Positions 1-64,000 of a stretch of 64,000 bases of DNA are shown piece by piece; positions within the stretch are counted from its first letter, which is position 1; each line of letters opens with the position of its first letter. The DNA comes from a virus. The notes below the pieces were generated by a model. It saw only the letters and a list, made by a program, of their open reading frames with translations. It did not search any database and had not been told where the DNA came from. The translations under genes were made by a program, and so were the position numbers. The stretch spans positions 1 to 64,000 of IMG/VR virus record IMGVR_UViG_3300010403_000002; one strand, written 5' to 3'.

Positions 1-3000
1 AGCCATCACGCTGCCCGCGACCACCGACAGTTCAAACCCCAACGCGCGGTATGTGGTCAGGTTCTACAGCACGAACAACACCCCGCTGGCTTTCTGGCAG
101 TGCCCATCGAGCGCAACTGAGCTACGCCTGCCACCTACGGTCAACAACTGGGCTGACCTCTGCACCTACAACGGCTCGGTGATCAGCGCGCCGAATGCTT
201 CCGCTTACACCAAAGACGAATTCAATCAGATGCATCCGTCCTGTGCGGAGGGGAAGTTGGTGGGCTACACGAGCGCTGGCCTGACGCAGACCTGCATTAC
301 CCCTGGTACAGGTCTGCAACTGACCGGCAACACGCTCAACGCCGCGGGCGGCGGCAGCGGCTCGGCTCCGGCAGGTTCGGGCACTGAGCTGCAAATCCGA
401 CAGGACGCGATTACACTGGGCGCGCTCCTCAATAGCGCGAGCAGTGGCAGCAGTTTGGCGCTGGGTGGTGCGGTCAACGCCTCCGCTTTGCTCACGCTCA
501 ACAGCACGACCAAGGGCTTCCTGCCGCCACGGATGACAACCACGCAAAGGGATGCGATTGCCAGTCCGACGCAGGGGCTGATCATCCACAACACGACGAC
601 TGAGCAGTTAAACGGCTATGTCAAGGCGACTGATGGCACGAGCCGCTGGCAGACCCTCATCGGCGACAACCTCACGCTGCAAAACCCGCATGTGGGCGCA
701 CCCGACACTGCCATCAGCTATGGCCTCGCCTGGAACTTCGTCACTGCGGGTACCAGCACAGCACCCAACTTCTCGACTGAGGTCGGGCAGTCGCTGGCCA
801 TGTATGTGACCAATGGTCAAAACGACATTGACCAGGCGGGCAAGAAAACCTATCAAGTGCAGAGTCTTACGATGAATGCGCGCGGGTCTGGCCAGCGTGT
901 TGCGCGCGGTCTGGCGCTCAACTGCTTTGGTGTAGGGGATTGCATCGGCGAGGACATGACTATCACGATGGCCGGGAGTCTGTCATCGAGCGGGGACGAG
1001 GGTTTCAAGTGGCAGCGATTCGCCATCCAAGAACTGAATGGACTGCAATACTCAACCGTCACTTCAATTCCGGCGCAGGCGACCATTAACACCACGCTGA
1101 GTGGCGCGGTCACGCGAAATATTAGCGAGCAGCCCGTCCCGGTCGGCTCATCAGCGGGCGTGGTGGCCGGCCAGTGGATGATTGTGGACGACGGCGCCCC
1201 AACCTCGACGGGCTACAAACGCTCGGAAGCGGTGAAGGTGACAGCGGTGCCGGATGGCACGCATATCACCGGCGTCTTTACGCATAACCACGACGCGGGC
1301 GCTGTAGTTGTTCCGGCGACCGTGCTGGTGGTGAGCAGCACGAACAATTGGGGGCCAGGGCGAACACTGGTCAATATGAGTGCGACCGCCTATACGACAG
1401 GCACCGCGCGCTGTAATCCCTGCGGCGATGGCGCGATGATTGTCGGTAGTGGCACATCGTGGGCTAGCAATATGCTCACCGGCGGGACGGCCAACAACCC
1501 CGGTGCAATCAGTTTTGAGGCTGACGACGTGACGACTTCGCCGTTCAGCCCAAGTAGCCGCCTGCGTGCGTGGTATCCGATACTACAAGTCAACAGCAGC
1601 GTTTCGCTCTCTAACTATCGGGCGAGTCAGGTCGGGCAGGGCGCTAACTACTACGGACTGGCCACCAGCCTGGGCAATTACACAATCCGCCCTGCTGCGC
1701 GACTGATGTCGTTCGACTCGATCAACGATTACTTTGCCCAAACTGTCGTCTTGTCTCCGAATAGTTTTACCTGGCAAGTGGGCGACATCGTAGAACTGGC
1801 ACACTCGACATCGTTCGATGGCGGGGGTGCAACCTGGGACTTCAAAATGTATTTGCCCGGGCAGACGTATCGCGATGGTTTGAACATTCGCAACTCAGGG
1901 ATGCGCGATTTTGCAACGGGGCTGACAATCGGCATCTATCCGGCGTCCACGCCGCAAGGATGGTGGACGACAGGGGCCGACATCAGCGGGCGCTCTACAG
2001 GGTTAAGGGTTGGCAGTGAAGGTAATGCCATCTCAATCAACTCGACCGACAACATTACCAATCCGGCTGGTAAGATTTCGTGGTCTATTGGCCCATCAAT
2101 TCAGTATTCAAGTACCAACGGGGGGCTGCTCATTGATCCATTTGCTGGCGGGGCGAACAGCTTAGCCTTTAAGCATCCGTCAGTCATCAGCGAAAGCCTA
2201 CCCCGCGCCGAGTTTACTGGCACCTGGCTCCTGCAAGGCGTTGGCTCAAACAATCCCTACTTACAGTTGAACGGTCAAAGCAGCCGTGTGTATCGTCTGC
2301 AATCCGATGGTGCAGCTACCAATGCACTCACTGCGCGAGTTTCCGTTGATGGTGGTTCGACCTGGGGCGATGTTTGGCGCTGGGGCAGTGAGGGTTTGAA
2401 TGTATTAAAGACGGTCACCGCTACCAACGGCTCGAACTGGCCCAGCTACAAGCAGATCTTTACCGCTTCCATTTATAACGGGTCAGCCGCCGTTGACAAA
2501 ACATGGTTCTTTAGGGTTGACCCACTCAGTAACTCAGCCAATGCTGACCAGAAATGGAGCGTGTGGCGCCCTACTTCCAATGCGAGCTTTCCCGTCGCCA
2601 TATTATCGGCTGAAACATCTGGCAAATTCACCTTCGGCATACAAGACCCGCTAGGTGGGGGCATAGAAGCCGTCAGAGCCGCTGTGTTTGACCCGACTGG
2701 CATTACGGCAGGGCAGACGCGCACCTACACGATGCCTGACGTTTCGGCCACGCTGGCCACGCGCACGGGCACATTTGTCACCGACAACTGCGTCAAGGTG
2801 GATGCCAATAAGAATTTCATTGACGCGGGCGTGACTTGTGGCGGTGGCGGTGGTGGTGGCGGCTCGGTGACGAGCATCACGGCGGGCGCGGGTCTCCAAT
2901 CCTCAACCACAAACCCCATCACCACCTCTGGCGCGCTCAGCATCGTCACTGGCGGGGTGACGAATGCGATGTTGGCCGGTTCGATCACTGACGACAAGCT

Positions 3001-3820
3001 GAACACGATCTCGACCCCTGGTAGGGTCAATGCCTCAGCGTTGGGTGGCACGATTGCGGCGGGGGTGTTTCCGACCCTGACCGGTGACGTGACGACGCCG
3101 GGCGCGTCGCTGGTGACCACCATCGCCAACGATGCGGTAACGTTCGCCAAGATGGCCAACCTGGCCACGAACCGGCTGATTGGGCGCTCGACTGCTGGCA
3201 CGGGCGACCCTGAAGCCATCACACCTGGCTCCACACTCTCGCTCGCTGCTGGCACGCTCGACGTAGCCAACCAGGGCATCACCTTTGCCAAGTTCCAGAA
3301 CATCGCAACCGCGCGGGTGCTGGGACGCTCGACGGCGGGCAGCGGCTCGGTCGAAGAGATCAACATCGGCACAGGTTTAGCGATTATTGCTGGCACGCTC
3401 TCCGCAACGGGGGGTGGGACGGCCATCACGGTCAAGGACGAAGGCTCGACGCTTGGCACTGCTGACACGATAGACCTGGTGGGCGCAGGCGTGACAGGCA
3501 CTTTCGCTGGCACGACTCTGACGATCACGGTTCCTGGCGCCGGTACGCCGACGTTTGGCTACGCGGCGGTGACGGGTGCGACCTACACAATCTCAGGAAG
3601 TGACAATTTCCTGAAGTGTGACACATCGTCAAACGCGATCACTATCAGCATCGGCGCGAGTGGTACGGCTGGCCGTCCGCTGAGGGTGTGGAAGTCTTCG
3701 ACGGACACAAACATTTGCACGATTTCGGATGGCACAAATTCTTATCAGATTTACGCACCTGGGGGCGTCTATGATTTTGTTGGCTCAGGTAGCGCATGGC
3801 TGGCTAGCCTTTCGAACTAG
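1..3820 (+). CDS. Tail-fibre-like repeat protein, 5' end cut by window edge
   Basis: The reading frame is open from base 2, so the true start lies outside the window and the internal GTG at 53 is probably not the start. About 1270 residues are visible. They are rich in Gly, Ser, Thr and Ala, with a segment of the LNSTTKGFLPPRMTTTQRD type that is common in phage fibres and adhesins. A nine-Gly linker lies near residue 950. Two copies of an A(V/I)TFAK-LIGRSTAGTG-type fibre repeat follow, at nt 3130-3270 and 3270-3390. The C-terminus has a compact beta-rich domain ending in FVGSGSAWLASLSN. It is likely a receptor-binding or fibre component, first of the plus-strand fibre cluster. Whether it has a signal peptide like its neighbours cannot be seen. 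Confidence 0.8.
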   Translation, partial: AITLPATTDSSNPNARYVVRFYSTNNTPLAFWQCPSSATELRLPPTVNNWADLCTYNGSVISAPNASAYTKDEFNQMHPSCAEGKLVGYTSAGLTQTCITPGTGLQLTGNTLNAAGGGSGSAPAGSGTELQIRQDAITLGALLNSASSGSSLALGGAVNASALLTLNSTTKGFLPPRMTTTQRDAIASPTQGLIIHNTTTEQLNGYVKATDGTSRWQTLIGDNLTLQNPHVGAPDTAISYGLAWNFVTAGTSTAPNFSTEVGQSLAMYVTNGQNDIDQAGKKTYQVQSLTMNARGSGQRVARGLALNCFGVGDCIGEDMTITMAGSLSSSGDEGFKWQRFAIQELNGLQYSTVTSIPAQATINTTLSGAVTRNISEQPVPVGSSAGVVAGQWMIVDDGAPTSTGYKRSEAVKVTAVPDGTHITGVFTHNHDAGAVVVPATVLVVSSTNNWGPGRTLVNMSATAYTTGTARCNPCGDGAMIVGSGTSWASNMLTGGTANNPGAISFEADDVTTSPFSPSSRLRAWYPILQVNSSVSLSNYRASQVGQGANYYGLATSLGNYTIRPAARLMSFDSINDYFAQTVVLSPNSFTWQVGDIVELAHSTSFDGGGATWDFKMYLPGQTYRDGLNIRNSGMRDFATGLTIGIYPASTPQGWWTTGADISGRSTGLRVGSEGNAISINSTDNITNPAGKISWSIGPSIQYSSTNGGLLIDPFAGGANSLAFKHPSVISESLPRAEFTGTWLLQGVGSNNPYLQLNGQSSRVYRLQSDGAATNALTARVSVDGGSTWGDVWRWGSEGLNVLKTVTATNGSNWPSYKQIFTASIYNGSAAVDKTWFFRVDPLSNSANADQKWSVWRPTSNASFPVAILSAETSGKFTFGIQDPLGGGIEAVRAAVFDPTGITAGQTRTYTMPDVSATLATRTGTFVTDNCVKVDANKNFIDAGVTCGGGGGGGGSVTSITAGAGLQSSTTNPITTSGALSIVTGGVTNAMLAGSITDDKLNTISTPGRVNASALGGTIAAGVFPTLTGDVTTPGASLVTTIANDAVTFAKMANLATNRLIGRSTAGTGDPEAITPGSTLSLAAGTLDVANQGITFAKFQNIATARVLGRSTAGSGSVEEINIGTGLAIIAGTLSATGGGTAITVKDEGSTLGTADTIDLVGAGVTGTFAGTTLTITVPGAGTPTFGYAAVTGATYTISGSDNFLKCDTSSNAITISIGASGTAGRPLRVWKSSTDTNICTISDGTNSYQIYAPGGVYDFVGSGSAWLASLSN

Positions 3821-3851
3821 CAAGGCGCGGGCGGCATTCATTTCCGTAGAG

Positions 3852-4484
3852 CTATCGTGAGTGTTGGCTGTGACTGTGAAACCGGCGCGGTGCGGTGGTC
3901 TCAGGCTGAACGAGTGTCACATCTGGAATAGAGTAATCGCTATCAACTCTGAATGGAGAAATATCGAATTCGAGTTGCGGGGGACGAGTGGGAACAGGAC
4001 GCCAACTGTGATTGCCATCCCACCCAATCACCGTTGCGAAAATTGTCCACCGTTGAAACGGCTGCCAGTCGCTAGCGAACACCGCGTGCTGTATGTAACT
4101 CCCAGCGTCAGAGCAGCAGTGTTCGGTTTCGTAGATCATTAATACCGGGGCGTTCGGGTTATCCAGGCGAAACGATTTTGCGCCCTTGATCAAGGTGAGG
4201 CCGTATCTCTCGCAAGCAAGTTGCACGTCAACATAGTTCGCCTTGTATGGTATCCAAGACAGGTCTTCGGTTCTGCCCATATAAGCTAGCCCTGTGGCAA
4301 ATGCGCGTCTTAAGCATCCGCCAGACGACTGGCGCGTAAGCCCGCGCACAGTGGTAGCTAGCGACTCGTCGGAGTCAACGATAGGCATGGGAGCTACCTT
4401 GTTGGTGCTCGCCACGCCAAGTTGGAAACTTAAGGAGCAGCAAGCGATCAGTAATGCCAGGGCGCTCAGTATTGTGTATTTCAT
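3852..4484 (-). CDS. Secreted protein, possible papain-like fold (moron)
   Basis: This gene encodes 210 residues starting with a signal peptide (MKYTILSALALLIACCS); the Cys pair might act as a lipobox, although the context is not canonical. The mature part has Cys57 in a GGCLRRAFA segment and His133 in IQHAVFASD, separated by a hydrophobic VLMIY strand. That order recalls papain-like C39-type peptidases, but the resemblance is weak. The gene runs against the late plus-strand fibre genes and starts 35 bp from the divergent gene at 4520, so it looks like an independently expressed moron. No firm function can be given. Confidence 0.6.
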   Translation of the reverse strand: MKYTILSALALLIACCSLSFQLGVASTNKVAPMPIVDSDESLATTVRGLTRQSSGGCLRRAFATGLAYMGRTEDLSWIPYKANYVDVQLACERYGLTLIKGAKSFRLDNPNAPVLMIYETEHCCSDAGSYIQHAVFASDWQPFQRWTIFATVIGWDGNHSWRPVPTRPPQLEFDISPFRVDSDYSIPDVTLVQPETTAPRRFHSHSQHSR

Positions 4485-4519
4485 GGCCTAATTCTACCAT
4501 CTACCAAGGAACTCAGATA

Positions 4520-5125
4520 ATGAAAAAGACACTGATTTTATTGGCTCTTTGCCTGAGTCTCTGCGCAAGCCTTGCTCAGGCTGGATTGGCTCAATCGCCC
4601 AGCGGTGAAGCCTTACCGATACCATGGAGCATTGCGCCTACGCCGTTTGGGCCACAACAGGTGGTAATGGGCTGTCTTGTGTATCACCCTGGGGTGATTT
4701 GTGATTATTATGAGCGGCGACCCGCGCAAGACCCAGTAGCTAAGTGGTTACGTGGCGTAGGCGGCGCGGGCACGGGCACGCCTGAAGAGATTCCGGTTGC
4801 TAGGACGTTTGGCGTGGGTATAGACGGTGGCGGTGGTGGCCCAGTCGCCAGCATCACGGCGGGCGGGCAAGCCGGTAGAACGATTGGCATAGATGCGCAC
4901 CTCGCCGAATGGGTTGAGGAATCCTACATGGAGAATGGTAAGCTGATTCTGGTCAAGCGCGGCATCAGCACTCCGTCACTTACGACGTGCGCAGGAACGG
5001 ATTGCTTCGGCGAGCAAGCTTGGAAGGAAATCTATACCGCCAAGGACGGCCAGATAGTGCTTGAGCGCATCATCAGAGGCAAGATTATTCCTGCGCAGGC
5101 TGAGCGGGTAGAGTGGCCGGAGTGA
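4520..5125 (+). CDS. Secreted hypothetical protein of fibre cluster
   Basis: The product has 201 residues. The start was chosen at the ATG that begins a clear Sec signal peptide (MKKTLILLALCLSLCASLAQA); the upstream in-frame extension has no signal-like features. The mature protein has a Gly-rich stretch (DGGGGGPVASITAGGQAG) like the linkers of the neighbouring fibres, four to five Cys residues and a charged C-terminus. It is not assignable to a known family. Its linker and position suggest a small fibre-associated or accessory surface protein. Confidence 0.7.
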   Translation: MKKTLILLALCLSLCASLAQAGLAQSPSGEALPIPWSIAPTPFGPQQVVMGCLVYHPGVICDYYERRPAQDPVAKWLRGVGGAGTGTPEEIPVARTFGVGIDGGGGGPVASITAGGQAGRTIGIDAHLAEWVEESYMENGKLILVKRGISTPSLTTCAGTDCFGEQAWKEIYTAKDGQIVLERIIRGKIIPAQAERVEWPE

Positions 5126-5131
5126 TGGCTA

Positions 5132-5491
5132 TTACTGTCCAGCTATGCGCTTTTGCACGGCTGAACGCTGTACGCATAGCCGGGCTTGAAACTCATCTTC
5201 GGCGCGCTTCAGCTTGGTCTCGAATGTTACAAGACGCTGGCAGGAAGGTAACGAGCGACGAAGCTCAGACCACGCAGGCGTGCCGACCGACACGCTTTCA
5301 CTTTTCTCCACTGTCTCGTTGCATTGCGATGCTAGCACCCTTGTGGTCAATGTTAGCTCTTCAATGAGTGCCGGGTAAAGCGTTACGTCAGACACAAGAT
5401 AGGTTGGTTGGACTTCCTGGGAAGTGCCTGACGCAACCAAGATATAGCCGCACAGTAGGACTGTGCATAATGTTGTAATTAGGTGTTTCAT
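5132..5491 (-). CDS. Small secreted protein (moron)
   Basis: The product has 119 residues. The start at 5491 is preceded by a good Shine-Dalgarno (GGAG, 5 nt upstream) and begins a signal peptide (MKHLITTLCTVLLCGYILVASG); the longer in-frame ORF to 5590 lacks such a site. The mature part is alpha-helical and charged, with three Cys residues and no recognised family. It lies tail-to-tail with the plus-strand gene ending at 5125, so it is one of several minus-strand insertions in the fibre cluster. Confidence 0.6.
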   Translation of the reverse strand: MKHLITTLCTVLLCGYILVASGTSQEVQPTYLVSDVTLYPALIEELTLTTRVLASQCNETVEKSESVSVGTPAWSELRRSLPSCQRLVTFETKLKRAEDEFQARLCVQRSAVQKRIAGQ

Positions 5492-5574
5492 TTGCTCTCC
5501 TTGTGGCATCAAGTGTGCGATTAACAGCCTGCTGAGTATACCTGTCCACCGAAGCGATAACAATGAAAACTGAA

Positions 5575-5763
5575 CTATTTCTTGTTGCATTGCTCGCAGC
5601 TAAATTGAAGATAGTCGTCGTTATTTGGAGGCGGTGTAGGCATAGGGCCAGACCGTAACTTGCCAAAACTCTTGAATCCCTCAGTCTCATACTGACCGAC
5701 CAGTATGAGACCGCCGTCGATCTGAAGCTTTACTACCATAGCGTCGAATTCTTCATTGTTCAT
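5575..5763 (-). CDS. Small hypothetical protein
   Basis: The product has 62 residues and starts MNNEEFDAMVVKLQID. It has no signal peptide and a C-terminal CEQCNKK. Shine-Dalgarno support is weak. It lies between the divergent tailspike gene (5784, plus) and the secreted protein gene at 5132-5491. The N-terminus looks like a plausible folded beta unit, but it could be spurious. Confidence 0.4.
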   Translation of the reverse strand: MNNEEFDAMVVKLQIDGGLILVGQYETEGFKSFGKLRSGPMPTPPPNNDDYLQFSCEQCNKK

Positions 5764-5783
5764 AGTCTGATTTTACCATCACA

Positions 5784-7961
5784 ATGACATTCAAAGCACT
5801 TCTTTTCGTATTATTCTCAGTGCTGGGGCTAGCTCTGCCCGCATCCGCCCAATCACGCTTCTTGCCACGGTTGGCTGATGATCCCTTCCGCCCAGCGCAG
5901 CCTGTCGTCAAGTACGAGACAATCCGTGCCGCGCGTGTGACGCCAATAGCGGTGCAGAACTCGGTGCTGGGGCGCGTGTTTCACGTGACAGCGTTCGGTG
6001 CTAAGGGCGATGGTACGACCAACGACACGCCCGCTATTATGAAGGCAGTGGCTGCCGTGAATGCGAATGGTGGCAGCGGCATTGTTGAATTCCCATCAGG
6101 TACGTTCTTGTTGACGCCGGGCAATCCGGCGAGCGATTCAACAAACTTTATGGTGACAGGCTCGGCGGGCGTGATGCTCAACTTCACGGCTACCAACAGC
6201 ACCGTGCGCCTGTCACCCGCGACCACGATCAAAGTTGTAGCCAGTTACCTCTGCCAGAACGCGGCGGGGCAGTTCGCCTCCTGCACGCAGACCCTGTTTG
6301 GCACGTCTGCCTCACCTCTCGCCAACTTCCGCATCCAGGGCAACGGCGGCAAGATCACATGGGCGACCGACACGGAGAACGGCAGCGGCTCGTCTGCTGC
6401 GCGCGTGACGGTGTTAAACGGGGCGAATGAGTTTTACTTTTTGCGCGGCAGCTACCGAGATCCGGAATGGCGCGATTTCGAGACGCAGGACTTCCCGCGC
6501 AACATTGCTCTCGATGGCGGCTACACTGATGGTAGTGGCAACACGCTCACCGATGCGCGCGTTTCCAACTGCAAATTTACTAATTATGGAGGAGCAGGAC
6601 ACGACTTAAACTCCTACTGGCAGGGGGGCAATACAGTCACGGATTGCCTATTTGAATCGCATCGTCAATGGGCATCACACGAGGTGTATCTTGGCGCGGC
6701 CAAGATAGGCAATCGGTTCGTTCGGTGCAAATTCAAGCGGTCAAATGCTGATGCTTCGCTAACTAACAAGTATGCCCTTCAGAGCTACAGTGAGGGCGGT
6801 AGCGGGGATGTGGCAGGCTTGTTGGTGGAAGATTGCGACTTTGAGGGATGGATTGCCGCAGTGCTGGTGCAGCATGCAAATATCTCGGTCTCTGGCAAGG
6901 TCGTGCGTGATGTCCAGTTCGTCAGATGTAAATTCACAGGCGATGGTACGAACACGGCGATGGCAATGGTGGACCCGAACGATTGTAGTGTCGCTTATTG
7001 CACTTTCGATAACTACCTGACGGGTATCAGCGCGACGAACGGCACGGTGAGCGGGAGCAACTTCACGGTCATCCACAACAAGTTCAAGACCGTCAAAAAC
7101 TGGGTCATTACCGGCTCAGCAATCGCCGACTCCCACGTCACCGACAACTACGGCACTACGCCGATAGTGGGTGGTGTGCTCTTTAATTGCCAGGGCAAGC
7201 GTGGCCACATCAACCGCAACCACGCCATCAACGCAGGCGGTAGTGGGACGGTGGGATTTTACATTGCGGGGGACGGCACAGAGGCGGTCGGCAATGAAAT
7301 CTTCACCGACAACAGTGTCGCCTATACCGAACTCTTTGACTTCCTGTCCGGGGCGGGCTGGACGTTCGCTGGCAATGTGGTCAACTCGAACGCCTCCGGC
7401 TACTCGCTCTTCAGTGGCAGTGATTTCAAAATCATCGGCAACACGTTCTCGGAGCGCACCATCGTCGCCGCGGGAGCCACCGGTAACAATCTCGTCTCGG
7501 AGAACATTTTCAACGGCTCGCGCGGCAAGCCTGAGATGCGCGGCACGGCCAACTTCATCAACAACGTTGCGATCAATGGCCCTTACGTTGCGACGGGCAG
7601 CGACGCCGCTGGCTTCAAGAACGCGCGCGGCAACACTTGGAATTCCTCAAACCTAATTGATACGGTCATTGCCAACGCCACAGGCACCTACACGCCGCAC
7701 ACCAATCTGTATGCGGTGTTTGCGCTCACACTGACGGGCAACACGACGATTGCCGCCTCGGAGACCACGCCGACCGACGGGCGCGCGATTACATTCATTC
7801 TCACCGAAGACGGCGTTGGTGGGCGCACCATTACCTGGAATTCTCAATATATCGTCAGTTGCACGCTCTCCACCGGGGCAAATGTGCGCAACACCGTCTC
7901 GTTTATCTACAACGCCACGCTGGGCAAGTACGTGCAGACAGGCTGCACGACTGGCCTGTAA
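5784..7961 (+). CDS. Tailspike-like beta-helix protein with signal peptide
   Basis: The 725-residue product begins with a Sec signal peptide (MTFKALLFVLFSVLGLALPASAQ, cut after AQ). Residues about 65-110 carry the pectate_lyase_3 signature (VTAFGAKGDGTTNDTPAI). A long right-handed beta-helix with repeating N-x-F/C-x-F rungs follows to about residue 610. The C-terminal domain of about 80 residues has the ALTLTGNTTI...GGRTITWN pattern seen at the ends of many phage fibres. Family knowledge suggests a polysaccharide-binding or -degrading tailspike. The signal peptide is unexpected for a virion protein assembled in the cytoplasm, so a secreted depolymerase is the alternative. Confidence 0.85.
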   Translation: MTFKALLFVLFSVLGLALPASAQSRFLPRLADDPFRPAQPVVKYETIRAARVTPIAVQNSVLGRVFHVTAFGAKGDGTTNDTPAIMKAVAAVNANGGSGIVEFPSGTFLLTPGNPASDSTNFMVTGSAGVMLNFTATNSTVRLSPATTIKVVASYLCQNAAGQFASCTQTLFGTSASPLANFRIQGNGGKITWATDTENGSGSSAARVTVLNGANEFYFLRGSYRDPEWRDFETQDFPRNIALDGGYTDGSGNTLTDARVSNCKFTNYGGAGHDLNSYWQGGNTVTDCLFESHRQWASHEVYLGAAKIGNRFVRCKFKRSNADASLTNKYALQSYSEGGSGDVAGLLVEDCDFEGWIAAVLVQHANISVSGKVVRDVQFVRCKFTGDGTNTAMAMVDPNDCSVAYCTFDNYLTGISATNGTVSGSNFTVIHNKFKTVKNWVITGSAIADSHVTDNYGTTPIVGGVLFNCQGKRGHINRNHAINAGGSGTVGFYIAGDGTEAVGNEIFTDNSVAYTELFDFLSGAGWTFAGNVVNSNASGYSLFSGSDFKIIGNTFSERTIVAAGATGNNLVSENIFNGSRGKPEMRGTANFINNVAINGPYVATGSDAAGFKNARGNTWNSSNLIDTVIANATGTYTPHTNLYAVFALTLTGNTTIAASETTPTDGRAITFILTEDGVGGRTITWNSQYIVSCTLSTGANVRNTVSFIYNATLGKYVQTGCTTGL

Positions 7962-7977
7962 TTACACAAAGGAACCT

Positions 7978-8499
7978 ATGAAACGCATTTTCTTTCTGAC
8001 TGTTTTCTGCTGTCTCTCATTTAGCGCCTTTGCGCAAACACCGAACGGCCCCGCAGCCAAACCTGCGCCTACGAAGTCTGAGACTGCGGACAATACGACA
8101 TATCTGCCTATACGCACTGACAAGCAAGCTAGAGCGGGTGCCGCGGGCGATCAGAGCCTGAAGGCGTATGGCAAGGGCGACGAAATCACGAGCGATCCAC
8201 CAAAGCTCACCCCTGCCGAGCAAGAGGCGGGCAAGCTCCTCTCAAAAGACATCACCACCGCGCAGCAACTGTTGCAGGCAGCGCAGAAGATCATTGATAA
8301 AGGGATCGGTGACGCTGATGTCGAATTGTATATGTACAGGTCGCGCGAGCAGCAGCTCAACATCTTGAAGGGGCTAGACGTGCAGAAGGAGAAATGGTTC
8401 GCCAGTGTGTGGCAGAGGTCGGGTTGTGATCAATGCGCGGTTGATCTTAAGACAGGGGCGCTCACGAAGCCTGCGCCAGCCGAGGCTCCGAAGAAGTAA
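7978..8499 (+). CDS. Secreted helical protein of fibre cluster
   Basis: The product has 173 residues. ATG 7978 has an AAGGA site 6 nt upstream and opens a signal peptide (MKRIFFLTVFCCLSFSAFAQ). The mature protein has a Pro/Ala-rich linker, then a helical region (LTPAEQEAGKLLSKDITTAQ) and a CDQC pair near the C-terminus. The last 38 nt overlap the convergent GT-C-like gene tail to tail. No family is recognised; it could be a periplasmic chaperone or fibre accessory protein. Confidence 0.65.
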   Translation: MKRIFFLTVFCCLSFSAFAQTPNGPAAKPAPTKSETADNTTYLPIRTDKQARAGAAGDQSLKAYGKGDEITSDPPKLTPAEQEAGKLLSKDITTAQQLLQAAQKIIDKGIGDADVELYMYRSREQQLNILKGLDVQKEKWFASVWQRSGCDQCAVDLKTGALTKPAPAEAPKK

Positions 8500-9595
8500 C
8501 TGCCCGTTTGCGGGGAAGGCCGAGCGCCTGGATGCTGACATACAGACTCAGCGCGGCTAGGCCAAAGTGGAAGGCCGCACGCAGCACAAAGGGCAGGGCC
8601 GAAATGCCCGTGCCGGTGTGGGCGTATCCAACGGCGACGAAACCGACGAGCAGGGCTGTATAAAGGGTGCGTGCGTTGGCGAGCGAGACCGTGCCTGCAA
8701 CAACCAGCGCAAACGGTAGGAATAAAACCACACTGCGCTCCAAGTCGCCGCAGAAACTAATTGGCAGCGCGAGCAGCAGCGCGGCGCAACAGCGCGTAAA
8801 GGTTGACATCGTGCCTGCACGCCATGCCCGAAAAACTCCGACCGCTGCTAATAGGTAAATGGGCCAAAGCGCCGTCCAGAGCGTCAGGAGCAACGCCTGC
8901 GCTGCGCGCAGCACTCCGAGATCATAGAACGGCTGCAAATTATAGGTAAGGGCATAGCGCAGAAAGTCGCCCTGGGTGTCCACTCCTTGCGGGGTGCCAC
9001 GCATGCCAAGCCAGACTGCGAGCGGTAACAGCAGAAGCCACAGCAGCGACCTGCGCAGCGGGTAGGCACAAGCCGCCCAGGGCAACAGTAGCAGGATGCC
9101 GTACTCCTTGGTGAGCGCCGCCAGACAGACCAGCGGCAGTGCCAACAGCGCGCGCTCACTTTGCAAACAAAGCGCGATCAGGCAGGCAAGCAGGAGTAAC
9201 AGCGGGTCGGTCAAAATCGGTTGCCCGCCGTAGCGCGCGATTTGCAGCGCCACGCCGAGTAACAACACGGCTTGTGGGAAGAGTGGCACAGCGGCGCGCT
9301 GAAGTAGCAGCCAGAGAGCGCAGAGGGCCGCAAGTAGGCAGAGCGGCGTGGTCAGTCGAAAAGCGGTCAGGGTGTCGGTGTTGAACAGTGCCGCCAAGTG
9401 TCCGGCCAGCCAGGGCACGACCACGCGCAAGTTGTAAGGTGAACCCACTTGGCCACCTGCGGCCATCAGGTTGTAATAGTAGCTATCCCACCCGACGCGG
9501 TGGGAGCCGCCTGCGTAGAAGAACAAGTAGCAGTAGTGCGCCGCGCCAGCGACGAGCGCGACGAATAGCGGCCAGAGCTGGCGGTGTTTGGTCAT
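8462..9595 (-). CDS. Polytopic GT-C-like glycosyltransferase candidate
   Basis: The 377-residue product has about nine to ten hydrophobic helices. A loop after helix 1 carries GWDSYYYNLMAAGG and the LRVVVPWLAG segment, and an internal LTKEYG motif follows helix 5. Both patterns recall GT-C-fold lipid-linked sugar transferases (ArnT or mannosyltransferase type). In phages such enzymes change host surface glycans and so block superinfection. The start codon overlaps the stop of a 31-residue membrane peptide (ATGA), implying translational coupling. It is moron-like: antisense to the late fibre genes. Assignment to GT-C is by pattern only. Confidence 0.6.
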   Translation of the reverse strand: MTKHRQLWPLFVALVAGAAHYCYLFFYAGGSHRVGWDSYYYNLMAAGGQVGSPYNLRVVVPWLAGHLAALFNTDTLTAFRLTTPLCLLAALCALWLLLQRAAVPLFPQAVLLLGVALQIARYGGQPILTDPLLLLLACLIALCLQSERALLALPLVCLAALTKEYGILLLLPWAACAYPLRRSLLWLLLLPLAVWLGMRGTPQGVDTQGDFLRYALTYNLQPFYDLGVLRAAQALLLTLWTALWPIYLLAAVGVFRAWRAGTMSTFTRCCAALLLALPISFCGDLERSVVLFLPFALVVAGTVSLANARTLYTALLVGFVAVGYAHTGTGISALPFVLRAAFHFGLAALSLYVSIQALGLPRKRAVTSSEPRLAQAS

Positions 9596-9687
9596 CGTGT
9601 AAGAGCGTAAAGAAATCCCAGAAACAGTGCCAACGCGAGCAGGAAGAGAAGAAGGTCAAGGGCTTGCTTGCGCTTTGGTGTCGCCAT
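9592..9687 (-). CDS. 31-residue single-span membrane peptide
   Basis: The ORF begins MATPKRKQALDLL, then continues with a Leu/Phe/Ala-rich span and ends ALTR. It has a basic N-terminus and one transmembrane helix. Its TGA overlaps the ATG of the GT-C-like gene (ATGA), a standard coupling arrangement. A GTAGGA site lies upstream. By analogy with phage serotype-conversion operons, where a small flippase-type membrane protein precedes the glycosyltransferase, it may assist that enzyme. It is much shorter than GtrA, so this is inference. Confidence 0.5.
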   Translation of the reverse strand: MATPKRKQALDLLLFLLALALFLGFLYALTR

Positions 9688-9733
9688 TCGCCGCACATCC
9701 TACGCCTCGTCAGTCAAAGCAGTCAATAAAGCT

Positions 9734-11746
9734 ATGCGTAAATCTATCATCATTCTGAGCCTGTTATGTGCGCTCTGCTTGAACGTCCACGCGCAAAAAG
9801 TCACCTACACGGCGGGCAAGATCGAGTATGTGAATCACGACCCGACGGGCGAAGCCTGCCAGCGTGACGCCGCGCGCAAGACCGTTGACGGAGTAGTTTA
9901 CACTTGCGCCAATGGTGTGTACGCGGCCATCGGCGGAGGCGGCGGAGGTTCGGGCACAGTCACCAACAGCGGCACGTTGACCTCTGGCAAGGCCATCATC
10001 GGCAATAGCGGTGTGCAGGTGAAGGCTAGCAAGCTGACCATCACCGACCCGGCAACGACGGCGACGCTCACCATTGCCGACAACAAGACCCTAACAGTCT
10101 CGAACACGCTCACCTTCACGGGCACCGATTCATCATCGGTAGCCTTTGGCGCGGGCGGCACGGTGCTGTACAGCGGCGGAGCACTCGGCACGCCGTCTTC
10201 CGGGACATTGACCAGCGCCACGGGCTTGCCCCTGACAACAGGCGTAACCGGTACGCTCCCGGTCGCCAATGGCGGGACAAATCTCACTGCCGCCGCTGAC
10301 GATAATGTAATGGTGGGCAACGGCACGACCTGGCAGACGAAGGCGCTCACTGACTGTCAAGATTCGAGCGGCAATCACCTTAATTACAACGCCACTACCA
10401 ACGCCTTCTCCTGCGGCACGAGCAGCAGCGGGAGCGGTCTGACGATCAATACGTCCACCATTACGGGCGGCACGACCACGCGCCTGCTCTTTGATAATGC
10501 GGGGACGGTGGGCGAGATCTCGGGGCTTACGTCAAACGGCTCGACCACGCTGGTGCAGACCAGTAACGCCGCCGCCGCCTTCGAGTCTGGCCCGAATGGC
10601 TCGACCAACCCGGTCTTCCGTCTCGTCAACAACACAGCGAGTGCGGCCACCGGCCTCTCTATTACCGGCAACGCTGCCGGCTCGGGTGTGACGCTGACGG
10701 CTCTGTCCTCTGGCTCCAATGACAGCATCAATATCGTCTCAAAGGGAACGGGGGGGGTGCGTGTCAACAGTGGCGTGCTTACCACCATTGTAAGCGAGGT
10801 TAATAACTTTTCCGTTGGCACGCCGAATGGTGCGCGCGTGGTGGTTGGCGATTTTAGTGCTGGCACGCCAGTGCTATGGGTGCAGAATGCTGCCGCTACC
10901 GTGACGGGCTATGTCGGCCACATTGACGGCTCGAACAACATAGTATTTGGGTCTTTTACCGCCCATCCGGTGGTCGTCAAGCAAAATAACGTGACGGCGC
11001 TGACGATTGACACCAGCGCCAACTTTGGCTTCGGGACGGCCACCTTCGGTACATCGGCGGCAAAGGTGCTAGCCCTTGCCAGTGGCACAGCGCCGACTTC
11101 GCAGCCCGCCGACATAGTGCAGGTGTGGTCTTCCGATTTCGCGGCTGGCGATGCCCGGCTGCGCGTCCTGAGTGAGTCCGGCGCACGCATCAGCCTTGGC
11201 AATAATGCGCTTGTCTTCGCCACGGGCACGACTGACGACACTGGTATCAAGCGCGTGGCGGCGACGGTCACAGGGTTCACTGATGGCGGAACCTCGAACC
11301 TGGGCTGGTATCAGTGGGCGGGTGAGTGCTTCCTGGCGGCAGATGCGACCAGCACGAGCGCCACGCTGGCCAATCTCTCCGGCTGCACGATCTCTGGCCT
11401 AGTCAGTGGGCGCAAGTACACCTTCGAGGCGAAGCTGTTCGCTAGCAACAGCGTAGCAGGCGAAGGCGTCAAGATTGACTTTAACGGCGGCTCGGCGACG
11501 AGCACCAACTTCATTGCTCAGTGTGAGGGCTTGGACTCCACATTGACCATCAACACTCAAGTGTCAGCACTGAACACGGCATGCTCGGCGGCCACCTTCA
11601 CGGGCAATGGGTTCATCCGCGTGACTGGCTCGTTTGAGCCGTCCGGGAGTGGCACCTTCATCCTCCGCTTTGCCGAGAACAGTGCTTCGAGCGGTACGTT
11701 GACAGTGAAGCGCGGCAGTTCGATTCGGATGTACGACAGTCCTTGA
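9734..11746 (+). CDS. Tail-fibre-like protein with signal peptide
   Basis: The 670-residue product starts at ATG 9734, where a signal peptide begins (MRKSIIILSLLCALCLNVHAQ). A short N-terminal domain with two Cys (to about residue 60) leads to a Gly6 linker. The fibre repeat follows: ALGTPSSGTLTSATGLPLTT, then GTLPVANGGTN, typical of long tail fibres. The rest is a Ser/Thr/Gly-rich beta-structured shaft. The C-terminus (about residues 520-670) resembles a carbohydrate-binding beta sandwich (FEAKLFASN, GSFEPSGSGTFILRFAENS). It is probably an adhesin or fibre. Confidence 0.8.
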   Translation: MRKSIIILSLLCALCLNVHAQKVTYTAGKIEYVNHDPTGEACQRDAARKTVDGVVYTCANGVYAAIGGGGGGSGTVTNSGTLTSGKAIIGNSGVQVKASKLTITDPATTATLTIADNKTLTVSNTLTFTGTDSSSVAFGAGGTVLYSGGALGTPSSGTLTSATGLPLTTGVTGTLPVANGGTNLTAAADDNVMVGNGTTWQTKALTDCQDSSGNHLNYNATTNAFSCGTSSSGSGLTINTSTITGGTTTRLLFDNAGTVGEISGLTSNGSTTLVQTSNAAAAFESGPNGSTNPVFRLVNNTASAATGLSITGNAAGSGVTLTALSSGSNDSINIVSKGTGGVRVNSGVLTTIVSEVNNFSVGTPNGARVVVGDFSAGTPVLWVQNAAATVTGYVGHIDGSNNIVFGSFTAHPVVVKQNNVTALTIDTSANFGFGTATFGTSAAKVLALASGTAPTSQPADIVQVWSSDFAAGDARLRVLSESGARISLGNNALVFATGTTDDTGIKRVAATVTGFTDGGTSNLGWYQWAGECFLAADATSTSATLANLSGCTISGLVSGRKYTFEAKLFASNSVAGEGVKIDFNGGSATSTNFIAQCEGLDSTLTINTQVSALNTACSAATFTGNGFIRVTGSFEPSGSGTFILRFAENSASSGTLTVKRGSSIRMYDSP

Positions 11747-11800
11747 TGTGTCTCAGTCTTGAGCGCGTCCGCCTGGTTCCTCTTCTTACCTATATCTCAA

Positions 11801-13264
11801 ATGAAAAGACTTCTTGTTATTGCTAGTTTGTTGCTGGCCGCGCTGCCTGTGTGCGCGCAAGTGCCAGCCAACATCCAGGGCGCGACCGTGGGCGCACTCC
11901 CGACGGCCTCCGCTAATACGGGGAAGGTGTACGTCGTGACTGACGGTCTGACGGCGGGCGACTGTGCTGTGGGTGGTGGCTCGACGCGCGTCCTCTGCCG
12001 CTCGGATGGCTCTACGTGGACGGCGCTTGGTGATGGCAACACTGGCAGCGGCAATCCGTTCGCAGACTCGACGGCGATCATTAAAGGCAGTGGCGACGCC
12101 TCGAAGCTGTTGCGCATCGAGGTGGACGGCTTCACGTCAGGGCAGACGCGCGTAGTTACACCGCCCGACAGTGACACTAAGCTGCCGATTGCCGATCAGT
12201 TCTTAACCTTCACGGGGCCGACCGCCGCACGCACCTACACGATGCCCGATGCGAATCGGACGCTTACCAGCACGGCGGATAATCTCTCAGTATTTGCGGC
12301 GACGACCTCCGCGCAGTTGCGGGGCGTGCTGAGTGACGAGGTTGGGAGCGGGGCAGCAGTCTTCGAGAACGCGAATGCGACGTTAGGCAATATTACGGTA
12401 AGTGGCTGTACGGGGTGTGGTGGCGGTGGCGCGTCTGACGGCTCTGGCACTGAATTACAACGCACTGATGGCGCGGGCGGGTTTGTGAAGGTAACAGGAA
12501 GCAGTGTGAGCGGTGGGGCGGTCACGCTAGCATCGCCGCTAACCATCGCTGACAATGCTGCCGTTATATCACTGAGCCTGACTACTACACACACGGTTGG
12601 CAGTTATTTGTCTTTTAATAGCGGCGGGTCGCGTTTGATAGGCAACACCGGAAGCGGTTCCGGTGTTGGCGCAGATAAGTTTAGTATATATGGTGGCAGC
12701 CATGTCTTTCTAGTTGATTTTGCAAGTGGTGTAACAGGCATCAACCAGACTGGTGCCTCGGCTCAGTTGCACGTAACTTCAGGTTCAGCGTCTCGCGTTA
12801 CCGCGATCTTCCAGGCTGCGGCAAGCGATTCAGTAGATAAAATTCAAGTGCAAGAAAGCGATGGCACTGTCAAGTTCGCAGTAGACAAAGACGGCAATGC
12901 CCTTATTGGCGCGGCTGGTTCGCCGTCCGCCAACGGCGGGAAGGTGCTAGCCTTCGGCGACAATGGTTCAACTAATCCCACGATGGCATCTAACACTGCG
13001 GGCATATTTGCTAAGGACGTGAGCGGCACGGTTGAGGCTTTTGCAGTGGACGAAGCCGGAAACTCAACGCAAATATCTCCTCATCGCCCTGGCACGGATC
13101 AATGGTACTTCTACAGTTGTAACTCACGCACTGGCCGCTGTGTTGAGGTGGATATGGAAAAGCTGGTCAGGACTGTAGAGAGTAAGCTAAACGTCAAGCT
13201 AATGAAGGAATGGTACGAACAGCCCAACTTGTTTCAACCACCTTCAGGGAGCGTGTACAAATGA
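11801..13264 (+). CDS. Tail-fibre-like protein with signal peptide
   Basis: The 487-residue product has a signal peptide (MKRLLVIASLLLAALPVCAQ). Residues about 20-70 form a small module with GKVYVVTDG and CAVGGGSTRVLCRSDGSTW, shared with the fibre at 14075 (paralogous N-termini). A TRTYTMPDANRTL fibre motif, a Gly-rich linker and a Ser/Gly shaft follow. The C-terminus is charged (VEVDMEKLVRTVESKL) and may form a trimeric coiled coil. Its TGA overlaps the next ATG (ATGA). Confidence 0.8.
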   Translation: MKRLLVIASLLLAALPVCAQVPANIQGATVGALPTASANTGKVYVVTDGLTAGDCAVGGGSTRVLCRSDGSTWTALGDGNTGSGNPFADSTAIIKGSGDASKLLRIEVDGFTSGQTRVVTPPDSDTKLPIADQFLTFTGPTAARTYTMPDANRTLTSTADNLSVFAATTSAQLRGVLSDEVGSGAAVFENANATLGNITVSGCTGCGGGGASDGSGTELQRTDGAGGFVKVTGSSVSGGAVTLASPLTIADNAAVISLSLTTTHTVGSYLSFNSGGSRLIGNTGSGSGVGADKFSIYGGSHVFLVDFASGVTGINQTGASAQLHVTSGSASRVTAIFQAAASDSVDKIQVQESDGTVKFAVDKDGNALIGAAGSPSANGGKVLAFGDNGSTNPTMASNTAGIFAKDVSGTVEAFAVDEAGNSTQISPHRPGTDQWYFYSCNSRTGRCVEVDMEKLVRTVESKLNVKLMKEWYEQPNLFQPPSGSVYK

Positions 13265-13647
13265 AAAAGAATCTAGTTATTGTACTGTTACTCTGTTTCA
13301 GCCTAAATCCGTGGGCGTCTCGCGCGGGTGACATTGGCGGTGCGCGCGTAGTAACGCCCACGCCCGGTTCTACCGTCACTATCACAATTAGCACCGACGC
13401 CAGGCACACAATCGCAACCTGGACGGCTGCGGAGGCCGAGACCGTCAACGTCTCAGGTACGCCGCTGGATGGCGCAACAATGACCTGGATCATCGTAAAC
13501 GATGCCACATTGGGGCGTGTTATCACGTTAGGCACTGGCACACTCGGCATTGGTATCGTCACTGGCATTATCAGCAAGAAATCAACCATCGCCTTCGTCG
13601 CTTATGGTGGAACGTTCCATGAGACTGGACGGGCGGTTGGCCTGTAG
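13261..13647 (+). CDS. Secreted stand-alone fibre C-terminal domain
   Basis: The 128-residue product starts at the ATG overlapping the previous stop. A signal peptide (MKKNLVIVLLLCFSLNPWASRA) is followed by one beta domain with TWTAAEAETVNVSGTPLDG and GRVITLGTGTLG. That pattern is normally seen at the C-terminus of longer phage fibres. Here it stands alone, so it may be a detachable tip or cap that assembles on the product of the upstream gene. Confidence 0.65.
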   Translation: MKKNLVIVLLLCFSLNPWASRAGDIGGARVVTPTPGSTVTITISTDARHTIATWTAAEAETVNVSGTPLDGATMTWIIVNDATLGRVITLGTGTLGIGIVTGIISKKSTIAFVAYGGTFHETGRAVGL

Positions 13648-13660
13648 TATGGAGGACATA

Positions 13661-14071
13661 ATGTACAAATGGTTCAATGGTAAATGGCAGATGCGTATGC
13701 TGGCCTGTGTGATTGGCCTGGTGGTCGCGTTTAGCGGCGGCGCAATTACAGGGCAGGTTCCCACTAACACAATCCTGACTATCAAGAATGCCAACGGTGC
13801 GGTGCTCAGTGGCGTCACCTATCCTGATGCTTTCCTCATTGCCTTCAAAGACAGTGCATCAAAGACGGAAATGATTGATGCCTTTGCCTCAGCATACGGG
13901 TATCAGGCAACTATCAATGGCTCACCCAATCCGCAAACCAAATTATTATTTGCGGCAGAGAAGCTGAACGGGTACTTACGAGATATTTATAGAGCAGAGC
14001 AGATTAGGACGGCTGCCGCCACTGCCAGCGCGACTGCCGCCGCAACTGCCGATACGAAATTTCCACAATAG
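13661..14071 (+). CDS. Membrane-anchored or secreted hypothetical protein
   Basis: The 136-residue product starts at an ATG 5 nt after GGAGG. The N-terminus has a charged-aromatic stretch, then a hydrophobic segment (MLACVIGLVVAFSGGAITG). The mature part ends in an Ala/Thr-rich tail (TAAATASATAAATADT). It lies between two fibre-domain genes in the same operon. No family is recognised. Confidence 0.6.
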   Translation: MYKWFNGKWQMRMLACVIGLVVAFSGGAITGQVPTNTILTIKNANGAVLSGVTYPDAFLIAFKDSASKTEMIDAFASAYGYQATINGSPNPQTKLLFAAEKLNGYLRDIYRAEQIRTAAATASATAAATADTKFPQ

Positions 14072-14074
14072 CTT

Positions 14075-15286
14075 ATGAAACCAGCGATACAAGTTGTTAC
14101 TCTATGGTTTCTGCTTGGCGCGCTCGGAATGGCGCAGGTGCCAGAGAACCCTAAGCAGGTTATCGTTTCCGGCTTACCTAGTTCGGCGGCTGGCAAAGAC
14201 AAGGTGTATCTCGTTACCGACGCGAGCAGCACATCGGACTGCACGGTGGGCGGCGGCTCGTTGCGCGTCAAGTGCCTGTCCAACGGCTCGACCTGGCTCA
14301 GTCTGACGGCTGATTATGTTCCCAAGTCTGTACAGATCAACGGGAATACACTCAACACCGATGTCACGATCACCGACGCGAACCTCTCCACGTCGGATGT
14401 GACGACGAACAACGCCACAGCATCAAAGCACGGCTTCTTGATGAAGCTAAGTGGGTCATCGTCTGATGTGCTCAAAGGTGATGGCACTTGGGGCACGGTA
14501 AGCGGCGCGGCACATAATCTGCTTTCGTCCACGCACAGCGATACAACCACTGCCTCGGCAACGCGCGGCGATGGGCTGTTCGCGGTGGGCGCAACTCCAA
14601 CTTGGCAGCGGGTTGCCAAGCCCTCGGTTACTGGTGGCTATTTCAAGTGGAACGGCACTGATATAGTCGCGTCCACTCTGGCGGCAGCCGGGACAGGTTC
14701 TTGCACCAATCAGGTCGTCACGGCTGAGAATGCCGACGCTGCGCCGACTTGTACAACGCTCACGTCCAGCTATGTCAACACCTCGATTGCCCAAACCGGC
14801 GTTGACATAAACACCTCACATCAGGTCACAGCCACGCACTTATCCGCCGCGCTGCCCATTGCTCAAGGGGGAACAGCGAACACGACCGGCGTGCAGACCT
14901 ATGTGATGTTCAGCACGACAACAGCCCCGGCTTGTAGTAACGGCGGCGGCACTACGACATTCATCGGTATAAGTGGCGCGGGTAACACAACGGAAACGAG
15001 TGTGTCTCGCTACGTAGTACCCCTGGCTGGCACGGTGAAGAATCTTCGGGTGTGGTTGGGTGCTGGGGTTCCATCAAGTGAAAGTGCCGCCGCGAAGGTA
15101 GTTTTGAACGGCTCTGCTCAAGCAAATCCCACTTGTTCAATTGCTGCGGCTGGTACGACTTGCAATGATACGAGTAATACTCTCGCTGTTGTGGCAGGTG
15201 ACACGCTCAATGTCCAAATCAATTGCTCTGGTGGCACTAGCGCATTAAACGCACGAGCAGCAATCAGCTTTACGATTCAGCAATAA
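14075..15286 (+). CDS. Tail-fibre-like protein with signal peptide
   Basis: The 403-residue product has a signal-like N-terminus (MKPAIQVVTLWFLLGALGMAQ). Residues 21-80 repeat the module of the fibre at 11801 (KVYLVTDA, CTVGGGSLRVKCLSNGSTW). The mid part has the fibre signatures ASKHGFLMKLSGSSSDVLKG and AAHNLLSSTHSDTT, and later LPIAQGGTANTTG. The C-terminal domain of about 120 residues has four Cys that could form disulfides outside the cytoplasm. It is the last gene of the signal-peptide fibre cassette; the next gene follows after 15 nt and has no signal. Confidence 0.8.
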   Translation: MKPAIQVVTLWFLLGALGMAQVPENPKQVIVSGLPSSAAGKDKVYLVTDASSTSDCTVGGGSLRVKCLSNGSTWLSLTADYVPKSVQINGNTLNTDVTITDANLSTSDVTTNNATASKHGFLMKLSGSSSDVLKGDGTWGTVSGAAHNLLSSTHSDTTTASATRGDGLFAVGATPTWQRVAKPSVTGGYFKWNGTDIVASTLAAAGTGSCTNQVVTAENADAAPTCTTLTSSYVNTSIAQTGVDINTSHQVTATHLSAALPIAQGGTANTTGVQTYVMFSTTTAPACSNGGGTTTFIGISGAGNTTETSVSRYVVPLAGTVKNLRVWLGAGVPSSESAAAKVVLNGSAQANPTCSIAAAGTTCNDTSNTLAVVAGDTLNVQINCSGGTSALNARAAISFTIQQ

Positions 15287-15301
15287 GGCAGAGACAACAC
15301 C

Positions 15302-16477
15302 ATGCCATTTTGGGACATATTCCGAAACGCAGGTCGGCGTGTGGGCGACTTGTTCGACGAAGAAGAATTGCTGCGGACGCCTGGCATCAATCCAGACGTG
15401 CAGCATCCGCTCCGCCGTCCGCTCATCAATCGCCCGCAGGCTTCCCCCGTGCTCGACGACGGCTTGCGCGACGATGCACCAATGGCGACACGTCCTCGCT
15501 TGGCCGTGCCACCTGCCGAGCTGGAGACGAGTCCGGCAACGCGACCGCGCACTGTTGCACCGCAAGCTGATTTCAACCCGCAGCCCGCGCTGGGCGCATC
15601 GCGCCCGCGCTTCGCGGACGAGTACGACAACACGCGCCACGAAGCGTTGCTCGGCTTGGACGAGAAGGCGCGACAACCGGGTGGACGGCGCAAACTGGCC
15701 TTGCAGAATGCGCTGCTTGGCGCGCTGAGCGGTATCGCCAATGCGTCGCGCAACCCTCACGCAGGCTGGCGCGAGATGTTGGCCGGGGCTGCGGGCGGAG
15801 CGGGAACCGCCGGGATCGTGAGCGCTGCGCGTCCCGACCTGGGCGCAAACCTGAATTGGGAAATGGTGGGCCGTCCGCGCTATGAGCAGGAGCGGGAGCG
15901 GCGCGACATTGAGAGCACGCGCGTGCTGAAGCGGCGCAAAGGAGAGGCCGAACTGGCGACGGAGGAGTCACAGCGCCGCAACTATGAAGACCAAATGACA
16001 ATGCGTGGGCGCGAGAGTAGCAGGCAGGATGAAGAACTCCGGCTGCGACAGCGGCAGACCGAGCAGCAACTCAAGCTCGAGCAAGCCAGGCTGGAAGCCG
16101 TCCAGCGTGGCACTCCCTCGCGGGTTGACCTCGAAGAAGACGATGGCACGGTGAGCACTTACAACATCTTCCCCGACGGCACACAGGTCTATTTAGGTAA
16201 AGCGGCGCGCGATCTCTACGAGCGCCGACAGGCGACGACCAGCCAGGCCAATACGCAGGCGCGCATCCAGGCAGGCGACCGCCGCACCGATAAGCAGATA
16301 GCTGCTGGTGATCGCCGGGCGCAGAGCCGGGCAACAGCCCCGCGAGCGTCAAGAGCTAAGCCTATAACATACGTCCCGCGCGCAGAGGTTGAGCAGTACG
16401 CCAAGGATCGCGGCAAGACCTTTGAACAAGCCCTGTCCGACTTGATGAATCTGGGCTACAGGCTGGCACCAAAGTAA
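15302..16477 (+). CDS. Coiled-coil structural protein (internal virion type)
   Basis: The 391-residue product has no signal peptide. An amphipathic N-terminus (MPFWDIFRNAGRRVGDLF) is followed by a Pro/Arg-rich linker and a short hydrophobic Gly/Ala region (ALLGALSGIANA, AGAAGGAGTAGIV). A long charged coiled coil (about residues 195-265) rich in Arg, Glu and Gln comes next. Directly upstream of the giant polyvalent protein, it fits an ejected internal virion or neck protein. No specific family is recognised. Confidence 0.55.
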   Translation: MPFWDIFRNAGRRVGDLFDEEELLRTPGINPDVQHPLRRPLINRPQASPVLDDGLRDDAPMATRPRLAVPPAELETSPATRPRTVAPQADFNPQPALGASRPRFADEYDNTRHEALLGLDEKARQPGGRRKLALQNALLGALSGIANASRNPHAGWREMLAGAAGGAGTAGIVSAARPDLGANLNWEMVGRPRYEQERERRDIESTRVLKRRKGEAELATEESQRRNYEDQMTMRGRESSRQDEELRLRQRQTEQQLKLEQARLEAVQRGTPSRVDLEEDDGTVSTYNIFPDGTQVYLGKAARDLYERRQATTSQANTQARIQAGDRRTDKQIAAGDRRAQSRATAPRASRAKPITYVPRAEVEQYAKDRGKTFEQALSDLMNLGYRLAPK

Positions 16478-16482
16478 CAGTA

Positions 16483-19400
16483 ATGCCACAAGACGCTTTC
16501 GCACAATGGCGCGCGGAGCGGCGCAAGACGGGGAAGCCTGCACCAGCCCCGACTCCTTTGGATGATCTGACGGAGTTTGCGCGTGCGCGTGGCGCAACCG
16601 TCACGAGCACCAATCGTGGCCGCCACAATCCAGGCAGCGCGCATTACGACAACCGGGCGATTGATGTGCGCACACGCGACCGCTCGCCCGCCGAAGTCGA
16701 GGCGTTGATGAATGACGCTGAGTCTTCGGGTTATGCCGTGCGTGACGAACGGCAACGTCCGTCCGGTCAGCAGGTCTGGGGCGGGCCGCACTTGCACCTT
16801 GAAGCGCAGGAGCCGCCCGACGACTTTGCGCAGTGGCGCGCAGAACGGCAACGCCCGCAACCTCGCAATGAGCCGCAGATAGGCCCGCGCGTCGCACAGC
16901 CAGCGACCGCAACCGATCCCTTTGAGCGGCAGCAGCCTGTCAGCATCGGTGGCCGCCCGCTCGTCACCCCAACACAGCCAGTCAAGCTACCCGCTGTTAA
17001 TCTGCGTGAGGCGCGTCGCCAGGCTCGTGATTTTACCGTTCCGCCCGAGCTGCAATCTCCCACTCCCGAACAATTCCAGAACGAGTTACAAGCTACGCGC
17101 ATCCAGCGCGAGCAGGCACGGCAGGCCTATGTCGCACAGCAACAGGCCAAGGTCGCAGGGCAGGGCAGGCTCGCAGAAGCCGGGACACGCTTCGCGCGCA
17201 GCGCAGCTAAGTCAACCGTCGCCCCGTTGGAGATGATCGCTGCCAGCCAGCCGACGGAGATTGGCGAAGAGGCGGTGAGGCGAGCGTCCGGACTGCCGCA
17301 GCTCGATACCGCGCTTGATGAATACTTGCCGGTTGATCCGAGCAAGCGGATGACGGCCAATCCGCTTGACCCGGACTTCTACTCGGTCACGATCCCGGAG
17401 GTCGCGGGCAACGTTGTCCCGATGATCGCTACCGGTAAAGTGCTGCCAGGCGGGCTAGCCTCGCGACTTGGCGCGACGGCAACCGGGATGATGCAGGCTG
17501 GGGGGCAGGGCTACCGTGAAGCGCGCGAATCCGGGGCAACCCGCGAACAGGCTCAGCGCCACGCCGGAGCCGAAGGCGTGATCGCTACGACAGAGATGCT
17601 GGGCGGCCAGGCGGCGCTCGGCAGTGCAGTGCGTCCCGTGGCGCGCGAGGTCGCTAAGGACATTGCCAAGGACGTAGGCCAAGAGGCTTATCAGCAGTGG
17701 CTCTCGAACCTCAACGCGGCTGATTACTCGAAGATTGACCCGCAGCGCGGCGAGTTCGAGGACGTGCCAGTCAGCGCGGTGGGTGGCGCACTGGTCAGCG
17801 GCGGGATGAACGCTGCGCACGCTGGCGCGCAACGTTTTGCCGGGAATCGCGCACAGGCCAGAGACACCGCCACCGTGCAGCAAGAACCCCTCGCGCCGCC
17901 ACAGATGCAGCGCACGGGCCAGTTGCGACCCACGCAGGTTGTCCCGCGCGCACAATTGGAGATGGCAGCCAGGCAGGGCACAGCGCCGCAGGCTGCACCA
18001 CAAGCCGCACCAGGAGCCGAGGAAAACCCGCTCGAGGCCTTCTTGCGCGAGCGGACGGGGAAGCTGGCTGAAGTAGCGCCAGCCGCTGAAGTAGAGAAGC
18101 CCTTGAGTGCGATTGCGCGCCGCAAGCTCGCGCAGGAGCAAACACTGCGCGAACGTCAGACACAGGCTCAGCAGAGCAATATGGATGCTGCTGATCAGCG
18201 CGCGGAGATGCTGCGGCGCGGTGATCTGGCGGGCGCGGCTGACCTACTGGCCGGGGAACTGGAAGTCATCGGCACGCAGTTGAAGGATGCGCGCAAGCTG
18301 GGCGATGTTGAGATGCAGCGCCGCCTGGTGGTATCGCGGCAAGCTGCTGAGCGCCAATATGACGAATTGCAGGCGCAAATCAAGCAGCAACAGCGCGCTG
18401 TACGTCCCGTGGCTCCGCCCAAGGCTGCCAGGCCACCCAGAGTGCCGCCGAGCGCCGAGAACGAGCCTCCACAGGTACAGCAGCGGGCGAACGCGCCAAC
18501 GGCTGAAGCGCCGCAGCAATCGGGCAAACTGCTCCGCTCGGTGGTCAACCCCGAAGGCGGGGTGCCTGTCGTGCAGCGGGCGACGCCGAGTTTTGAGAAC
18601 CTGGCCGAGCGTGAGGGTCGTCGCGAGTTCAACAGCGAAGAACTGGAAGGGAATCGTAACCTCTGGCAGTTCGTGAAAAAGCAGGGTGGCGTGCAGCGCA
18701 GCGTCGCCAATCGGGGCGAGTTGAGCTATCTGGTCGGCAGGGAAGGCGGTGCGCCCGGTGTAGTGAGCGATGCCGGGCTGCCAGTGGACGAAATGCGGCG
18801 CTACGCGAATGAGGCAGGCTTTGGGCCTTACGAGACCGAAGACGACTTCTTGCAGGCGCTGCGGAGAGGCCGGAACGAGTTTTCAAACGCGCGCCGTGTG
18901 AGCCGCTCGCTGGCTGACGAAGAAGAGGCTTACTACAGACAGAAGGGAAGCGCGGCGATGGAAGCCCCGGAGTCACCATCGCCGCTGAGTCAATGGGAAG
19001 TCCGGCGACAGGCTGCGGAAGACAAGGCTGTCGACCTGCGCCAGCGCATGATGGATGTCAATGACCAATTAACGCAAGTTGCAGTTGGGCGAGCACGCCT
19101 CTCGGACAGCGAGCAAGAGAGGTTACAACATGACCACATCTACCTAAAGCAGCAATATGCAGAAGCTCAGCAACGATTGCGCGATCTCGAACAGGCAGAG
19201 CCAGGCGAGCACTCGCCCCATATGCAACAAGAGGCTGAGTCCTTAGCGGGTGTAGTGTTTACACCCAGTAAGCCCGCCGAACAAATGACGCGGGCTGAAT
19301 GGGAAGCGCAGCCTGCAGACTGGAAGCGCAAGAACGACCATGAACTTGCCATCATCAAAGCCCTGAAGCACGGCCAGTCTGTCCCTGGTGAGGTCTTGGC

Positions 19401-22400
19401 AGGCTATCCACGCCTAAAGGCACGCTATGCCGCCCTGCTACAACCTGCAGAGGTCAAACCACCCACCGCGCCACTCGATTCAGCCTATCGCAAGCTTGGC
19501 ACTGAAGATGCGCAATCAATCAGCGATCTCTACGCCCGCGCCGATGATGTGCACCGTCGCTCATCCACGCCGGAAGAACGTGCGCGCGCACAACAGGCGC
19601 GTGAACTGGTTGGTTCACTGACTGAGGCTGAGCGCCGCGCGGTTGCCGAAGTCTTACCGGAGCGCCGCTTCTCGCCCGTGAAAGAGGCAGACCAGCCGAA
19701 CTACGGGCGCGCCGTCCAGGACATTGCGCTTGATGAGGCCAACCCGCAAGAGTTGGCGAACTTCGAGAGCGTGGCGAACTTCTTTGACGAGATGGCAAAG
19801 GGTAGCGCCGCCTTGACGCAGGATGAGCACGCCGCCGCGCGCCAGCAGTTAGAGCGCGCTGCCGAACTGCACGCCGAAACGATCACGCCGGAGCAGCGCC
19901 GCATAGCCACAGGGCTGAACGTGCTACTGACCTCGACAAAGGGCGATGCGGTGCGCTTCCGTCAGTTGTATGATAAGCTTCACGAAGGAGAGTTGACGCG
20001 CAATGAAGCCTACACGCTCAAAGACATCGGCAAGCAGTACGGACTCGCAGCCGTCTACCTTGACCACATTATTGCCGAAGGTGGAAGACGACGAGCAGAC
20101 ACAGCGGCGGCATCATCGCGCGCTGAGCGACCTGTTGAGCTTCGTCGTGAAGCAACAACGGGCCAGCCAGTCGAACGTCCGGCCAATGCCAGCGCGCAGC
20201 CTGCGTCCGGCGAGCGAGGCCGTAACACCATTGCCCGGCAAGGTGCTGCCAATGCGCCCGAAGTCGTAGGCGAGACCTCGACTACCGAAGCCAACCCAGC
20301 TAGTCAGCCCCTACCACAAGAGCAGCGCACCGTTGTGCACGACAATCCCACCATTCACGGCAAGCCTATTGTAGCTGAGACTGCCGATGGCCGCGTGATC
20401 GTGCCAAATGAGGCCAATAAATCGGGTGTGTCAGTGGTGAAGGATCAGAGCGGCAATCTACCAGAGCAGGGGGCAGCCTTTGGCGTGCGTCAATCAGGCT
20501 TCCCTGATGGTAGCTGGTACGTGACTGATCAGCACGGCGAAATTGTCAGATTTGGCGTACCGATGGGCGAGCTACCGCGCCGCTTCAAGACCAGTGAGGC
20601 TGCATTCAAGGCCGGGGAAAAGTGGGTTAAACAACAAGATAAAATCCGCGCCGGGCAGAAAGAAGGGCCAGCCTCTCACCCTGACGCCGCCTTTATCGAA
20701 TCTGTCATCCGCGAGCAGGGCGGGGAAATGCCCCGCGCCAATCTCATCCGCGAGTCTGGCCTGGTGCGCTCACGCGCGAATCCGGCGCTGGCAGCGCTGA
20801 AGGCTGAAGGGCGCGTAGTGGAAGAGAACGGGAAACTGCGTTTGGTAAAAACGCAGGATATTATCCCATCTGCCCGCCAACCAGGGGCGGAAGGTCAATC
20901 CGGTCAACCAGTTCTCAATAAGCGCAACCCCGAAGCCGGAGCCGTCCGCCTCGGTGGCCCGCCGCGCATTCCGCCCAACTTCGACCTAACCAAGCACGCA
21001 ACCGACATTGCTGCCCGGATGAAGCGCGAGCGCCGCAGCAAGGCTGAGATGGCGCAGGCTGTGCAACTACTGCGACACCTTGAGGCTGCGCAGAAGGCCA
21101 ACGATGCAGCAGCGTTCCAGGCTGCCCACTCACAACTCCGCACGCACGTCGAAGGCGGACCGGTCAAGCGCGCCGTCGCAACCGGCGGGGAAGTCCTCAA
21201 CTTCGCGCGAAGTTTGATGCTCACGGGCGATTTGCCACACATGCGGCAAGGACTCTTTCTGACCGTGCCGCCGCGTTACTGGAAACAGGCAACCACTGAT
21301 ACCGTTGAGGCGCTGCACAATGTCCGCGACGCGACATTCAAAGCTTTCCGTAAGATGCTCGAAAACGCCCCCGCCGCGAAACTCGGCACAAAATACGATC
21401 TCTACCTGGCCAGCAACGGAATGGCGGAAGAGAACTTTGCCTCCAAGTGGGCGCACAAGTTCTTCCTCACGCGCAAAGTTGAGCAGGTCTACGCCTCTTA
21501 CCTTGATCTGCGCCGTATTGATGCCTTTGAGCGAGCGGCTCGGCGCATTCTGCGCAACACGAAGCTAGGCGCGGAAGAGAAAGAAACGGCGCTGCGTGAT
21601 GCTGCGCGCGCCATCAATATCCTGTCCGGTCGTGGGCAAGTTGGCGAGACGGTCGAGAGCGCGATTCCGCTGCTCAACAAGATTCTGCTGGCCCCGCGTT
21701 ACACGATCAGCCGCTTGCAGATCCCGACACTGCTCCAACCGCAGAAGCCGGGCTACCGCGACGCTGTGCGTGACTTGGCCGAAACGAGCGCCGTGCTGCT
21801 CAGCCTGGGCGGTCTGGCGGTGGCAGCCGGTGTGGCCAGCACGTCGCTTGATTACGATGACCCGGACTTCCTGAAGCTGCGCGTGGGTAATAAGGTTTAC
21901 GACCTCTCGGCGGGGCTAGCGCCGGTCGCCAAGATCGCCGCGCAAGTGTCGGAGTGGGCTTGGTCGCAACGGCCTAGCGAGACGCGGCGCGAGCGGAAGC
22001 GGGTTTCAGAAGAGACAGTGAGCGACTTAGCGCGCTTTAGCCGCGGGAAGTTGTCGCCTGCGGCTTCGCTTATGGCTGACGCGTTGAGCGATTGGACGAA
22101 CATGGCAGGGGAGAAGGTGACGCCCACCAAGGCAGTGCTCGACCGCGTGATCCCGCTCATCTTGCGCGACACAGCGAATGCCTGGCAGGCGGAAGGGCCG
22201 GTCGGGGCGGCGGAGATCTTCCTGCCGGCGGAGCTAGGCGTGGGCACGGCAGTCTACCCGCAATCGCCCCTGCGGCAATCAGCACTGGCGGGGGATTTGC
22301 GCCGCTTTGATCTACCACGCGGCAACCTCTATCAGAAGGCAGGCGAGCCGAAAGAAACCTTCAAGGAACGCCAGCAAGCCTATGGCGAGATGTCGCGCGA

Positions 22401-22635
22401 GTTCGCACGGAAGCTCGCAGATGCACCGACCTACAAGGCTGCGCCGGACGAAGAGAAGAAGGCCATGTTGGGCTTGCTCGGCGAGCGGCTCAAGGATGCG
22501 AGCAATGAAGTAGAGCCAGACCGCGCCAAGCTGGAGCCAGACCGCATTCAGAGCGACGCTGAAGCGGCAGAGGCTAGGCGACGGAAGAAAGCGGCGAGTG
22601 AGCGGGGAAGGCTGCGGTATCAGCCGGAGCGGTGA
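16483..22635 (+). CDS. 2050-residue polyvalent/ejection protein with M15-like peptidase motif
   Basis: Residues about 25-107 carry SAHYDNRAIDV (Ser52, His54, Asp61) and GGPHLHLE (His103, His105), the zinc-site pattern of VanY/M15 D,D-peptidases, suggesting local peptidoglycan cutting during entry. A short DxFAQWRAER motif flanks this domain on both sides (residues 4 and 113). A long Ala/Gln/Arg-rich helical body follows. Near residues 1765-1830, hydrophobic helices and DPDFLKLRVGNKVYDLSAG resemble the C-terminal domain of phage large polyvalent proteins (LPD38-like). The length and composition fit an internal virion protein that is ejected with the DNA. It is the last gene of the plus-strand late block, facing the early operon. 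Confidence 0.75.
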   Translation: MPQDAFAQWRAERRKTGKPAPAPTPLDDLTEFARARGATVTSTNRGRHNPGSAHYDNRAIDVRTRDRSPAEVEALMNDAESSGYAVRDERQRPSGQQVWGGPHLHLEAQEPPDDFAQWRAERQRPQPRNEPQIGPRVAQPATATDPFERQQPVSIGGRPLVTPTQPVKLPAVNLREARRQARDFTVPPELQSPTPEQFQNELQATRIQREQARQAYVAQQQAKVAGQGRLAEAGTRFARSAAKSTVAPLEMIAASQPTEIGEEAVRRASGLPQLDTALDEYLPVDPSKRMTANPLDPDFYSVTIPEVAGNVVPMIATGKVLPGGLASRLGATATGMMQAGGQGYREARESGATREQAQRHAGAEGVIATTEMLGGQAALGSAVRPVAREVAKDIAKDVGQEAYQQWLSNLNAADYSKIDPQRGEFEDVPVSAVGGALVSGGMNAAHAGAQRFAGNRAQARDTATVQQEPLAPPQMQRTGQLRPTQVVPRAQLEMAARQGTAPQAAPQAAPGAEENPLEAFLRERTGKLAEVAPAAEVEKPLSAIARRKLAQEQTLRERQTQAQQSNMDAADQRAEMLRRGDLAGAADLLAGELEVIGTQLKDARKLGDVEMQRRLVVSRQAAERQYDELQAQIKQQQRAVRPVAPPKAARPPRVPPSAENEPPQVQQRANAPTAEAPQQSGKLLRSVVNPEGGVPVVQRATPSFENLAEREGRREFNSEELEGNRNLWQFVKKQGGVQRSVANRGELSYLVGREGGAPGVVSDAGLPVDEMRRYANEAGFGPYETEDDFLQALRRGRNEFSNARRVSRSLADEEEAYYRQKGSAAMEAPESPSPLSQWEVRRQAAEDKAVDLRQRMMDVNDQLTQVAVGRARLSDSEQERLQHDHIYLKQQYAEAQQRLRDLEQAEPGEHSPHMQQEAESLAGVVFTPSKPAEQMTRAEWEAQPADWKRKNDHELAIIKALKHGQSVPGEVLAGYPRLKARYAALLQPAEVKPPTAPLDSAYRKLGTEDAQSISDLYARADDVHRRSSTPEERARAQQARELVGSLTEAERRAVAEVLPERRFSPVKEADQPNYGRAVQDIALDEANPQELANFESVANFFDEMAKGSAALTQDEHAAARQQLERAAELHAETITPEQRRIATGLNVLLTSTKGDAVRFRQLYDKLHEGELTRNEAYTLKDIGKQYGLAAVYLDHIIAEGGRRRADTAAASSRAERPVELRREATTGQPVERPANASAQPASGERGRNTIARQGAANAPEVVGETSTTEANPASQPLPQEQRTVVHDNPTIHGKPIVAETADGRVIVPNEANKSGVSVVKDQSGNLPEQGAAFGVRQSGFPDGSWYVTDQHGEIVRFGVPMGELPRRFKTSEAAFKAGEKWVKQQDKIRAGQKEGPASHPDAAFIESVIREQGGEMPRANLIRESGLVRSRANPALAALKAEGRVVEENGKLRLVKTQDIIPSARQPGAEGQSGQPVLNKRNPEAGAVRLGGPPRIPPNFDLTKHATDIAARMKRERRSKAEMAQAVQLLRHLEAAQKANDAAAFQAAHSQLRTHVEGGPVKRAVATGGEVLNFARSLMLTGDLPHMRQGLFLTVPPRYWKQATTDTVEALHNVRDATFKAFRKMLENAPAAKLGTKYDLYLASNGMAEENFASKWAHKFFLTRKVEQVYASYLDLRRIDAFERAARRILRNTKLGAEEKETALRDAARAINILSGRGQVGETVESAIPLLNKILLAPRYTISRLQIPTLLQPQKPGYRDAVRDLAETSAVLLSLGGLAVAAGVASTSLDYDDPDFLKLRVGNKVYDLSAGLAPVAKIAAQVSEWAWSQRPSETRRERKRVSEETVSDLARFSRGKLSPAASLMADALSDWTNMAGEKVTPTKAVLDRVIPLILRDTANAWQAEGPVGAAEIFLPAELGVGTAVYPQSPLRQSALAGDLRRFDLPRGNLYQKAGEPKETFKERQQAYGEMSREFARKLADAPTYKAAPDEEKKAMLGLLGERLKDASNEVEPDRAKLEPDRIQSDAEAAEARRRKKAASERGRLRYQPER

Positions 22636-22656
22636 GCTATTATCTGTCGGGAAGGT

Positions 22657-22923
22657 TTAGGATACGCCCTTACCATCTATCTCATCGGCCACAGGCCGCA
22701 TTCGCCGATGCTCGGCAAATAGTGTTATGGCGTGCTCCCAACGCAGTGAGGGGCCGATATGAAAACCAAAGCCACATGTCGTGCAGACGTATTCGGTATA
22801 GCCTTTTTCTTTGTGCAATGATTTACGGTAGGTATCCAACGACAGAGAGGCAACGCCGCACGCTGGGCAGTAGGCGAGTCGGGCAAACTTGCTGGTTTTG
22901 GATTCTTTCGTATAATGCGACAT
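22657..22923 (-). CDS. Small zinc-ribbon protein
   Basis: The 88-residue product contains CPAC (from Cys19) and CTTC (from Cys47), the four ligands of a zinc ribbon, followed by an aromatic/basic tail. It is the last gene of the leftward early operon, 3 nt after its upstream neighbour. The function is unknown; it may bind nucleic acid or protein. Confidence 0.65.
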   Translation of the reverse strand: MSHYTKESKTSKFARLAYCPACGVASLSLDTYRKSLHKEKGYTEYVCTTCGFGFHIGPSLRWEHAITLFAEHRRMRPVADEIDGKGVS

Positions 22924-22926
22924 TCC

Positions 22927-23433
22927 TTAGTCCCACCATCCGCGTAGGTGCTTCTTCAGCATCCTGCCAAGATAATCAATGTCCTGCTGTGCTAAATACT
23001 CAGCATGCTGCCAGACATAAGTCCGCCGGCGCGATGACCATTGCGGGTAGGCTGCGTGCTCGTATCCCGCCAACTCCGGATAATCATCAGCTTCAAGTCT
23101 ACGGCATAACTCTGACACGATAAGTAGCTGCTTGGCGCTGCGCTCCGAGCTGGTCACCTTGCCGTGCTTTTGATGATGCGTTGCCATTAATCGTGCGGCG
23201 GTTGAGAGCATATCCATCAGCGGAGCATAGTCACAAGTATCAAAGTGCCAGACAACGGAACGGAAACGCCAGCAGTTGCGCAGGCCCACATACAAACACC
23301 AAAGCCGCCAGCGCATAGCTGCATAAGGACGCCACCCTTCATGGTTGAATCCGAGTAGACGGCGCAGCTTGAGCCTCAGCGAGCGCCACTGTGTTGGCTT
23401 GCTTCTGGTGATTATCTCTACCGTTTTTTCCAT
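22927..23433 (-). CDS. Conserved-type phage hypothetical protein
   Basis: The 168-residue product is helical and rich in Trp and His, with SERSAKQLLIVSELCRRL and a C-terminal KKHLRGWWD. This organisation (helical repeats ending in RGWWD) is one I associate with uncharacterised early phage proteins. It overlaps the HNH gene upstream by 95 nt in another frame. No function can be assigned. Confidence 0.6.
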   Translation of the reverse strand: MEKTVEIITRSKPTQWRSLRLKLRRLLGFNHEGWRPYAAMRWRLWCLYVGLRNCWRFRSVVWHFDTCDYAPLMDMLSTAARLMATHHQKHGKVTSSERSAKQLLIVSELCRRLEADDYPELAGYEHAAYPQWSSRRRTYVWQHAEYLAQQDIDYLGRMLKKHLRGWWD

Positions 23434-23776
23434 CTTTCATCCTTTTAAGTTGCAGTTCGTTGCGCTCCCGATTGCACTGCACGCAGCTTGCCACCAGATT
23501 CTCCGCTGTAGAATTGCCGCCTAACGCGTGCGGAAACAGGTGGTCAGTAGTAGCCTGATACGCCGTGATGGTTTGCCCCTCGCCGTCCACATAGCGGAAT
23601 TGTCGGCCAAGATCACATAACCCGCGCCGCCGATTTTTACGCACGGAGGCCACTGTCTTGATGATCCGTCCGCACCAAAAGCAGCGATCACGCTGCATCA
23701 TCAGCAGGAAATCGAGGTGACGCCGAGCTGTCAGGCGTTCATGGCGAACCTGTTTGCTGCTGCAATGGACTGTCAT
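23339..23776 (-). CDS. HNH endonuclease
   Basis: The 145-residue product has CFWCG followed by TTDHLFPHALGGNSTAENLVA and SCVQCNRERN. Two CxxC pairs form the structural zinc site and DHxxPxxxGG/N/H is the HNH metal-finger core. ATG 23776 is chosen because the longer ORF (to 23944) runs back into the promoter and RNA region and adds an implausible N-terminus; no clear Shine-Dalgarno precedes it. It could be a homing-type or packaging-associated nuclease. Its position beside the large structured RNA is notable, although that RNA shows no intron core. Confidence 0.75.
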   Translation of the reverse strand: MTVHCSSKQVRHERLTARRHLDFLLMMQRDRCFWCGRIIKTVASVRKNRRRGLCDLGRQFRYVDGEGQTITAYQATTDHLFPHALGGNSTAENLVASCVQCNRERNELQLKRMKDGKNGRDNHQKQANTVALAEAQAAPSTRIQP

Positions 23777-23834
23777 AACAATGTGAATATAGCACAGGAT
23801 GCCCGTCTTTATTGATCGAAATGCGCCTTGTCTA

Positions 23835-23843
23835 TGGTAAAAT
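23835..23843 (+). promoter_or_regulatory. Extended -10 promoter for structured RNA
   Basis: TG-G-TAAAAT matches an extended -10 element. A TTGATC hexamer lies 20 nt upstream of the TAAAAT, an over-long spacer, so the extended -10 would be the main contact. Transcription would start near 23850 and enter the gene-free structured region. It points opposite to the surrounding early operon. Confidence 0.4.
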
Positions 23844-23849
23844 ACTGTC

Positions 23850-24720
23850 CACATCGAGGACGCACACAGCAGTGAGGCCGTCCGATCAGCAAGCTTGCGG
23901 GCTAGATCGTGAGCCGGGGTAGTTTGACAAAGTAAAACGAGCACGATACGCCGAAGGCCGTCAGGAAGAAAGCAAACTTACTGCTTAATCCTGACGGCCT
24001 TTCGTTTGCCGCGAGCCAGATAAATGGCATAGGCAGGTGTCTAAGCTACCTCGCGACGTTGCGCAGAATACGCCTTGACTCAGCCGAACGCAAGCCAGAT
24101 AATGCGTCCCGTCTAAGCTAATCAGATGACTATGGCGATCACACTGCCAAAACTGAATAACTTGACCGCGCTGGCGCGGCGATACCTTTGTGTCTGCCCG
24201 TTGGCGTGTTTATGGCTCTTGAAGTCTGAGCAATGAGCAGTTGCATACTGCGCGGTTGGGGTGGAAGGCGAGATCACCGAGAAATCAAGCCTCCGGCGGT
24301 TTGCGAGTCTTGCGCTTCGGCGCTTTCACTCGCAGACGCCAGCCGAACGGGGAAGCCACCCGGTCAGGTTCAGCGCGAGATTCAACCGGAGCGATAATCC
24401 GGCCAAGCGGGCGCGCTGAGTATTGAAAACTGTTACGACTGCTTAGGCCGTTCCTCTGGCGTTATGCTCGCCAGAGTCTTCCCGGGCAACGCCGTGCTAC
24501 TAGATGCACTCACCGCCGCCTGCGTCCCGGTTGCAACTTGGTCTCTTGAAAGAATCGGCTAAGGTGGTACGGATAGCCTGTGAAATATCGGCAAAGCGGC
24601 TCAGACGGGAAGCTTCTCCACACTCGTAAGGTAAGACCAAGCGGGAAGGGCGGCGTTTCTCTACATGTGATTATTGCGGTGGTAACGGAATCTCAGCCGG
24701 GAACTCATCAGCCGGCCTCC
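23850..24720 (+). ncRNA. Candidate large structured noncoding RNA (about 0.87 kb)
   Basis: No credible gene exists here on either strand, although genes elsewhere are packed edge to edge. Perfect stems include: 13 bp (23954-23966 with 23989-24001); CCGCG/CGCGG (24166/24175); GCGAGT/ACTCGC (24303/24328) enclosing GCGC-TTCG-GCGC, a cUUCGg tetraloop in the plus-strand RNA; TCAGCGCG/CGCGCTGA (24370/24412) enclosing CCGGA/TCCGG (24386/24398); and CTCTGGCG/CGCCAGAG (24454/24469). The tetraloop and the promoter at 23835 favour the plus strand. Giant ornate phage RNAs such as GOLLD and ROOL are a natural comparison; identity is not established. Confidence 0.55.
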
Positions 24721-24724
24721 TTCC

Positions 24725-25195
24725 TTATTCGTCCTCTACGGAAAGACCGAGCGCGCTACACGCAGCCAGCGCAATCTGTTCGGGCGTGGCAGGTAAGAAG
24801 ATGCCCACATCCATACAACTCAATACGTAATCAAAAATCTTTTGCTGTCCCACCCGACCTAGCCCTAGGGCGTGGTAAAGTTCGCCAAAGAAGCGCAGCC
24901 AAACTTGATGGGCTGCGTCTGCTGGGTCTGAGGTACGCGGGTACAACCACGCAACCAACTTAGCCGCCGCTTCTCGGTCGGTAAAGAAGGCGGGCACTAT
25001 CTGAGGGTACATCTGGTCTGGCGGTAATGGCTTAAATAATGCTGACATGCTCGCGCGCAGACGAGCCTGCTCTTGCCACTCCTGATTGTTTGGAGGCAAC
25101 CCCCAACCTTCGCCCCATTTGCTGCCAATTTCAGTCCAGCCCATCTTTTGGGCCAGCGCGGCGCACGCTGCTGTTCTGCTTATCTTCTCGCTCAT
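24725..25195 (-). CDS. Phage early hypothetical protein
   Basis: The 156-residue product is helical and acidic at the C-terminus. It contains DREAAAKLVAWL, a segment I associate with phage early proteins of unknown function. A GGAG site precedes the ATG. The start overlaps the stop of the upstream zinc-ribbon gene (ATGA). Confidence 0.65.
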   Translation of the reverse strand: MSEKISRTAACAALAQKMGWTEIGSKWGEGWGLPPNNQEWQEQARLRASMSALFKPLPPDQMYPQIVPAFFTDREAAAKLVAWLYPRTSDPADAAHQVWLRFFGELYHALGLGRVGQQKIFDYVLSCMDVGIFLPATPEQIALAACSALGLSVEDE

Positions 25196-25341
25196 TCTGC
25201 TCCTTTCACTTCACACAGGAACTTAGCCTGCCTGGTCTTTTCCTGGCCGCACTTGCAACGATACGTGGCGACGCCTGTCTCTTCGTCGAAGGCGACCAGT
25301 TTCTTGAATCTGCAAACGTGTCTTCTTTTTCGGGTAGCCAT
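25192..25341 (-). CDS. 49-residue zinc-binding protein
   Basis: The start at 25341 is supported by AGGAAA upstream. Residues include VCRFKKLVAF and YRCKCGQEKTRQAKFLC, so a four-Cys zinc site is likely. It is coupled to the following gene by ATGA. Function unknown. Confidence 0.55.
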   Translation of the reverse strand: MATRKRRHVCRFKKLVAFDEETGVATYRCKCGQEKTRQAKFLCEVKGAE

Positions 25342-25423
25342 TAGTTTCCTATTGCGGCTCAGCAGGGGAGCCATTATCTGTATTCATCTTTCCAAGCATA
25401 TCCAGTACGTCCGATAATGGCTT

Positions 25424-25894
25424 TTATGTCCCAGCGGCCTCGGTTGTCGGGTCTTGGGACTGCTTAGGTGTCGGGTTCAGGGCAGTGTCAATCCACGATG
25501 TGAAGCCATTAGGATTAAGGCCCGCGCTCGCCGCCAAATTAGTCAGGCTGTCTTTCGCGCGCCGCAACGCCTCATCCTTCACCGTGATTTGCTGGCGCAG
25601 TTCGTCGCGCTCGCGTTCAAGAGCAAACCGCTGCGCCTCGAGATCGAAAATCTTTGAACGCAAATTACCACCTCGCGCGGGCGTCCTGTCCAGTTCCGCT
25701 TTCACGATTGATAGTTCAGCCCGCAACCGCTCGCACTCCGCCAACTGCTCGGCTTGGGCGGCAAACTCGACGAGCGCATCACGTATCAACTCGCAATAGG
25801 ACTGACCGAGAAGGATGCACGGCGTCTCGCCAAGCAGTTGTATATCCAGATCGGAGCGCAACGTGTTGAGCCTTTTCAGGTCTTCGTCATTCAT
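25424..25894 (-). CDS. Coiled-coil hypothetical protein
   Basis: The 156-residue product has a long central coiled coil (about residues 45-118, heptads such as LRSKIFDLEAQRFALERERD) and a C-terminal Pro/Thr tail. Such proteins often surround early phage gene sets; no specific family is recognised. It abuts its upstream neighbour (the gene ending at 25895) with no gap. Confidence 0.55.
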   Translation of the reverse strand: MNDEDLKRLNTLRSDLDIQLLGETPCILLGQSYCELIRDALVEFAAQAEQLAECERLRAELSIVKAELDRTPARGGNLRSKIFDLEAQRFALERERDELRQQITVKDEALRRAKDSLTNLAASAGLNPNGFTSWIDTALNPTPKQSQDPTTEAAGT

Positions 25895-26197
25895 TCACTC
25901 CCCCTCTTTCCCGGCCCGCAATGAGCCGCGCTCGGTCGCCACTTCCATCATTTGACGCAGCTTGCGCTTCTTGGCTTCTATACGGTCACGATCCCCGATA
26001 GTGATGGGCAGACCGAGTTCCTGTAGCAACTCGACCACTCCCAACACATCATCCAACTCGATGGATAGAACCTCCACGTTGCCGCGCCCATCTGGGTACG
26101 CACCCTTAACGGCGAATCTATTCACCTTGCATGCCGCCTGAATGACCTCGGCGCACTCTTCGTTCAGGCACTCCAATACGTGCTCAATTAGGTTCAT
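25895..26197 (-). CDS. All-alpha NTP pyrophosphohydrolase-like (MazG-like)
   Basis: The 100-residue product contains LNEECAEVIQAACKVNRF (Glu13, Glu14, Glu17) and ELDDVLGVVELLQELG (Asp49, Asp50), the paired acidic helices that bind Mg2+ in the all-alpha NTP-PPase superfamily. Family knowledge suggests hydrolysis of (d)NTPs to monophosphates, for pool control or removal of alarmone-type nucleotides during replication. The length fits the short phage subfamily. It overlaps the upstream gene by 14 nt. Confidence 0.7.
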   Translation of the reverse strand: MNLIEHVLECLNEECAEVIQAACKVNRFAVKGAYPDGRGNVEVLSIELDDVLGVVELLQELGLPITIGDRDRIEAKKRKLRQMMEVATERGSLRAGKEGE

Positions 26198-26435
26198 TTT
26201 CCCTCTTTCCCGGCCCGCGCTTGGCGGGCTTCTGCTGCTTTTCGATCACCTGCAATAGGTAGATCACTTTATCTACAACCTCGCCGACCGGCACGCCCAA
26301 CGCGAATTGAGCGTGCGCATCTTTAAGCCACATCGTGGTCGGATTATCTGCAAAGCCCCTTCCCCCGCCGAACGACGGAAACCTGTCGGCAATGAGCTTC
26401 ACGATGTTTTGACGCTGTTTTTTAGTTACTCGCAT
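26184..26435 (-). CDS. Small early hypothetical protein
   Basis: The 83-residue product starts at MRVTKKQRQNIVKL; the upstream 19-codon extension is Arg/Gly-rich and contains the GGGAGG site itself. It has basic ends and helices (VGEVVDKVIYLLQVIEKQQ). No family is recognised. Confidence 0.5.
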   Translation of the reverse strand: MRVTKKQRQNIVKLIADRFPSFGGGRGFADNPTTMWLKDAHAQFALGVPVGEVVDKVIYLLQVIEKQQKPAKRGPGKRENEPN

Positions 26436-26518
26436 TCCGCGTTCCCTCCCTCGTCTGCCTGTTCCCCTTGTAGTGCGAAGGCCAGCAGACACGCACGCCC
26501 ACTGGCCCCTTGCGCCAT

Positions 26519-27166
26519 CTACTGCGCCCTACTCTTCGCAATGTCTGCCTCAAGCTGCGTGGCCAAGCTGTAATCGCCCCGCTCTCTCAACTGCGCGATT
26601 TTCTGGTTCAGCCGGTCATAGCTGACCGGAAGATCAGGCAGTTGATAAGCCACTGCCGGAGCGCCCAACACCACGTTCACCACACGCAAGCCAACCGTGC
26701 CGCCGCTGGGCTGCTTGCCTTCGCTGCTCACTTGCAACCCTAGATGTGGGCTGAAGCAGTTCTTCTGCCACGCCCCCGCAACTGTGCGCTCACCACATGT
26801 CACCTTGAACGGCAAGCCAGGCCAGTCAGCATTCAGGCCACTGCGGCTGTAGGTGGTCGCCGGGTAGCCGAGAAAGTCGAGCACTGCGCTGCCGTCGTGT
26901 GTGCGCAACTGGCCGTGCTGTGGATCAATCCACGTCTTCAGGTTCAACGTAACGGCACCATCCGGCTTTCGATGCTGCTGCGTTTCATAGCTGCGCCCGT
27001 CGCCATAGGTAAAGCGCCGGAACGTTGAAGTGACGACGCCATTGGTGGCGAACTCCACATCCACCGTTGACGGGAGAGCGAACTGCGGCGCGGATTGTGC
27101 GCGAGAGATGCGCCAGCCAACTGCCAGCGCCAACAGACAAATCGAAACAGCGAGCAATTTCTTCAT
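26519..27166 (-). CDS. Secreted protein in early operon
   Basis: The 215-residue product starts at ATG 27166, 7 nt after AAGGAG. A signal peptide (MKKLLAVSICLLALAVGW, cut near RAQS) precedes a beta-rich domain with two Cys (CGERTVAGAWQKNC). A C-terminal helical pair follows (SYDRLNQKIAQLRERGDYSL). Secreted proteins in the middle of an early replication operon are uncommon. Together with the following Cys-rich gene it may act on the host envelope, for example in exclusion. No family is recognised. Confidence 0.6.
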   Translation of the reverse strand: MKKLLAVSICLLALAVGWRISRAQSAPQFALPSTVDVEFATNGVVTSTFRRFTYGDGRSYETQQHRKPDGAVTLNLKTWIDPQHGQLRTHDGSAVLDFLGYPATTYSRSGLNADWPGLPFKVTCGERTVAGAWQKNCFSPHLGLQVSSEGKQPSGGTVGLRVVNVVLGAPAVAYQLPDLPVSYDRLNQKIAQLRERGDYSLATQLEADIAKSRAQ

Positions 27167-27201
27167 GGGTAATCTCCTTGTGTTAGTTGTTACAGGTGAG
27201 G

Positions 27202-27459
27202 CTAGGTGAGTATACATCCGGGGCAGGTGCTACAGCACCCCATTGTGTTCCAGCCGGGCGTTCCCTCACCGCAGTCATAAGACATCACCTCGCAGCCTTC
27301 TGCCAGGGAGCAGCAGCCGGAACAGAAGGTGGACATATACCGGCAACCCGCTGGCGGCGCCGGAAAGCTGCAATCGGCGTATTGTGGTGCGGTAAACCAC
27401 ACCAGCGCCGCGCAGAGTAGCAAGGCGAGTGAGAGGAAAAACGTTTTGTTCAACTTCAT
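27202..27459 (-). CDS. Cysteine-rich secreted mini-protein
   Basis: The 85-residue product has GGAG 7 nt before the ATG. A signal peptide (about residues 1-27) is followed by a mature part of about 57 residues with 11 Cys, including CSGCCSLAEGC and GCCSTCPGC. The density and spacing suggest a disulfide-knotted extracellular or periplasmic peptide rather than a zinc finger. It lies next to another secreted protein gene. Function unknown. Confidence 0.6.
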   Translation of the reverse strand: MKLNKTFFLSLALLLCAALVWFTAPQYADCSFPAPPAGCRYMSTFCSGCCSLAEGCEVMSYDCGEGTPGWNTMGCCSTCPGCILT

Positions 27460-27519
27460 TGAGTGATTCTCCTTTTCGGGTTTTGAGTTAATCGGGGCTA
27501 CTAAGATCGCTTAGCAGCG

Positions 27520-27933
27520 CTATTGCGCGTTCCGTCCAGGTCGTTTCTTCTTCAGCTTTCCTTGATACAACCGACAGCCACACGGCTCGGCGTACACACA
27601 CTTGCCAACCTGCACTTTGGTTATCTCAACTTTGTGAGTCGGGCAGATGTCGTTCTTGATGTCTTCGAAGTGCGCTTTGATCACGGCCAGTGTGCGCGCC
27701 TCGTCTGCTTCTTCCTCTTCTTTAGTGGGATAAGAAGCTTCAGTACAACACAGCCTGGCCATCACTTCTTCGCCCAGCGGCAAGCCGTGCGGTATACATG
27801 GATAAGCCAACGCGTACATTGGAGCGACAACGCCATGATCAGTTGGTTGCGCGACGGATTCATAAGGAATGCCTTTGTCGCACGTCTTGTTAGCTGTGCC
27901 GTTGAAATGGCGGCAGGTGGTTGTTTTGAGCAT
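27520..27933 (-). CDS. Cys-rich phage protein with CRHFNG motif
   Basis: The 137-residue product begins TTCRHFNGTANKTCDKGIPY, a start I associate with uncharacterised phage early proteins (C-x-HFNG...C..G(V/I)xY). There are about eight Cys, including CLCC-like and CGC groups, and an acidic helix (PTKEEEEADEARTL). Metal binding is likely. It overlaps the upstream stop by 1 nt. Confidence 0.6.
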   Translation of the reverse strand: MLKTTTCRHFNGTANKTCDKGIPYESVAQPTDHGVVAPMYALAYPCIPHGLPLGEEVMARLCCTEASYPTKEEEEADEARTLAVIKAHFEDIKNDICPTHKVEITKVQVGKCVYAEPCGCRLYQGKLKKKRPGRNAQ

Positions 27934-28124
27934 TAGGCGTCCTCCGTAAGCTGGGCAATCAATGCCTCAAGCGTGAGAATGCAAAAGCAGGCGGCAAGGT
28001 GAACTCTGTAATCATGCTCCCCGGCTAGCGCGATTAGCTCAGCGTCGCCTGCTAGGTCTATGGGCCACAGTAGATTCATCGGCATCTTCCCGGTCGGAAT
28101 ACCCCAATGCATTCCATAGATCAT
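27933..28124 (-). CDS. Small hypothetical protein
   Basis: The 63-residue product has a mixed hydrophobic/acidic sequence (MIYGMHWGIPTGKMPMNLLW). Start and stop overlap both neighbours by 1 nt, which supports coupling. No family is recognised. Confidence 0.45.
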   Translation of the reverse strand: MIYGMHWGIPTGKMPMNLLWPIDLAGDAELIALAGEHDYRVHLAACFCILTLEALIAQLTEDA

Positions 28125-28693
28125 TAGTTCACCTCTCTGCTTTCGGTTGGCACGTCGGGCAGTTCCCTACTGCCCACACCCCGCACTCCGCGCACACGAT
28201 CACGCCCGGTAGTAACAGAGCGAGGCCGTGTGCGGTTGCTTGCTGTCTGACCGCTAAGCCGTCTTGTCGAGCCTGACTGGTAGCCTGCTGCAAGATGCTC
28301 AGCGAAGCCTCTAAGTCTATCGGCCTCGTCCCGGCTCTGTTGGTGACGACCTTTGCCGCGTCGCCAGGCGAGTCGTCTTTCGACGGCGGGGGTAAGCTTC
28401 CCGCCTGGCCTAATAACTCGCTCTCTAACGAAGCGGAGCACATATCTGTAGTTTCCGCGTCCATCCTTTTCAACCCTCCATAATTCAGCCCAAGCATCAT
28501 CTTCGGGTATTTGATTTTCTGCTTTATTGTTCCAAATAACCGACAGGTCTAAGTCTTCTGTTTCCAATGTGATGATTTGCCCGGTGATTTCATCGGGTAT
28601 TTGCCTGATTACATCCCCGCCATCTGCCAGAGTAGTTGAAATACCCTCAAGCCTAGCGCCAGGCATATAATCGCCATCACCCAATGCTCCCAT
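28124..28693 (-). CDS. Hypothetical protein overlapping zinc-ribbon gene
   Basis: The 189-residue product starts at MGALGDGDYMPG. The first 100 residues look protein-like (ITLETEDLDLSVIWNNKAEN, WRVEKDGRGNYRYVL). The last 85, which overlap the zinc-ribbon gene in another frame, are Arg/Gly/Ser-rich and could be a read-through tail. Either a genuine overlap or a frameshift ending the gene early is possible. Confidence 0.4.
   Translation of the reverse strand: MGALGDGDYMPGARLEGISTTLADGGDVIRQIPDEITGQIITLETEDLDLSVIWNNKAENQIPEDDAWAELWRVEKDGRGNYRYVLRFVRERVIRPGGKLTPAVERRLAWRRGKGRHQQSRDEADRLRGFAEHLAAGYQSGSTRRLSGQTASNRTRPRSVTTGRDRVRGVRGVGSRELPDVPTESREVN
28129..28464 (-). CDS. Protein with C-terminal zinc ribbon
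   Basis: The 111-residue product starts at ATG 28464 with GGAGG 12 nt upstream. Its C-terminal CAECGVWAVGNCPTC is a compact zinc ribbon unlikely to arise by chance. The middle is helical (ASLSILQQATSQARQDGLAV). It overlaps another same-strand ORF (28124-28693) over its whole length; the zinc ribbon and ribosome-binding site make this frame the more convincing of the two here. Confidence 0.55.
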   Translation of the reverse strand: MDAETTDMCSASLESELLGQAGSLPPPSKDDSPGDAAKVVTNRAGTRPIDLEASLSILQQATSQARQDGLAVRQQATAHGLALLLPGVIVCAECGVWAVGNCPTCQPKAER

Positions 28694-28794
28694 GATGTTT
28701 TCACCGCGGGTGGCTGGTAAAAGGGACGCAGGCATCCCATCACATAGCCCACCAGTGCGATTAGTAAGAGTGTCGCTTTTAGTCCTGTGTCCAT
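28609..28794 (-). CDS. Two-span membrane protein
   Basis: The 61-residue product has AAGGAAGG just upstream of ATG 28794. There are two hydrophobic helices (ATLLLIALVGYVMGC and HWVMAIICLALGLRVF) with a short loop, a holin-like topology. It is in the early operon, so a role in membrane tethering or exclusion is equally possible. It overlaps the next gene by 85 nt. Confidence 0.5.
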   Translation of the reverse strand: MDTGLKATLLLIALVGYVMGCLRPFYQPPAVKTSWEHWVMAIICLALGLRVFQLLWQMAGM

Positions 28795-28806
28795 TGCCTT
28801 CCTTGC

Positions 28807-28908
28807 TCAGCCCAGAGACCAGAAGAGCGCCCGTATCATTCCTATTACAGCCAGTACCGCCGCCAAGATCAGCAACTCTCCCAGTAGTTTGTTTTGCTCG
28901 TCGTCCAT
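28807..28908 (-). CDS. 33-residue membrane peptide
   Basis: The ORF starts MDDEQNKLLGELLILAA, has one hydrophobic span and ends RALFWSLG. AGGAGAC lies 5-6 nt before the ATG. It directly precedes the two-span membrane gene and follows a multi-span membrane gene, so three membrane genes are consecutive. Confidence 0.45.
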   Translation of the reverse strand: MDDEQNKLLGELLILAAVLAVIGMIRALFWSLG

Positions 28909-28953
28909 CCTGGTCTCCTTCCGCCTCACCCCCAGCATCAGGAATGAGGCGCG

Positions 28954-29565
28954 TTAATTTGGGCGCTGGCCCTCCCTCTCTTCTCCATTGATGTACTGCG
29001 GCAGCGGCTCAGTGTGCCGCTCTCCCGCTCTCCCGCTCTCCCGCTTCCCTACTCCGGCCTGTGCGACCGGTTGCCGCCGTGAAGCAACCGCAAAGATCAC
29101 CATCGCCGAAGCCAATTCAAGGAAGGCGAGCAGCGCAGCATTGACCGCCACGTCATCACCGAACATCCGGTCGAGCGGGGTAGCCTCGCGTGCGCTCATC
29201 CCGATCTGGCGCGCGATGGCTTTGCTCGATGCCCTGGCCGCCGCCGCCATCCCAGCTTCGTACTTGCGCACCTGGGCAGAGTTGAAGGACTCGACGCCGG
29301 CAGCGCGCACGCCGTTGTACGCGAGATAGCCAGCGTTGGCGGAGCAGATGACCGCGAGCACGACCTTCATGAAAGTCTCACCAGGCGTCTCGACGTGGAA
29401 CAGGTAGAGCGCGGCGAGTCCCGCAATCGCTGCCGAGACCGCCACCCAGACGCCAAGCTGCGCACCGTAGACCCACCACGCGGCAACGCTGATGCCGCCG
29501 ACGAGCAGCGTGTAGATCAGCAGGAATACCACCCAATCAAACAGTGTTCTGCGGTTGTCACTCAC
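28954..29565 (-). CDS. Multi-span membrane protein
   Basis: The 203-residue product is taken from a GTG (VSDNRRTLFDW) because GGAGAGGAAA sits just upstream; the longer ATG starts lack a site. About five hydrophobic helices follow (VVFLLIYTLLVGGISVAAWW, LGVWVAVSAAIAGLAALYLF and others), with a polar loop of about 60 residues before the last one. The C-terminal tail is charged. No family is recognised; it may be an early envelope or exclusion protein. Confidence 0.55.
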   Translation of the reverse strand: MSDNRRTLFDWVVFLLIYTLLVGGISVAAWWVYGAQLGVWVAVSAAIAGLAALYLFHVETPGETFMKVVLAVICSANAGYLAYNGVRAAGVESFNSAQVRKYEAGMAAAARASSKAIARQIGMSAREATPLDRMFGDDVAVNAALLAFLELASAMVIFAVASRRQPVAQAGVGKRESGRAGERHTEPLPQYINGEEREGQRPN

Positions 29566-29594
29566 TTGTTTCCTCTCCGGCACCATGGTTGTTG

Positions 29595-29909
29595 TTAGTC
29601 TTGCTTTGGCGCGAACTTGCGCGGAAACGGTAAATCCCAATTGTCTACGACCCGTTGCCAGTCCAGATCGTCAGCCTCGGCATCGGCCTGTCCGACGCGG
29701 AGAACGCTAGCGAATTGCTCTTGAATGTGCGGCAGCAACATCGCCTCTTTGGGGAACATTCCAGCAGACGGCAAGCTTAAGAAAACGCTCGTTACCGCGC
29801 ACTCCAGGCACATGCCGTTGTCTGATTTGCGCACCGGTCGCGCTTGCTGGTTGCCGGTTTTTTCGGCTACGCATTGCTTGCCACAGCGCGGGCAGTTTTT
29901 AATGTTCAT
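29595..29909 (-). CDS. Zinc-ribbon protein
   Basis: The 104-residue product starts at MNIKNCPRCGKQC, preceded by AAGGAG. CPRC near the N-terminus and CLEC after a 20-residue basic segment complete a zinc ribbon. The C-terminus has LDWQRVVDNWDLPFP. The start overlaps the end of the methyltransferase gene by 11 nt. Confidence 0.6.
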   Translation of the reverse strand: MNIKNCPRCGKQCVAEKTGNQQARPVRKSDNGMCLECAVTSVFLSLPSAGMFPKEAMLLPHIQEQFASVLRVGQADAEADDLDWQRVVDNWDLPFPRKFAPKQD

Positions 29910-31173
29910 CGTTCTCCTTGTCGGCACCATCTTGTTCTGTTATTGCTTCGACCGCCGCTTTGATAAATTCCGCCGCTGTTTGCGGACAGATTGCATTGCC
30001 GTAGCCCCGCAAGAGTCCCACCCTGCCGGGAATCCCATTAGCCAAGCACTGAAGGCTGGATTTAACGCGCCGCGCTTTTCCGTCGAGACAATAGACGAGT
30101 TCGTAATCACTCCACGCGCCACCACATTCAAACTGACCGTTGCTTTTGTCCCGTCCGGTCGCCGCCCCGTCAACGTCGCACCCTTCGCCATTTGTGAGCC
30201 GTCTGCGTTGGCCGCCGTCGGGGTGGGCCATCCCCCTAAGATAATCCCCTGTACTTGATCTTCCAGTCTCGCCTGGCCATCGCACGCTCTCTCCGGATTC
30301 CCGTTGCCGCCGTTGTTCGCTACGCGGGGCGTCCCCCAACCAGCCAGCGTCACTTGCTGGCTTAGCGGAACACCCGTATCCCAAGGACGGGGCGGCTGAT
30401 TGCCTCTTGCCCCGTCCTGTGCTGTTGGGCTGCACCAGCCCGCCAAGACTGCCTGGTCTGCCAAGTTGATTTGATGCCCGCTCTCCATCCTGGCCAATGC
30501 TTTTGCCGGGTCCGCGTAATCCCCGCCGCGCTCGTTGCTGTCCGGTGAACGCCATCCAGTAAAGCCGCTGTCTGATGTGGGGCGCGCCGGGTTCACAATC
30601 AAATTGAGCGTAATTGCCGCTCTCGACCCACCATTCTCTAAAAACCTCTGCTGCAAGTTCTCCAAGCTCGCCGACGATAGCTTCAGCAATTCGCTCACCG
30701 ACTGTATCGGTTTTCGTGCCTGTGCCCGCAGCGCACAAATCTGCGGCCCCGACTCCATATCCCAACGTTTCCAAGTCAGCGCGTACTCTGGCGAGCCATC
30801 TACGTCCAAGCGGGCTTGCAGTTTGCTCTCCAAAGACGATTGCAGGCGCGCACTGAGCAATAAGGCTGCGGAAGTATGGCCAGAGGTGGCGCGGGTCTTC
30901 TTCGCCGCGCTGCTGGCCGGCTTGGCTGAAGGGTTGGCAGGGCGGTGAGCCTGTCCAGACGGAGCAGTTTGTGGGCCATCCGGCGAGTCGAAGAGCTTCT
31001 GACCATCCAGCAACGCCAGCAAAGAAGTGGCATTGAGTGAATCCCATAACGTCCACTGGTCTGACTTCTTGAATATCTCGCTCATCAACTTCACCATTAG
31101 GAATCAACTTCGCCTTTATCAATTCGCGCAGCCACGCGGCGGTTGGCTTGTCGTGTTCGTTGTAGTAATTCAT
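29899..31173 (-). CDS. DNA C5-cytosine methyltransferase (phage Dcm type)
   Basis: The product has 424 residues from ATG 31173 (429 from 31188). Motifs run in order: FFAGVAGWSEALRLAGW (AdoMet site), GSPPCQPFSQAG (catalytic Cys), VFGEQTASP (the ENV motif, replaced by GEQ as in phage enzymes), GAPHIRQRLYW (QRxRxY) and GNAICPQTAAEF (C-terminal motif). It methylates cytosine C5, probably protecting phage DNA from host restriction. No restriction partner is seen. A second long ORF in the +1 frame lies wholly inside it. Confidence 0.85.
   Translation of the reverse strand: MNYYNEHDKPTAAWLRELIKAKLIPNGEVDERDIQEVRPVDVMGFTQCHFFAGVAGWSEALRLAGWPTNCSVWTGSPPCQPFSQAGQQRGEEDPRHLWPYFRSLIAQCAPAIVFGEQTASPLGRRWLARVRADLETLGYGVGAADLCAAGTGTKTDTVGERIAEAIVGELGELAAEVFREWWVESGNYAQFDCEPGAPHIRQRLYWMAFTGQQRARRGLRGPGKSIGQDGERASNQLGRPGSLGGLVQPNSTGRGKRQSAAPSLGYGCSAKPASDAGWLGDAPRSEQRRQRESGESVRWPGETGRSSTGDYLRGMAHPDGGQRRRLTNGEGCDVDGAATGRDKSNGQFECGGAWSDYELVYCLDGKARRVKSSLQCLANGIPGRVGLLRGYGNAICPQTAAEFIKAAVEAITEQDGADKENDEH
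29940..31097 (-). CDS. Overlapping +1-frame ORF of Dcm locus (AGWxTP repeat protein)
   Basis: The 385-residue ORF lies inside the methyltransferase gene on the same strand. Its ATG overlaps the TAA of a small upstream ORF (TAATG), a normal coupling site. The sequence is not shadow-like: it has GSPEYALTWKRWDMESGP, repeated LAGW-(S/G)-(T/S)P blocks (AGWCSPTAQDG, AGWGTPRVANN, GGWPTPTAAN) and a C-terminal NPAFSAWLMGFPAGWDSC. I associate these features with annotated phage proteins near Dcm genes. The function is unknown. It could be a separate protein or the product of frameshifting. Confidence 0.5.
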   Translation of the reverse strand: MVKLMSEIFKKSDQWTLWDSLNATSLLALLDGQKLFDSPDGPQTAPSGQAHRPANPSAKPASSAAKKTRATSGHTSAALLLSARLQSSLESKLQARLDVDGSPEYALTWKRWDMESGPQICALRAQARKPIQSVSELLKLSSASLENLQQRFLENGGSRAAITLNLIVNPARPTSDSGFTGWRSPDSNERGGDYADPAKALARMESGHQINLADQAVLAGWCSPTAQDGARGNQPPRPWDTGVPLSQQVTLAGWGTPRVANNGGNGNPERACDGQARLEDQVQGIILGGWPTPTAANADGSQMAKGATLTGRRPDGTKATVSLNVVARGVITNSSIVSTEKRGALNPAFSAWLMGFPAGWDSCGATAMQSVRKQRRNLSKRRSKQ

Positions 31174-31228
31174 CTTGTTGCTCTTCATCCCGGCGCACGT
31201 CTTCGTGCGCCAGCCAGTCGGCGCTCAT
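31097..31228 (-). CDS. 43-residue charged coupling ORF
   Basis: The ORF starts MSADWLAHEDVRRDEEQQDE and is strongly charged. Its ATG overlaps the stop of the gene at 31225 (ATGA) and its TAA overlaps the ATG of the ORF at 29940-31097 (TAATG). It may be a real micro-protein or simply carry ribosomes to the internal frame. Confidence 0.4.
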   Translation of the reverse strand: MSADWLAHEDVRRDEEQQDELLQRTRQANRRVAARIDKGEVDS

Positions 31229-31509
31229 TCTGTTTTCGCTCCAACCAAGCTGGCGGGATCGGCGCAGAGGTTGAGCCAGTATTCCTTATCTGCGAGCGGC
31301 ATCACCAGGTCGGCCTTGATGGCGTCAGCAAAATCAATCTGGAAATCAACCGGCAACATTGCCTTGCGAATCACAGCCACGGCATTGTTAGCGAATTCCT
31401 CCAACTCGCCGCCTTTCAGAGCGCCAGCCTGGGCGAGCAGGTCACAGGCACGCTCAATGCCGTCGTTGAAGATCGCGTTGTAGAGTGGGTTGTGCAGTTT
31501 TTCGATCAT
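31225..31509 (-). CDS. Early hypothetical protein
   Basis: The 94-residue, mainly helical acidic product (GIERACDLLAQAGALKGGEL) has a strong AAAGGAGGA site before the ATG. No family is recognised. It heads a run of overlapping genes leading to the methyltransferase. Confidence 0.55.
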   Translation of the reverse strand: MIEKLHNPLYNAIFNDGIERACDLLAQAGALKGGELEEFANNAVAVIRKAMLPVDFQIDFADAIKADLVMPLADKEYWLNLCADPASLVGAKTE

Positions 31510-31519
31510 GTGTCCTCCT

Positions 31520-32368
31520 TTATGCGTTGCGGTCTGCCGGTTTCACGGAGGGCATCTGGCAAACGCGCAAATCCAGCGGCCATTCGCTCCAATCGCCGCC
31601 CTTGCGGTCTTCGTACCGATACTTGAACACCAGCTCTGTCTTGAAAGAGGAGGCAGGCGGGATCATTTCAATCGGATTTGCGCCAAGCTGCTTCACAAAG
31701 CAAGCCACGTCCTGCGCCTTACACTGCGCGACGATTGAACGCGCCCAGCGCAGATCGAATGGACGCGCACCGTGGCCAGATTCCCCGCCAACGATTATTT
31801 GACTTAGCCAGCTAGCAGCTAGCTCCAAATCAATTTCGCCTAGTAAAGGTTCGCACGATACGAACCAGACAACGGGCAGATTCCACAATCCCGGCTGGTT
31901 CAGAATCGCCCGCGTCCGCTTGTCAAACCATTCTTGATTTTCTGCTGTGAAGCCGAGCCAGACATTCGGATAAGTTGCGCGGCTGAAGTCGGCGGGCAGG
32001 CAAGATAAGATTCTATCGGCGCGCTTTGTGAGCAATTGCCAGTCAAGCCAGGGAGTCGCCTTTATCAGCGGCCAGAGCTTCGCCCGTTCTTGCTCAATCG
32101 TCGGGTGATCCTCGAACACGTCCGCCATACTTGAACAAAACACCCGACGGCGAACACCCTCACGCTCAGCCTTCGCGTTCCATTTCAAAGGCTCGCGCCA
32201 GTGCTTTTCGCCGAACGTGCGCCGCTCAGCTTTCGGCCCCCAGCCAACGCCGTAACGCTTTGCCCACGTCTCTGCATAGCAATGCTCGCAAGCGGGAGAC
32301 ATGCGAGTACACCCCCAGGCAATGTTAAAAGTGTGATCCGTCCACTGGATTGCTGTTTTCTCTCCCAT
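31520..32368 (-). CDS. DUF5131 (phage Gp37/Gp68 family) protein
   Basis: The 282-residue product has the N-terminal signature IQWTDHTFNIAWGCTRMSP with ACEHCYAE. Cys20, Cys27 and Cys30 (C-x6-C-x2-C) suggest an iron-sulfur cluster. VVWFVSCEPLLGEIDL and IIVGGESGHGARPFD are further family blocks. It is a common phage and plasmid protein with a presumed radical-SAM-like fold and no established reaction. It sits between two methyltransferase genes. Confidence 0.8.
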   Translation of the reverse strand: MGEKTAIQWTDHTFNIAWGCTRMSPACEHCYAETWAKRYGVGWGPKAERRTFGEKHWREPLKWNAKAEREGVRRRVFCSSMADVFEDHPTIEQERAKLWPLIKATPWLDWQLLTKRADRILSCLPADFSRATYPNVWLGFTAENQEWFDKRTRAILNQPGLWNLPVVWFVSCEPLLGEIDLELAASWLSQIIVGGESGHGARPFDLRWARSIVAQCKAQDVACFVKQLGANPIEMIPPASSFKTELVFKYRYEDRKGGDWSEWPLDLRVCQMPSVKPADRNA

Positions 32369-32458
32369 TTAAGTAGTCTCCTGTTCAGCGCGCTCGCAGA
32401 ATGCGCGCATCGTCTCGATGATGCGGGCGGCGAGTTGTTCAGCTTGTGCGAGTTTCAT
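32369..32458 (-). CDS. 29-residue ORF
   Basis: It begins MKLAQAEQLAARIIETM and ends FCERAEQETT, directly followed by the DUF5131 start (TAA then ATG). The pattern LAxxI...CERxE recalls the very beginning of Pol X-type nucleotidyltransferases, so it may be a truncated remnant. Evidence is slight. Confidence 0.3.
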   Translation of the reverse strand: MKLAQAEQLAARIIETMRAFCERAEQETT

Positions 32459-32465
32459 TACTTAC

Positions 32466-33551
32466 CTAAAAGCCAAACCCGATGTTGGTCTGGCAGCGTT
32501 GCTCGATCAGCTTGATGTACTCAGGATTGAGTTCGATCAGAATTGCGCGACGACCATTTTCAATAGCGACCTTGCCGGTTGTACCGCTGCCCGCGAACGG
32601 GTCAATCACTGTGCCGTCTTTTGGACATCCAGCAAGAATACAAGGGCGTATCAAGTCGGGCGGGAAGGTGGCGAAGTGCGCACCTTTGTAACCTTTCGTC
32701 GTGACGGTCCAGACGCTTTTCTTATTCGCCATTACCCCGCCACGCGGCGAACCGTCAGCGTTGAAATATCCGCTATGACCCTGTGACGCCGGAGCGCCGC
32801 CCGCCATCTTTGGCGTCCATTCTTTGCCTGACTGTAGGCGCGTATCCGGGCATTGTTTGTTGCCGCCGAACTTCACCGCCTTCATTGCGCCATTCGTCTT
32901 ACCCGGCACACGATCACTGCCCTTCTGATTCTCTACGTCCTGAATTAAGCGCGCCGCACTGGTGTCTTTGATTGGCTCTTTAATTGATTCCTGGTCGAAG
33001 TAGTACCGCGGCGATTTGCTTAGCAAGAAGATTTGTTCGTGCGATTTTGTGCATCGGTCGGTAACTGATTCGGGCATCGGGTTCGGCTTGTGCCAGATGA
33101 TTTCCTGCCGCAAATACCAGCCATCAGTACGCAGTGCGAAGGCAACCATCCAAGGGATTCCGATGAGGTCTTTTGCCTTCAGGCCTCGAGTGCCACTGCG
33201 GTCAGCCATTGCTGGCTTAAATGTCCCGTAACGATCTTTGCGGCGCTTGTCCAGCGCCTTCGCACTTGTACTGCCCGCTGCAACGTAATTACCCCAACTG
33301 CCCGAGTAGCTATCTCCAAGGTTCACCCAGAGTGTCCCGTCTGTGCGCAGAACGCGCCACACTTCTCGGAATACCTCAACCAATCTAGCAACATAAAGCT
33401 CCGGCGTTTCTTCCATACCAATCTGCTCTTTTCTTCCGTAATCCCGTAAACCAAAGTACGGCGGACTTGTGACGCAGCACTGCGCACTGCCAGCTTCAAG
33501 CTGTGACAGTTTTTCGAGCGCGTCGCCTTGAAGAATAGTGAGCAGGTTCAT
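32466..33551 (-). CDS. Beta-class DNA amino-methyltransferase
   Basis: The 361-residue product starts at ATG 33551, overlapping the upstream stop (ATGA), with TGGAGC as ribosome-binding site; the 30-residue upstream extension is rejected. Motif IV TSPPYFGLRDYG (residues 28-39) comes before motif I VIDPFAGSGTTGKVA near the C-terminus, the beta-class order. TSPPY fits either N4-cytosine or N6-adenine methylation. The region between holds the target-recognition part. An orphan phage methylase is likely, protecting against restriction or marking DNA. Confidence 0.85.
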   Translation of the reverse strand: MNLLTILQGDALEKLSQLEAGSAQCCVTSPPYFGLRDYGRKEQIGMEETPELYVARLVEVFREVWRVLRTDGTLWVNLGDSYSGSWGNYVAAGSTSAKALDKRRKDRYGTFKPAMADRSGTRGLKAKDLIGIPWMVAFALRTDGWYLRQEIIWHKPNPMPESVTDRCTKSHEQIFLLSKSPRYYFDQESIKEPIKDTSAARLIQDVENQKGSDRVPGKTNGAMKAVKFGGNKQCPDTRLQSGKEWTPKMAGGAPASQGHSGYFNADGSPRGGVMANKKSVWTVTTKGYKGAHFATFPPDLIRPCILAGCPKDGTVIDPFAGSGTTGKVAIENGRRAILIELNPEYIKLIEQRCQTNIGFGF

Positions 33552-34090
33552 TGCTCCAGCGCCCCCTCCCAAGCTTCGTTTGTGACTCCGAGATACCACA
33601 GCAATACCTCGCGCGCTTTTTCCCAGCCGTTGCACACGCACACGCAGTAGCCTTGCTCCGATAGCCTAGTAATCCAGTTCCGCTGTGATAGGCTCACATC
33701 TGAAGCAGTGGCGCTTTGGCGCTTCAGCTCGATGTACAGGCCGTGAAACCCGCGCGCGGCGACCGGCAAGAAAATATCCAACACTCCGGCTTTAACGCCT
33801 TCAGCGCGCAGCTTGCCTGCTACAGCCTTGCGCCGATGCCCCCCGTTTGGGATAGCGTAAGCAAGATCGAGCGCGGGCAAGGTTTGCTTTTGTCCTTCCA
33901 TCCAGTTGAAAAGCATTACCTGCTCTTCGTGCTCGGTTGGGCATTTGCGCCGCTGCTCACTCATCTCTTTAGCCACGCGATCAATCCCCGCACGCCCAAC
34001 GGCGGCAGGAGACAGACCGGGCACCTTACGCCCAAACTTCGCTTGGTGCGCGGCGGCAAGCTCTTCTGTGATGCCGTAACTTCTGCTCAT
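33548..34090 (-). CDS. VRR-NUC domain nuclease
   Basis: The 180-residue product has the compact VRR-NUC core: AIPNGGHRRKAVAGKLRAEG, then GVLDIFLPVAARGFHGLYIELKR, then SQRNWITRLSEQGY. The catalytic Asp and the E-L-K triad are present, although the usual Pro before the Asp is Leu. A helical N-terminus of about 45 residues precedes it. Stand-alone phage VRR-NUC proteins are thought to resolve branched DNA. It is coupled to the methyltransferase by ATGA. Confidence 0.8.
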   Translation of the reverse strand: MSRSYGITEELAAAHQAKFGRKVPGLSPAAVGRAGIDRVAKEMSEQRRKCPTEHEEQVMLFNWMEGQKQTLPALDLAYAIPNGGHRRKAVAGKLRAEGVKAGVLDIFLPVAARGFHGLYIELKRQSATASDVSLSQRNWITRLSEQGYCVCVCNGWEKAREVLLWYLGVTNEAWEGALEQ

Positions 34091-34093
34091 TGG

Positions 34094-34531
34094 CTAGTTG
34101 CCCGCCGAAGTTTCGCCAAGCGCGGGCAGTAGCTTCTGCACTTGCCCGGTCAGATACATTTGCTCGACAGCCTCTTGAGTTTCCTCGTAAATCGTCTTAC
34201 CACTTGGCAATACGACGAACGCATAAAACTCCTGTTCAAAACTCACTGTGCCGTTTTCGACAAGATCGAGCTTGGCCTTAATGCCGAGCGCTAGGCTGCG
34301 CCAGCGCTGCCGCGTTGCCTGCTCAAAAGCGGCCTGCGAGTAATATGTGTCGCGCACGGGCATCTCTTGAATGTACTTGACCTGGCGATTTTTCATCTTG
34401 AACTGAATCAAGACTCGGTTGTCATCCCAGCCGTACATGAAGCCCGTTGCACCGTAGCGGATCAGCGTGCGCTCTATTTCGGTGCGCGATTTCTCAGGGC
34501 TGACTTGTGTTTTTGCTGCAAACTTAGCCAT
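34094..34531 (-). CDS. Conserved-type phage protein (KSRTEIE..YGATGF)
   Basis: The 145-residue product starts at MAKFAAKTQ, preceded by AAGGAAAG. SPEKSRTEIERTLIRYGATG, then WRSLALGIKAKLDLVENG and the FEQEFYAFVVLPSG block are features I know from a widespread uncharacterised phage early family. Its place among recombination and replication genes suggests DNA metabolism, but no role is established. Confidence 0.65.
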   Translation of the reverse strand: MAKFAAKTQVSPEKSRTEIERTLIRYGATGFMYGWDDNRVLIQFKMKNRQVKYIQEMPVRDTYYSQAAFEQATRQRWRSLALGIKAKLDLVENGTVSFEQEFYAFVVLPSGKTIYEETQEAVEQMYLTGQVQKLLPALGETSAGN

Positions 34532-34727
34532 TGGTCTTTCCTTCTCCTGCTTTGTCCGGCTGGTGCTCGTCCAAAATGCGCTCAATGTGGTCACGCATCG
34601 GCTCTTCGGCCCAGCCGTCACCACTGTCTTTGCCTGCCATCCAAAGAACCAAGCGGTGCGCACGTTGGCCATTGCCGTCCGTGAAGAGGTGATGCGCGAT
34701 TTCGGTTGCTAGGTCATGGTTATTCAT
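34524..34727 (-). CDS. Small early hypothetical protein
   Basis: The 67-residue product contains LFTDGNGQRAHRLVL and GWAEEPMRDHIERIL, helical and acidic. Its start overlaps the upstream zinc-ribbon stop (ATGA) and its end overlaps the next gene by 8 nt. No function is known. Confidence 0.6.
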   Translation of the reverse strand: MNNHDLATEIAHHLFTDGNGQRAHRLVLWMAGKDSGDGWAEEPMRDHIERILDEHQPDKAGEGKTNG

Positions 34728-34906
34728 CGTTTCACCGCCTCGCGTTGCTCATTGGCTTCCTGCGCCATCTCCGCTCTCACTTTCGGCGCGCACTCCCAGC
34801 AGTACCGCATTGCCTCAATGATGCGCTCGCAATCAATGCAGACAGGTGCGAAGCATTCATCGCACTCGTCCAGGAACCCGTCACCTTCGTTACACGTTGG
34901 ACACAT
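34724..34906 (-). CDS. Double zinc-finger mini-protein
   Basis: The 60-residue product has four CxxC pairs: CPTC, CDEC, CIDC and CWEC. These could bind two zinc ions, as in a small RING or treble-clef-like unit. AGGAGG precedes the ATG. It is probably a protein- or nucleic acid-binding adaptor; the function is unknown. Confidence 0.65.
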   Translation of the reverse strand: MCPTCNEGDGFLDECDECFAPVCIDCERIIEAMRYCWECAPKVRAEMAQEANEQREAVKR

Positions 34907-35336
34907 CGTGTTCCTCCTGCTGTTCCGTTTCTTGTGGTGTCTCGGGTGCTGGCGACAGGTCGCACTCCGGCATCTTAATTGCCGTTTGTTTAATTTGATG
35001 TACCTCGCACACTAACTCGGCGACAACTGAATGGCGCGTGATATTACTCGCCCCGTCTTTCACGTAGACTTCCATTTCATCAATAAGACCATCCCCGTTG
35101 TGGCACTTCATATCGAGGTACTTTTCGGCAGCGTCTTGGGCGTCCCGCGCGTGAATCCCCCTGCACCATTCAATCTCATCAAACTCCGCTTGGGTAAGCT
35201 CACTGATCTCGCGTTTGTCTTTATGGCCAAACCACTCCTTACGATTGACGCAACGAAATAAAGGCGCGCATTTGTGGCTCCCCCGCCAATCCCAATCACC
35301 ACAAGAAGAACATTTGATAAAATTCGATTCGCTCAT
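34890..35336 (-). CDS. Zinc-binding early protein
   Basis: The 148-residue product has an N-terminal CSSCGDWDWRGSHKC motif (zinc ribbon or CCHC-type), an acidic middle and a Gln/Glu-rich C-terminus. GGAG lies 6-7 nt upstream. It overlaps the following gene by 17 nt. No family is recognised. Confidence 0.55.
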   Translation of the reverse strand: MSESNFIKCSSCGDWDWRGSHKCAPLFRCVNRKEWFGHKDKREISELTQAEFDEIEWCRGIHARDAQDAAEKYLDMKCHNGDGLIDEMEVYVKDGASNITRHSVVAELVCEVHQIKQTAIKMPECDLSPAPETPQETEQQEEHDVSNV

Positions 35337-35364
35337 AATTTTCTCCGCCGTGTTTTGTTGTTGA

Positions 35365-36096
35365 TTATTCGTGTGCTTCTTTATCAGGTTGCTGCTCGGG
35401 TGCGCGCCTCTCGGCTGCCCGCTCCGCCGCGCGTGTTATCGTCACTTCCAGTCCGTCGTAAGCAGCCTTTGGTAAGTCCTGCCCAAGCCGGAGGAGTAAT
35501 TCATCCGGCGAAATAAAAGTCCGCGAACTTACGCTGAATGCAGCGCGGATAATGTCGTCAGCCTTCGTGCCAACCGGCAGCGCCAACTGGCCGCGCTTGA
35601 TTTCCAGCCACTCCATTAGGTTTTGATTGCTGAACAGATTCGCCGCTACTACTTCTTTCCAGAATTGCCCATGCTCGCCTTTGGCAGGTCTCAGCTTCGG
35701 CTCTTTCTTCGTCCGGCTCTCTTTCTCGGTCAGCGGCTCGCCGGTCTTATCGCCCTTCTGCACTTCGACCTCGAATACAGCGTCGGGTAAATCGAAAAAC
35801 CTAGCCGTCTGCACACGCTCGGAAAGTGGTGCATCAAAGCGCGCCTTGAAGCGCTTACGCCCGCCAAGTGCTGTTTTGTGCGGTGGAATGCTGGCGCGGA
35901 AACGAATAGCCGTTGGTAGATGCGCGTCGTGTCGCACGGTCAGCGTGAGCAGTCCGTTGCCGCAATCAAAGAGGCGTCTGGCAGCGAGCACGTGAGATTG
36001 CTCAATTACGAAGATCACGCACATTTCGCCGTCACCGCCCGTCAGGTTGCGGTCGGAGTTGTCGAGCTTGGCGTTGAAGATGATCGGTTCGCTCAC
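35365..36096 (-). CDS. Early hypothetical protein, GTG start
   Basis: The 243-residue product starts at a GTG (VSEPIIFNAKL) overlapping the upstream TGA (GTGA), with GGGAGGT 6 nt upstream; the ATG 15 nt earlier contains that very site and is rejected. The N-terminal half is beta-rich (LTLTVRHDAHLPTAIRF). The middle is Lys/Glu-rich and the C-terminus is Arg/Glu-rich. No family is recognised. Confidence 0.6.
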   Translation of the reverse strand: MSEPIIFNAKLDNSDRNLTGGDGEMCVIFVIEQSHVLAARRLFDCGNGLLTLTVRHDAHLPTAIRFRASIPPHKTALGGRKRFKARFDAPLSERVQTARFFDLPDAVFEVEVQKGDKTGEPLTEKESRTKKEPKLRPAKGEHGQFWKEVVAANLFSNQNLMEWLEIKRGQLALPVGTKADDIIRAAFSVSSRTFISPDELLLRLGQDLPKAAYDGLEVTITRAAERAAERRAPEQQPDKEAHE

Positions 36097-36536
36097 TGTG
36101 TTACCTCCCATAAAGCTTTCTGCTCAGTTGGCGCTTTATCAACGCGCGGCCTGCTCTCTCGACTCCAAGAGCCACCACCGGCAACCCCCAACTCTTTGTA
36201 GCCAGCAGCTCGCAAAGAAGCCCCGCCTTCGCTGGGCAGCGTGTATGTGATCAGGCGGCGATAACCCAACGCGAATACAGCGCGACGAACTGCGCCAAGT
36301 AGGAACGAGGCGGCGTTATGCGTGCCATCAGTGCAGAGCCGCGTGAGTTCCATCGTCCAGCCATCGTCAGACATGCGCGCGGTTGGTCTACTGACCACTG
36401 CCACGCCGACGACTTTCTCGCCGTCGCTCGCTCCGACACCGAACTTCCAGCCAATCGGCGGTAAGTGATGACGATGGTGTTGCGCGATAAACGTGCAAGC
36501 CTCGTCAAAGTTGATTGGCTGTAGTTGCAAAGCCAT
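36093..36536 (-). CDS. XF1762-like GNAT-type protein
   Basis: The 147-residue product begins LQPINFDEACTFIAQHHRHH, followed by WKFGVGASDGEKVVGVAVVSRP and LTRLCTDGTHNAASFLLGA. This is the layout of the phage XF1762 family, which has a GNAT acetyltransferase-like fold. The substrate is unknown. It lies between DnaB-linked genes in the early operon. Confidence 0.7.
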   Translation of the reverse strand: MALQLQPINFDEACTFIAQHHRHHLPPIGWKFGVGASDGEKVVGVAVVSRPTARMSDDGWTMELTRLCTDGTHNAASFLLGAVRRAVFALGYRRLITYTLPSEGGASLRAAGYKELGVAGGGSWSRESRPRVDKAPTEQKALWEVTQ

Positions 36537-36538
36537 CG

Positions 36539-36730
36539 CTAAAACATCCCCACTGCTGCTTTGCGCTCACTCTGGTAAATCTCTTCGCAATCAGCCCGCC
36601 TGCGCTCGGAGTCGCGGAAGACGGCGTTGCGAATGTCTTGCAACAACGTGAGCGTTTCTTGCTGGTCTTGTCGCTGCGCCAGGACAATGCGCTCGTCCAG
36701 ATAGTCGAGCATTTCCGTTGTACTACTCAT
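36539..36730 (-). CDS. Small helical protein next to DnaB
   Basis: The 63-residue product is one long helix rich in Gln, Arg and Glu (DERIVLAQRQDQQETLTLLQ). The start overlaps the DnaB stop (ATGA). It may be a helicase-associated factor, judged only by position. Confidence 0.5.
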   Translation of the reverse strand: MSSTTEMLDYLDERIVLAQRQDQQETLTLLQDIRNAVFRDSERRRADCEEIYQSERKAAVGMF

Positions 36731-38112
36731 AGGTCGTTGTCCTTCCGTAGATTTTCAAAGCTTGCTGACACCTTGTTAAACCGCAGTTCGATCTTGCCGG
36801 TTGGCCCGTTGCGGTTTTTACCAATAATCAAATCAGCCAGTCCGACGCGCGTCGTTTCGGGTTTGTAGTATTCTTCCCGATGAAGCATCAGCACGATGTC
36901 TGGCTCGTATCCACCGACATAGGAAACGTCATTCAATGTCGGCGCTTTCACGTCCTGTCCTTCGGTTTTATTGAGCGGCAGAATTGCGATCAGTGGCGTG
37001 TTGAACTCTTTAGCGATTGCTTTTAGTTCTTGCGAAAGCGCCTCACAGCGAATCTTCTCGCTCGACTCTTGCGCGCGACTCGCGCCCGGCAAGCGCATCA
37101 GCGAAAGGTAATCCACCAGCACGAGCGAGAGCGGCTTACGCAGACGGCGCAGCTTGGCTCGCACCTGCATCGGTGAAAGCGCCGGACGGTCATCAACGGT
37201 GAGGTTACCGATGCGAGAGAGCACGACACGCGCCGCGTTGAGGCGCTTCCACTCTTCGGAACTCAGTGTGCCTGTCCGAAGTCTGCGCAAGTCAATGCGC
37301 GCTTCTTGTCCGTACCAGCGGTTCACGACCTGCTTTTTGCTCATCTCCATCGAGAAGACCGCAACCGTCTTACCTTCGTTGGCGGCGTGCTTGGCCGCAT
37401 TCAGTGCCGCGCAAAACGCGAATCCGCTTTTTCCCATCGAAGGCCGACCAGCCACGTAAACCAACTCGCCCGGCTCAAAGCCAGCCGTCAGATAGTCCAA
37501 GTCGTAAAAGCCAGTAGCCGTCCCGATGATTGATTTATTCGCCTCGGAAATCGTAATTATCTCAGAAAAGCGCACGTCGGCCATTTCCTTAACCGACTCC
37601 CACGTATCACGGCAACCGGGCAATTCCAGGTCGTAACCGACGCGCTGCGCCCGCTCAATTACGTCCTCAACGGATTCAGATTTGTCATAGGCAATTTCCA
37701 TGAGGAAGCGCGCCTGTGTGAGCACTTCGCGCCTAAGCGCCTGCTCTTTCACGGCACGGGTGTAGTTGTCAATGTTCGAGAAACGCGGCACGCCGTCGTA
37801 GAGACTGCTCAGGTAAGCCGGGCCACCAACGCGCTCTAGGTCGCCCGTGGCCTGCAATTCGTTCTGCAAAATCAGTGGCTCAAGTGAGTGGCCGCGCAAG
37901 ACAATGCGCCCCATCGCCGCGAAGATGACGCGATGACTGTGCAGTGAAAAAGTATCCTCTGGCTTGGCGTTCGGGCCGACTGGTAAAGCCGCCGCAGTTT
38001 CGGCATAAAGCGCTCCGCCGTCGAGCAGGAGCACGCCGAGGATCATCCGTTCAGCTTCGCTGTCGTGCGGTGCTACTCGTTCGAGTTGTGCGGAATTATT
38101 CTGTGACATCAT
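36727..38112 (-). CDS. dnaB: Replicative DNA helicase, DnaB family
   Basis: The 461-residue product has an N-terminal helical domain (PHDSEAERMILGVLLLD) that contacts primase and the initiator. The RecA-like ATPase follows, with Walker A GRPSMGKS (residues 222-229), SMEMS, and Walker B LVLVDYLSLM (Asp334); a C-terminal KNRNGPTGKIELRF block completes it. The length and order match full-size DnaB. It unwinds DNA at the phage fork. Its start overlaps the initiator gene by 17 nt, so the two are co-expressed, and the phage carries its own helicase rather than borrowing the host's. Confidence 0.95.
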   Translation of the reverse strand: MMSQNNSAQLERVAPHDSEAERMILGVLLLDGGALYAETAAALPVGPNAKPEDTFSLHSHRVIFAAMGRIVLRGHSLEPLILQNELQATGDLERVGGPAYLSSLYDGVPRFSNIDNYTRAVKEQALRREVLTQARFLMEIAYDKSESVEDVIERAQRVGYDLELPGCRDTWESVKEMADVRFSEIITISEANKSIIGTATGFYDLDYLTAGFEPGELVYVAGRPSMGKSGFAFCAALNAAKHAANEGKTVAVFSMEMSKKQVVNRWYGQEARIDLRRLRTGTLSSEEWKRLNAARVVLSRIGNLTVDDRPALSPMQVRAKLRRLRKPLSLVLVDYLSLMRLPGASRAQESSEKIRCEALSQELKAIAKEFNTPLIAILPLNKTEGQDVKAPTLNDVSYVGGYEPDIVLMLHREEYYKPETTRVGLADLIIGKNRNGPTGKIELRFNKVSASFENLRKDNDL

Positions 38113-38944
38113 CGCGCTTCTTGTGCTTGCCTTCGGTTAGTGCCGCCGTGCCGCGTCCTGTCCAATCGTCGTAGGCGGGGCCAGGTGGGGCGTGTGAACC
38201 GTTTCGCGCTGGCGCTCTCGCTTGATCCCTGCGCCAAGCGGTTAAATCGCGGACAACGAAATTCAGGGCGCTTGTTCTACTTCGCCCGGTGTCGAACTCG
38301 CGCAAGTCGGCAATTGTGAATTTTGCAAGTTGCAATTCTTTGGCGGCTTGTTTTATCCGACCGACAACGCTGTAGTGCCTGCTGGTTTCCGCTGTGATTT
38401 CAGCCAGGACGCATTCAAACTCCGAAAGCTGACCAGGTAGGGTTTCTTCGCCGAGGAAGTCAGAGGTGCACTCTCCCTCTCTCTTCTGACGGTCTTCCTG
38501 ACGGTTATTCCTTATATGCGTGTCGTCTCGTTCACCTTTTATGTCGTCAGCTTCACCTTTTACGCTCCCTAAAAGGTGAACGTCCTGCACCTTTTCTTGG
38601 TCTAATTGGTGAAGCTGGTTCACCTTTTTACCGTCTAAAAGGTGAAGCCCGTTCACCTTTTCTGTCGTTTCGTTCACCTTTTCTCCGGTCAGTAAGAGGC
38701 GATAGCGAGAGCGATTTCCGCGCCCGACTCCGCGTTGTTCGCAAACGATCAAGCCTGCCGATTCCAGGTGCTCGACGATGCCGATTGCTCCGCGTTTTGT
38801 TATGTCACAGGCTTCCGCAATCATGGTCATTGAAGGGAAACAGATACCCTGTTCATCCGCTCTTTCAGCTAAAAAAAGCAGGACGAGTTTACGTTCGGAC
38901 TTGAGTTTTACGCGCCATGCGGCGTCTCGGTATGCTCTGCTCAA
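38096..38944 (-). CDS. Replication initiator-like winged-helix protein
   Basis: The 282-residue product probably starts at TTG 38944 (SRAYRDAAWRVKL), with CGGAG 8 nt upstream; homologue-like spacing to KLVLLFLAERADEQGICFPS supports it. The ORF is open further upstream, but those ATGs lack ribosome-binding sites. A HTH_36-type winged helix spans about residues 15-75 (MIAEACDITKRGAIGIVEHL). The middle is built of EKVN and LHLL repeats encoded by iteron-like DNA. The C-terminus has a DnaD-like helical part. It probably binds those iterons and loads DnaB, like lambda O. Confidence 0.7.
   Translation of the reverse strand: MSRAYRDAAWRVKLKSERKLVLLFLAERADEQGICFPSMTMIAEACDITKRGAIGIVEHLESAGLIVCEQRGVGRGNRSRYRLLLTGEKVNETTEKVNGLHLLDGKKVNQLHQLDQEKVQDVHLLGSVKGEADDIKGERDDTHIRNNRQEDRQKREGECTSDFLGEETLPGQLSEFECVLAEITAETSRHYSVVGRIKQAAKELQLAKFTIADLREFDTGRSRTSALNFVVRDLTAWRRDQARAPARNGSHAPPGPAYDDWTGRGTAALTEGKHKKRDDVTE
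38531..38682. repeat. Iteron-like repeat array (candidate origin)
   Basis: The 10-bp unit TTCACCTTTT occurs in direct orientation at 38531, 38552, 38619, 38652 and 38673, and inverted (AAAAGGTGAA) at 38571 and 38637. Degenerate copies are TGCACCTTTT at 38586 and AATTGGTGAA at 38604. Centres are spaced 15-21 bp. The array sits inside the initiator gene, upstream of dnaB, exactly where lambda keeps its origin in gene O. It is likely the phage replication origin. Confidence 0.65.
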
Positions 38945-39352
38945 TGTCCGCTCCGGGAAGGCTAAGGTGATGGAACGAACAGCACGGCCAGGTAGAATGG
39001 CTCGCCGTTCTTGGGCCTTGCCTTCAGAGTTGCTACACAGTGAAGACGCAGACGCGCGAGGCGGCGAGCCATCCGGCATGAATAAACTTGTGCGGATATA
39101 TTTGCAAGCCTGGTGGGCCACGCACGTCTTCCGCGATCATCACTGTGTAGCGCGGACAATATAGCATAAATCCGAGATATGGTGTAACGAAAAATGCGTT
39201 TTAAGCCAATAAAGACGCGGGTTTTAGTGCGATTGCTCGCACGATTTTCGTGAGAAATGTTCACCGAAATCACCGTGAGATGTCACCAGTCCGTTGGGCA
39301 CCGTGCGGGCTGATGTAGGGTTAATAGTTTCGCTCCTGGTGGGAGCGGCGTT
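38945..39352 (-). other. Leader/regulatory region of replication genes
   Basis: No convincing gene is seen in these 408 bp. A 36-codon ORF (MARRLARLRLHC...) ends just before the initiator but lacks a ribosome-binding site. The region holds a leftward promoter (39158-39187). It also has stacked small palindromes GTGCGA-TTGC-TCGCAC and CACGA-TTT-TCGTG near 39230, and a run of GTGA/TCAC half-sites at 39249-39287 that could be an operator. Confidence 0.45.
39158..39187 (-). promoter_or_regulatory. Sigma70-like leftward promoter
   Basis: Read on the minus strand: TTACAC (-35), an 18-nt spacer and TATATT (-10, five of six matches). The transcript would start near 39150 and read through the initiator and dnaB genes. 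Confidence 0.5.
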
Positions 39353-39607
39353 TTACTTGAACAGCACCGCGCGGACTGCGCAGTCTTTGGCCTCCAACAA
39401 TTTGCGTAGGGCAACCGTGCGCTCTGGGTTGCGCGGCAGAGCGGCGCCGATGGTGACAGTTCCACTCTCCGGCACGTTGTCGCCTTTAACGATGGCGTGC
39501 GCTAGGTCGCAGAAAGGTTTGCTGATTTCCTGCAAATGAGGGGGCAGGTGCTCATAAGCGAAGAATTGCAATAGTGGTTCGTTGGTCGGTTGGTTCTCAG
39601 TGTTCAT
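39353..39607 (-). CDS. Conserved-type phage early protein (LLQFFAYEHLPPHLQ)
   Basis: The 84-residue product has LLQFFAYEHLPPHLQEISKPF, then NPERTVALRKLLEAKDCAVRA, a pattern I know from many phage early regions with no assigned function. GGAGGT lies 6 nt before the ATG. Here the usual single block is interrupted by a short Gly/Val segment (VKGDNVPESGTVT). Confidence 0.7.
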   Translation of the reverse strand: MNTENQPTNEPLLQFFAYEHLPPHLQEISKPFCDLAHAIVKGDNVPESGTVTIGAALPRNPERTVALRKLLEAKDCAVRAVLFK

Positions 39608-39636
39608 AGGTTACCTCCTTGTTGTTAGTTCGAGAG

Positions 39637-39768
39637 TTACTCTGACCAGAAAAGCACGTACTCGATCAATCCGATCTGCTCCAGGAGGGCCTCGTCTTCT
39701 GTCTCGTTAAACTCTTCGCAGAGCGCGTCGTGCTTGGCGATTAACCGTTCTCGTTCTTGAATGGACAT
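39637..39768 (-). CDS. 43-residue acidic peptide
   Basis: The start MSIQERERLIAKHDALCEEF is preceded by a perfect AGGAGGT at proper spacing. The product is helical and acidic, ending EYVLFWSE. It lies between SSB and the LLQFFAYEHLP gene. Function unknown. Confidence 0.55.
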   Translation of the reverse strand: MSIQERERLIAKHDALCEEFNETEDEALLEQIGLIEYVLFWSE

Positions 39769-39850
39769 GAGTACCTCCTGGTTGTTGTATGGCCCGCCTC
39801 CTCCCAATCAACACAGCGCGCCGCGCGGGCTAGACGGAGCGCCGATCTTG

Positions 39851-40315
39851 CTAAAAAGGTATTTCGTCGTCGTCATGTTTGGACATTCGCGTTGCAGCGG
39901 TCGCCGCCGCTGGCTTGCTGCTCGGCGCGCGCTTGGCCGGTTCTCGCGTTTCCGCCTTGGCTGGTTGGTCTCCCTCGCCGCGCTCGGTTTTTGCGCCGAT
40001 GAATTGCAGTTCGGTGGCTGTTACTTCCAGCGACGAGCGTTTGTTGCCGTCGCGGTCGGTGAATTCCTCCAGGCGCACACGGCCTTCGAGGTAGACCGGT
40101 TTGCCTTTCGACAGGTACTCACTCGACACTTCCGCGAGCCTGCCCCAGCACGTGACGCGGAACCATGTGGCGACTTCTTCGTTTTCGCCGTTATTCTTGC
40201 GGCGCTCGGTGGTGGCCACGGAGAACTTGCAAATGGCTGTGCCTTGCGGTGTAAACTTCAGCTCGGGATCGCGGCCTAGATGGCCTATTATGATGATTTT
40301 GTTGAAAGATGACAT
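39851..40315 (-). CDS. ssb: Single-stranded DNA-binding protein
   Basis: The 154-residue product has an OB fold with NKIIIIGHLGRDPELKFTPQ, WFRVTCWGRLAEVSSEYLSK and GKPVYLEGRVRLEEFTDRDG. A Pro/Ala/Lys linker follows, and the acidic tip DDDEIPF is the partner-docking tail of bacterial-type SSB. It coats ssDNA during phage replication and works with the annealing protein two genes upstream. Confidence 0.95.
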   Translation of the reverse strand: MSSFNKIIIIGHLGRDPELKFTPQGTAICKFSVATTERRKNNGENEEVATWFRVTCWGRLAEVSSEYLSKGKPVYLEGRVRLEEFTDRDGNKRSSLEVTATELQFIGAKTERGEGDQPAKAETREPAKRAPSSKPAAATAATRMSKHDDDEIPF

Positions 40316-40326
40316 GCGTGTTTCTC

Positions 40327-40728
40327 CTAGCTTAGCCTGTTATGAAGTTCGTTAATTGCCCGCTCTAGCGCGCTCATCGCGTCTGCGATGTCTACCCACC
40401 CGATGAACCGCTCACCGTCTTCGGCCTTGCCGTAGGCATACTCTTCAAGTTCTGGGTGTAACTGGCGCAGTCTATTTAGTAGCGCTTGGTCATTCTTTGC
40501 CCACTCTTCGCGCTCCTGTTCAGACTGTTGCATTCGCACCATGTCCAGATCGTGACACTCACCGCGCAGATGGAATCCTGGCATTAAGCAGCGGTCTGGA
40601 AACTCGCAGCCGAATAAGTCGTCTTCTTCGTCGGGCGCGTCGAAATAGTCAGGGCCGCGATAATCCAAGTCGTCAGGCTCGAAGCCGTGCATTGTGTCTG
40701 TGATGTCGTCGTAAAGCTCAGTCTGCAT
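40327..40728 (-). CDS. Acidic Cys/His phage protein
   Basis: The 133-residue product has a very acidic N-terminus (PDEEDDLFG). The motif CEFPDRCLMPGFHLRGECH follows, a Cys/His cluster I associate with phage early proteins of unknown role and probably metal-binding. The C-terminus is helical. It lies between SSB and the Rad52-like gene. Confidence 0.6.
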   Translation of the reverse strand: MQTELYDDITDTMHGFEPDDLDYRGPDYFDAPDEEDDLFGCEFPDRCLMPGFHLRGECHDLDMVRMQQSEQEREEWAKNDQALLNRLRQLHPELEEYAYGKAEDGERFIGWVDIADAMSALERAINELHNRLS

Positions 40729-40745
40729 ACTCGCGCCTGCCTTGG

Positions 40746-41276
40746 TTAAGGTTTGTGATATAAATAAAGCCCCAGGCCGAACTTAGCTGCTGCGCGCCGC
40801 AGTGCCATTGATTCGGCGTTGCTAGAAGGGTCTCCGTACATCCGCTCGCCCTCTTCCGGCTCTTCCTCGGTGCCGGTGGCTTCGCGGTAGACAATCCCTT
40901 CAAGACAGGGAATGGAAAGCCGCACCGTCAGAACAAGCCGCCCTTCCGTGTTCCAGACGGTCGAGCGCACCTCGTAGCTCCAGCCGGCGGCATGGAGGTC
41001 GAGGTATTTCACGGCGTGATACCAGGGGATGAAGCTTATCGCCCTGCCACCTTTGGTTTTCTGTTTTAAGTGGCGCTCTTTAATCGGCTGAGACAGGTCG
41101 GCGATGATTGCAGCAAGGGGATGCAGTGCCGCAGTCTGCGTTAGTGACTGTTTTGCGTCCGCGTCTTTCTTCCATTCCGCGTAGTGTGGCGGGCAGAAGC
41201 CTTCCCGCGTTTGGCCGGTATATTTACATTCTGCTACTTCGCAGGTTATAACTGGGACTACAACTTGAGCTTTCAT
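40746..41276 (-). CDS. Rad52-like single-strand annealing protein
   Basis: The 176-residue product has an N-terminal C-x4-C-x10-C-x2-H zinc motif (Cys12, Cys17, Cys28, His31). The Rad52-type core follows: ISFIPWYHAVKYLDLHAAGW, VLTVRLSIPC, then YGDPSSNAESMALRRAAAKF with GLGLYLY. Such proteins anneal complementary ssDNA for phage recombination and repair, with SSB. It lacks the long C-terminal tail of eukaryotic Rad52, as usual for phage proteins. Confidence 0.8.
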   Translation of the reverse strand: MKAQVVVPVITCEVAECKYTGQTREGFCPPHYAEWKKDADAKQSLTQTAALHPLAAIIADLSQPIKERHLKQKTKGGRAISFIPWYHAVKYLDLHAAGWSYEVRSTVWNTEGRLVLTVRLSIPCLEGIVYREATGTEEEPEEGERMYGDPSSNAESMALRRAAAKFGLGLYLYHKP

Positions 41277-41287
41277 AGTGTTCCTCT

Positions 41288-41452
41288 CTATTCCTCTTCG
41301 TCGAAGTGAATCGTCAAATGAATGTCCACTCCCGCTACCTTGAGCGCCAGCAGCGTGGCATCCGGGAGCCTATATAAGACTCTCGCGCCGAGCGTCGGGC
41401 GCAACAGAGCAAGAATCGCTTGCTCGATTGCACGGCGTTTGCTGTTGCTCAT
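41288..41452 (-). CDS. 54-residue early protein
   Basis: The start MSNSKRRAIEQAILALL has GGAGG 5-6 nt upstream; the much longer in-frame ORF to 41758 runs through a structured noncoding stretch and is rejected. The product is a short alpha/beta protein ending HLTIHFDEEE. It is coupled by ATGA to its upstream neighbour. Confidence 0.55.
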   Translation of the reverse strand: MSNSKRRAIEQAILALLRPTLGARVLYRLPDATLLALKVAGVDIHLTIHFDEEE

Positions 41453-41610
41453 GCTGCCTCCGTCTTTCTCCGTTCGTTCATTTCCTGATAGCCGCGCGCC
41501 GTTTCCATCGCCGCCTTCGTGCCGTGGATTTGCCAGATGAGCTGCACGCAGACGCGCTGTAGCGATGTGAGTGTGATCATTGCTGTCAACAAGGGGATCG
41601 GATATTTCAT
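41449..41610 (-). CDS. 53-residue membrane-associated peptide
   Basis: The start MKYPIPLLTAMITLTSLQRV has GGAAG 5-6 nt upstream. One hydrophobic segment is followed by a basic tail. The TGA overlaps the next ATG (ATGA). Confidence 0.5.
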   Translation of the reverse strand: MKYPIPLLTAMITLTSLQRVCVQLIWQIHGTKAAMETARGYQEMNERRKTEAA

Positions 41611-41784
41611 TGAACTTCCGTGTGTAAAAACGCGGGGCGAATGCTTGCGCGCCCACCCCGCCAAGACGCTGGATTGGTGCGGATGTGATTCGCGCGTGCC
41701 GAAGTTGAATCGGCTTAGGGCTAGTAATTCCCCAACTAGCCTTAGAGTCCACACTCACGCGCGAGCAATGCGATGACAGCCGGT

Positions 41785-41854
41785 GTTTAGCCGCTCAGCT
41801 GACCTTTACAGATGCCTCTGTACCTGCCGGTAGCTAAACGTCTCAAGGGTCAGC
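41785..41854 (-). ncRNA. Candidate pseudoknotted RNA element
   Basis: GTTTAGC (41785) pairs with GCTAAAC (41833), while GCTGACC (41798) pairs with GGTCAGC (41848): two interleaved perfect 7-bp helices, the definition of a pseudoknot. A third stem TACAGA/TCTGTA (41807/41817) lies inside. Pairings hold on either strand; the minus orientation is chosen because the operon runs that way. It could be a cis-regulatory element for the two small genes downstream. Confidence 0.45.
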
Positions 41855-41884
41855 AATCCGACTGCAACCGCAATTTCAAAGACC

Positions 41885-41946
41885 GCCCGGCGTGGAGCGG
41901 GACAAGCTCACAGCGCCGGGCTTTCCGAGCGGCATCCCGCGCTCGG
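41885..41946. terminator. Two GC-rich hairpins
   Basis: GCCCGGCG (41885) pairs with CGCCGGGC (41914), followed on the plus strand by TTT. CCGAGCG (41925) pairs with CGCTCGG (41940). They lie just past the stop of the minus-strand gene at 41960, so they may terminate or stabilise that message; no long U-tract is present on the minus strand. Confidence 0.35.
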
Positions 41947-41959
41947 AAGATGAACATTC

Positions 41960-42295
41960 TTACGCTCGCATCAGCGCGTATATAAGCTTGGCCTTTGTTG
42001 GCAGGCCCGCCGGTGCGGTATAGACGTAGATTTGATTAATGCGCTGGCTGCGCTCAGCTACCGTCCCGCTGATCTGTCGCGGGCATTTCATTCCGCGAAT
42101 GCCGTTGGTTAAGCGTACCTGGATTGTCGTCAGCAGTTGAACGTCAGCAGACCTGGAAGCCAGGAGCAAGAGTCGCTTCACTTCATCAAGCGAGAGCGGA
42201 CTGTAGGCGCGTTTGGGTTTGCCGTCGTATCGTGCGCCGCGCTCGTGCGGGCAGCGAGTATCCAGCAGTTGGTCTTGCATTGGTTCTCTTTTCAT
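41960..42295 (-). CDS. Early hypothetical protein
   Basis: The 111-residue product has GGGAGGT 8 nt before the ATG, which overlaps the upstream stop (ATGA). It contains RCPHERGARYDGKPKRAYSP and basic helices. No family is recognised; a nucleic acid-binding role is possible from the charge. Confidence 0.5.
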   Translation of the reverse strand: MKREPMQDQLLDTRCPHERGARYDGKPKRAYSPLSLDEVKRLLLLASRSADVQLLTTIQVRLTNGIRGMKCPRQISGTVAERSQRINQIYVYTAPAGLPTKAKLIYALMRA

Positions 42296-42663
42296 ATATC
42301 GAACCTCCCATAACGCTCGCCTTTTTGTAGCAAACTTGGCGCAACCATCACGGCTTTCTCGCGCTCGTCTTGCGCTGCTACGATCTGCTCGAAGTCGAGC
42401 GATTCGTCATCGTTCAGTTTCCGAACCATTGAATCGAGAAATGCCTTCGCTGGCGATTGCTCAATCCTTGGCGCGTGTGACCGTCGCCCCTTGTCAGTCA
42501 CCGCAGGCATCGTGGCGGCGCGCTCAGCACGAACAATCTCGTGCAGTAGCAAGCTGACCTTGGCTGCCGACTCCTTGGCTTGCTCGAAGCGCTCAGCGGC
42601 GACGTGTTGTTCGAGCGCGTCGAGGTGCATAGCTAGCTGTTGTTTCAGGTCAGCGGTGTTCAC
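42292..42663 (-). CDS. Helical early protein, GTG start
   Basis: The 123-residue product starts at a GTG (NTADLKQQLAMHL) overlapping the upstream TGA (GTGA), with AAAGGG upstream. It is helical throughout (LEQHVAAERFEQAKESAAKV). No family is recognised. Confidence 0.5.
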   Translation of the reverse strand: MNTADLKQQLAMHLDALEQHVAAERFEQAKESAAKVSLLLHEIVRAERAATMPAVTDKGRRSHAPRIEQSPAKAFLDSMVRKLNDDESLDFEQIVAAQDEREKAVMVAPSLLQKGERYGRFDI

Positions 42664-43067
42664 TTGGCTACCCTTTCCTGTGTGGCGGCGATTGGTGCAG
42701 TTTGTTGAAGTTCGGCGAGCAAGTCGCGCGCGGCTTCTAAAATCATAAAGGCTCGCATTTCGCCTTTGTCTATCCATCCAGTGCTGTCTGTTGCGCCGTT
42801 CCGCGCTGATCCGGGCAAGTCGGTCTCGCGCTCAATTAACGACAGGAGATCCTGAAGTATTTCTGCCACCTTCCCGTTCTCCGCATCGTTCCATAGCTGC
42901 ACAAAACGTTTTGCTACCCATTCATCTTCGCATTCAGCCAGATGCAAAAATAGGCCGCACTCGTTGTAGATGTGATAGCGCGTCACCTCTTGCGCGCCCG
43001 ACACAAAGTCCCGCTCGGTTTCTTGTTGATAGCGAATATGTATTGGTGTTTTTGCTTGTTCGCTCAT
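42660..43067 (-). CDS. Early hypothetical protein
   Basis: The 135-residue product has a strong GGGAGGT site before the ATG. A beta N-terminus (PIHIRYQQETERDF, RYHIYNECGLFLHLAECEDE) is followed by two long helices. No family is recognised. Confidence 0.5.
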   Translation of the reverse strand: MSEQAKTPIHIRYQQETERDFVSGAQEVTRYHIYNECGLFLHLAECEDEWVAKRFVQLWNDAENGKVAEILQDLLSLIERETDLPGSARNGATDSTGWIDKGEMRAFMILEAARDLLAELQQTAPIAATQERVAK

Positions 43068-43094
43068 CTTCTTTACCTCCCTCTACGTTGCCTT

Positions 43095-43382
43095 TCAGCG
43101 CAGCCCTTCGATAAGCCGCAGCGCCCGTTCTTTGGGCTGTTGCCGGGCTTTTGCTTTTGCAATCCACGCCGAACGCAGCGCCATCACTTCAACCTTGAGC
43201 AGTCGCACGATGGTGCGTTGGCCGTTCACCACGCGCACTCTCGTTAAACTGTCCGTGCCCCCCTTGCCGTCCCGCACTGTGTTTGGCGCGAGCGTTAAGA
43301 TTCGCCCTGCCTCGTTGCAGTCAATAAGTTCATCCGGGTCGTTGAGCGGTGCGGCCAGTTGGGTTTTGAGCTTGGCTTTCAT
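43095..43382 (-). CDS. Excisionase/MerR-like DNA-binding protein
   Basis: The 95-residue product from ATG 43382 (a GTG at 43400 is an alternative) contains DELIDCNEAGRILTLAPNTV followed by a wing-like RVVNGQRTIVRLLKVEV, as in AlpA/Xis winged helices. It is the first gene after the strong leftward promoter, opposite the integrase, so control of excision or of the early operon is likely. A 13-bp inverted repeat lies just upstream of its start. Confidence 0.6.
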   Translation of the reverse strand: MKAKLKTQLAAPLNDPDELIDCNEAGRILTLAPNTVRDGKGGTDSLTRVRVVNGQRTIVRLLKVEVMALRSAWIAKAKARQQPKERALRLIEGLR

Positions 43383-43400
43383 GGCGTGTCTCAGTCGCAC

Positions 43401-43451
43401 CCGCAGGAGTGGTCAACCCCATCCCTCAACGAAAATCAACCACTCCTGCGG
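43401..43451. repeat. 13-bp perfect inverted repeat in early leader
   Basis: CCGCAGGAGTGGT (43401-43413) is exactly complementary to ACCACTCCTGCGG (43439-43451), with a 25-nt loop. It lies in the 5' leader of the leftward early transcript, immediately before the alternative GTG of the excisionase-like gene. No U-tract follows on the minus strand, so an operator, anti-termination or translation-control hairpin is more likely than a terminator. Confidence 0.55.
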
Positions 43452-43535
43452 ACGCTTCACCTCAAAGTAGAAGCGGACGGCGCGTGCCGCTCGCCGCCAG
43501 CGAAGACCGTTAGTGGTTTCGCTGACGGATGACAG

Positions 43536-43563
43536 TGTATAGTAGAACTATACCGCTTGTCAA
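43536..43563 (-). promoter_or_regulatory. Strong leftward early promoter
   Basis: On the minus strand: consensus TTGACA (-35), a 16-nt spacer and TATACA (-10). The perfect operator 43537-43553 fills the spacer and the -10 region, so repressor binding would block polymerase directly. The promoter overlaps the 3' end of the regulator gene at 43560. Confidence 0.7.
43537..43553. promoter_or_regulatory. Operator: GTATAGT-N3-ACTATAC
   Basis: A perfect 7-3-7 palindrome, identical in its arms to the one at 43874-43890. A half-site (ACTATAC) follows at 43569-43575. It is the likely repressor site on the early promoter. Confidence 0.65.
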
Positions 43564-43790
43564 GTGAGACTATACACTTTTTGCAATTTTGCTCTCGGTA
43601 CGATATTATAGGCAATCAGCAGACGCAGTAAGGTGCTACCTCTCGGCTCGGATTCGCCGGTCTCGTATTGTGAGACCGCCCCTTTTGTAACCTTTAGTAA
43701 GTCGGCAACTTGCACTTGAGTGAGTCCGGCTTTCCGGCGTGCCTTTTGTAACTTTTTGGGGTCAAGTTTGATCTCCAGAAGATTATCCAT
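43560..43790 (-). CDS. XRE-family regulator (Cro-like)
   Basis: The 76-residue, single-domain helix-turn-helix product has LTQVQVADLLKVTKGAVSQY and ETGESEPRGSTLLRLLIAY. It is transcribed divergently from the larger cI-like gene. A TTGACT-17-GATAAT promoter places the transcript start about 3 nt before the ATG, so translation is probably leaderless. It may compete for the TAGT-N3-ACTA operators and favour lytic growth. Roles of the two regulators are inferred from size and position. Confidence 0.8.
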   Translation of the reverse strand: MDNLLEIKLDPKKLQKARRKAGLTQVQVADLLKVTKGAVSQYETGESEPRGSTLLRLLIAYNIVPRAKLQKVYSLT

Positions 43791-43799
43791 AGCGGGCCA

Positions 43800-43828
43800 A
43801 TTATCCCTACCTCCCTAGGCGAAGTCAA
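43800..43828 (-). promoter_or_regulatory. Promoter of Cro-like gene (leaderless)
   Basis: On the minus strand: TTGACT, a 17-nt spacer and GATAAT. The predicted start near 43793 leaves almost no 5' leader before ATG 43790. The -35 abuts an operator-like AGT-agc-ACTATAC at 43828-43840. Confidence 0.55.
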
Positions 43829-43890
43829 GTAGCACTATACAGAAAAAAGTAGTCAAACTAGACAAGAAGGAATGTATAGTGGGACTATAC
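43828..43890. promoter_or_regulatory. Operator cluster between divergent regulators
   Basis: Three sites share the core TAGT/AGT-N3-ACTA: AGTagcACTATAC (43828-43840), TAGTcaaACTA (43850-43860) and the perfect GTATAGTgggACTATAC (43874-43890). The last ends 2 nt before the cI-like ATG and contains a TATAGT that may be that gene's -10 element. Confidence 0.6.
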
Positions 43891-43892
43891 CT

Positions 43893-44294
43893 ATGAGCAA
43901 GGATAAGCAGACTTTCGGGCAGTGGCTGTACGCAGCGCGTCGTAGTAGGAAACTGACGCAACAGGGTCTGTCGGATAAGACGAACGGTGCGGTGAGCAAG
44001 GCCTACATCAGCTTATTGGAAACTGACCGGCTCACGAATAAAGGGCGGGCACATCAGCCTAGCCAGGACGCCTTGAAGGCGATAGCGAGGGCGCTGGATA
44101 TTCCTTTAGGTGAGGCGATGCAGGCGGCGGGATGGGACATTACCTTGCCAGTGAAACACATGACCCGTGTTCATCGCATTGCGGCATTGTTCGAGCAGGT
44201 TCCCGAAGTCCAGCAAGTCACCTTTGAAGAGGATAACGATGAGTGGCTTGGCGTACTTGAAAACAAAATTAAGCGGCTCGTAGAAGAGCCATAA
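43893..44294 (+). CDS. XRE-family repressor (cI-like)
   Basis: The 133-residue product starts at ATG 43893 (an in-frame ATG at 43872 would overlap the operator). Its HTH contains QWLYAARRSRKLTQQGLSDK and KAYISLLETDRL, with SQDALKAIARALDIPLGEAM as the dimer-like extension. A C-terminal acidic helix (FEEDNDEWLGVLENKIKRLV) follows and no LexA-type autopeptidase is present. Inactivation is therefore more likely to depend on the ImmA-like peptidase encoded next. It is probably the lysogeny repressor. Confidence 0.75.
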   Translation: MSKDKQTFGQWLYAARRSRKLTQQGLSDKTNGAVSKAYISLLETDRLTNKGRAHQPSQDALKAIARALDIPLGEAMQAAGWDITLPVKHMTRVHRIAALFEQVPEVQQVTFEEDNDEWLGVLENKIKRLVEEP

Positions 44295-44345
44295 TATCAC
44301 CTGTAGTATCACTTGCTGGATTGGCCTTACAGACAGGAGGCCACC

Positions 44346-44768
44346 TTGAAAACTATTCCTCAACGCCTATGCAAGCTCGGCTGGAACCGGCGCGTCCTTA
44401 CCTACGCTGATTTCGAACAAGCCTGCGAAGACGATCAGATCACTGTCATTACGAAGCATCTGCCCGACGACCTGGGGCAGTACCGCATCGAACAGAGCAG
44501 GGAAGTGATTACGCTCGACCGCGCATTGCACGACCCGCTGCGCGTCTTCGTTGCCTTTCACGAGTTTGGTCACGCGCTCTATCACGTGCCAGGGCATTAC
44601 GGGTTGCACGCGAAGACCGAGCTTGAGGCTGACGTGATCGCCGTGGTGGCGTTGCTGCCGCGACCGTTACTTTACAAGTTATCACCCGGAGAGATTTCCG
44701 AAGCGCTGGGCTATCCACTCTCGCTGATTGATGAGCGGTATAGCATCTTGCGCAACCTTCAACTTTAA
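44346..44768 (+). CDS. ImmA/IrrE-type metallopeptidase
   Basis: The 140-residue product starts at a TTG 5 nt after AGGAGG. The zinc motif FHEFGHALYH (His72, Glu73, His76) and a downstream ELEAD (third ligand) define the family. Members cleave XRE repressors encoded beside them to trigger induction, so the 43893 product is the likely substrate. The TAA overlaps the integrase ATG (TAATG). Confidence 0.85.
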   Translation: MKTIPQRLCKLGWNRRVLTYADFEQACEDDQITVITKHLPDDLGQYRIEQSREVITLDRALHDPLRVFVAFHEFGHALYHVPGHYGLHAKTELEADVIAVVALLPRPLLYKLSPGEISEALGYPLSLIDERYSILRNLQL

Positions 44769-45958
44769 TGGCAATCAAGAAAGTCTACAGCAAACGACAG
44801 AAGGCGCACGTCTGGGGCTTTGACGTGTGGGTCGGCGGTCGGCGCAAGCGTGACTTCGCCTTTGCCACCAAGCGCGAAGCCGAAGACGCTGAGGCGGCGC
44901 TCAAGCTCGCTGCGCGGGCCGACAAGTACGGCCTGGCACGCGAGCGGGTGAAAATTACCGTGGCCGATCTGGTCGAAGCCCGCGCCGCCGCCTTGCTCGC
45001 CGCTGAGAAAGAAGGGAAGGACTGGAACCGGCGGCGCGCGGTCAAGGTGCTCCGCGCGTGGCTGAAGACGCTGCCCGCCGGTCTTGCGGTGGTTGAGGTA
45101 AAGACCGCGCACGTGAGCAAATATCTTGAGCAGCGGCGACCACACTTAAAGCAATGGTCGCTGATCCACGAACTCAGCCACATACGTTCCTGCTTGAGCA
45201 GCGCGCCGAATCACTTTCCCGGATTGCAAGACTACCAGCCGCCGAAGATGCCATCGCTGCCTGCGCCACGCCGGGGCCGCGAGCGCGTGCTTGAGCCTGA
45301 AGAGTTGGAGAAGATCCAAGCTCAACTGCGCGCGCCCTGGCCGCGTGCATCCGCGCGTGATTGCAAGCGCCGTGCGGTGTTGGCCGACTTCCTGGAATTC
45401 CTGGTGCTGACTGGGATGCGCCAGGGCGAAGCCGGGCGGCTGCGCCAAGCCGATGTCAATCTGCGTTGGCATACGGCGCGCGTGGAGGCGACGAAGACCG
45501 ACACGGTGCGCACCGTCCATTTGAACGCGCGTGCTGAAGAGATCGTCAGACGACAATTGGAAGGGAATCAGACTGACTGGGTGTGGCCGAACGAGCAGGG
45601 AACTGGCTCTTACAAAATCCATCGCACCGTCTTGAAGAAATGGTGCAAGCGCGCGGGTGTCGTCTATGGTAATAACGTGGCTGGTGGTTTCGTCCCTCAC
45701 GACTCGCGCCACACGTCGGCAACTGAGATGCTTCGTGCTGGCGCAGATCTCCCGACCGTTGGCGCGGTACTTGGCCATTCAGATATGACCATGACGATGC
45801 GCTATGGTCATACCTCACCCACTCAGCAACGCGCGGCGATTGACAGGCTTGCTGAGTATGGCGTCCATTTGGAGTCTAAAGTTCGTCTAAACGACAGACC
45901 GCTAACGGAGTCCCAGAGCGGGCAGAGCGAAGCCGAAGCACTGCGAAAAACTTCCTAA
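44768..45958 (+). CDS. int: Tyrosine-recombinase integrase
   Basis: The 396-residue product has an N-terminal arm-binding beta domain (KKVYSKRQKAHVWGFDVWVG), a SAM-like core-binding domain (about residues 62-150) and the catalytic domain. Arg218 (GMRQGEAGRL), Lys243, His311 and Arg314 (HDSRHTSATEML), His337 (LGHSDMTMTMRYGH) and nucleophile Tyr346 are all present, so it should be active. It inserts phage DNA at the host att site. The C-terminal tail after Tyr is about 50 residues, longer than usual. Confidence 0.95.
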   Translation: MAIKKVYSKRQKAHVWGFDVWVGGRRKRDFAFATKREAEDAEAALKLAARADKYGLARERVKITVADLVEARAAALLAAEKEGKDWNRRRAVKVLRAWLKTLPAGLAVVEVKTAHVSKYLEQRRPHLKQWSLIHELSHIRSCLSSAPNHFPGLQDYQPPKMPSLPAPRRGRERVLEPEELEKIQAQLRAPWPRASARDCKRRAVLADFLEFLVLTGMRQGEAGRLRQADVNLRWHTARVEATKTDTVRTVHLNARAEEIVRRQLEGNQTDWVWPNEQGTGSYKIHRTVLKKWCKRAGVVYGNNVAGGFVPHDSRHTSATEMLRAGADLPTVGAVLGHSDMTMTMRYGHTSPTQQRAAIDRLAEYGVHLESKVRLNDRPLTESQSGQSEAEALRKTS

Positions 45959-46156
45959 GTCACTGTCTGGTTTGCTTTATCTTGTCACCGGTAGACTTAA
46001 TCGAATAATCCAACCAGCCGCGCTCGTTGCTGTTCTTGCTACGGGCGAGGAATCTGGCTGAATTTCTCACGCTTGCAACCTCAAGCAGCGCAGCGCCTTG
46101 CGGACAGGTTTGGCGTTTGGTCTGGCAGCGCGAATGATTGGAGTCTATAATTCGTC
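45869..46156. repeat. 19-nt direct repeat at integrase 3' end
   Basis: TTGGAGTCTAAAGTTCGTC (45869-45887, encoding LESKVR in the integrase tail) recurs as TTGGAGTCTATAATTCGTC (46138-46156), with 17 of 19 bases identical and the same codon phase. It may be an arm-type integrase site, an att core copy or a relic of a 3'-end duplication. Confidence 0.45.
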
Positions 46157-46254
46157 CACAAAATTCCTTGCTTGTGCCCATGCTTCTGTGATATAGCGTG
46201 CTCATTCTGGAGCATCAATGACACACTTACTCACAAACCAAAAGGCGAACACAC
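45959..46254. other. Gene-free region after integrase (candidate attP)
   Basis: These 296 bp hold no well-supported gene; an 81-codon minus-strand ORF (45960-46205) has no ribosome-binding site or recognisable features. The position directly beyond int and the repeat copy at 46138 make it the natural place for attP, but no tRNA-like core is visible. Confidence 0.35.
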
Positions 46255-46449
46255 TTGAACGAACCTCATGCGGAGGCTGGTGCCGCTCGTACAATGTCGC
46301 CAGTAGAAATGCAGGTTGCTTTTGAGAAACTGACCAAGCGCGTGCTCCAACTTGAAGACGAGCGCGCGCGTGAAAAACAACGAGCAGAGAAGCGGCGCGC
46401 GGCTTGGCAAGGCGCGCTGGGTTGGCTCAAGCAGCTTGCTGAAAACTGA
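46255..46449 (+). CDS. Small coiled-coil protein
   Basis: The 64-residue product from a TTG start (AAAGGCG upstream) or a shorter version from MSPVEMQVAFEKL. It is a charged coiled coil (VLQLEDERAREKQRAEKRRA) with an amphipathic C-terminus (WQGALGWLKQLAEN). It lies just before the lysis terminator; a lysis regulator is possible but unproven. Confidence 0.45.
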   Translation: MNEPHAEAGAARTMSPVEMQVAFEKLTKRVLQLEDERAREKQRAEKRRAAWQGALGWLKQLAEN

Positions 46450-46472
46450 ATAGGCTTTGATCCTGGATTTTG

Positions 46473-46537
46473 GCCGCCGTTTGACTGGTTTGATCTCAAT
46501 GAGATTTTGCTGGTGAGACGGCGGCTTTTGTTGTTTT
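46473..46537 (+). terminator. Hairpin with U-tract ending at endolysin start
   Basis: GCCGCCGTTT (46473-46482) pairs with AGACGGCGGC (46516-46525; eight Watson-Crick pairs, one wobble, one more pair). The loop holds a second hairpin ATCTC-AAT-GAGAT. TTTTGTTGTTTT follows directly and abuts the ATG at 46538. It looks like an intrinsic terminator, but the next gene has no room for a Shine-Dalgarno. Confidence 0.65.
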
Positions 46538-47200
46538 ATGGCCACTGTAAGCGCCGCACAACTCCGTCAGATTTGCCCGCGCCTCAAATTGGAGGCAGCG
46601 CAAACCTGGGTGCCTTTTCTCAACGAGGCGGCGGCTCGGTTCGATATTTCAGCCAATGCAGACCGGCTGGCCGCGTGGCTGGCCCAGGCCGCGCACGAAT
46701 CCGGCGAATTTAGCAAGGGCCGCGAGAATATGAATTACACCTCAGTGGCGCGCATCCGTGCGGTCTTCAAGCGCGTGAGTATGCCGGGGGTGCATCGCCG
46801 GACCAATCCTGAACTACAAGCCTATGTGCGAGCGCCGGAGCAGTTCGCAAACTTCATCTACTCGCACCTACTCGGCAACGGCAACGAGGCGAGTGGCGAC
46901 GGCTGGGCATATCGAGGTGGCGGTAGTATCGGGCTGACCGGGCGTGCGCAATATCGGGAATGCGGTCGAGCGATTGGGTTGCCACTTGAACAGAAGCCGG
47001 AATTGATCGAGCGGCCATTGGCCGGCGCGCTTTCGGCGGCGTGGTTCTGGCACAAGCGCGGCTTGAACAAGGTGGTGGACGAGACGGAAGGGGAAAGGGA
47101 AACGCGGGAGGTCACGCTGCTAACCAATGGTGGATTCAATGGGTTGGCTGATCGGCTGATGTATGCGGAGAGGGCTGAGCAAGCGTTCGGGTTGAAATGA
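46538..47200 (+). CDS. GH19 chitinase-like endolysin
   Basis: The 220-residue product has LAAWLAQAAHESGEFSKGRE (catalytic Glu54 region), NMNYTSVARI and GDGWAYRGGGSIGLTGRAQY, which define the GH19 lysozyme/chitinase fold used by many Gram-negative phages. It cleaves glycan bonds in peptidoglycan to release virions. There is no signal peptide, so it needs a holin; candidate membrane proteins follow. The ATG directly abuts a terminator U-tract. Confidence 0.9.
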   Translation: MATVSAAQLRQICPRLKLEAAQTWVPFLNEAAARFDISANADRLAAWLAQAAHESGEFSKGRENMNYTSVARIRAVFKRVSMPGVHRRTNPELQAYVRAPEQFANFIYSHLLGNGNEASGDGWAYRGGGSIGLTGRAQYRECGRAIGLPLEQKPELIERPLAGALSAAWFWHKRGLNKVVDETEGERETREVTLLTNGGFNGLADRLMYAERAEQAFGLK

Positions 47201-47426
47201 GAGATGGGAGTATCCAGGCAACTGAGGCGGACATCCGACGGCATAGGGCTGAGTGTTGGAGTCCTAGCTGTAGGCGCCGGGCTTGGTTTTGTAATTGGTG
47301 CGGGTGGCATTGGTGCTGGTCGCATGCTTGGCGTGATCTACGCTGGGGTGGTGGCTCTTTTGGTTTTGGACTCAGGACGCTGCGGTTGAGATGGCCGTTT
47401 TAGTTTGGAGCAAGCGTTCGGGTTGA
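47177..47426 (+). repeat. 19-bp repeat flanking small membrane gene
   Basis: GAGCAAGCGTTCGGGTTGA occurs at 47177-47195 (the last codons of the endolysin) and again, identically, at 47408-47426. The 231-bp interval contains the small membrane ORF at 47204. The second copy looks like a duplicated endolysin 3' end left by insertion of that gene. Confidence 0.6.
47204..47389 (+). CDS. Small two-span membrane protein, holin candidate
   Basis: The 61-residue product has a basic N-terminus (MGVSRQLRRTSDG) and two Gly/Val/Ala-rich helices (LSVGVLAVGAGLGFVIGAGG, LGVIYAGVVALLVL). It starts 4 nt after the endolysin stop. The size and topology suit a class II holin, but ribosome-binding support is weak. 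It lies between the 19-bp repeats, so it may be a recent insertion. Confidence 0.45.
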   Translation: MGVSRQLRRTSDGIGLSVGVLAVGAGLGFVIGAGGIGAGRMLGVIYAGVVALLVLDSGRCG

Positions 47427-47441
47427 GGTAATAGGTGAACA

Positions 47442-48002
47442 ATGTCAGACATCGAAGACCTGCAGTTAAAGCATCCGGAACTCGCAGCGCGGCTGATCGC
47501 CTTCGCGCAAGAACTGGCGCCCCTCGGCGGCAGGCTGAAGATTGACATGCCGGGTAATTATCCCGCGCCGCAGTCTGCCACTCCCACCCCAAACGCTGAC
47601 CGGGCTGTCCTGGCGGCTCAGCCCGCCAAGGGCGAGGTGACAAAAGATCAAGCCGCTAGCTGGGCGCGGGCCGGACTCACGGCGGTCTCGTCTGCCGTGG
47701 CTATGCTCGGCGCACTGGGGTGGCTTGGCTGGATCAAGCCGGAACACCTAAGCACTTTGAATAATCCAGCACTGGCCGGGCTGTTGAGCGGTGTCATCTT
47801 TGCTGCGGCGCGGCTGTGGAGTTTGTATCAGAGCAAGAAGAAGGCAACGGAGAAGTCCCAAGAGGTCACGACTGCTCTACACACGTCGCCGCTCAAGGCC
47901 GACGAGACGCCGGTGAGCGTGGAAGAAGTCAAAGCTAAAACGAAAGAAGTTGTGCAACAAGCTCAGGTAAGTGATAACGCGGTGAAAGGGGAAGGGAAAT
48001 AA
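47442..48002 (+). CDS. Membrane protein, holin-like candidate
   Basis: The 186-residue product has AGGTGA upstream. A soluble N-terminus of about 85 residues precedes two hydrophobic helices (AVSSAVAMLGALGWLGWI, PALAGLLSGVIFAAARLWSL) and a charged, Lys/Glu-rich tail. Two spans next to the endolysin suggest a holin or lysis regulator. No named family is recognised. Confidence 0.55.
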   Translation: MSDIEDLQLKHPELAARLIAFAQELAPLGGRLKIDMPGNYPAPQSATPTPNADRAVLAAQPAKGEVTKDQAASWARAGLTAVSSAVAMLGALGWLGWIKPEHLSTLNNPALAGLLSGVIFAAARLWSLYQSKKKATEKSQEVTTALHTSPLKADETPVSVEEVKAKTKEVVQQAQVSDNAVKGEGK

Positions 48003-48005
48003 CCA

Positions 48006-48140
48006 TGCCATTTTTTCACGGCTGGGGATGGTTCAATGCGGGCGCGGCGCATTCAGTAAAGGCGCGCAGGAAAGATCGCAACAAGCGCGCGAAATCCCGC
48101 CGCGCAATGGTCAAAGCTTCAAGAAAGGGAAACCGATGAA
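48006..48140 (+). CDS. 44-residue basic peptide
   Basis: It starts MPFFHGWGWFNAGAAHSVKA and continues with a strongly Arg/Lys-rich tail. GGGAAA lies upstream, and the TGA overlaps the next ATG (ATGA). It may bind nucleic acid or membranes; the function is unknown. Confidence 0.5.
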
Positions 48141-48297
48141 AGGAAAAATATACCGGCTGCGGATTTGCCGCTGGCACTTTGCGGTTAGCTTTGGCCACTT
48201 CACATGGCGTCACTGGTCACAGAAGAGTTGGCCTCTGCCCGCCGGATCATTCGCCTTTGGTTTTGGCTGTCTGACTTATATGCGAGGTATTGCCTGA
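48137..48297 (+). CDS. 53-residue aromatic-rich peptide
   Basis: The start MKGKIYRLRICRWHFAVSFG overlaps the previous stop (ATGA) and the TGA overlaps the next ATG (TGATG). It is rich in Trp, His and Phe, with one moderately hydrophobic segment near the C-terminus. Function unknown. Confidence 0.5.
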
Positions 48298-48899
48298 TGA
48301 AACGTTATTTACTCTATCTCGTGCTGGCGCTGGCGCTGGCGTCGCAAACGGCCTGCCCATTTGCCACGGCCAATAACGCGATTGACAACATCCTGCTCAA
48401 CACTGAGCGCGCGGCTCGTTACATTGATCGCAGCAGTGAGATGGTGCATGAGCTTTACTGCCCGACTTGCGAGACGCACTTTCTCAAGAAAGAGACCGAG
48501 CTACAGCTTCAACAAAACCTGCTGACCGCGCAGGAAAAGCTGGCGCGAGCTTATGGCGCGCTACGGGCCTCTGGCATTGATACCGGTAAGATCACGCTGA
48601 CGCCGGCGCGGAAAGCCGACATCGAGAGCAATCTGACCGCGCTCAGGGTCGGGCTGCCGACGGGGAGCGAGATCGGCCCTGGCACTTCGGCGTCTGCTAA
48701 GTTGCAAGGCATCCTCGCGCCACTTGATCGAGCGGTCAGCGATGTTCTCTTGCAATTGTCGAAAGTGAAAGTCGCGCAAGCTGGCACGACCTTTCAACTC
48801 TCAGCCGCGCAGACGATGCGCGTGCAGTCTCGAATTAACCATTACGTCACTATTGGTCTATTGCCTATATCCACGACCGAGGAAAAGGCGGAACGATGA
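48297..48899 (+). CDS. Secreted or lipoprotein-like lysis-region protein
   Basis: The 200-residue product has a signal-like N-terminus (MKRYLLYLVLALALASQTAC); the Cys could be lipidated although the lipobox is not canonical. The mature part is helical with a CPTC pair and long amphipathic helices. In the lysis cluster it may play an outer-membrane (spanin-like) role, but it is larger than typical o-spanins. Confidence 0.5.
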   Translation: MKRYLLYLVLALALASQTACPFATANNAIDNILLNTERAARYIDRSSEMVHELYCPTCETHFLKKETELQLQQNLLTAQEKLARAYGALRASGIDTGKITLTPARKADIESNLTALRVGLPTGSEIGPGTSASAKLQGILAPLDRAVSDVLLQLSKVKVAQAGTTFQLSAAQTMRVQSRINHYVTIGLLPISTTEEKAER

Positions 48900-49249
48900 A
48901 TGTAGCATTCTTAGACACGCTAGGGTTGATTGGGCAAATTGCGGCTGGCTTTCTGCCGCCTGGGATCAGTAGCAAGGTTGCCAATGCTATCAACCTCGCC
49001 ATTGCTGGCATTCATGACGTTCAGTCGGAGATCGCAAACGAAGCGCGCTTGCGTGGTATTCCGCCTGAACAGCTACACGCTCAATTGATTGCTGAGAATG
49101 ATGCGCTGATGGCTGAGAGCGGCCAAGAAAGCGTAGCGCAGCACATCCGGGATCGGATTGCTGAGACTCAAAGGACGACGCCACCTGTCGCACCGCAGAC
49201 TGTTCAAAAAACGCAAGGGCGAAAGGCGGCGCGCAAAAAGAGCAAGTAG
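48896..49249 (+). CDS. Lysis-region hypothetical protein
   Basis: The 117-residue product overlaps the previous stop (ATGA). A hydrophobic N-terminal third (LDTLGLIGQIAAGFLPPGIS) is followed by helices and a Lys/Arg-rich C-terminus (GRKAARKKSK). No family is recognised. Confidence 0.5.
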   Translation: MNVAFLDTLGLIGQIAAGFLPPGISSKVANAINLAIAGIHDVQSEIANEARLRGIPPEQLHAQLIAENDALMAESGQESVAQHIRDRIAETQRTTPPVAPQTVQKTQGRKAARKKSK

Positions 49250-49328
49250 CACGCTGCTGAAACCTGGCCCGCACTCTCCGCAAGGATTGATGTGGGGTCT
49301 CACAATTCATAAGGGTTCTCTTCGGAGC

Positions 49329-49379
49329 GCCGAACTTGTACACGCTAGGATTCGTGTGCGCGTTCGGCCTTCTGTTTTT
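49329..49379 (+). terminator. Hairpin with U-tract ending at start codon
   Basis: GCCGAAC (49329) pairs with GTTCGGC (49362). GTACACG (49338) pairs with CGTGTGC (49353) inside. CTTCTGTTTTT follows and the next gene's ATG begins at 49380. This is the same layout as before the endolysin. Confidence 0.6.
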
Positions 49380-49940
49380 ATGGCTCGCTCATCTCATTAC
49401 ATCCAACTGCCCAACGGCTCACGCTCGACCATCAGCGCCAAACGCTGGCAGGCTTACGTTGCCGCCGGCTTACTGGTCGTAGTTGATCAAGCACAGCGCC
49501 GCGCTCGCTTGCGTGATTCGCTCGTGCAGGCGCGGGTGGTGGCTGGCGAAATGGAACTCTTTGAGGTAGGCGCGCGGGTGAAGACGAACGCGGAGGTGAT
49601 TGACCGCCTCTGGTTACTCTCGGAAGCCGGTCGTCAGAACCTCAGCGAGGCAGAGCAACACCGCGTTGCCGCTATCCGCCGGCAGTACGGTGAAGACACG
49701 CGCCAATCGCGGCGTAGTGACGCACCGGGCACGCGCGCTGCTGTCGCAGAGTATCTGGCTGACCAGCGCAAGCGTCGCATTCAGGCTGAATTGATCCGCT
49801 CAACGCGCACACAGATCGTAGTGCGGCGGGAACTGCTGGGCGCTAAACCGGAACTGGAGAAGGAGATTTATGCACGCGAGGCTGACACTGACAATCTGCT
49901 TGCTACTACTGCTGACTGTCCCCGCCCTGGCACAGCTTAA
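49380..49940 (+). CDS. Helical hypothetical protein
   Basis: The 186-residue product starts at the ATG abutting the U-tract (MARSSHYIQLPNGSRS); the ORF is open much further upstream but runs through the hairpin. It is Arg- and Ala-rich and helical. Its last 71 nt overlap the secreted nuclease gene in another frame. No family is recognised. Confidence 0.5.
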   Translation: MARSSHYIQLPNGSRSTISAKRWQAYVAAGLLVVVDQAQRRARLRDSLVQARVVAGEMELFEVGARVKTNAEVIDRLWLLSEAGRQNLSEAEQHRVAAIRRQYGEDTRQSRRSDAPGTRAAVAEYLADQRKRRIQAELIRSTRTQIVVRRELLGAKPELEKEIYAREADTDNLLATTADCPRPGTA

Positions 49941-50379
49941 AGGTGACTATGTCGGGTCGTATGACGGCGACCAGGTGAAAGCGACGGTGGGCGTGAAAGG
50001 CAAAACTGTGCTGCGCATCTACCGCTTGGCTGCAATAGACGCGCCCGAAGTGCGCGGCCATCAACCCGGCTGGCAAGAGTCGCGCGATGCGCTGCGCTCA
50101 GGGCTAACTGGCAAGAGCGTGACGATTACGGTGCGCGGGCGTGACACGAAATGGCGGCGACCATTGGCGGTGGTGACGGTGGATGGCGAAGACGTCGGGC
50201 TAGCGCAGGTGCTAAATGGACACGCCTGGTTCTATCGGCAGTATGCGCGCTCACTCACGCCTGAAGAGCGCACGGCCTACGAGGCAGCCGAACTCGAAGC
50301 ACGCCAACAGCATCGCGGGATTTGGCAGCAGGCGCGGCCCGTCCCACCGTGGCAGTGGCGGAAAGGAAAAGGGCGATGA
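49870..50379 (+). CDS. Secreted SNase-like nuclease
   Basis: The 169-residue product has AAGGAG 6 nt before the ATG. A signal peptide (MHARLTLTICLLLLLTVPALAQ) precedes a staphylococcal-nuclease fold: GSYDGDQVKATV, RLAAIDAPEVRGHQPG with a following QES, and RGRDTKWRRPLAVV. These supply the two catalytic Arg, the Glu and the Asp ligands. It is a Ca2+-dependent DNA/RNA nuclease exported to the periplasm or medium. A phage-encoded secreted nuclease could destroy incoming or extracellular DNA. Confidence 0.8.
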   Translation: MHARLTLTICLLLLLTVPALAQLKGDYVGSYDGDQVKATVGVKGKTVLRIYRLAAIDAPEVRGHQPGWQESRDALRSGLTGKSVTITVRGRDTKWRRPLAVVTVDGEDVGLAQVLNGHAWFYRQYARSLTPEERTAYEAAELEARQQHRGIWQQARPVPPWQWRKGKGR

Positions 50380-50600
50380 CGCAGGAAGAGTTTGATAACC
50401 TAGAACAGGGCGATGTCGTTAGAGTCGTGCTGACCGATGATGAGTTGGTGGTGATCGGGCAGCCTGGCTTTGGCGGTGTGGGAGCGCTGCGTACTGTTGT
50501 GGATTTGGTCAATCCGCAGGCTTTGGAACTCGTCGCTAAAGGTCGGTTCAATTTCGCGCGGCAAGGGGCTGCGGCCAAGAGGGGAGCCGTAGCTGGTTAG
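50376..50600 (+). CDS. Small hypothetical protein
   Basis: The 74-residue product overlaps the nuclease stop (ATGA). It is beta-rich (GDVVRVVLTDDELVVIGQPG). It ends tail-to-tail with the minus-strand zinc-ribbon gene. No family is recognised. Confidence 0.5.
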   Translation: MTQEEFDNLEQGDVVRVVLTDDELVVIGQPGFGGVGALRTVVDLVNPQALELVAKGRFNFARQGAAAKRGAVAG

Positions 50601-50797
50601 TCCTCTGCGGCTATTTGGCAACCGCCTTCTAGTCGCACGTCGCCATCCCGGTAGGTGATAATCTTGCCTTCCGCGCCGCAATCAAAGGTGACATCGCGGC
50701 GTGTGTCGCCATTGATCTGTTCGTTGATTTGGTCAATCACGAAGTCCGCCCCGCAATTAGGGCAACGGGCGTCTTTCCAGCTTGCTATTGGAATCAT
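50597..50797 (-). CDS. Zinc-ribbon protein
   Basis: The 66-residue product has CPNCGADF near residue 12 and two further Cys (FDCGAEGKI, EGGC) that could complete a zinc site. AAGGAGC precedes the ATG, which overlaps the upstream stop (ATGA). It is a minus-strand pair with the HTH gene inside the late region. Confidence 0.55.
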   Translation of the reverse strand: MIPIASWKDARCPNCGADFVIDQINEQINGDTRRDVTFDCGAEGKIITYRDGDVRLEGGCQIAAED

Positions 50798-51111
50798 GCT
50801 TGCTCCTTATCCGTGTCCCGAAACGTGATGCTCCGCAGCGCGTTGCTCATTGTTGATTTGCTCACGCCCGCTTCTTTGGCGAGCTTCGTTACGGAATCGC
50901 CCGCACCGTTCGCCCAACGCTTGCGATAGCGCAGGACGGCTTTCATTGTGAGCTTGGCCATTGGCGCACGCTCACCGCGAAGACTGGAATACTTGGGCGC
51001 GTCTTCTGGCAAGCCTTGCGCAGTTCGCCGGTAGCGATTCATGTTGCGGCGGTTTTGAGTGCGCCGCCGCTCGCGCAATTCGGATGTGGTGTAGATTTTT
51101 GGTTTTGGCAT
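50794..51111 (-). CDS. HTH DNA-binding regulator
   Basis: The 105-residue product starts at MPKPKIYTTSELRERRRT, with CGGAG upstream; an ATG at 51153 is possible. The C-terminal helix-turn-helix SVTKLAKEAGVSKSTMSNAL resembles resolvase or homeodomain-like units, and a very basic linker precedes it. It has its own promoter (51169-51197) and faces the head-gene operon, so it may regulate late genes. Confidence 0.6.
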   Translation of the reverse strand: MPKPKIYTTSELRERRRTQNRRNMNRYRRTAQGLPEDAPKYSSLRGERAPMAKLTMKAVLRYRKRWANGAGDSVTKLAKEAGVSKSTMSNALRSITFRDTDKEQA

Positions 51112-51168
51112 TGGATGCTCCGGTCGCCCCGCTGCCCCGTCCGTTTGCTTCATTGCTAACGTGATAAT

Positions 51169-51197
51169 AAGATACCACACCCTCACGAACAGTGCAA
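51169..51197 (-). promoter_or_regulatory. Sigma70-like promoter of HTH gene
   Basis: On the minus strand: TTGCAC, a 17-nt spacer and TATCTT. It would start transcription near 51162, just upstream of the HTH gene. Confidence 0.45.
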
Positions 51198-51238
51198 GTT
51201 TTATTTTCAGTAATCAGCAAAATTCTTTAGGAGAATTC

Positions 51239-51910
51239 GTGAAAGTTTTATTCTTGGCTTTATTGAGTCTCTGTGCTGTCTCCGTCCACGCCCAAGACCG
51301 CTACGCCGACTTGCAGCGAGGGCATCCCGGCGCAGTAGCTGAGTGCAGGCTTGATAAATCGGCGGTGTCGTCGCCGCAGCCGGTCGTGCAGTTCCAGTGC
51401 GTAGAGCGATTAGGCGAGGGCCAGTACGATTGGTTCTATTTGGAAATTGCATACGACCGCTTGCCACAATCGTGGAAAAAATCTCTATCTAGCCGGGCGT
51501 ATTTCTATTTAGCGCGCGAAGGTGATGATCTGGTAACTATCCAGGCGGGGCCGCTGACGGTCTGTGATCCTGGCTATGACCGAGGCGGCTATAATCGGGC
51601 TGGCCCGCCTGCTTATTGCAATAGCCAGTGGCTAACTCAGGCTGCTGAGCAGCACGGGATACCGCCGAAGACGGCAGAAAATACTTTGGTGATGAAGCTA
51701 TCGGAGGAAACTATGGACGAACAACTCAAACTGCAAGTCGAAGTGCTCTTGAGACAATATCCAAATACGCCACTGGCGCATTATCTAAGCTGTGCCATCC
51801 AGGCCTACCAACAGCCCTCGTTCACTGAGGCGGTCACGCTGCGCAAGAACTGGCTGGAAGACGTAGGTGCCGATATACGCCGTTGGGCGCACGTCCACGC
51901 GCGAGGCTGA
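51239..51910 (+). CDS. Secreted hypothetical protein, possible internal start
   Basis: The 223-residue product starts at a GTG, 7 nt after AGGAG, and opens with a signal peptide (VKVLFLALLSLCAVSVHAQ). The mature domain of about 135 residues is beta-rich with four Cys. The C-terminal 65 residues (MDEQLKLQVEVLLRQYPNTP) are helical and preceded by GGAGGAAAC just before an in-frame ATG at 51714, so a shorter second product is possible. No family is recognised. Confidence 0.6.
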   Translation: MKVLFLALLSLCAVSVHAQDRYADLQRGHPGAVAECRLDKSAVSSPQPVVQFQCVERLGEGQYDWFYLEIAYDRLPQSWKKSLSSRAYFYLAREGDDLVTIQAGPLTVCDPGYDRGGYNRAGPPAYCNSQWLTQAAEQHGIPPKTAENTLVMKLSEETMDEQLKLQVEVLLRQYPNTPLAHYLSCAIQAYQQPSFTEAVTLRKNWLEDVGADIRRWAHVHARG

Positions 51911-51911
51911 G

Positions 51912-52142
51912 ATGAATCGTAGAGCCTTTGTACAACAGGCTTCAGTGGTGGCGGTTGGCGCGCTGCTGGTTCCAAGCTTGCCCGTGGCTGAGTCTGGCGT
52001 TGATTATGGGCGTGGCATTGAGGCTGCAATTGAATCTCAGCGCGCCATCAACACACTTAGGTCGTTTTGGATGGCTGCTGAGTCGAAGGGGGAGTTTGTG
52101 CACACGAAGCTGAAGTCTTTGGGTGCGAAGAGGATTACTTGA
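51912..52142 (+). CDS. Tat-signal small protein
   Basis: The 76-residue product begins MNRRAFVQQASVVAVGALLV, a twin-arginine signal (RR-x-F) with a modest hydrophobic core and Ala-rich end. The mature part is about 48 residues, helical and basic. A dedicated Tat substrate this small in a phage is unusual. It sits between a secreted protein gene and the terminase. Confidence 0.5.
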   Translation: MNRRAFVQQASVVAVGALLVPSLPVAESGVDYGRGIEAAIESQRAINTLRSFWMAAESKGEFVHTKLKSLGAKRIT

Positions 52143-52143
52143 G

Positions 52144-52611
52144 ATGCCAGCGCGCGGCAAAACCAAAATCAGTAAAGAGCGTAAAGCTGAGCTGGTGGCT
52201 CAACTCCCCGCCTTTGGGGGCTGCGCTGCCGCAGTTGCCCGTGAGTCAGGGATCTCGCCCGATGTGGTCGAGCGGGCCGCTCGCAATCCTGAGATAGCGG
52301 CTTTGGCGGGCATAAAAAAGGCTGAGCTTGCGGCTGGCTTCGCCTCGCTCACGCAGAAACTATTGAGCCACTACGAGTTATTGGTCGAGCGGGCCGACCT
52401 AGACAATAAAGGCACTACGCTGCTGGGAATCGTCGCCGATAAGGCGCTGCTTTATGCTAATGAGCCGACGCAAATTACCGCTACGGCTGAAACTCTAAGG
52501 CAGCTTGCCGAGGCCAAACGTAAAGAACTGGGGGACAAAGGTTGGGAGCCCAGCAAAGCCGACGAGCTAGTCGCGCAGGTATACCCAGAGGTTTCGCCGC
52601 TCGTGCAGTGA
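52144..52611 (+). CDS. Terminase small subunit
   Basis: The 155-residue product has an N-terminal HTH-like part (FGGCAAAVARESGISPDVVE) that would bind the packaging site, then helices for oligomerisation. Immediately upstream of the large subunit, with a GTGA overlap, it has the position and size of TerS. Sequence identity to a specific family is not clear. Confidence 0.65.
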   Translation: MPARGKTKISKERKAELVAQLPAFGGCAAAVARESGISPDVVERAARNPEIAALAGIKKAELAAGFASLTQKLLSHYELLVERADLDNKGTTLLGIVADKALLYANEPTQITATAETLRQLAEAKRKELGDKGWEPSKADELVAQVYPEVSPLVQ

Positions 52612-54371
52612 CTGAGTTTGAAATTGAGTTAGAGCGAGCCAAAGCTGAGCGCGAGCGGGTGCTGGTGGCGCAGCTTGGACGCCCACGCTGGATTCCACAC
52701 ACTCCAACGCCGCGTCAAAAGCTCTGGCTTGACCTGGATTGCCGCGAGGCGCTGTACGGTGGAGCTGGCGGCGGCGGGAAGACAGACGCCATCCTGATGA
52801 GCCATCTGCGCTATGCAGATACTCCTGGTTATTCCGGGCTGATTATGATGCGGACCTACGCCGATCTGTCCAAGCCAAAGGCCGCGATGGATCGCATGGC
52901 CGAGTGGTTGACCGGTACAGGCGCGAGATGGTCAGGTGAAAAGAAACAGTGGCGCTTCCCATCCGGCGCGGTCATCAGCTTTGGCTACCTCGCTAGCGAT
53001 CAGGACAAGTACAACTACAAAACAGCGGAGTACCAGCAGATCACTATTGACGAGGTGACGCGCTTTCCGCTGACTGATTACGAGTTCTTGTTCTCGCGCT
53101 TGCGCCGCTTGGCCGGTAGCAATGTACCGATTCGGATGCGCCCGACCTGTAACCCGCCTGAGGCCAGTGAGCCAGGGTACTCGTGGGTTAAGGCGCGATT
53201 TATCCCGCAGGGCTGGCGACCGGCATGGGCTGAGACGACGCGCGTTTGGTGGAAAGAGGGGGAGGACGGGCGCGGGCGGAAGGTGCAACGTGCTTTCGTT
53301 CCCTCGCGCTTGGAAGACAACCCGCATCTCGATCAAGAAGCTTACGATGATTCTCTGTCCGAAATGGATAAGGCGCGCTATGCGCAGATTCGTAAAGGTG
53401 ATTGGGATGCGCAGCGGCGCGGGAATATCTACAACGATTTCACCGATGGTTACAACGGCCATCACGTTATTACCTGGGAGCAGTTCGAGGCGGTCTTCGG
53501 CGTCCCTTTTATCCCGCATCACTGGAAAGGGAACATGGGGCAGGACAAAGGTTACAGTCCTGACCCCTGCGCAACGCTCTGGAATTTCACCGCAGCCGAG
53601 AATGCGCCGGTTGCGCATAGTGTACCACTCGCTGGCTCGATCTTCGTGCCCGGCATTCTGACCTGTCGAGAGAAAGGCGTGTCGCAGGTTGGCGATGCGA
53701 TCATCGAGAAGGAGCAAATGCGCGGCTGGTCAGGCCAGGTCTTCGCGCGCTATCTCTCACACGAAGCCAATGAGTGGGAGGCGACCTACAAGCGGGAAAA
53801 GAAGCTGAACTTTCAGCGCTGGAAGCCGGGCGCTGATTTGGGCATTGGCCGGGTGCAGTATCAACAAGAGATCAAGCACCTGAACAAGCCGCATCCGTTC
53901 AAGCCGTGGCTGATGGGGCGACCGAATTACTACCTGGTCGTGCCGAATCAGATGCTCGACGGCTACACACCCAGCCTGGAAGACCCAGATGCTGACGAGG
54001 GCTTAGGGCTGCTGCGCGCTGAGTTTTTGGCCTATCGCTGGGTGGTGCCGAATGTAACTGAGCAGCGCGGTAGTACGAAGATCCAGCCATACGATTATTT
54101 CAATCACTATATGGATGCGCAGCGCGGGATTGCACAGATGTGCTTTCCACTCGTCGCCCCGCGCACCCAATACGAGCAGGTGCAAGAAGCCCTTCCCCCA
54201 GGCTGGCGCGACTCTGATCTTTCAGTGCTCCCCTGGCAGGAGCGCGACCTACGCGCGCTGGCACGCCAGGAAACACTGGACGATCTCAAGCAAACCATCG
54301 CCAATCGCCACCGGCCACAGGTCTATGATGAATGTGTGACCGACAGCGGTGAGATTGACGCCTATCTATGA
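52608..54371 (+). CDS. Terminase large subunit (packaging ATPase/nuclease)
   Basis: The 587-residue product starts at a GTG overlapping the TerS stop (GTGA). Walker A is GGAGGGGKTDA (about residues 51-61), an adenine-binding PTPRQKLWLDLD precedes it, and Walker B is ITIDEVTRFP (near residue 147). The nuclease domain begins around QDKGYSPDPCATLW with an Asp ligand. It pumps DNA into proheads through the portal encoded downstream and cuts concatemers. Confidence 0.92.
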   Translation: MTEFEIELERAKAERERVLVAQLGRPRWIPHTPTPRQKLWLDLDCREALYGGAGGGGKTDAILMSHLRYADTPGYSGLIMMRTYADLSKPKAAMDRMAEWLTGTGARWSGEKKQWRFPSGAVISFGYLASDQDKYNYKTAEYQQITIDEVTRFPLTDYEFLFSRLRRLAGSNVPIRMRPTCNPPEASEPGYSWVKARFIPQGWRPAWAETTRVWWKEGEDGRGRKVQRAFVPSRLEDNPHLDQEAYDDSLSEMDKARYAQIRKGDWDAQRRGNIYNDFTDGYNGHHVITWEQFEAVFGVPFIPHHWKGNMGQDKGYSPDPCATLWNFTAAENAPVAHSVPLAGSIFVPGILTCREKGVSQVGDAIIEKEQMRGWSGQVFARYLSHEANEWEATYKREKKLNFQRWKPGADLGIGRVQYQQEIKHLNKPHPFKPWLMGRPNYYLVVPNQMLDGYTPSLEDPDADEGLGLLRAEFLAYRWVVPNVTEQRGSTKIQPYDYFNHYMDAQRGIAQMCFPLVAPRTQYEQVQEALPPGWRDSDLSVLPWQERDLRALARQETLDDLKQTIANRHRPQVYDECVTDSGEIDAYL

Positions 54372-54383
54372 AGGAGCAACACA

Positions 54384-54779
54384 ATGATTTTGATTACCGA
54401 TCAAGAATTACGCGAGCGGCTGGTGGACAAGGCGCTGCCTGAGGCCCAACAGCTTTTGGAGATGACCAGATTGCGGCAGGCTGCCCGCTTGCTGGCCGAT
54501 GGGCGCAAGCCAGGTGAATTGACGGCGGCTGAAGCTGAAGCTGCCAAGCGCGTGCTGACCGTCGGCCCGGTGGTGCTGAGTGATGAATATCCCAGGGTGG
54601 GCACCCCGGCTTTTGATAACAGGGGCAATGAGGTCAAAGAAAAACTGCCGTGCTGGGATGTGGCGGAGGTGGTTAAGCCGGCAGCAAAGACTGGTGAGAG
54701 CACGCTGCCACCGCCAAAGACCGGTGATGGCAAGCTGCCACCGCCTGCTACTACTGCGCCAGGTAAACCCAAGGCGTAG
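54384..54779 (+). CDS. Head-region hypothetical protein
   Basis: The 131-residue product has AAGGAG upstream. Helical N-terminus, then a Pro/Lys-rich C-terminal tail with two similar units (TGESTLPPPK, TGDGKLPPP). No family is recognised; it is probably an accessory head protein. Confidence 0.55.
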   Translation: MILITDQELRERLVDKALPEAQQLLEMTRLRQAARLLADGRKPGELTAAEAEAAKRVLTVGPVVLSDEYPRVGTPAFDNRGNEVKEKLPCWDVAEVVKPAAKTGESTLPPPKTGDGKLPPPATTAPGKPKA

Positions 54780-54857
54780 CAGCTTGTGGCATGCGCGGTG
54801 TTTCTGGCCAAACTGTACGGCTTCACCATTCGGCCAGTGAATTGGGAGAAATGAGTA

Positions 54858-55046
54858 GTGGTCACCTTGATCCCGGTAGGCAGCGAGCCTTTTGAGCCCC
54901 CAACGTGTGAGCAATGCAAGAGCGCAGGCGTTCGCACGCTGTTTAAGGGGCGGTGCTTGTTCTGCCTTAACAGTCAAGAAGCGCAGCAGTTTGCTGATAT
55001 ATGTGAACGGGTCGTGCAAGACACGGACGTTATCAAAAGGAGATAG
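54858..55046 (+). CDS. Small zinc-binding protein, GTG start
   Basis: The 62-residue product from a GTG with GGGAG upstream contains CEQC and CLFC, a short zinc ribbon, then an acidic helix. It is in the packaging block. Function unknown. Confidence 0.5.
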   Translation: MVTLIPVGSEPFEPPTCEQCKSAGVRTLFKGRCLFCLNSQEAQQFADICERVVQDTDVIKRR

Positions 55047-55048
55047 CT

Positions 55049-55381
55049 ATGTTTTCAGGACACGAAGAATTCAAGAATCACATTCCGTCTGGGCTGGCGA
55101 TGGTCAATCACGTGACGGACTATCTCGGCTCGACCTATCACGCGAGCGACACCACGGTCGCGGGCTGGAAGGCGACCAACAACACAGGCTTTAGTGCGCT
55201 GCACGAGGCGGACAAGGCCAGCAACCAACCAGTCAATCGGTATGTGGATAACCTGGCCGCGATGGACATTTACGACGCGACGGATATTGCGGCTAGCGAT
55301 ACCCGTGCGGCGGCGCAAGCTATTTTCACGGCTTACGACCCATCGCTCCCGGCTGGTTTCCACGGCTCGCGCGCTCGCTAG
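55049..55381 (+). CDS. Head-region hypothetical protein
   Basis: The 110-residue product starts 7 nt after AAGGAG. The sequence is Ala/Asp/Asn-rich (YVDNLAAMDIYDATDIAASD) without Cys. No family is recognised; possibly a minor head protein. Confidence 0.55.
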   Translation: MFSGHEEFKNHIPSGLAMVNHVTDYLGSTYHASDTTVAGWKATNNTGFSALHEADKASNQPVNRYVDNLAAMDIYDATDIAASDTRAAAQAIFTAYDPSLPAGFHGSRAR

Positions 55382-55816
55382 ATGTTGACGGCTGTTCTGA
55401 TTGGCGTTTGCCTGGCTGTCGCGTTCGCTGCCTGCGCATCACTCATCTGTTTTTTGCGCTCCGACCGGGATTACTGGCGCAAGGAATATCAGGCGAGAGA
55501 TGCGGATGCGCGGCGGCGCGAGCTGTGGCTGTACGACCAGTTACTAGCTGTCAAAGGTTTTAGAGTGGTCGGTCAGCCTCTGACACCGCAGGCGAAAGAG
55601 CAGGCAGCATATGCGTCGGCGCTCAGTGAGGACGATCTAGCAGTCTTGCGCGACCGGCTGCGTGAGCGTGAAGAGGCGGGGCTGTGGTCGCCGCAGGAGT
55701 CACAGCAAATAGTCGAGGAAGTACAGAGCGGACGGCTGACCTTGGCAGGGGTTGAGCGGGAATTATGGACACGGCAGTTGAATCAATATCAGGGCAGCGT
55801 GGCCGGGCAAATGTGA
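55382..55816 (+). CDS. Single-span membrane protein
   Basis: The 144-residue product has an N-terminal transmembrane helix (MLTAVLIGVCLAVAFAACAS), then a charged coiled-coil segment and a helical C-terminus. It follows the previous stop directly. A membrane protein inside a head operon is unexpected; the function is unknown. Confidence 0.5.
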   Translation: MLTAVLIGVCLAVAFAACASLICFLRSDRDYWRKEYQARDADARRRELWLYDQLLAVKGFRVVGQPLTPQAKEQAAYASALSEDDLAVLRDRLREREEAGLWSPQESQQIVEEVQSGRLTLAGVERELWTRQLNQYQGSVAGQM

Positions 55817-56268
55817 TGAGCGGGGAAGAGATCGCCAGAGCAGTAATTGAATTAGCCCAGGAATTTTGTGGGCGCGCAGGTGCGATAGTTCCGTTGTCAG
55901 TGGAAACCGCATTGCGCGATATTCGGCACGCGTTGGAGCATGAGACTGAATTAGGGCGGGAACTCTATCGTTTGCGACAGCAAAAATGCGAGGAACTCAA
56001 GGGTGTGCAATTAGATAGAGTCGGCTGCCTGGTATTGGCGCGTTCTCAGAAAGATGCAAACCGCCCAACTAACACAGAACAACTTAATCCGCATTCATTA
56101 CCAGCCATGTCACCCAAACTGCGTGACATGGAAGTGGCAGAGCAGGCTGTCCTATCGGCGGTCTGCCTTGGTCGACCGCCTGATGAAGTCCGGCAGTTGA
56201 TGGCGGAGGTGAGATCGGCGCGCCTCCGCTGGCTGGAGTCGCTGTTGCGGCGTTCAAGGGTCGCGTAA
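55816..56268 (+). CDS. Helical hypothetical protein
   Basis: The 150-residue product starts at the ATG overlapping the upstream TGA (TGATG); an in-frame ATG at 55765 is an alternative. It is helical and acidic, ending in a basic RRSRVA. No family is recognised. Confidence 0.5.
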   Translation: MSGEEIARAVIELAQEFCGRAGAIVPLSVETALRDIRHALEHETELGRELYRLRQQKCEELKGVQLDRVGCLVLARSQKDANRPTNTEQLNPHSLPAMSPKLRDMEVAEQAVLSAVCLGRPPDEVRQLMAEVRSARLRWLESLLRRSRVA

Positions 56269-56270
56269 GA

Positions 56271-58790
56271 ATGCAGACTGCTGCTCAACCTAACCTCGCC
56301 CCCGCGCGTGAAATAGCCGCGGCCAGAATGGAGCGGCAATTCAAGCCGCGCCGTCTGGTAGATGTCTGCAAGGAGTGGGTGCAGGAACTGCGCGCCGAGG
56401 GGGAAACCCCGGAGTGGCGAGATCGGCGACTGTATAGTCAGCGGAACGAGCTGTACTATCGCGGCTATCAACGACTGCGGCAGGCTGACCTGACCAATGC
56501 GTGGCGCATCCTTGAGCCGAAGCCGATTCATTATACATATAATGAATTTCAGTTCTGGTGCAACGTCACGAGTGCTAAATTTGTGGCGAGCCGGGTGGAC
56601 TTCAGGGTCAATGGCATTCCTGAACAGGATGTTGAAGACAAGGAAATGGCGGCGTCGAAGCTGCGCAATATCGGGCGCTATTACGACGGTAGATTCTGGA
56701 ACCGCACCAAGACGCTGGACGCCAGCAAGCAGCTTCAATTCACGGGCTACCTGATCGGGTACGTGCCGTATAGTGAACGCGCGGGCGTGAAGGCTTACAA
56801 GCCAATCACGGAGCGGGTTTCGATCAAACTGGGCAAGGATGTGTATCGCTGCGCGGATTGCGGCGACGTAGGGGAGATTGATGGAAGTGGAACTTTACAA
56901 CAAGAAGGTGCATGGGCTGCCGATAGTATGTCTGCCGGCGGAACCGGAGGGCTATCTACTCTGTCAGGATCAGGAAATGGGACAGGAGATTACAGTTCTC
57001 AACCTGCCTTCACTGAGACTGCTAGCACGTGTGCCCACTGCGGATCATCCAACCTCGCCGTCACCGAAATCCCCTCAGAAGAATTCGAGGTTGAAACCGG
57101 GCAGCAAGAGTACGACGCGGGCGACGTAGAGCCGCGCCTGTTGTCCATTTATGACGTGACGTGGTTTGCGGCACTGGGGCCGGAGCGCAGTTCGCTGCTG
57201 CTGTGGGAAGAAGACCACGACGAGGCAGATCTGCAAGCTGAGTATCCCGGCATCAAGTTGCCGGGTGGTGAGGCGCAGAACGACGGCATTCAAAAGAAAG
57301 AGCAGTTGCGTCGCTTTGAGCGTAATCCGCAAAACAAGCGCAAGACGCTGACTCGTCTCTGGGTTGAGCCGCGCCGCTATCACGACCTAGAAGAAAAAGA
57401 AGAAGTTCAGACGGTCGCAGGGATTACGTTCCCGGCTGGGACGCGCTGGTCACAAATGTTCCCGCACGGCATGCACGTGATCATGGTCGGCGACCTGATC
57501 GTAGATATTTACGCGGCGGTCAAGAATGACGACATCGTGGTAATGGATTATCACGATGTGCCGAATGGTGGGATGGCACAGGGTGTTGATGCGATGTGCG
57601 AGCCGCAGCGGGGCATGAATACCACGATGTCGCTGCTCAACGTGTGGATGCGTCATAACGCTGCACCGCGCCAGCGCTTCAATCCCGAGTTGATTGATGC
57701 GGCTGACATCAGCGGTGATCCGAGCCGCGCCATCCCGATTAACGCTGCGAACCTGGGCTTGCGCGATGGCGCGACCATTGAAAACGCCATTTACGAGCAG
57801 CCAGGCGCGCAGATTCCGGCTGGCGTGTTTGGGCTAAAAGATGAACTGCGTGGTTCGATCCAGTTTGCCGCCAATGCTACGGAGTTTGCTGAGGGTATGC
57901 CGGGTTATGATAGTCCGACCTTTGGTGCGGCCAAACTCGGCACGAATTTATCTCAGTCTATTTCAGGCGTCGTGCTTGGCAAGTTCGCCGACTTCCGTGT
58001 CGGGATGGTCAAGCGCACGCTCAAGAAGCTCAGGGCCTATTGCTGGGATGAACGGACGGTCGAATTTGCCGGGAAGTACGGAGCAGCGGAACTACTGACG
58101 CTTTCCGGACAGGAGATTCCTGACAGTTTCGAGATTGAAGCGGTGCCAAATTCCTGGCTGCCGCGCACGGCTGAACAGCGTCAGCAAAATCTACAAGGCC
58201 TATTGCTGGCAACGGGCGGCTGGGCTGGTTTGCTAGCAATGCCGCCTGAGATGGTGGCAGAGTTGTGCGAAACCTTTGACGTGCAACTCGACATCAATTT
58301 GATGCCGATAGCGATTCGCACGGTGCGGCTGCGGCTTAAGCAGATGGAAGCCGCGCTGCCTGCTTTGTTGCTGGTCAATCAGCAATTGAACGCGATGGGC
58401 GCGCCGCCGGTGCAGGCGGAGGTTGATCCCATGACTGGGCAGCCAGGGCTAGCACCACTCAGTGTCGGTCAGCAGTTAGTCGAAGTCTTGCAGCCGCCGT
58501 TCAATCCGCGCGAGAAAGGCTGCGGTGAGGCGGCGGAGTATATTTCGACCTGGTTTACGACTGACGAGGGGCTGAATGCAAAGCTCGATCTAATCGAGGC
58601 AATGGGCGCATTGCAAGATTTGTACATCCAGGCCGCAGAGTTGCAGGCGGTGGTGCGGGCGGGTGTTGAGATGGCAGGACAGCCTATGCCAATGCTGGAT
58701 GCGCAGAATGCGGATGGTGCGCCGCCAAGTCAGAAGCAGAAACAGCCAGCGAAACCGCAGATGGGGGCGTTGGCGCAAACCGGAGGTTGA
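56271..58790 (+). CDS. Portal protein with zinc-ribbon insertion
   Basis: The 839-residue product is long enough for a podovirus-type portal. The core is recognisable from WRILEPKPIHYTYNEFQFWC, RSIQFAANATEFAEGMPGYD and later helices (VGMVKRTLKKLRAYCWDERT); its place between terminase and scaffold supports the call. Near residues 193-260 a CADCG pair and a CAHCG pair bracket a Gly/Ser-rich loop, an inserted zinc ribbon that portals normally lack. It forms the ring through which DNA enters the prohead. Confidence 0.8.
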   Translation: MQTAAQPNLAPAREIAAARMERQFKPRRLVDVCKEWVQELRAEGETPEWRDRRLYSQRNELYYRGYQRLRQADLTNAWRILEPKPIHYTYNEFQFWCNVTSAKFVASRVDFRVNGIPEQDVEDKEMAASKLRNIGRYYDGRFWNRTKTLDASKQLQFTGYLIGYVPYSERAGVKAYKPITERVSIKLGKDVYRCADCGDVGEIDGSGTLQQEGAWAADSMSAGGTGGLSTLSGSGNGTGDYSSQPAFTETASTCAHCGSSNLAVTEIPSEEFEVETGQQEYDAGDVEPRLLSIYDVTWFAALGPERSSLLLWEEDHDEADLQAEYPGIKLPGGEAQNDGIQKKEQLRRFERNPQNKRKTLTRLWVEPRRYHDLEEKEEVQTVAGITFPAGTRWSQMFPHGMHVIMVGDLIVDIYAAVKNDDIVVMDYHDVPNGGMAQGVDAMCEPQRGMNTTMSLLNVWMRHNAAPRQRFNPELIDAADISGDPSRAIPINAANLGLRDGATIENAIYEQPGAQIPAGVFGLKDELRGSIQFAANATEFAEGMPGYDSPTFGAAKLGTNLSQSISGVVLGKFADFRVGMVKRTLKKLRAYCWDERTVEFAGKYGAAELLTLSGQEIPDSFEIEAVPNSWLPRTAEQRQQNLQGLLLATGGWAGLLAMPPEMVAELCETFDVQLDINLMPIAIRTVRLRLKQMEAALPALLLVNQQLNAMGAPPVQAEVDPMTGQPGLAPLSVGQQLVEVLQPPFNPREKGCGEAAEYISTWFTTDEGLNAKLDLIEAMGALQDLYIQAAELQAVVRAGVEMAGQPMPMLDAQNADGAPPSQKQKQPAKPQMGALAQTGG

Positions 58791-58797
58791 GCTGCAG

Positions 58798-59097
58798 ATG
58801 CCCGAACAACAAACATCAATCGTCCGCGTGGAAGTGGATTACGCGGAGCAGCCGAGCACGGCTTACGCGAACTACGTGTCCATCTCGCACTCGCCGACGG
58901 AACTATTCATTGATTTCTGCCTGGTCGCCCCGCCGTACACGGTCGAACCCGATAACTCAATCAAGGTGCGGGCCTTTCAGCGACTGGTGATACCGGTACA
59001 GGTAGGTGCAGGCGTGGTTGAGGCATTGCGCGCACAGCTTGCTAAGCTGGCGGAAGAGCACGAGGCGCAGCAATTCCCGGAAGAGATTGGGGAGTGA
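58798..59097 (+). CDS. DUF3467-like protein
   Basis: The 99-residue product starts at MPEQQTSIVRVEVDYAEQP; YANYVSISHSPTELFIDF and VRAFQRLVIPVQVGAGVVEA match the DUF3467 pattern known from bacteria and phages. Function unknown. It directly follows the portal gene. Confidence 0.65.
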   Translation: MPEQQTSIVRVEVDYAEQPSTAYANYVSISHSPTELFIDFCLVAPPYTVEPDNSIKVRAFQRLVIPVQVGAGVVEALRAQLAKLAEEHEAQQFPEEIGE

Positions 59098-59118
59098 TCA
59101 TTACGGAGATTCAAATTC

Positions 59119-59295
59119 GTGACAACCCAAGAAATCGTCATTGATCTGTGCGGCGCACCATTAAGTCAAGCCGCGCTGGACTATATTACCCAGACAGTCA
59201 GGCAATCGGCAGAGGACGCATCTGTGACTATCGTGTTGGGTCATGTGCCATCAGAGGGGTTTCCACGTTTAGGTCTTGTGGCAGACGATGAATAA
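59119..59295 (+). CDS. 58-residue hypothetical protein
   Basis: A GTG start (TTQEIVIDLCGAPLSQ) has a GGAG 11 nt upstream. It is an alpha/beta sequence ending RLGLVADDE. The end overlaps the next ATG by 8 nt. No family is recognised. Confidence 0.45.
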   Translation: MTTQEIVIDLCGAPLSQAALDYITQTVRQSAEDASVTIVLGHVPSEGFPRLGLVADDE

Positions 59296-59635
59296 GATGC
59301 CGTTACCTGATATTTTCAACCAACCGGACTACGAAGGATTGCCCAAGTCAGAGGTTGCGCGCATCGTGGCGCGCTCTATTATTCAGGCTAACACTATCAG
59401 GTGCGAAGTATGTGGTGGAACCTGCGAGTCTCAGGTAGGTCAGGGACTGGGCGGCTACTGTGACTATCAATGCTTAGGCTGCCAGCAGCGTTATATTTAT
59501 GATGAGGGTTATCGGCTTGAGTTGACGCCTCATCAAATCGCATTGTTGAAGGTGGCCGCGCTCGGTTTGGAGTCAGATGCAAGCAGCACTGGGTCTGCAC
59601 GTGTTGATGCGCAAGAGAAGGTGATATCAAGATGA
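59288..59635 (+). CDS. Zinc-ribbon protein
   Basis: The 115-residue product starts at ATG 59288. CEVCGGTC and CDYQCLGCQQRY supply at least four zinc ligands; a helical C-terminus follows. It is another small zinc protein in the head block. Function unknown. Confidence 0.55.
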   Translation: MNKMPLPDIFNQPDYEGLPKSEVARIVARSIIQANTIRCEVCGGTCESQVGQGLGGYCDYQCLGCQQRYIYDEGYRLELTPHQIALLKVAALGLESDASSTGSARVDAQEKVISR

Positions 59636-59766
59636 CGCGCGCCGAGGCTATTACAAAAATCATTCGCCATCTACTCGCCATCGTCAAAGTGTTGGCGATC
59701 TACGCGGGAGTGCAGGCTGCATTCCCAAAACTATTCGCTGAAAGTGCACAAGCAGTGAAAGACTAG
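59632..59766 (+). CDS. 44-residue amphipathic peptide
   Basis: It starts MTRAEAITKIIRHLLAIVKV, with one hydrophobic helix. The ATG overlaps the previous TGA (ATGA). It is the last gene before a terminator. Function unknown. Confidence 0.5.
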   Translation: MTRAEAITKIIRHLLAIVKVLAIYAGVQAAFPKLFAESAQAVKD

Positions 59767-59803
59767 CAATCACAATTTACTAGGCCACTCTCACACGAGA
59801 CAC

Positions 59804-59865
59804 GCCGCCAAGTTTTTGAGCGCCACCTAAAGCACGCGCTCAGGCTTGGCGGCTTTTTCTTTTTC
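59804..59865 (+). terminator. Intrinsic terminator before scaffold gene
   Basis: GCCGCCAAG (59804) pairs with CTTGGCGGC (59845), and TGAGCGC (59817) pairs with GCGCTCA (59836) inside. TTTTTCTTTTT follows. The scaffold ATG is 17 nt further on. Partial termination would separate portal-level from scaffold/capsid-level expression. Confidence 0.75.
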
Positions 59866-59881
59866 AACACAAGGATTTTCA

Positions 59882-61219
59882 ATGTCAGACATTTCTTCAA
59901 TGGGTGCAACAGGGGCTGGCACGGCCCCTGCGCCGGCGGCTGACAACGCGGCGGCTTCAAATACCCCGGAAGCATCGGTGCAGTCAGAAACGAGCCTGGA
60001 ACAGCCTGAGCAGCAGTTACAAGCTGAGGGGCAAGCAGAAAGCGCACTTGCGGAGTCGCCTTCCGCGCCAGCAATTGAAACCGAAGTCGAGCCAGCGCCT
60101 GAAACGCTGATTGACCCGGCTCAGTTGGGCGAAAAGGCTGGAAAAGCGTTTGCTGCGTTGCGTACCAAAGCTAAGCTGGCCGATGAACTCAGTGCTTTCA
60201 AGGCTACGGCAGAACCCATCGCTAATTGGGTACAGGAACGCGGCGGCATCGAGCCAGTCCAACAGGACGTGCAGATGCTCGATGCGCTATTTGCTCCCGA
60301 ACTGGCAGGACGCGAGCCGTTCTATGACTACATAGGACAGCAGGGCGGCCCGGAAGCACTTACCCGAATGGCGCTGGATTTTGCCAGCACGCCTTTTGTT
60401 CTCGATCAAGCGTTACTAAATCTCGGTCAGGGTGCCGGTGTCACGCCGGACGATTTGCCTGCCTTGCGCGAGCTGATCGCTTCGGGTGCCTGGCGCAGCG
60501 TTGATCAGCAAGCAGCGCAGGCGTTCACGCCCGATCCCGCCATCCTGCAAAGCATTCCCGAGCATTTGCGTGAGACCTACCAGTCTCTGCCGCCCGAAGT
60601 GCGCGCTGATTTCGATCAGCGCCCGGAGAGCGTGCGTACCTGGGATTTGCAGCAGGCTTACATTGCGCAAACTGCGCAGCGCGAGGCGCAGCGGGGTAGA
60701 TTGGCTCAGCAACGCGCACAAGAAGCAGCCGACAAGGCAGCTAAAGCCGAAGCGAAAAATCAAGCTTATGTATCTGTGCAAGGCATCGTGAGGCAGAAGC
60801 TTGCCAGTATCTTCAAGGATAACGAGCAAGCGATTGACTACACGTTAAGCGCGGTTGAATCGAAGCTCTACAGCAGCCCTAAAGGGGAGACGCTGTGGAA
60901 CGAGTTGGAGGCGCATCTCGACGAGGGGGAAATGCGCGAGTTCAACAAGAAACTACCGCTGATTATTGCTGAAGCTGAGGCTATTGCGAGCCAGCAGGGT
61001 AAGTGGCTCAACGAACGCGAGGACAAGGCGCGCAAGTTTGACGATCTGATGCGGTTGGGATCAATGGATCAAATCGTGCAGATGGTGAATCAGTTGCGCG
61101 GCGCCGGACGCGACCCGCAGGGCGGGCAGCCGGTGGCACCAAATGCGAATGGCAACATTCCCCATCCTGAACGACGCGGCCAATTCGACCCGGCCAATAT
61201 TGCAGCCTATGGCCGATAA
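59882..61219 (+). CDS. Scaffolding-type protein
   Basis: The 445-residue product starts at MSDISSMGATG, with AAGGA upstream. The N-terminus is Ala/Pro/Glu-rich and disordered; the middle and C-terminus are Gln/Glu/Ala-rich helices including a coiled coil (REAQRGRLAQQRAQEAADKA). It ends QFDPANIAAYGR. Position directly before the capsid gene and composition fit a scaffold that shapes the prohead. Confidence 0.75.
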   Translation: MSDISSMGATGAGTAPAPAADNAAASNTPEASVQSETSLEQPEQQLQAEGQAESALAESPSAPAIETEVEPAPETLIDPAQLGEKAGKAFAALRTKAKLADELSAFKATAEPIANWVQERGGIEPVQQDVQMLDALFAPELAGREPFYDYIGQQGGPEALTRMALDFASTPFVLDQALLNLGQGAGVTPDDLPALRELIASGAWRSVDQQAAQAFTPDPAILQSIPEHLRETYQSLPPEVRADFDQRPESVRTWDLQQAYIAQTAQREAQRGRLAQQRAQEAADKAAKAEAKNQAYVSVQGIVRQKLASIFKDNEQAIDYTLSAVESKLYSSPKGETLWNELEAHLDEGEMREFNKKLPLIIAEAEAIASQQGKWLNEREDKARKFDDLMRLGSMDQIVQMVNQLRGAGRDPQGGQPVAPNANGNIPHPERRGQFDPANIAAYGR

Positions 61220-61249
61220 CTTCGGCCTTTTGCATTTAGGGGAATAAGA

Positions 61250-62536
61250 ATGATTGGCACAACCACTTACAACAACGTTGAAGTGTTCCTGAACCAGCTT
61301 CAGGACAACGAAGTGCACGTCCAATATCAGGACGAGGCGACTTTTTGGACCAGCGTTGTCAGTCAGCTTCCTGGTGAATGGGTAAACCAGAAGGGTTACG
61401 AAATTACCAGTGAATTCACGCCTGACAACTCGCACGGCTATATCTCGGCGGGCGGCTCGAACCCGATGGGGGGTTCGAACGACTACGCCAAGATGTACGT
61501 CGGCTTTACGCGCTACCGCAAGACAATTGATCTCGATAACGATACCTACGCCGATCTGACGAGCGGCAAAGAGTCCACCAAGGTGGACTTCGCCAAGAAG
61601 CTCGCCCGGGTCAACGCTTCGGCCATCCGCGAGATGGAAGAAGCGGCGATGGGTGACGGTCGGGGCATTAAGGCGGTGGTAGGGAGCGGCTCGACCACTT
61701 CGAGTATCGTGCTGACGACCACGCAAACCACCACTCCGACCAGTTCGAAGGGGGCGGAGTTCCTCAACAAGAACCACCGCTATGCGCTCTACGATTCGTC
61801 AAACGCTTTGCGCGAGGCGAACATTGTGGCCTCGGCGGTTGCGAAGGGCACGTCGCCCACGCTGACCCCGCAAACGACGCTGGGCGTGACACCTGCCTCG
61901 ACCGACTACCTGGTTTATTACGATCCAGGTTCGGGCACGTCTTGCAACCGTGTCCCGCGCGGCTTGGCTTATTTGGTCAATAACGGCTCAGGTCTGTTCC
62001 AGGGCTTGCTGCGTTCGGATTATCCCGAACTCAAGTCCATCGTGGAGGACTTCGCCGGGGTCAACTTGCAGCCCTCCGACATCATGCGGATCCGCGGCAA
62101 GAAGAAATACCGCAGCGGCACCAAGAACGGTAAGCTGAACTTGATTCTGCTCGCGCCGTCGCAGTTCGAGAGCTACAGCCGCAGCGGCATCAACTTCTTG
62201 CAGCTCAATGTCGGTCAGAAGTGGGACGGCACGGTGAACGAGATCGCCATGGGTGACGGGATGATCATGGAGAACGTCGTAGTTGATGAAGGCTTTATCT
62301 ACTTCCTCAACAAAGGCGACCTCTACAAGATCGAGCGTCGCAAGTGGGGCTTCGTCAAGGACGCCACGGGCACTACCTTCACAAAGAAGTCGGGCACCAA
62401 CGGCACGGGCGCTGATGGCGTCTATGCCAATCTGGGTCAAGACTGCAACCTCTACATCAAGGACCCGCGCTCACACGCGGTAGCGCAGCGCGTCGGCACA
62501 ACCGATGTCGCAACGTCGGCCAATTCCTGGTCTTAA
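61250..62536 (+). CDS. Major capsid protein (HK97-like)
   Basis: The 428-residue product has GGGGA upstream. The N-terminus resembles an arm (DNEVHVQYQDEATFWTSVVS), and GFTRYRKTIDLDND and LARVNASAIREMEEAAMGDG suggest the E-loop and spine helix. The C-terminal half has an A-domain-like beta region (KLNLILLAPSQFESYSRSGI). Its place after the scaffold, its length and its strong ribosome-binding site support major capsid. Fold assignment is by pattern and context. Confidence 0.85.
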   Translation: MIGTTTYNNVEVFLNQLQDNEVHVQYQDEATFWTSVVSQLPGEWVNQKGYEITSEFTPDNSHGYISAGGSNPMGGSNDYAKMYVGFTRYRKTIDLDNDTYADLTSGKESTKVDFAKKLARVNASAIREMEEAAMGDGRGIKAVVGSGSTTSSIVLTTTQTTTPTSSKGAEFLNKNHRYALYDSSNALREANIVASAVAKGTSPTLTPQTTLGVTPASTDYLVYYDPGSGTSCNRVPRGLAYLVNNGSGLFQGLLRSDYPELKSIVEDFAGVNLQPSDIMRIRGKKKYRSGTKNGKLNLILLAPSQFESYSRSGINFLQLNVGQKWDGTVNEIAMGDGMIMENVVVDEGFIYFLNKGDLYKIERRKWGFVKDATGTTFTKKSGTNGTGADGVYANLGQDCNLYIKDPRSHAVAQRVGTTDVATSANSWS

Positions 62537-62558
62537 GGGATAGCTGATTAACACACCG

Positions 62559-62587
62559 GGGCGGGGGTAGGTCATCCCCGCCCGTTT
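62559..62587 (+). terminator. Terminator-like hairpin after capsid gene
   Basis: GGGCGGGG (62559) pairs with CCCCGCCC (62576) with a 9-nt loop, followed by GTTT. A weak T-tract suggests partial termination after the highly expressed capsid gene. Confidence 0.5.
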
Positions 62588-62605
62588 CCCAGCAAGGAGA
62601 AAACA

Positions 62606-62887
62606 ATGGCTATTGCAGTCACATATATTGGCCCGGTGGGGGAGTGTGCGGCGCAGGGCAAGAGCGGTGCGGACTTGTATCGTCTAGCCGGCGATGGCTC
62701 TGCGACGACCGTTACGCTGACGGCGCACAAGTCGGCTGCCGTACAAGTGATCAAGGGGATCATCACCTCACAATCGGTTAGTCATAACATCACCAGTGCG
62801 ACCACCAACGCCGTGGCCCTCACCCTGGCGGCGGCCCTGGGCAACGGGCTGACCGGTGACGTGCTGGTCTGCGGCGACGCGGTGTAA
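62606..62887 (+). CDS. Decoration-type protein, paralogue 1
   Basis: The 93-residue product has CAAGGAG upstream. It is beta-rich with LYRLAGDGSATTVTLTAHKS and VIKGIITSQSVSHNITSATT. It is homologous to the next gene. Small beta proteins just after the capsid gene commonly stabilise the shell. Confidence 0.6.
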   Translation: MAIAVTYIGPVGECAAQGKSGADLYRLAGDGSATTVTLTAHKSAAVQVIKGIITSQSVSHNITSATTNAVALTLAAALGNGLTGDVLVCGDAV

Positions 62888-62897
62888 AGGGGGAGTC

Positions 62898-63173
62898 ATG
62901 CCAATCACTGGAACCAAAATCATGCCGGAAGGCGCGGAGATGGTGAAGGGCTATGCTGGTCGGCTCACTGAAGTCTGGCGACTGACTGGCGACGGCTCGG
63001 CCACCACCTATGCCCTAACGGCGCAATCCGGTCGTTATATTGAAAGCATTATCGGGATGGGCTTCACACATAATGTGAGCGCGGCCACCCCGTCGCTTTC
63101 GGCAACTCTGACCTTTGCGACAGCGCCGGGCAACACCCTGACGTTTGACGTGCAGGTCAATACACGCGAATGA
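62898..63173 (+). CDS. Decoration-type protein, paralogue 2
   Basis: The 91-residue product contains VWRLTGDGSATTYALTAQSG and IESIIGMGFTHNVSAATPSL, which align with the preceding gene block for block. A tandem duplication is the simplest origin. It may form a second decoration or adaptor component. Confidence 0.6.
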   Translation: MPITGTKIMPEGAEMVKGYAGRLTEVWRLTGDGSATTYALTAQSGRYIESIIGMGFTHNVSAATPSLSATLTFATAPGNTLTFDVQVNTRE

Positions 63174-64000
63174 TGAACCTCTCCATTCACCCATTTGACC
63201 GTCTCCCCTTCACGGAGAACTATCCACAGCCGGTCAGTCTTCGGGAATTCAACCGCGAACTGGTGACGCTCTTCGGTAAGCATTTACCGACTGGGCAGCC
63301 ACACATCCGCGCGGTCTGGATGCCGTCGCAACAGCGTGACGGTCAGGGGCGCTGGCTGGCGAAGGACTGGTCTCCCTATGGGCGGGGCGGTCATGGTGAA
63401 TGGCGGCAGCGTTACTTGTACGCCTCGTCGCAGTCTTATCAAGAAGCCTACGACGAGGCGCGTCAAATTTGGGGCGTGTGGGAGGTGTGGAATGACATCG
63501 CCCCGCAGCGCTTCTGTGTTGAAAAGCTCATCCTGCCCGAATTCGCCCTACCGGGCTGGGATCGTCACACGACCAGTTGGGTGGACGCGGCGCACATGTT
63601 CCGCGTGGGCCGTGACGGGGACGGCGATGCCTTTACCGCCCGCAAGCCGGTTGAGGGATACTACGTGCCAATGGAAGGCGTGCAGCATCGGCTACTCAAG
63701 GGTGGCGTGATCGCTACGCACGACGACTGTTGTTGCGCGCAGGCGAAGCGTGAGCAGGTGATGTGTTACGGCAGCTATGCCGAGCCGGGGGAGGCGCATT
63801 TGTCGCTCTTCCGCAAGGCGGCTTGTGGGATGCGCTACGCTGAAAAAGCCATGAAGCTGGGGCCACTTTCGGCGGCTGAGCGCGAGCAGAAGCGCAAACA
63901 GTCGGCTGAGCGGCTAGAGCAATGGGAGGCCGGTGTCGAAGCGCGGCTGACCCAGCGTATCAACGAAGCCAGGAAGACGCATCGCGGCATGCTCTCGTCT
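63170..64000 (+). CDS. Late structural-region protein, 3' end cut by window edge
   Basis: The frame starts at ATG 63170, overlapping the previous stop (ATGA), and is open to the right edge, giving 277 visible codons. The sequence is Trp- and Arg-rich (RHTTSWVDAAHMFRVGRDGD) with a CCC cluster (THDDCCCAQAKREQ) and a charged helical C-terminal part. No family is recognised; a head-completion or virion-associated role is suggested only by position. Confidence 0.6.
   Translation, partial: MMNLSIHPFDRLPFTENYPQPVSLREFNRELVTLFGKHLPTGQPHIRAVWMPSQQRDGQGRWLAKDWSPYGRGGHGEWRQRYLYASSQSYQEAYDEARQIWGVWEVWNDIAPQRFCVEKLILPEFALPGWDRHTTSWVDAAHMFRVGRDGDGDAFTARKPVEGYYVPMEGVQHRLLKGGVIATHDDCCCAQAKREQVMCYGSYAEPGEAHLSLFRKAACGMRYAEKAMKLGPLSAAEREQKRKQSAERLEQWEAGVEARLTQRINEARKTHRGMLSS

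Follow-up and report, generated by a model that had tools for sequence, protein, structure and literature searches.

This locus raises the question of why fibre- and tailspike-type proteins of a phage should begin with predicted Sec signal peptides, and where such proteins would fold and act, since the usual view is that the fibres of tailed phages are folded and assembled in the reducing environment of the cytoplasm. The window, i.e., the whole stretch of DNA analysed, comprises positions 1–64000 of a 76,215-bp IMG/VR virus record, the ends of which share an identical overlap of 123 bp; the record thus represents a circular or terminally redundant genome and is in effect complete. Judged from its genes, the window phage (G000) is a temperate tailed phage with an integrase gene at 44768, a terminase gene at 52542 (phrog_979, 6e-50) and a portal gene at 56271 (weak match to phrog_156), the latter followed by probable scaffold and capsid genes and then by tail genes. 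A search for relatives with TerL retrieved a single IMG/VR contig, G001, which is the closest structural relative and was used as contrast; its BLAST matches include the terminase, portal and capsid genes, several further genes of the cluster and the 2050-aa gene discussed below. Neither portal and MCP searches for relatives nor a TerL scan of genome contigs gave matches.

Genes of the cassette

The preliminary description listed eight plus-strand genes as bearing Sec-type signals, mostly with A-x-A/AQ cleavage motifs. All eight exist with intact frames at the starts given in Table 1, their predictor scores range from 15.9 to 21.2, and the predicted cut sites are mostly of the type A-x-A↓Q. 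The list was nevertheless incomplete, as the gene for the 1443-aa fibre, a gene at record position 72650 and two minus-strand genes also carry signals. Likewise, the designation of the locus as a fibre cassette is justified by several fibre or spike modules, but does not extend to the genes at 4520, 7978 and 13661 (and 72650), short genes the products of which show no recognisable fibre character. The start of the 13661 gene is uncertain (MYK or an internal MRM), and a signal is predicted from either.

Table 1 Features of the cassette and adjoining genes. Positions refer to the window; the arrow marks the predicted cut site
Feature	Position	Strand	Characteristics
1443-aa fibre protein	53..3820	+	Start at record position 75581, across the circular junction; Sec signal MKKTLLLALLLTLALAVPAYS; DUF5907 repeats (1e-12); 12 Cys in mature part
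210-aa exported protein	3852..4484	−	Sec signal ...FQLGVA↓ST
201-aa exported protein, not clearly fibre	4520..5125	+	MKKTLILLALCLSLCASLAQA↓G; 4 Cys
Small exported protein	5132..5590	−	Internal start MKHLITTLCTVLLCGYILVASG probable
725-aa tailspike-like protein	5784..7961	+	Sec signal; pectate-lyase-type β-helix start AFGAKGDGTTND; 12 Cys
173-aa exported protein, not clearly fibre	7978..8499	+	MKRIFFLTVFCCLSFSAFA↓Q
377-aa polytopic membrane protein, ~8 TM	8462..9595	−	Similarity to a cell-surface glycopolymer family, below threshold
670-aa fibre-like protein	9734..11746	+	Sec signal ...NVHA↓QK; 8 Cys
487-aa fibre	11801..13264	+	Sec signal and 45-aa two-cysteine domain
45-aa domain, first copy	11894..12028	+	Both cysteines invariant; served as bait in the signal-blind search
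128-aa protein	13261..13647	+	Sec signal and single fibre-type C-terminal domain
136-aa protein, not clearly fibre	13661..14071	+	Sec signal
403-aa fibre	14075..15286	+	Sec signal and two-cysteine domain as in 11801; 8 Cys
45-aa domain, second copy	14171..14302	+
Two genes without signals	15302..22635	+	Same strand, directly after the cassette

The tailspike-like protein encoded at 5784 matches Pect-lyase (2e-8) with the start of a β-helix of the pectate-lyase/epimerase type, and has in addition a phage fibre C-terminal domain that is also present in unexported fibres. Its AlphaFold model, calculated without relatives, was uninformative (pLDDT 32) and nothing was drawn from it, and a PHROGs search of the cassette proteins returned no confident match. 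The fibres encoded at 11801 and 14075 are paralogues over their first 78 residues, having in common the signal and the next 60 residues. The two signal-less genes that follow close the late cluster holding the cassette; the 2050-aa protein encoded by one of them, a homologue of which is present in G001, is probably an ejection protein. Taken with the polytopic membrane protein, the signals of the two minus-strand genes indicate that the whole block is envelope-directed.

Predicted signals and their recurrence

Signals were predicted with a rule-based procedure; those of the cassette have a positive n-region, a hydrophobic h-region and a cut site of the A-x-A type. In calibration on E. coli K-12, a score of at least 14 was reached by 15 of 16 known exported proteins and by one of 27 cytosolic proteins (Mqo); as some polytopic membrane proteins also pass, proteins with later transmembrane segments were excluded. 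Shuffled N-termini of the eight genes equalled the real score in only 0–6 of 500 trials, and 2 of 186 shadow open reading frames passed the predictor. Signals without later transmembrane segments are found in eight of the nine called reading frames between 3852 and 15286, compared with 6 of 74 elsewhere (Fisher p = 6e-7). The same pipeline scores 0–7% of reading frames as signal-like in reference regions of P22, T4, crAss001 and N4 and 19% in the window phage, and no signal is present in any of 22 proteins of the tail, fibre or related structural type from those four reference phages.

The 45-aa domain that follows the signal in the two paralogues allowed a search that is blind to the signal itself. 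Its DNA motif led to phage contigs G002, G003 and G004, where the fibre proteins are also predicted to be exported; a profile of five copies identified five further contigs, all with signals, and a ten-copy profile without signal sequence, run against IMG/VR, retrieved 24 contigs, 19 of them new, with 23 Sec signals and one signal anchor. The exception is the G002 protein, the membrane anchor of which ends with AHAQ. In an alignment of ten copies of the domain, neither cysteine varies. The domain searches together reached about 28 uncultured phage contigs, a number that demonstrates recurrence but not the share of exported fibres or phages, since the bait carries the cysteine pair and is biased towards exported proteins. 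A model of the domain is of fair quality (AlphaFold, pLDDT 77), but Foldseek found nothing significant for it; the top hit was a tailspike depolymerase at E = 3.3, which was not used as evidence.

Cassettes of several consecutive signal-bearing genes are present in G003, G004 and L035, and others are situated close to the domain in L058, L061 and L062. In G003 and L035, runs of five and four exported genes, respectively, are located between capsid-region and tail genes; the fibre genes of G002 come after capsid-region genes and directly before tail genes; G004 has a run of four exported genes after the tail genes, followed by a probable endolysin gene; and in L034 the gene for the exported fibre comes after a baseplate gene and two genes for unexported fibres. 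These placements indicate that the trait crosses tail types. A bacterial origin of the window phage contig, G003, G004 and L034 was ruled out by capsid, portal, terminase or baseplate genes. The modules of the relatives comprise β-helix, Ig, PKD and HYDIN-type domains, with SprB-like modules in some members, and the L061 protein has matches to families of phage virion structural proteins and, over short stretches, to fibre and decoration proteins of cyanophages. L061 is from IMG genome 2883713342, which, judged by the number, is probably an isolate or single genome and not a metagenome. Among 50,697 records of named phages there was no homologue of the cassette, only short partial matches, and no description of exported fibres was found in the open-access library searched.

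In G001, the fibres of the matching region lack signals, which makes export look like a gained or swapped trait. Between G003 and L035, one signal shows three synonymous and no nonsynonymous changes while the protein body has diverged (dN 0.46), and two other N-termini have been swapped for different sequences that are still signals. In the pair of 2152 and 2156 residues, with 83% overall identity, the first ~140 residues have been exchanged, both versions being signals. As far as these small numbers of predicted signals go, signal function is kept while the sequence turns over.

A chance origin of the signals is ruled out by the shuffles, the enrichment and the recurrence. The preliminary description took export as real but paradoxical for virion fibres, and listed display on or release from the host, secreted depolymerases, receptor decoys and assembly through the envelope as outcomes. 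Export of the cassette proteins as such is a prediction that we regard as nearly certain, backed as it is by the signal-blind domain search and by cysteine parity, both of which are independent of the signal.

Cysteine content of the exported proteins

In diderm bacteria, proteins that are exported tend to have an even number of cysteines (PMC7678975). Parity was evaluated in an unselected set of every complete reading frame on these contigs with at least 300 residues, at least two cysteines and no later transmembrane segment. The mature parts of signal-bearing proteins have even counts in 37 cases and odd counts in three (binomial p = 2e-8), compared with 27 even and 18 odd among the others (Fisher p = 8e-4), in a set that is slightly redundant owing to the orthologous pairs G003/L035, L050/L054 and L055/L056. 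Cysteine content is 1.60% in the signal-bearing and 0.71% in the other proteins. Even counts were also found in 18 of the 19 cysteine-containing exported cassette proteins of the window phage, G002, G003 and G004, and in all 16 complete proteins among those newly found with the domain. Enriched cysteines in even numbers are characteristic of mature exported proteins that form disulfides as they fold in an oxidising compartment. Within the fibre C-terminal domain, the cysteine numbers of exported copies (2, 2, 1, 0 and 2) and unexported copies (0, 1, 0 and 0) suggest a similar difference, albeit in too few copies. Both export and oxidative folding are strongly supported.

Virion assembly or free action

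What the sequence establishes is that predicted signals are present and concentrated in the cassette, that cysteines are paired, that the arrangement recurs in other phage contigs and that it is placed inside virion gene clusters. The position of the genes speaks for a role that is late and linked to the virion. In the explanation that we favour, the fibre- and tailspike-type cassette proteins would be expressed late and exported from the cytoplasm by Sec; after removal of the signal peptide they would fold in the periplasm of the host, forming disulfide bonds. The stored spikes would meet new particles at lysis and attach to them as the last assembly step, as inferred by analogy with T4 gp12 and the P22 tailspike. 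Export would thereby yield disulfide-stabilised spikes that are kept from cytoplasmic polymers until release. The probability of this statement as a whole, from Sec export through periplasmic disulfide folding to joining of the virion at lysis, we judge to be even.

Joining of the virion is favoured because of the position in the virion cluster, the fibre-type modules and the precedent for late addition of fibres. P22 gp9 and other podovirus tailspikes resemble the cassette in having a β-helix or pectate-lyase-like body and a late gene near the tail genes. Addition of the P22 tailspikes to particles is the last step and is possible in vitro. P22 gp9, however, has no signal peptide, and its N-terminus is the virion-binding domain, whereas the cassette proteins start with a Sec signal and have paired cysteines. 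The short tail fibre gp12 of T4 "can be added after phage completion", according to a note in the T4 record, but unlike the cassette proteins it has no signal and an odd cysteine count. In crAss001, gp22–gp26 form a comparable run of large spike and fibre genes nested between portal and capsid genes, none of them with a signal. An N-terminal signal or transmembrane segment combined with binding or adhesion domains is also found in cellular DGR target proteins (PMC8144416); signals are reported there for cellular targets, and the targets of several viral clades are described mostly as tail structure proteins.

Several observations count against this explanation. Behind the predicted cut site, most cassette proteins have N-termini without relationship to one another, so that no single socket on the virion is obvious; a shared post-signal domain is found only in the 11801/14075 pair and in the G003 proteins encoded at 11901 and 22810, and no known virion anchor was recognised. 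Small fibre genes without signals in the window phage, G004 and L034 mean that an ordinary receptor-binding protein may exist. Finally, G001 manages without exported fibres.

The same lack of a common anchor and the presence of small unexported fibres in some phages favour the alternative that the exported proteins act free and never enter the particle, as capsule or slime depolymerases or as soluble receptor binders (decoys) that leave the cell by way of a secretion system (e.g., type II) or are set free from the periplasm when the cell lyses. Secreted enzymes and adhesins typically have canonical signals, disulfides and folds of the β-helix/pectate-lyase or Ig type. On the other hand, the genes lie inside the virion cluster, the C-terminal domains occur also in unexported fibres of G001 and L034, and all recognised large fibre-like genes in the G003 fragment, an incomplete contig, bear signals. 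We consider free action by either route distinctly less probable than an even chance.

A role as surface or periplasmic shields of the infected or lysogenic cell, which would mask or edit the receptor (lysogenic conversion) and thereby exclude superinfecting phages or keep progeny off debris, appears unlikely. It would suit a temperate phage with an integrase, which encodes an exported nuclease elsewhere and in which the minus-strand neighbours are envelope proteins too, one of them weakly similar to a surface glycopolymer protein. The P22 genes sieA and gtrABC (superinfection exclusion and O-antigen conversion) are likewise envelope-acting and close to the tailspike gene; they encode, however, membrane proteins and enzymes rather than exported fibres. 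Against a shielding role, the plus-strand cassette genes are co-directional with the late virion genes and enclosed by them, and an unsystematic look at the exported fibres noticed neither a lipobox nor a sorting signal, an outer-membrane barrel or anything else that would hold them on the host surface.

Alternatively, the proteins could be fibre-like adhesins that come from bacteria and are carried by phages as cargo (morons), with a host role such as attachment or biofilm formation. This would account for the Ig, PKD, HYDIN-type and SprB-like modules, which are common in bacterial surface proteins, but is very unlikely, as several unrelated phages have several of these genes side by side within the structural cluster, and one exact motif of the domain, a narrow query, had no match in GTDB genomes. 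Most improbable is that the hydrophobic N-termini stay uncut, as segments with which cytoplasmic virion proteins bind membranes or assemble, since, even if cleavage cannot be proven by a rule-based predictor, the signals are canonical and three-part with A-x-A↓Q, the cysteines are even and enriched, and one signal is swapped for another in orthologues.

Extended beyond the window phage, the virion-joining explanation would imply that a broad set of uncultured tailed phages, both short- and contractile-tailed, finishes its virions outside the cytoplasm, with spikes made as Sec precursors, folded oxidatively in the periplasm and mounted at lysis; we put this forward tentatively, at slightly below even probability. 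The data point to a way of producing or employing phage fibres that has been overlooked. If a recurrent class of exported, disulfide-bonded fibres is real, then either virion assembly ends with a step outside the cytoplasm, or phages release large sets of free proteins that bind receptors or degrade polymers. For proteins that are currently hypothetical, the combination of a signal peptide, an even cysteine count and fibre modules in a late operon provides a signature for annotation, and either outcome bears on host range, superinfection and the discovery of depolymerases.

Record ends and cassette-associated proteins

Positions 1-123 of the window are identical to the end of L003, a sequence with its own coordinates, and this 123-bp terminal overlap indicates that the viral record is circular and complete; the window start interrupts a fibre gene.

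The 2050-aa protein, which has a homologous counterpart of 1942 aa in G001, the closest structural relative of the window phage, is probably an ejection protein. Two copies of the motif DAFAQWRAER/DDFAQWRAER occur within its first ~125 residues and flank a possible lysin-like domain. The polytopic membrane protein encoded within the fibre cassette matches a cell-surface glycopolymer family weakly, and its gene could serve surface modification in lysogenic conversion.

Coordinates and strands of the proteins and genes discussed
Feature	Coordinates	Strand
Polytopic membrane protein, mid fibre cassette, opposite strand to fibre genes	window 8462-9595	-
2050-aa protein	window 16483-22635	+
Staphylococcal-nuclease-like protein	window 49870-50379	+
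Twin-arginine-like N-terminus	window 51867-52142	+
Twin-arginine-like N-terminus	L003:13903-14238	+
G002 fibre	L021:14570-17608	
G003 571-aa protein	L023:8619-10334	

Predicted export signals in other phage contigs and beyond the cassette

In phage contig G002, ~185 additional N-terminal residues precede a TM segment, AHAQ and the fibre; this protein is a signal-anchor variant of the fibre predicted to be exported. The Sec-signal protein of contig G003, encoded immediately after the capsid gene, is possibly an exported decoration-type protein.

Twin-arginine-like motifs (NRRAFVQ, TRRLFTG), each followed by a hydrophobic stretch, mark two N-termini of phage genes as possible Tat signals. The nuclease-like protein (PF00565, E 3e-13) has an N-terminus, MHARLTLTICLLLLLTVPALA|Q, that clearly resembles a Sec signal, and it is predicted to be an exported phage nuclease; its target may perhaps be incoming DNA in the periplasm.

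Follow-up and report, generated by a model that had tools for sequence, protein, structure and literature searches.

The region spanning positions 23846–24720 belongs to an orphan phage that is probably temperate, and it is best read as a stand-alone structured RNA on the plus strand, similar in size and setting to the GOLLD and ROOL RNAs; this reading is put forward tentatively, at somewhat less than even confidence. The window analyzed comprises bases 1–64,000 of a 76,215-base virus record (IMGVR_UViG_3300010403_000002), and the outer limits of this candidate structured noncoding RNA were drawn from coding signal, fold z-scores, a helix-sum test, and purine content. Within these limits there is no coding signal, structure on the plus strand exceeds that of shuffled sequences, and base composition is strand-specific. 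The region is a well-placed candidate RNA. We infer a transcript that would begin near 23850 and extend to ~24720 as a single noncoding RNA, read opposite to the surrounding minus-strand genes. Its fold would comprise several domains, of which 23906–24060 is the firmest, and it would act as RNA and not as message. Its function would probably be that of a stand-alone structural or ribonucleoprotein RNA of infection or lysogeny, as is thought for GOLLD and ROOL.

The record encodes a phage integrase (PF00589), a DnaB helicase, an O-like replication initiator, and a large terminase, and the source virus is therefore a phage and probably a temperate one. Most of the large proteins tested against families were without any match. 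For example, a 2050-aa protein (16483–22635, plus strand) had neither a PHROG match nor a tblastn match in 50,697 phage records. Plus-strand genes stop at 22635, three small ORFs within 22657–23776 all lie on the minus strand, and the called genes from 24725 to 43790 are likewise all on the minus strand. The divergent neighbor of the candidate is an HNH endonuclease gene of 145 aa (23339–23776, minus strand), which matched PF14279 (E = 5.8e-8), PF01844 (E = 1.1e-6), and PHROG HNH families; the only domains detected in its protein by Pfam are HNH domains (HNH_5/HNH). The convergent neighbor is a 156-aa ORF (24725–25195, minus strand) without a family match. The integrase gene lies ~20 kb from the candidate, and no tRNA genes were found in the whole 76-kb record.

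The initial annotation held that about 0.9 kb of this locus lacks any credible gene, and the coding analysis bears this out. The best ORF lying entirely within 23777–24724 had a codon-model score of 0.5, versus at least 6 for called genes; three-base periodicity of the region was 1.37 (median across the genome, 5.13; 8% of 267 windows scored lower); and six stop-masked frames searched against Pfam gave a single row of 16.2 bits, under the family cut-off of 27. A frameshift-broken gene was rejected on the low periodicity together with the six-frame search, in which no match rose above cut-off. The accompanying claim that the operon elsewhere has almost no gaps is roughly true, but further low-score gaps are present, although those at 3821–4453 and 5126–5783 do contain ORFs.

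Folding of the 875-nt plus strand of 23846–24720 gave -344.4 kcal/mol, versus -318.9 ± 8.6 for shuffled sequences (z = -2.97; 1 of 400 as low), and the minus strand gave -329.7 kcal/mol (z = -2.32; 10 of 400 shuffles as low). A helix-only test was also applied, in which G-C pairs scored 3, A-U pairs 2, and G-U pairs 1, spans were below 160, and the eight best helices were summed. By this measure, the plus strand scored 223, a sum reached by none of 300 shuffles (191.8 ± 9.7), whereas the minus strand scored 197, a sum reached by 82 of 300 (190.7 ± 9.7); laxer penalties gave the same contrast between strands, if less sharply. The helix test places the excess on the plus strand, which is what a contribution from G-U pairs would predict.

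Compared with shuffles, the excess of structure is real but uneven; compared with the rest of the genome, it is modest. When fold energy was corrected for composition, the region ranked 8th and 12th of 290 window-strands genome-wide. Its helix score ranked 8th of 288 window-strands, its plus-minus difference 24th among windows, and its best 300-nt window 11th of 850 in the genome. Values were obtained for 11 of 13 low-coding gaps, and among these 11 the region had the lowest z of all, at -2.77 on one strand and -2.49 on the other. The earlier description of a highly structured region thus holds against shuffles, but equally strong folds occur in other windows, coding ones included. Similarly, its count of at least seven perfect stems was overstated: there are three of at least 8 bp with loops of at most 40 (shuffle mean 0.6; 4 of 200 shuffles attain three) and four of at least 7 bp (23 of 200 shuffles attain four). 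One stem of 13 bp is nevertheless exceptional, being the sole perfect stem beyond every shuffle (0 of 200 with one of at least 12 bp).

Base composition changes sign across the boundaries of the region. GC skew is positive within it, at +0.017 to +0.065 (windows with starts at 23800, 24025, and 24250), but turns negative in the minus-strand genes to either side. Purine content of the plus strand is 0.522, versus 0.479 in 22657–23776, 0.435 in 24725–26500, and 0.454 in 26500–34000; in the plus-strand genes of 9668–22635, it is 0.531. The flip in both skew and purine content fits a plus-strand transcript and speaks against a minus-strand leader or intron.

The structure is unevenly distributed along the region. 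The first 440 nt (23846–24285) gave z = -3.24 on the plus strand (2 of 500 shuffles) and -1.95 on the minus strand, and the 3′ half (24286–24720), taken as a unit, was no better than chance (z = -1.0 plus, -0.9 minus). Since most of the excess resides within those 440 nt, structure is firmly supported for the first part, whereas the argument for a single 0.9-kb architecture is weak. A plus-strand structured RNA is the part of the original proposal that is best supported, by strand-specific helices and the composition flip, and its extension to one 0.9-kb RNA is hypothetical.

Domain 1 (23906–24060, plus strand) is predicted to be closed by a 14-bp helix (23916–23929 with 24038–24052) having one bulged U, and to enclose a 13-bp hairpin and a GCCA-GAUAAA-UGGC hairpin. 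Its z-score is -6.1 on the plus strand (0 of 300 shuffles) and -4.9 on the minus strand, and that of 23906–24055 is -6.31. The 13-bp hairpin, a perfect stem (23954–23966 with 23989–24001, plus strand) with an inner 5-bp stem, accounts for much of this excess; with the hairpin removed, domain 1 gave z = -2.75 on the plus strand (13 of 1000) and -2.02 on the minus strand. The segment 24061–24285 that follows gave z = -1.86 plus and -0.25 minus. Here, a 12-pair helix (24111–24125 with 24153–24166, plus strand; mean pair probability 0.82) is predicted, as is an 18-pair, plus-strand-specific hairpin with five G-U pairs (24167–24208), the surrounding segment of which (24160–24212) gave z = -3.76 plus and -0.26 minus.

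Farther 3′, a long hairpin at 24295–24340 (z = -4.48 plus, -3.92 minus) is capped by a cUUCGg tetraloop, which had been said to exist in the plus-strand sense only and does so, being present at 24316–24319 where the other strand reads CGAA. A further plus-strand hairpin with an inner stem (24364–24426; 24370–24377 with 24412–24419) was identified from the predicted fold and stem count, and the minus strand folds better there. An 8-bp perfect hairpin (24454–24476, plus strand) emerged from the stem count and a segment fold test. The single elements 24295–24340 and 24448–24482 of the 3′ half are strong, though picked from the predicted fold, and since the short segments tested were chosen in this manner, their z-scores are inflated. 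Of the ten segments tested, three (24061–24160, 24108–24168, and 24366–24422) have the better fold on the minus strand.

A sequence repeat scan disclosed an internal repeat on the plus strand, with copy 1 at 24015–24048 (GCCAGATAA-N15-GTCTAAGCTA) and copy 2 at 24094–24120 (GCCAGATAA-N8-GTCTAAGCTA). The longer string CGCRAGCCAGATAA (13 of 14 bases alike) and then GTCTAAGCTA (10 of 10) appear a second time in that order, at offsets of 79 and 72 bases. The pattern GATAA-N{4,26}-CTAAGC occurs twice in the 64-kb window, both times in the region, versus 0.25 expected, and 3 of 100 shuffles reach two. The fold prediction pairs the first GTCTAAGCTA with TAGTTTGAC upstream of it, in the domain 1 helix, and the second with TAACTTGAC downstream of it, in the 12-pair helix. 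As read from the predicted strings, both helices leave the same U unpaired, and they differ at one place, with G-U in one and G-C in the other. Such an arrangement hints at a repeated structural module, although the copies number just two and their pairing is predicted.

Regarding the ends of the candidate RNA, a consensus scan found a promoter-like site at 23816–23843 on the plus strand, consisting of TCGAAA, 16 nt, and TAAAAT with a preceding TG (an extended -10), from which a start would be expected at ~23850. The initial annotation had credited the RNA with its own promoter. The extended -10 sequence is indeed present (TGGTAAAAT, 23835–23843), but chance gives such matches about as often: TGNTAWAAT occurs three times in 64 kb versus 1.56 expected, and six promoter-like sites were found in 14001–34000 versus 5.5 expected. 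With counts so near to chance expectation, the promoter match carries little weight. Downstream, the 13-bp hairpin is followed, on the plus strand only, by a T-rich stretch that is interrupted by CG, and together they could end a short RNA near 24005 as a possible terminator. At the far end, a weak GCCGG/CCGGC hairpin followed by CTCCTTCCTTATT (24698–24718, plus strand) was read from the sequence and not flagged by the terminator scan. It is a possible 3′ end, located just ahead of the convergent gene's stop codon and with a pyrimidine-rich stretch on its 3′ side, the whole lying near 24698–24730.

Comparison with known families gave no Rfam match at gathering scores in the window or in the remainder of the record. 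The covariance search proposed in the initial annotation was run with permissive filters (E ≤ 10) over 1,151 bases, and it returned three chance rows, all far below cut-off, with no family near its threshold. The best of these was RAGATH-31 (RF03101), at 21.2 bits versus a cut-off of 71.8, on the minus strand of the 13-bp hairpin; a long self-complementary stem can lift such a covariance score on either strand. Neither GOLLD nor ROOL, which the earlier reading had also failed to match, gave a row up to E = 10 in the region, and the same was true of group I introns, group II introns, and HEARO; membership in any of these was rejected on this ground. Across the phage's own record, the GOLLD model found nothing, where 14 control genomes gave five weak matches with none above cut-off and hence no proven positive control, and the ROOL model found nothing in either the record or any control genome, so that its absence is incompletely controlled. 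HEARO, or omega RNA, is an HNH-associated RNA whose expected neighbor is an IscB/IsrB-type gene. The candidate does adjoin an HNH gene, but its orientation is divergent, its neighbor is a 145-aa protein with HNH domains only, and it has no HEARO row to E = 10.

GOLLD RNAs are phage-encoded, stand-alone RNAs, often >800 nt, with many stems and unknown function; they occur in a phage or prophage setting, often close to tRNA genes, their conserved part is the 3′ region, and one has been reported to assemble as a 14-mer cage (PMC12286853). ROOL is described as a large structured phage-encoded RNA, also of unknown function (PMC12286853). The candidate resembles GOLLD (RF02032) in phage setting, similar length, and many stems, but it leaves the 416-position Rfam model unmatched to E = 10, has no tRNA in its record, and carries its excess of structure in the 5′ part as opposed to the conserved 3′ region of GOLLD. 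Likewise, it would be a large phage RNA as ROOL (RF03087) is, but with no match to E = 10 and no tRNA nearby. As covariance models of sequence and structure gave no match to GOLLD or ROOL, the candidate is assigned to neither. A literature search that was not exhaustive found no description of it.

Judged by sequence comparison, the phage is an orphan in the collections searched. Neither the fetched loci (2.07 Mb) nor the phage and plasmid records contained a relative, and protein-anchored scans of viral contigs with the HNH protein, the 24725 ORF, the 22927 ORF, and the C-terminal portion of the 2050-aa protein yielded no related locus. A DUF5131 scan of viral contigs gave 49 loci, and a terminase alignment scan gave 80 viral and 80 genomic loci, the closest terminase segments having 48% identity over ~250 residues. 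The 2050-aa protein is encoded in none of the 49 whole DUF5131 records, and its C-terminal part in none of the 39 searched of the 160 terminase records.

Nucleotide searches were equally negative. Blastn of the region against phages and plasmids gave short chance matches only; 29 of the 49 DUF5131 records had matches at E ≤ 1, every one of at most 27 nt, and the 39 terminase records had one match at E ≤ 0.01, of 18 nt and in an apparent terminase frame. The motif CCAGATAA...GTCTAAGCT was found in 40 stretches, 38 of them in open frames of >100 codons, and the other two (L062 and L082) are unlike the window for 40 bases on either side and do not match model R1. A 16-mer scan gave 45 stretches, nine of which lack a 110-codon open frame, and none of these is like the window beyond the 16 bases. 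With nhmmer (E ≤ 10; 308 loci plus the window), the window alone was matched and none of the 308 loci, while lax-score blastn of the loci gave two matches (E = 0.042; 29 and 35 nt) that were taken as chance. A one-sequence model of domain 1, searched against the window, L265, and 63 other loci (of 310), returned the window and an E = 5.3 row in L010, and a one-sequence covariance model found nothing in 48 records. A second copy in the phage's own genome was searched for and rejected. Missing relatives do not by themselves argue against function.

Several other explanations compete with a stand-alone RNA of this length. One is a short plus-strand RNA of ~160 nt, starting at ~23850 and ending at an intrinsic terminator formed by the 23954–24001 hairpin, with the rest being spacer or something else. 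It is rather unlikely, though it draws on the fact that the 13-bp hairpin alone exceeds all shuffles, on the T-rich stretch after it on the plus strand only, and on the lack of significant structure in the 3′ half as a unit. However, a CG breaks the T stretch, the 14-bp helix of domain 1 spans the hairpin and requires read-through, domain 1 without the hairpin still reaches z = -2.75, and the strand-specific hairpin at 24167–24208 lies beyond the terminator. About as improbable is that the region is non-functional DNA, either a decayed gene or a spacer inserted beside the HNH gene, and GC-rich enough for chance folding. The adjoining HNH gene, of an often mobile kind, would suit such an origin, as would the other genome windows that equal or exceed the fold and helix scores and the lack of any relative or conservation in the collections searched; but no shuffle of 300 reached the plus-strand helix sum, domain 1 stands at z = -6.1, the composition has the sign of a plus transcript, opposite to that of the neighbors, and the six frames hold no protein family above cut-off.

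Three further readings are far less probable. A divergent GOLLD, ROOL, or other described large RNA could have been missed by the Rfam models, and the similar length (GOLLD is often >800 nt; PMC12286853) and phage setting would agree with this, but such an identity is very unlikely in light of the missing GOLLD and ROOL rows to E = 10 over the 1,151 bases, the empty searches of the phage's own record, and a 76-kb record without tRNA. Slimmer still are the chances of an element on the minus strand associated with the HNH gene, such as a leader, an intron, or a guide-like RNA. While the region is directly upstream of the HNH ORF on that strand, where the fold reaches z = -2.32 and some segments fold better, the helix sum of that strand is unremarkable (reached by 82 of 300 shuffles), the composition matches a plus transcript, Rfam gave no row to E = 10 for group I introns, group II introns, or HEARO, and Pfam detects only HNH domains in the HNH protein. 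Least credible of all is a DNA-level element, i.e., an origin or recombination site with inverted repeats acting as DNA; perfect inverted repeats do occur, but the stretch has no tandem repeats and no AT-rich tract, the integrase gene is 20 kb distant, and a plus-specific helix excess with G-U pairs would be needless for DNA. An origin with iterons in the region was rejected for want of tandem repeats.

Returning to the plus-strand structured RNA, a bolder and doubtful form of it is conceivable, namely that large phage RNAs with several domains include a new family not related to GOLLD or ROOL. Its core would be a module present in two copies, made up of a GAUAA-bearing loop and a bulged GUCUAAG/YUUGAC helix, and its transcription would run opposite to the neighboring operon. 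By analogy with other ornate RNAs, such an RNA might oligomerize through its loops. Known structured bacterial RNAs of very large size fall into few classes, with GOLLD and ROOL, both from phages, having unknown function (PMC12286853). If true, a third unrelated large phage RNA would suggest more than one origin for RNAs of this sort, and it would offer a fresh system for asking what large phage RNAs do.

Other features of the genome deserve mention in their own right. The sequence TGGTAAAAT also occurs at 5770–5778 of the window on the minus strand, ~6 nt before the minus-strand ATG (5763) of a 62-aa ORF. Two overlapping windows of 890 nt, with starts at 37826 and 38271 (37826–39160), each contain seven perfect short-loop stems of at least 8 bp, far exceeding the stem counts of any other window; the replication initiator gene is located there, and these stems are perhaps origin repeats. 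Finally, a C5 cytosine methylase ORF (29899–31188, minus strand; PF00145) fully contains a 385-aa ORF in another frame (29940–31097, minus strand), which has no Pfam match. Both overlapping frames have relatives at matching places in L048 (15651–16802) and L032 (12225–13226), in which the second frame stays open over 362 and 331 codons, respectively, and the two ORFs likely constitute a conserved dual-coding gene pair.

Follow-up and report, generated by a model that had tools for sequence, protein, structure and literature searches.

Does a C5-cytosine DNA methyltransferase gene that carries a second long open reading frame (ORF) in its +1 frame encode one protein or two, and what would the second protein do? 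The question arises from a locus in the window, by which we mean the whole 64,000-nucleotide stretch of viral DNA analysed here, derived from a virus record of 76 kb. Both ORFs lie on the minus strand, together with a leader ORF and an upstream ORF:

31225..31509, minus strand: upstream ORF, 94 aa, no family match of note; its stop overlaps the leader start (ATGA)
31097..31228, minus strand: leader ORF, 43 codons, beginning at the ATGA of the upstream gene
29899..31188, minus strand: outer ORF (alpha), C5-cytosine DNA methyltransferase, 429 aa, ATG start; PF00145, phrog_363 and M.HhaI fold
29940..31097, minus strand: inner ORF (beta), 385 aa, +1 frame, ATG start; phrog_1008; conserved and selected in relatives

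The inner ORF is nested 100% within the outer ORF, giving a double-coded length of 1158 nt. The chain of overlapping stops and starts described in the original prediction (ATGA at 31228, then TAATG) is present in the window, and at TAATG (31099-31095) the leader TAA and the inner ATG (31097) have one base in common. The AGW-x-TP blocks, GSPEYALTW and MGFPAGWDSC that it ascribed to the inner ORF were all found in the translation. The leader may be coupled to the inner start, for which an in-frame ATG at 31085 is as plausible as that at 31097. The start and ribosome-binding site were weakly conserved, with ATG at the VDERS site in 55 of 119 loci and GAT mildly enriched.

The inner frame is open and under purifying selection

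Viral loci (n = 80) were fetched by the outer protein alone, and a homologous inner ORF was present in all 80, in the +1 frame every time. Frequent +1 stops in homologues, which would speak against the original prediction, were not found; the frame was open in these 80 loci, and the arrangement was intact in 78 of 80 bacterial loci fetched with the inner profile. Eight full-length canonical C5-methyltransferases of other lineages had 10-34 stops in the +1 frame. The +1 frame of the window gene was open for 387 codons; synonymous shuffles (n = 20) averaged 197, and all fell short of 387. The longest open stretch in the +1 frame, averaged over 148 distinct loci, was 323 codons, whereas 162 were expected from within-gene synonymous codon shuffles; the same shuffling gave no excess in the +2 frame (74 vs 80 codons expected).

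The inner profile was scored on 134 loci outside its training set, with 20 synonymous shuffles of each that left the outer protein identical. The real +1 frame scored a median of 283 bits compared to 95 on the shuffles, the real inner protein outscored all 20 shuffles at 133 of the 134 loci, and the +2 frame scored about -2 bits.

Selection was assessed with an OLGenie-like count over 33 independent pairs with outer identity of at least 70%. The inner dNN/dNS was 0.72 (0.67-0.78), and the +2 control frame gave 1.25; the inner dSN/dSS was 0.49 (0.41-0.61), with 0.69 in the control. We implemented these tests ourselves and made no correction for multiple hits or transition bias, and the contrast with the control frame therefore outweighs the absolute values. 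Third-position differences exceeded first-position differences 2.5-fold in the single-coding part and 1.5-fold in the overlap. By region, the core was kept chiefly in the outer frame (inner dNN/dNS 0.78 over motifs I-VIII), the middle was loose in both frames, and the block holding motif IX (inner) and motif X (outer) was tight in both. This block had the strongest double constraint, with an inner dNN/dNS of 0.39 (0.30-0.52) and a synonymous-outer/nonsynonymous-inner rate of 0.15, compared to 0.37-0.39 elsewhere.

These results indicated that the central claim of the original prediction, two overlapping coding frames, is supported both by the open +1 frames and by the purifying selection it had proposed to look for. 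At the level of the sequence, dual coding rather than chance is confirmed for the inner ORF. The same prediction had called more than 1.1 kb of dual coding exceptional; the length holds, but in this family such an overlap is normal, its median in viral loci being about 970 nt.

The outer protein contains the catalytic motifs but lacks motif IX

C5-methyltransferases require motifs I-VIII, a target-recognition domain, and motifs IX and X. The outer protein matched PF00145 (E 8e-10, 39 bits; gathering cut-off 22) and phrog_363 (2e-66), and fell below the cut-off of TIGR00675, the single-chain Dcm-type model (20.4 bits vs 100.65). Its AlphaFold2 model had a confident M.HhaI-like core (Z 15.3, VIA). 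The motifs, in the order II-III-I-IV-VI-VIII...X, include the following:

31126..31167, minus strand: alpha motif II-like YYNEHDKPTAAWLR, N-terminal, before motif I (alignments A2/A4)
31003..31032, minus strand: alpha motif I (CHFFAGVAGW), between motifs III and IV
30925..30951, minus strand: alpha motif IV with the catalytic PCQ (GSPPCQPFS), aligned to M.HhaI; P83, C84 and S88 invariant in A4
30823..30831, minus strand: alpha motif VI, GEQ replacing ENV; G120, E121 and Q122 invariant in A4
30556..30585, minus strand: alpha motif VIII (APHIRQRLYW; alignments A2/A4)
30130..30507, minus strand: alpha residues 228-353, predicted disordered linker facing the beta WxTP blocks (AlphaFold2 pLDDT about 35)
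29980..30024, minus strand: alpha motif X (RVGLLRGYGNAICPQ), beginning within the codons of beta motif IX

In a census of 226 loci, the complete outer ORFs contained motifs I, IV and VIII, with motif X in most, and the motif IX pattern was found in none of the 226.

Outer residues 1-88 (31188-30925, minus strand) show an apparent rearrangement of the catalytic fold, in which motifs II (YYNEHDKPTAAW) and III precede motif I, followed by IV; the fold alignment to M.HhaI begins at M.HhaI residue 34. Placement of motif I after II/III is common to 124 relatives, and the canonical order is kept in at least 48 others that have this overlap. An insertion of about 44 codons at about 30720-30580 (minus strand) is specific to the window and missing from the 13 aligned relatives. 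It leaves both frames free of stops (residues about 157-201 of the outer protein and about 128-171 of the inner), and AlphaFold2 predicted a helix there in both proteins.

The inner protein contains a motif IX-like segment

The inner protein matched phrog_1008 (5e-21) and had no match in Pfam, NCBIfam or PDB sequences; a search of solved-structure sequences with the protein and its profile likewise gave no meaningful match. Three features stand out:

30720..30797, minus strand: beta conserved segment, GSPEYALTWKRWDMESGPQICALRAS-like, predicted beta-hairpin; G101, S102, W109, K110, L123 and A125 near-invariant in A3
30207..30557, minus strand: beta W-x-[TS]-P blocks, four in the window, putative target-recognition region (block count in relatives)
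30018..30065, minus strand: beta motif IX-like LNPAFSAWLMGFPAGW; L345, P347, W352, L353 and W360 invariant in A3

The W-x-[TS]-P blocks numbered 631 across 218 relatives, with a median spacing of 36 residues; by a simple pattern, an inner protein has from none to six W-x-TP blocks, usually two to five. They are followed by LNPxxxxWLMGFPxxW, which is nearly invariant, and the motif IX pattern was present in the inner ORF of nearly all 226 loci. The inner LNPAFSAWLMGFPAGW is similar to LHPRECARVMGYPDSY of M.HhaI, whose sequence was verified at residues 274-327. When the inner protein was aligned with eight canonical C5-methyltransferases, the best hhalign register was at motif IX (E 0.37 over 13 columns, non-significant alone). 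Modelled alone with AlphaFold2, it reached low confidence (pLDDT 61.6) and matched no C5-methyltransferase small domain; a missing match in such a model says nothing either way. The original prediction had left the role of this protein open; we infer that it supplies the motif IX part of the methyltransferase.

Motifs have moved between the frames in some relatives

At two loci, L200 and L212, the outer ORF ends just past motif VIII, and motif X is read in the inner frame, downstream of motif IX. These were the only loci of the 226 with motif X in the inner ORF, and at neither is a motif lost or duplicated. Mycobacterium phage Wachhund has one chain of 473 aa with motifs I-VIII, LPTP blocks, MMGWPAGW and GNGVVPQ, to which the outer profile (1e-28) and the inner profile (1e-7) both match. 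These three natural rearrangements are stronger support for a motif IX role of the inner protein than the profile match. In a tree from a short alignment, the rearranged forms fall among the overlapping ones with weak support.

The +1 frame of the Wachhund gene (L297, 1381-2802) still has the opening portion of an inner-family protein (E 2e-9). Neither phage considered as a single-frame control could serve: Mycobacterium phage Wachhund is an in-frame fusion, and for Paenibacillus, phage Newport overlaps too.

The overlap is widespread. By tblastn, 135 phage records contained the inner protein and 321 the outer, and the two coincided in position in epsilon15, K1H, EBPR podovirus 2, PhiXhv-18, RcIroh, Cy-LDV1 and phiKX1; one viral collection gave at least 600 pattern matches. 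Divergent WPTP...VEWLMGFPxGW ORFs were considered as standalone genes and rejected, since in this group (pattern VEWLMGxPxGW) an outer-type methyltransferase frame overlapped at 78 of 80 loci and the other two were cut at contig ends; at one locus, L188, the outer-type frame was broken up. Patterns aimed at the inner protein fetched about 240 loci, and none of these had a standalone inner gene. By record title, the bacterial loci belong to Proteobacteria, Verrucomicrobia, Planctomycetes, Acidobacteria and others, and the six E. coli relatives examined are prophage loci, among phage genes. In Consotaella salsifontis (L324, 3868-5082), a stop near 4498 interrupts the outer frame and leaves the inner one whole.

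Probable subunits of a split methyltransferase

The overlapping ORFs are very probably the genes for both subunits of a single split cytosine-5 DNA methyltransferase. Alpha would form the large catalytic domain, with AdoMet binding, the catalytic PCQ cysteine and the closing helix of motif X, and its codons opposite the beta blocks would specify a mere disordered linker, read through to motif X. Beta would supply motif IX (LNPxxxxWLMGFPxxW), which alpha lacks, and its W-x-TP blocks may form a small target-recognition domain. The alpha-beta heterodimer may then methylate phage DNA at a specific cytosine.

Accessory proteins are common among the products of overprinted genes (reviewed in PMC8227390), and the inner protein has no significant match to solved or Pfam domains, as might be expected of an independent protein, such as a regulator or an anti-restriction factor, that overprints the methyltransferase gene and has no part in methylation. 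We consider this improbable, as motif IX is absent from the outer and present in the inner protein across 226 loci, the two are fused in frame in Wachhund, motif X has moved into the inner ORF of L200 and L212, and a free-standing inner gene did not occur among the roughly 240 inner-targeted loci. An untranslated by-product of the base composition and codon use of the methyltransferase gene could draw on the fact that composition alone leaves the +1 frame somewhat open (the 162 codons expected above), but it would explain neither the median of 283 bits against 95 in shuffles, nor an inner dNN/dNS below 1 where the +2 control exceeds 1, nor the fewer third-position changes in the overlap, and can safely be set aside.

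The rearranged loci also bear on a third possibility, that the inner frame has no start of its own and is reached by ribosomal frameshifting from alpha past motif VIII, yielding an alpha-beta fusion. In Wachhund, one frame contains the core as well as the LPTP blocks, IX and X, and a +1 shift after motif VIII in L200 or L212 would give a complete I-X chain. At most loci, however, motif X is in the alpha frame and would be lost by a single shift; moreover, the inner frame is under selection over the I-VIII core (dNN/dNS 0.78), which a late shift leaves unused, and M.EcoHK31I consists of two polypeptides (PMC3404938). Frameshifting is thus very unlikely, and two separately encoded subunits remain the preferred reading.

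A broader proposal is offered tentatively and is open to considerable doubt: the locus may belong to an ancient, phage-wide class of C5-methyltransferases that is two-frame by rule, with a motif IX and W-x-TP module opposite the catalytic motifs, modular recognition and, in its main clade, motif I after II/III. If so, recognition would change by gain or loss of modules open in both frames.

Relation to known methyltransferases

The small polypeptide of M.EcoHK31I was reportedly found by Lee, Kam and Shaw in 1995 to be encoded within the large gene, in another frame. The inner gene of the window is likewise nested in the outer, in the +1 frame. M.EcoHK31I recognises YGGCCR, and its large subunit contains motifs I-VIII and X, with motif IX alone in the small subunit (PMC3404938). 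Compared by described motif layout, I-VIII/X and IX are divided between two polypeptides in the window too. The systems differ in that the predicted target-recognition domain of M.EcoHK31I is located in its large subunit (PMC3404938), whereas alpha has predicted disorder and this domain would lie in beta. They also differ in that M.EcoHK31I is part of a restriction-modification system, and no restriction enzyme is annotated beside the gene in the window or in the six E. coli prophage relatives. In M.AquI the split falls between VIII and IX (PMC3404938). L200 and L212 are divided likewise, their second subunit containing IX and X; the window differs in having motif X in the first subunit and two genes that overlap almost completely. 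The window locus appears to match a known kind, two-polypeptide C5-methyltransferases like M.EcoHK31I, a placement made because of the motif division described for that enzyme (PMC3404938).

Both phrog_363 (outer) and phrog_1008 (inner) are labelled DNA methyltransferase; PHROGs keeps them as separate families although they are two frames of one locus. In Escherichia phages K1G and K1H both frames are annotated separately, as a C-specific methylase and an Mte8-like protein (by name only). Mte8 is presumably the Swiss-Prot name of M.EcoHK31I. In RefSeq E. coli prophages alpha alone is named, though beta is open, and in Cy-LDV1 and phiKX1 beta alone is named. Because such records name one frame only, a methyltransferase cloned from them would lack the other and could be expected to appear inactive.

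In the literature searched, we found no description of the overlap in phages, its breadth, the double selection or the relocation of motif X. Dual coding over long stretches of one strand is seldom encountered, and still fewer cases are well supported and have a function assigned to each product; here, double coding over about 1 kb is seen repeatedly, in hundreds of phage and prophage loci and in several bacterial phyla. The locus offers a natural test of codon sharing by two proteins that must cooperate.

Neighbouring genes

Three further genes lie close to the locus:

29595..29930, minus strand: small CxxC protein with a weak resemblance to the restriction alleviation protein Lar (PF14354 E 0.0097, under cut-off)
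31520..32368, minus strand: DUF5131 protein (PF07505 7e-59)
32466..33641, minus strand: N6/N4 DNA methyltransferase (PF01555 2e-48)

Methylation may blunt host restriction, and because of the adjacent N6/N4 methyltransferase and the weak Lar-like ORF, the purpose of the split enzyme is probably to shield phage DNA from it.

Elsewhere in the window, the large ORFs at 53-3820, 5784-7961, 9668-11746 and 56271-58790 had no PHROGs match at E 0.001. The DUF5131 protein, which adjoins two DNA methyltransferase genes, also matches the PADLOC candidate models PDC-M41B and PDC-M30B.
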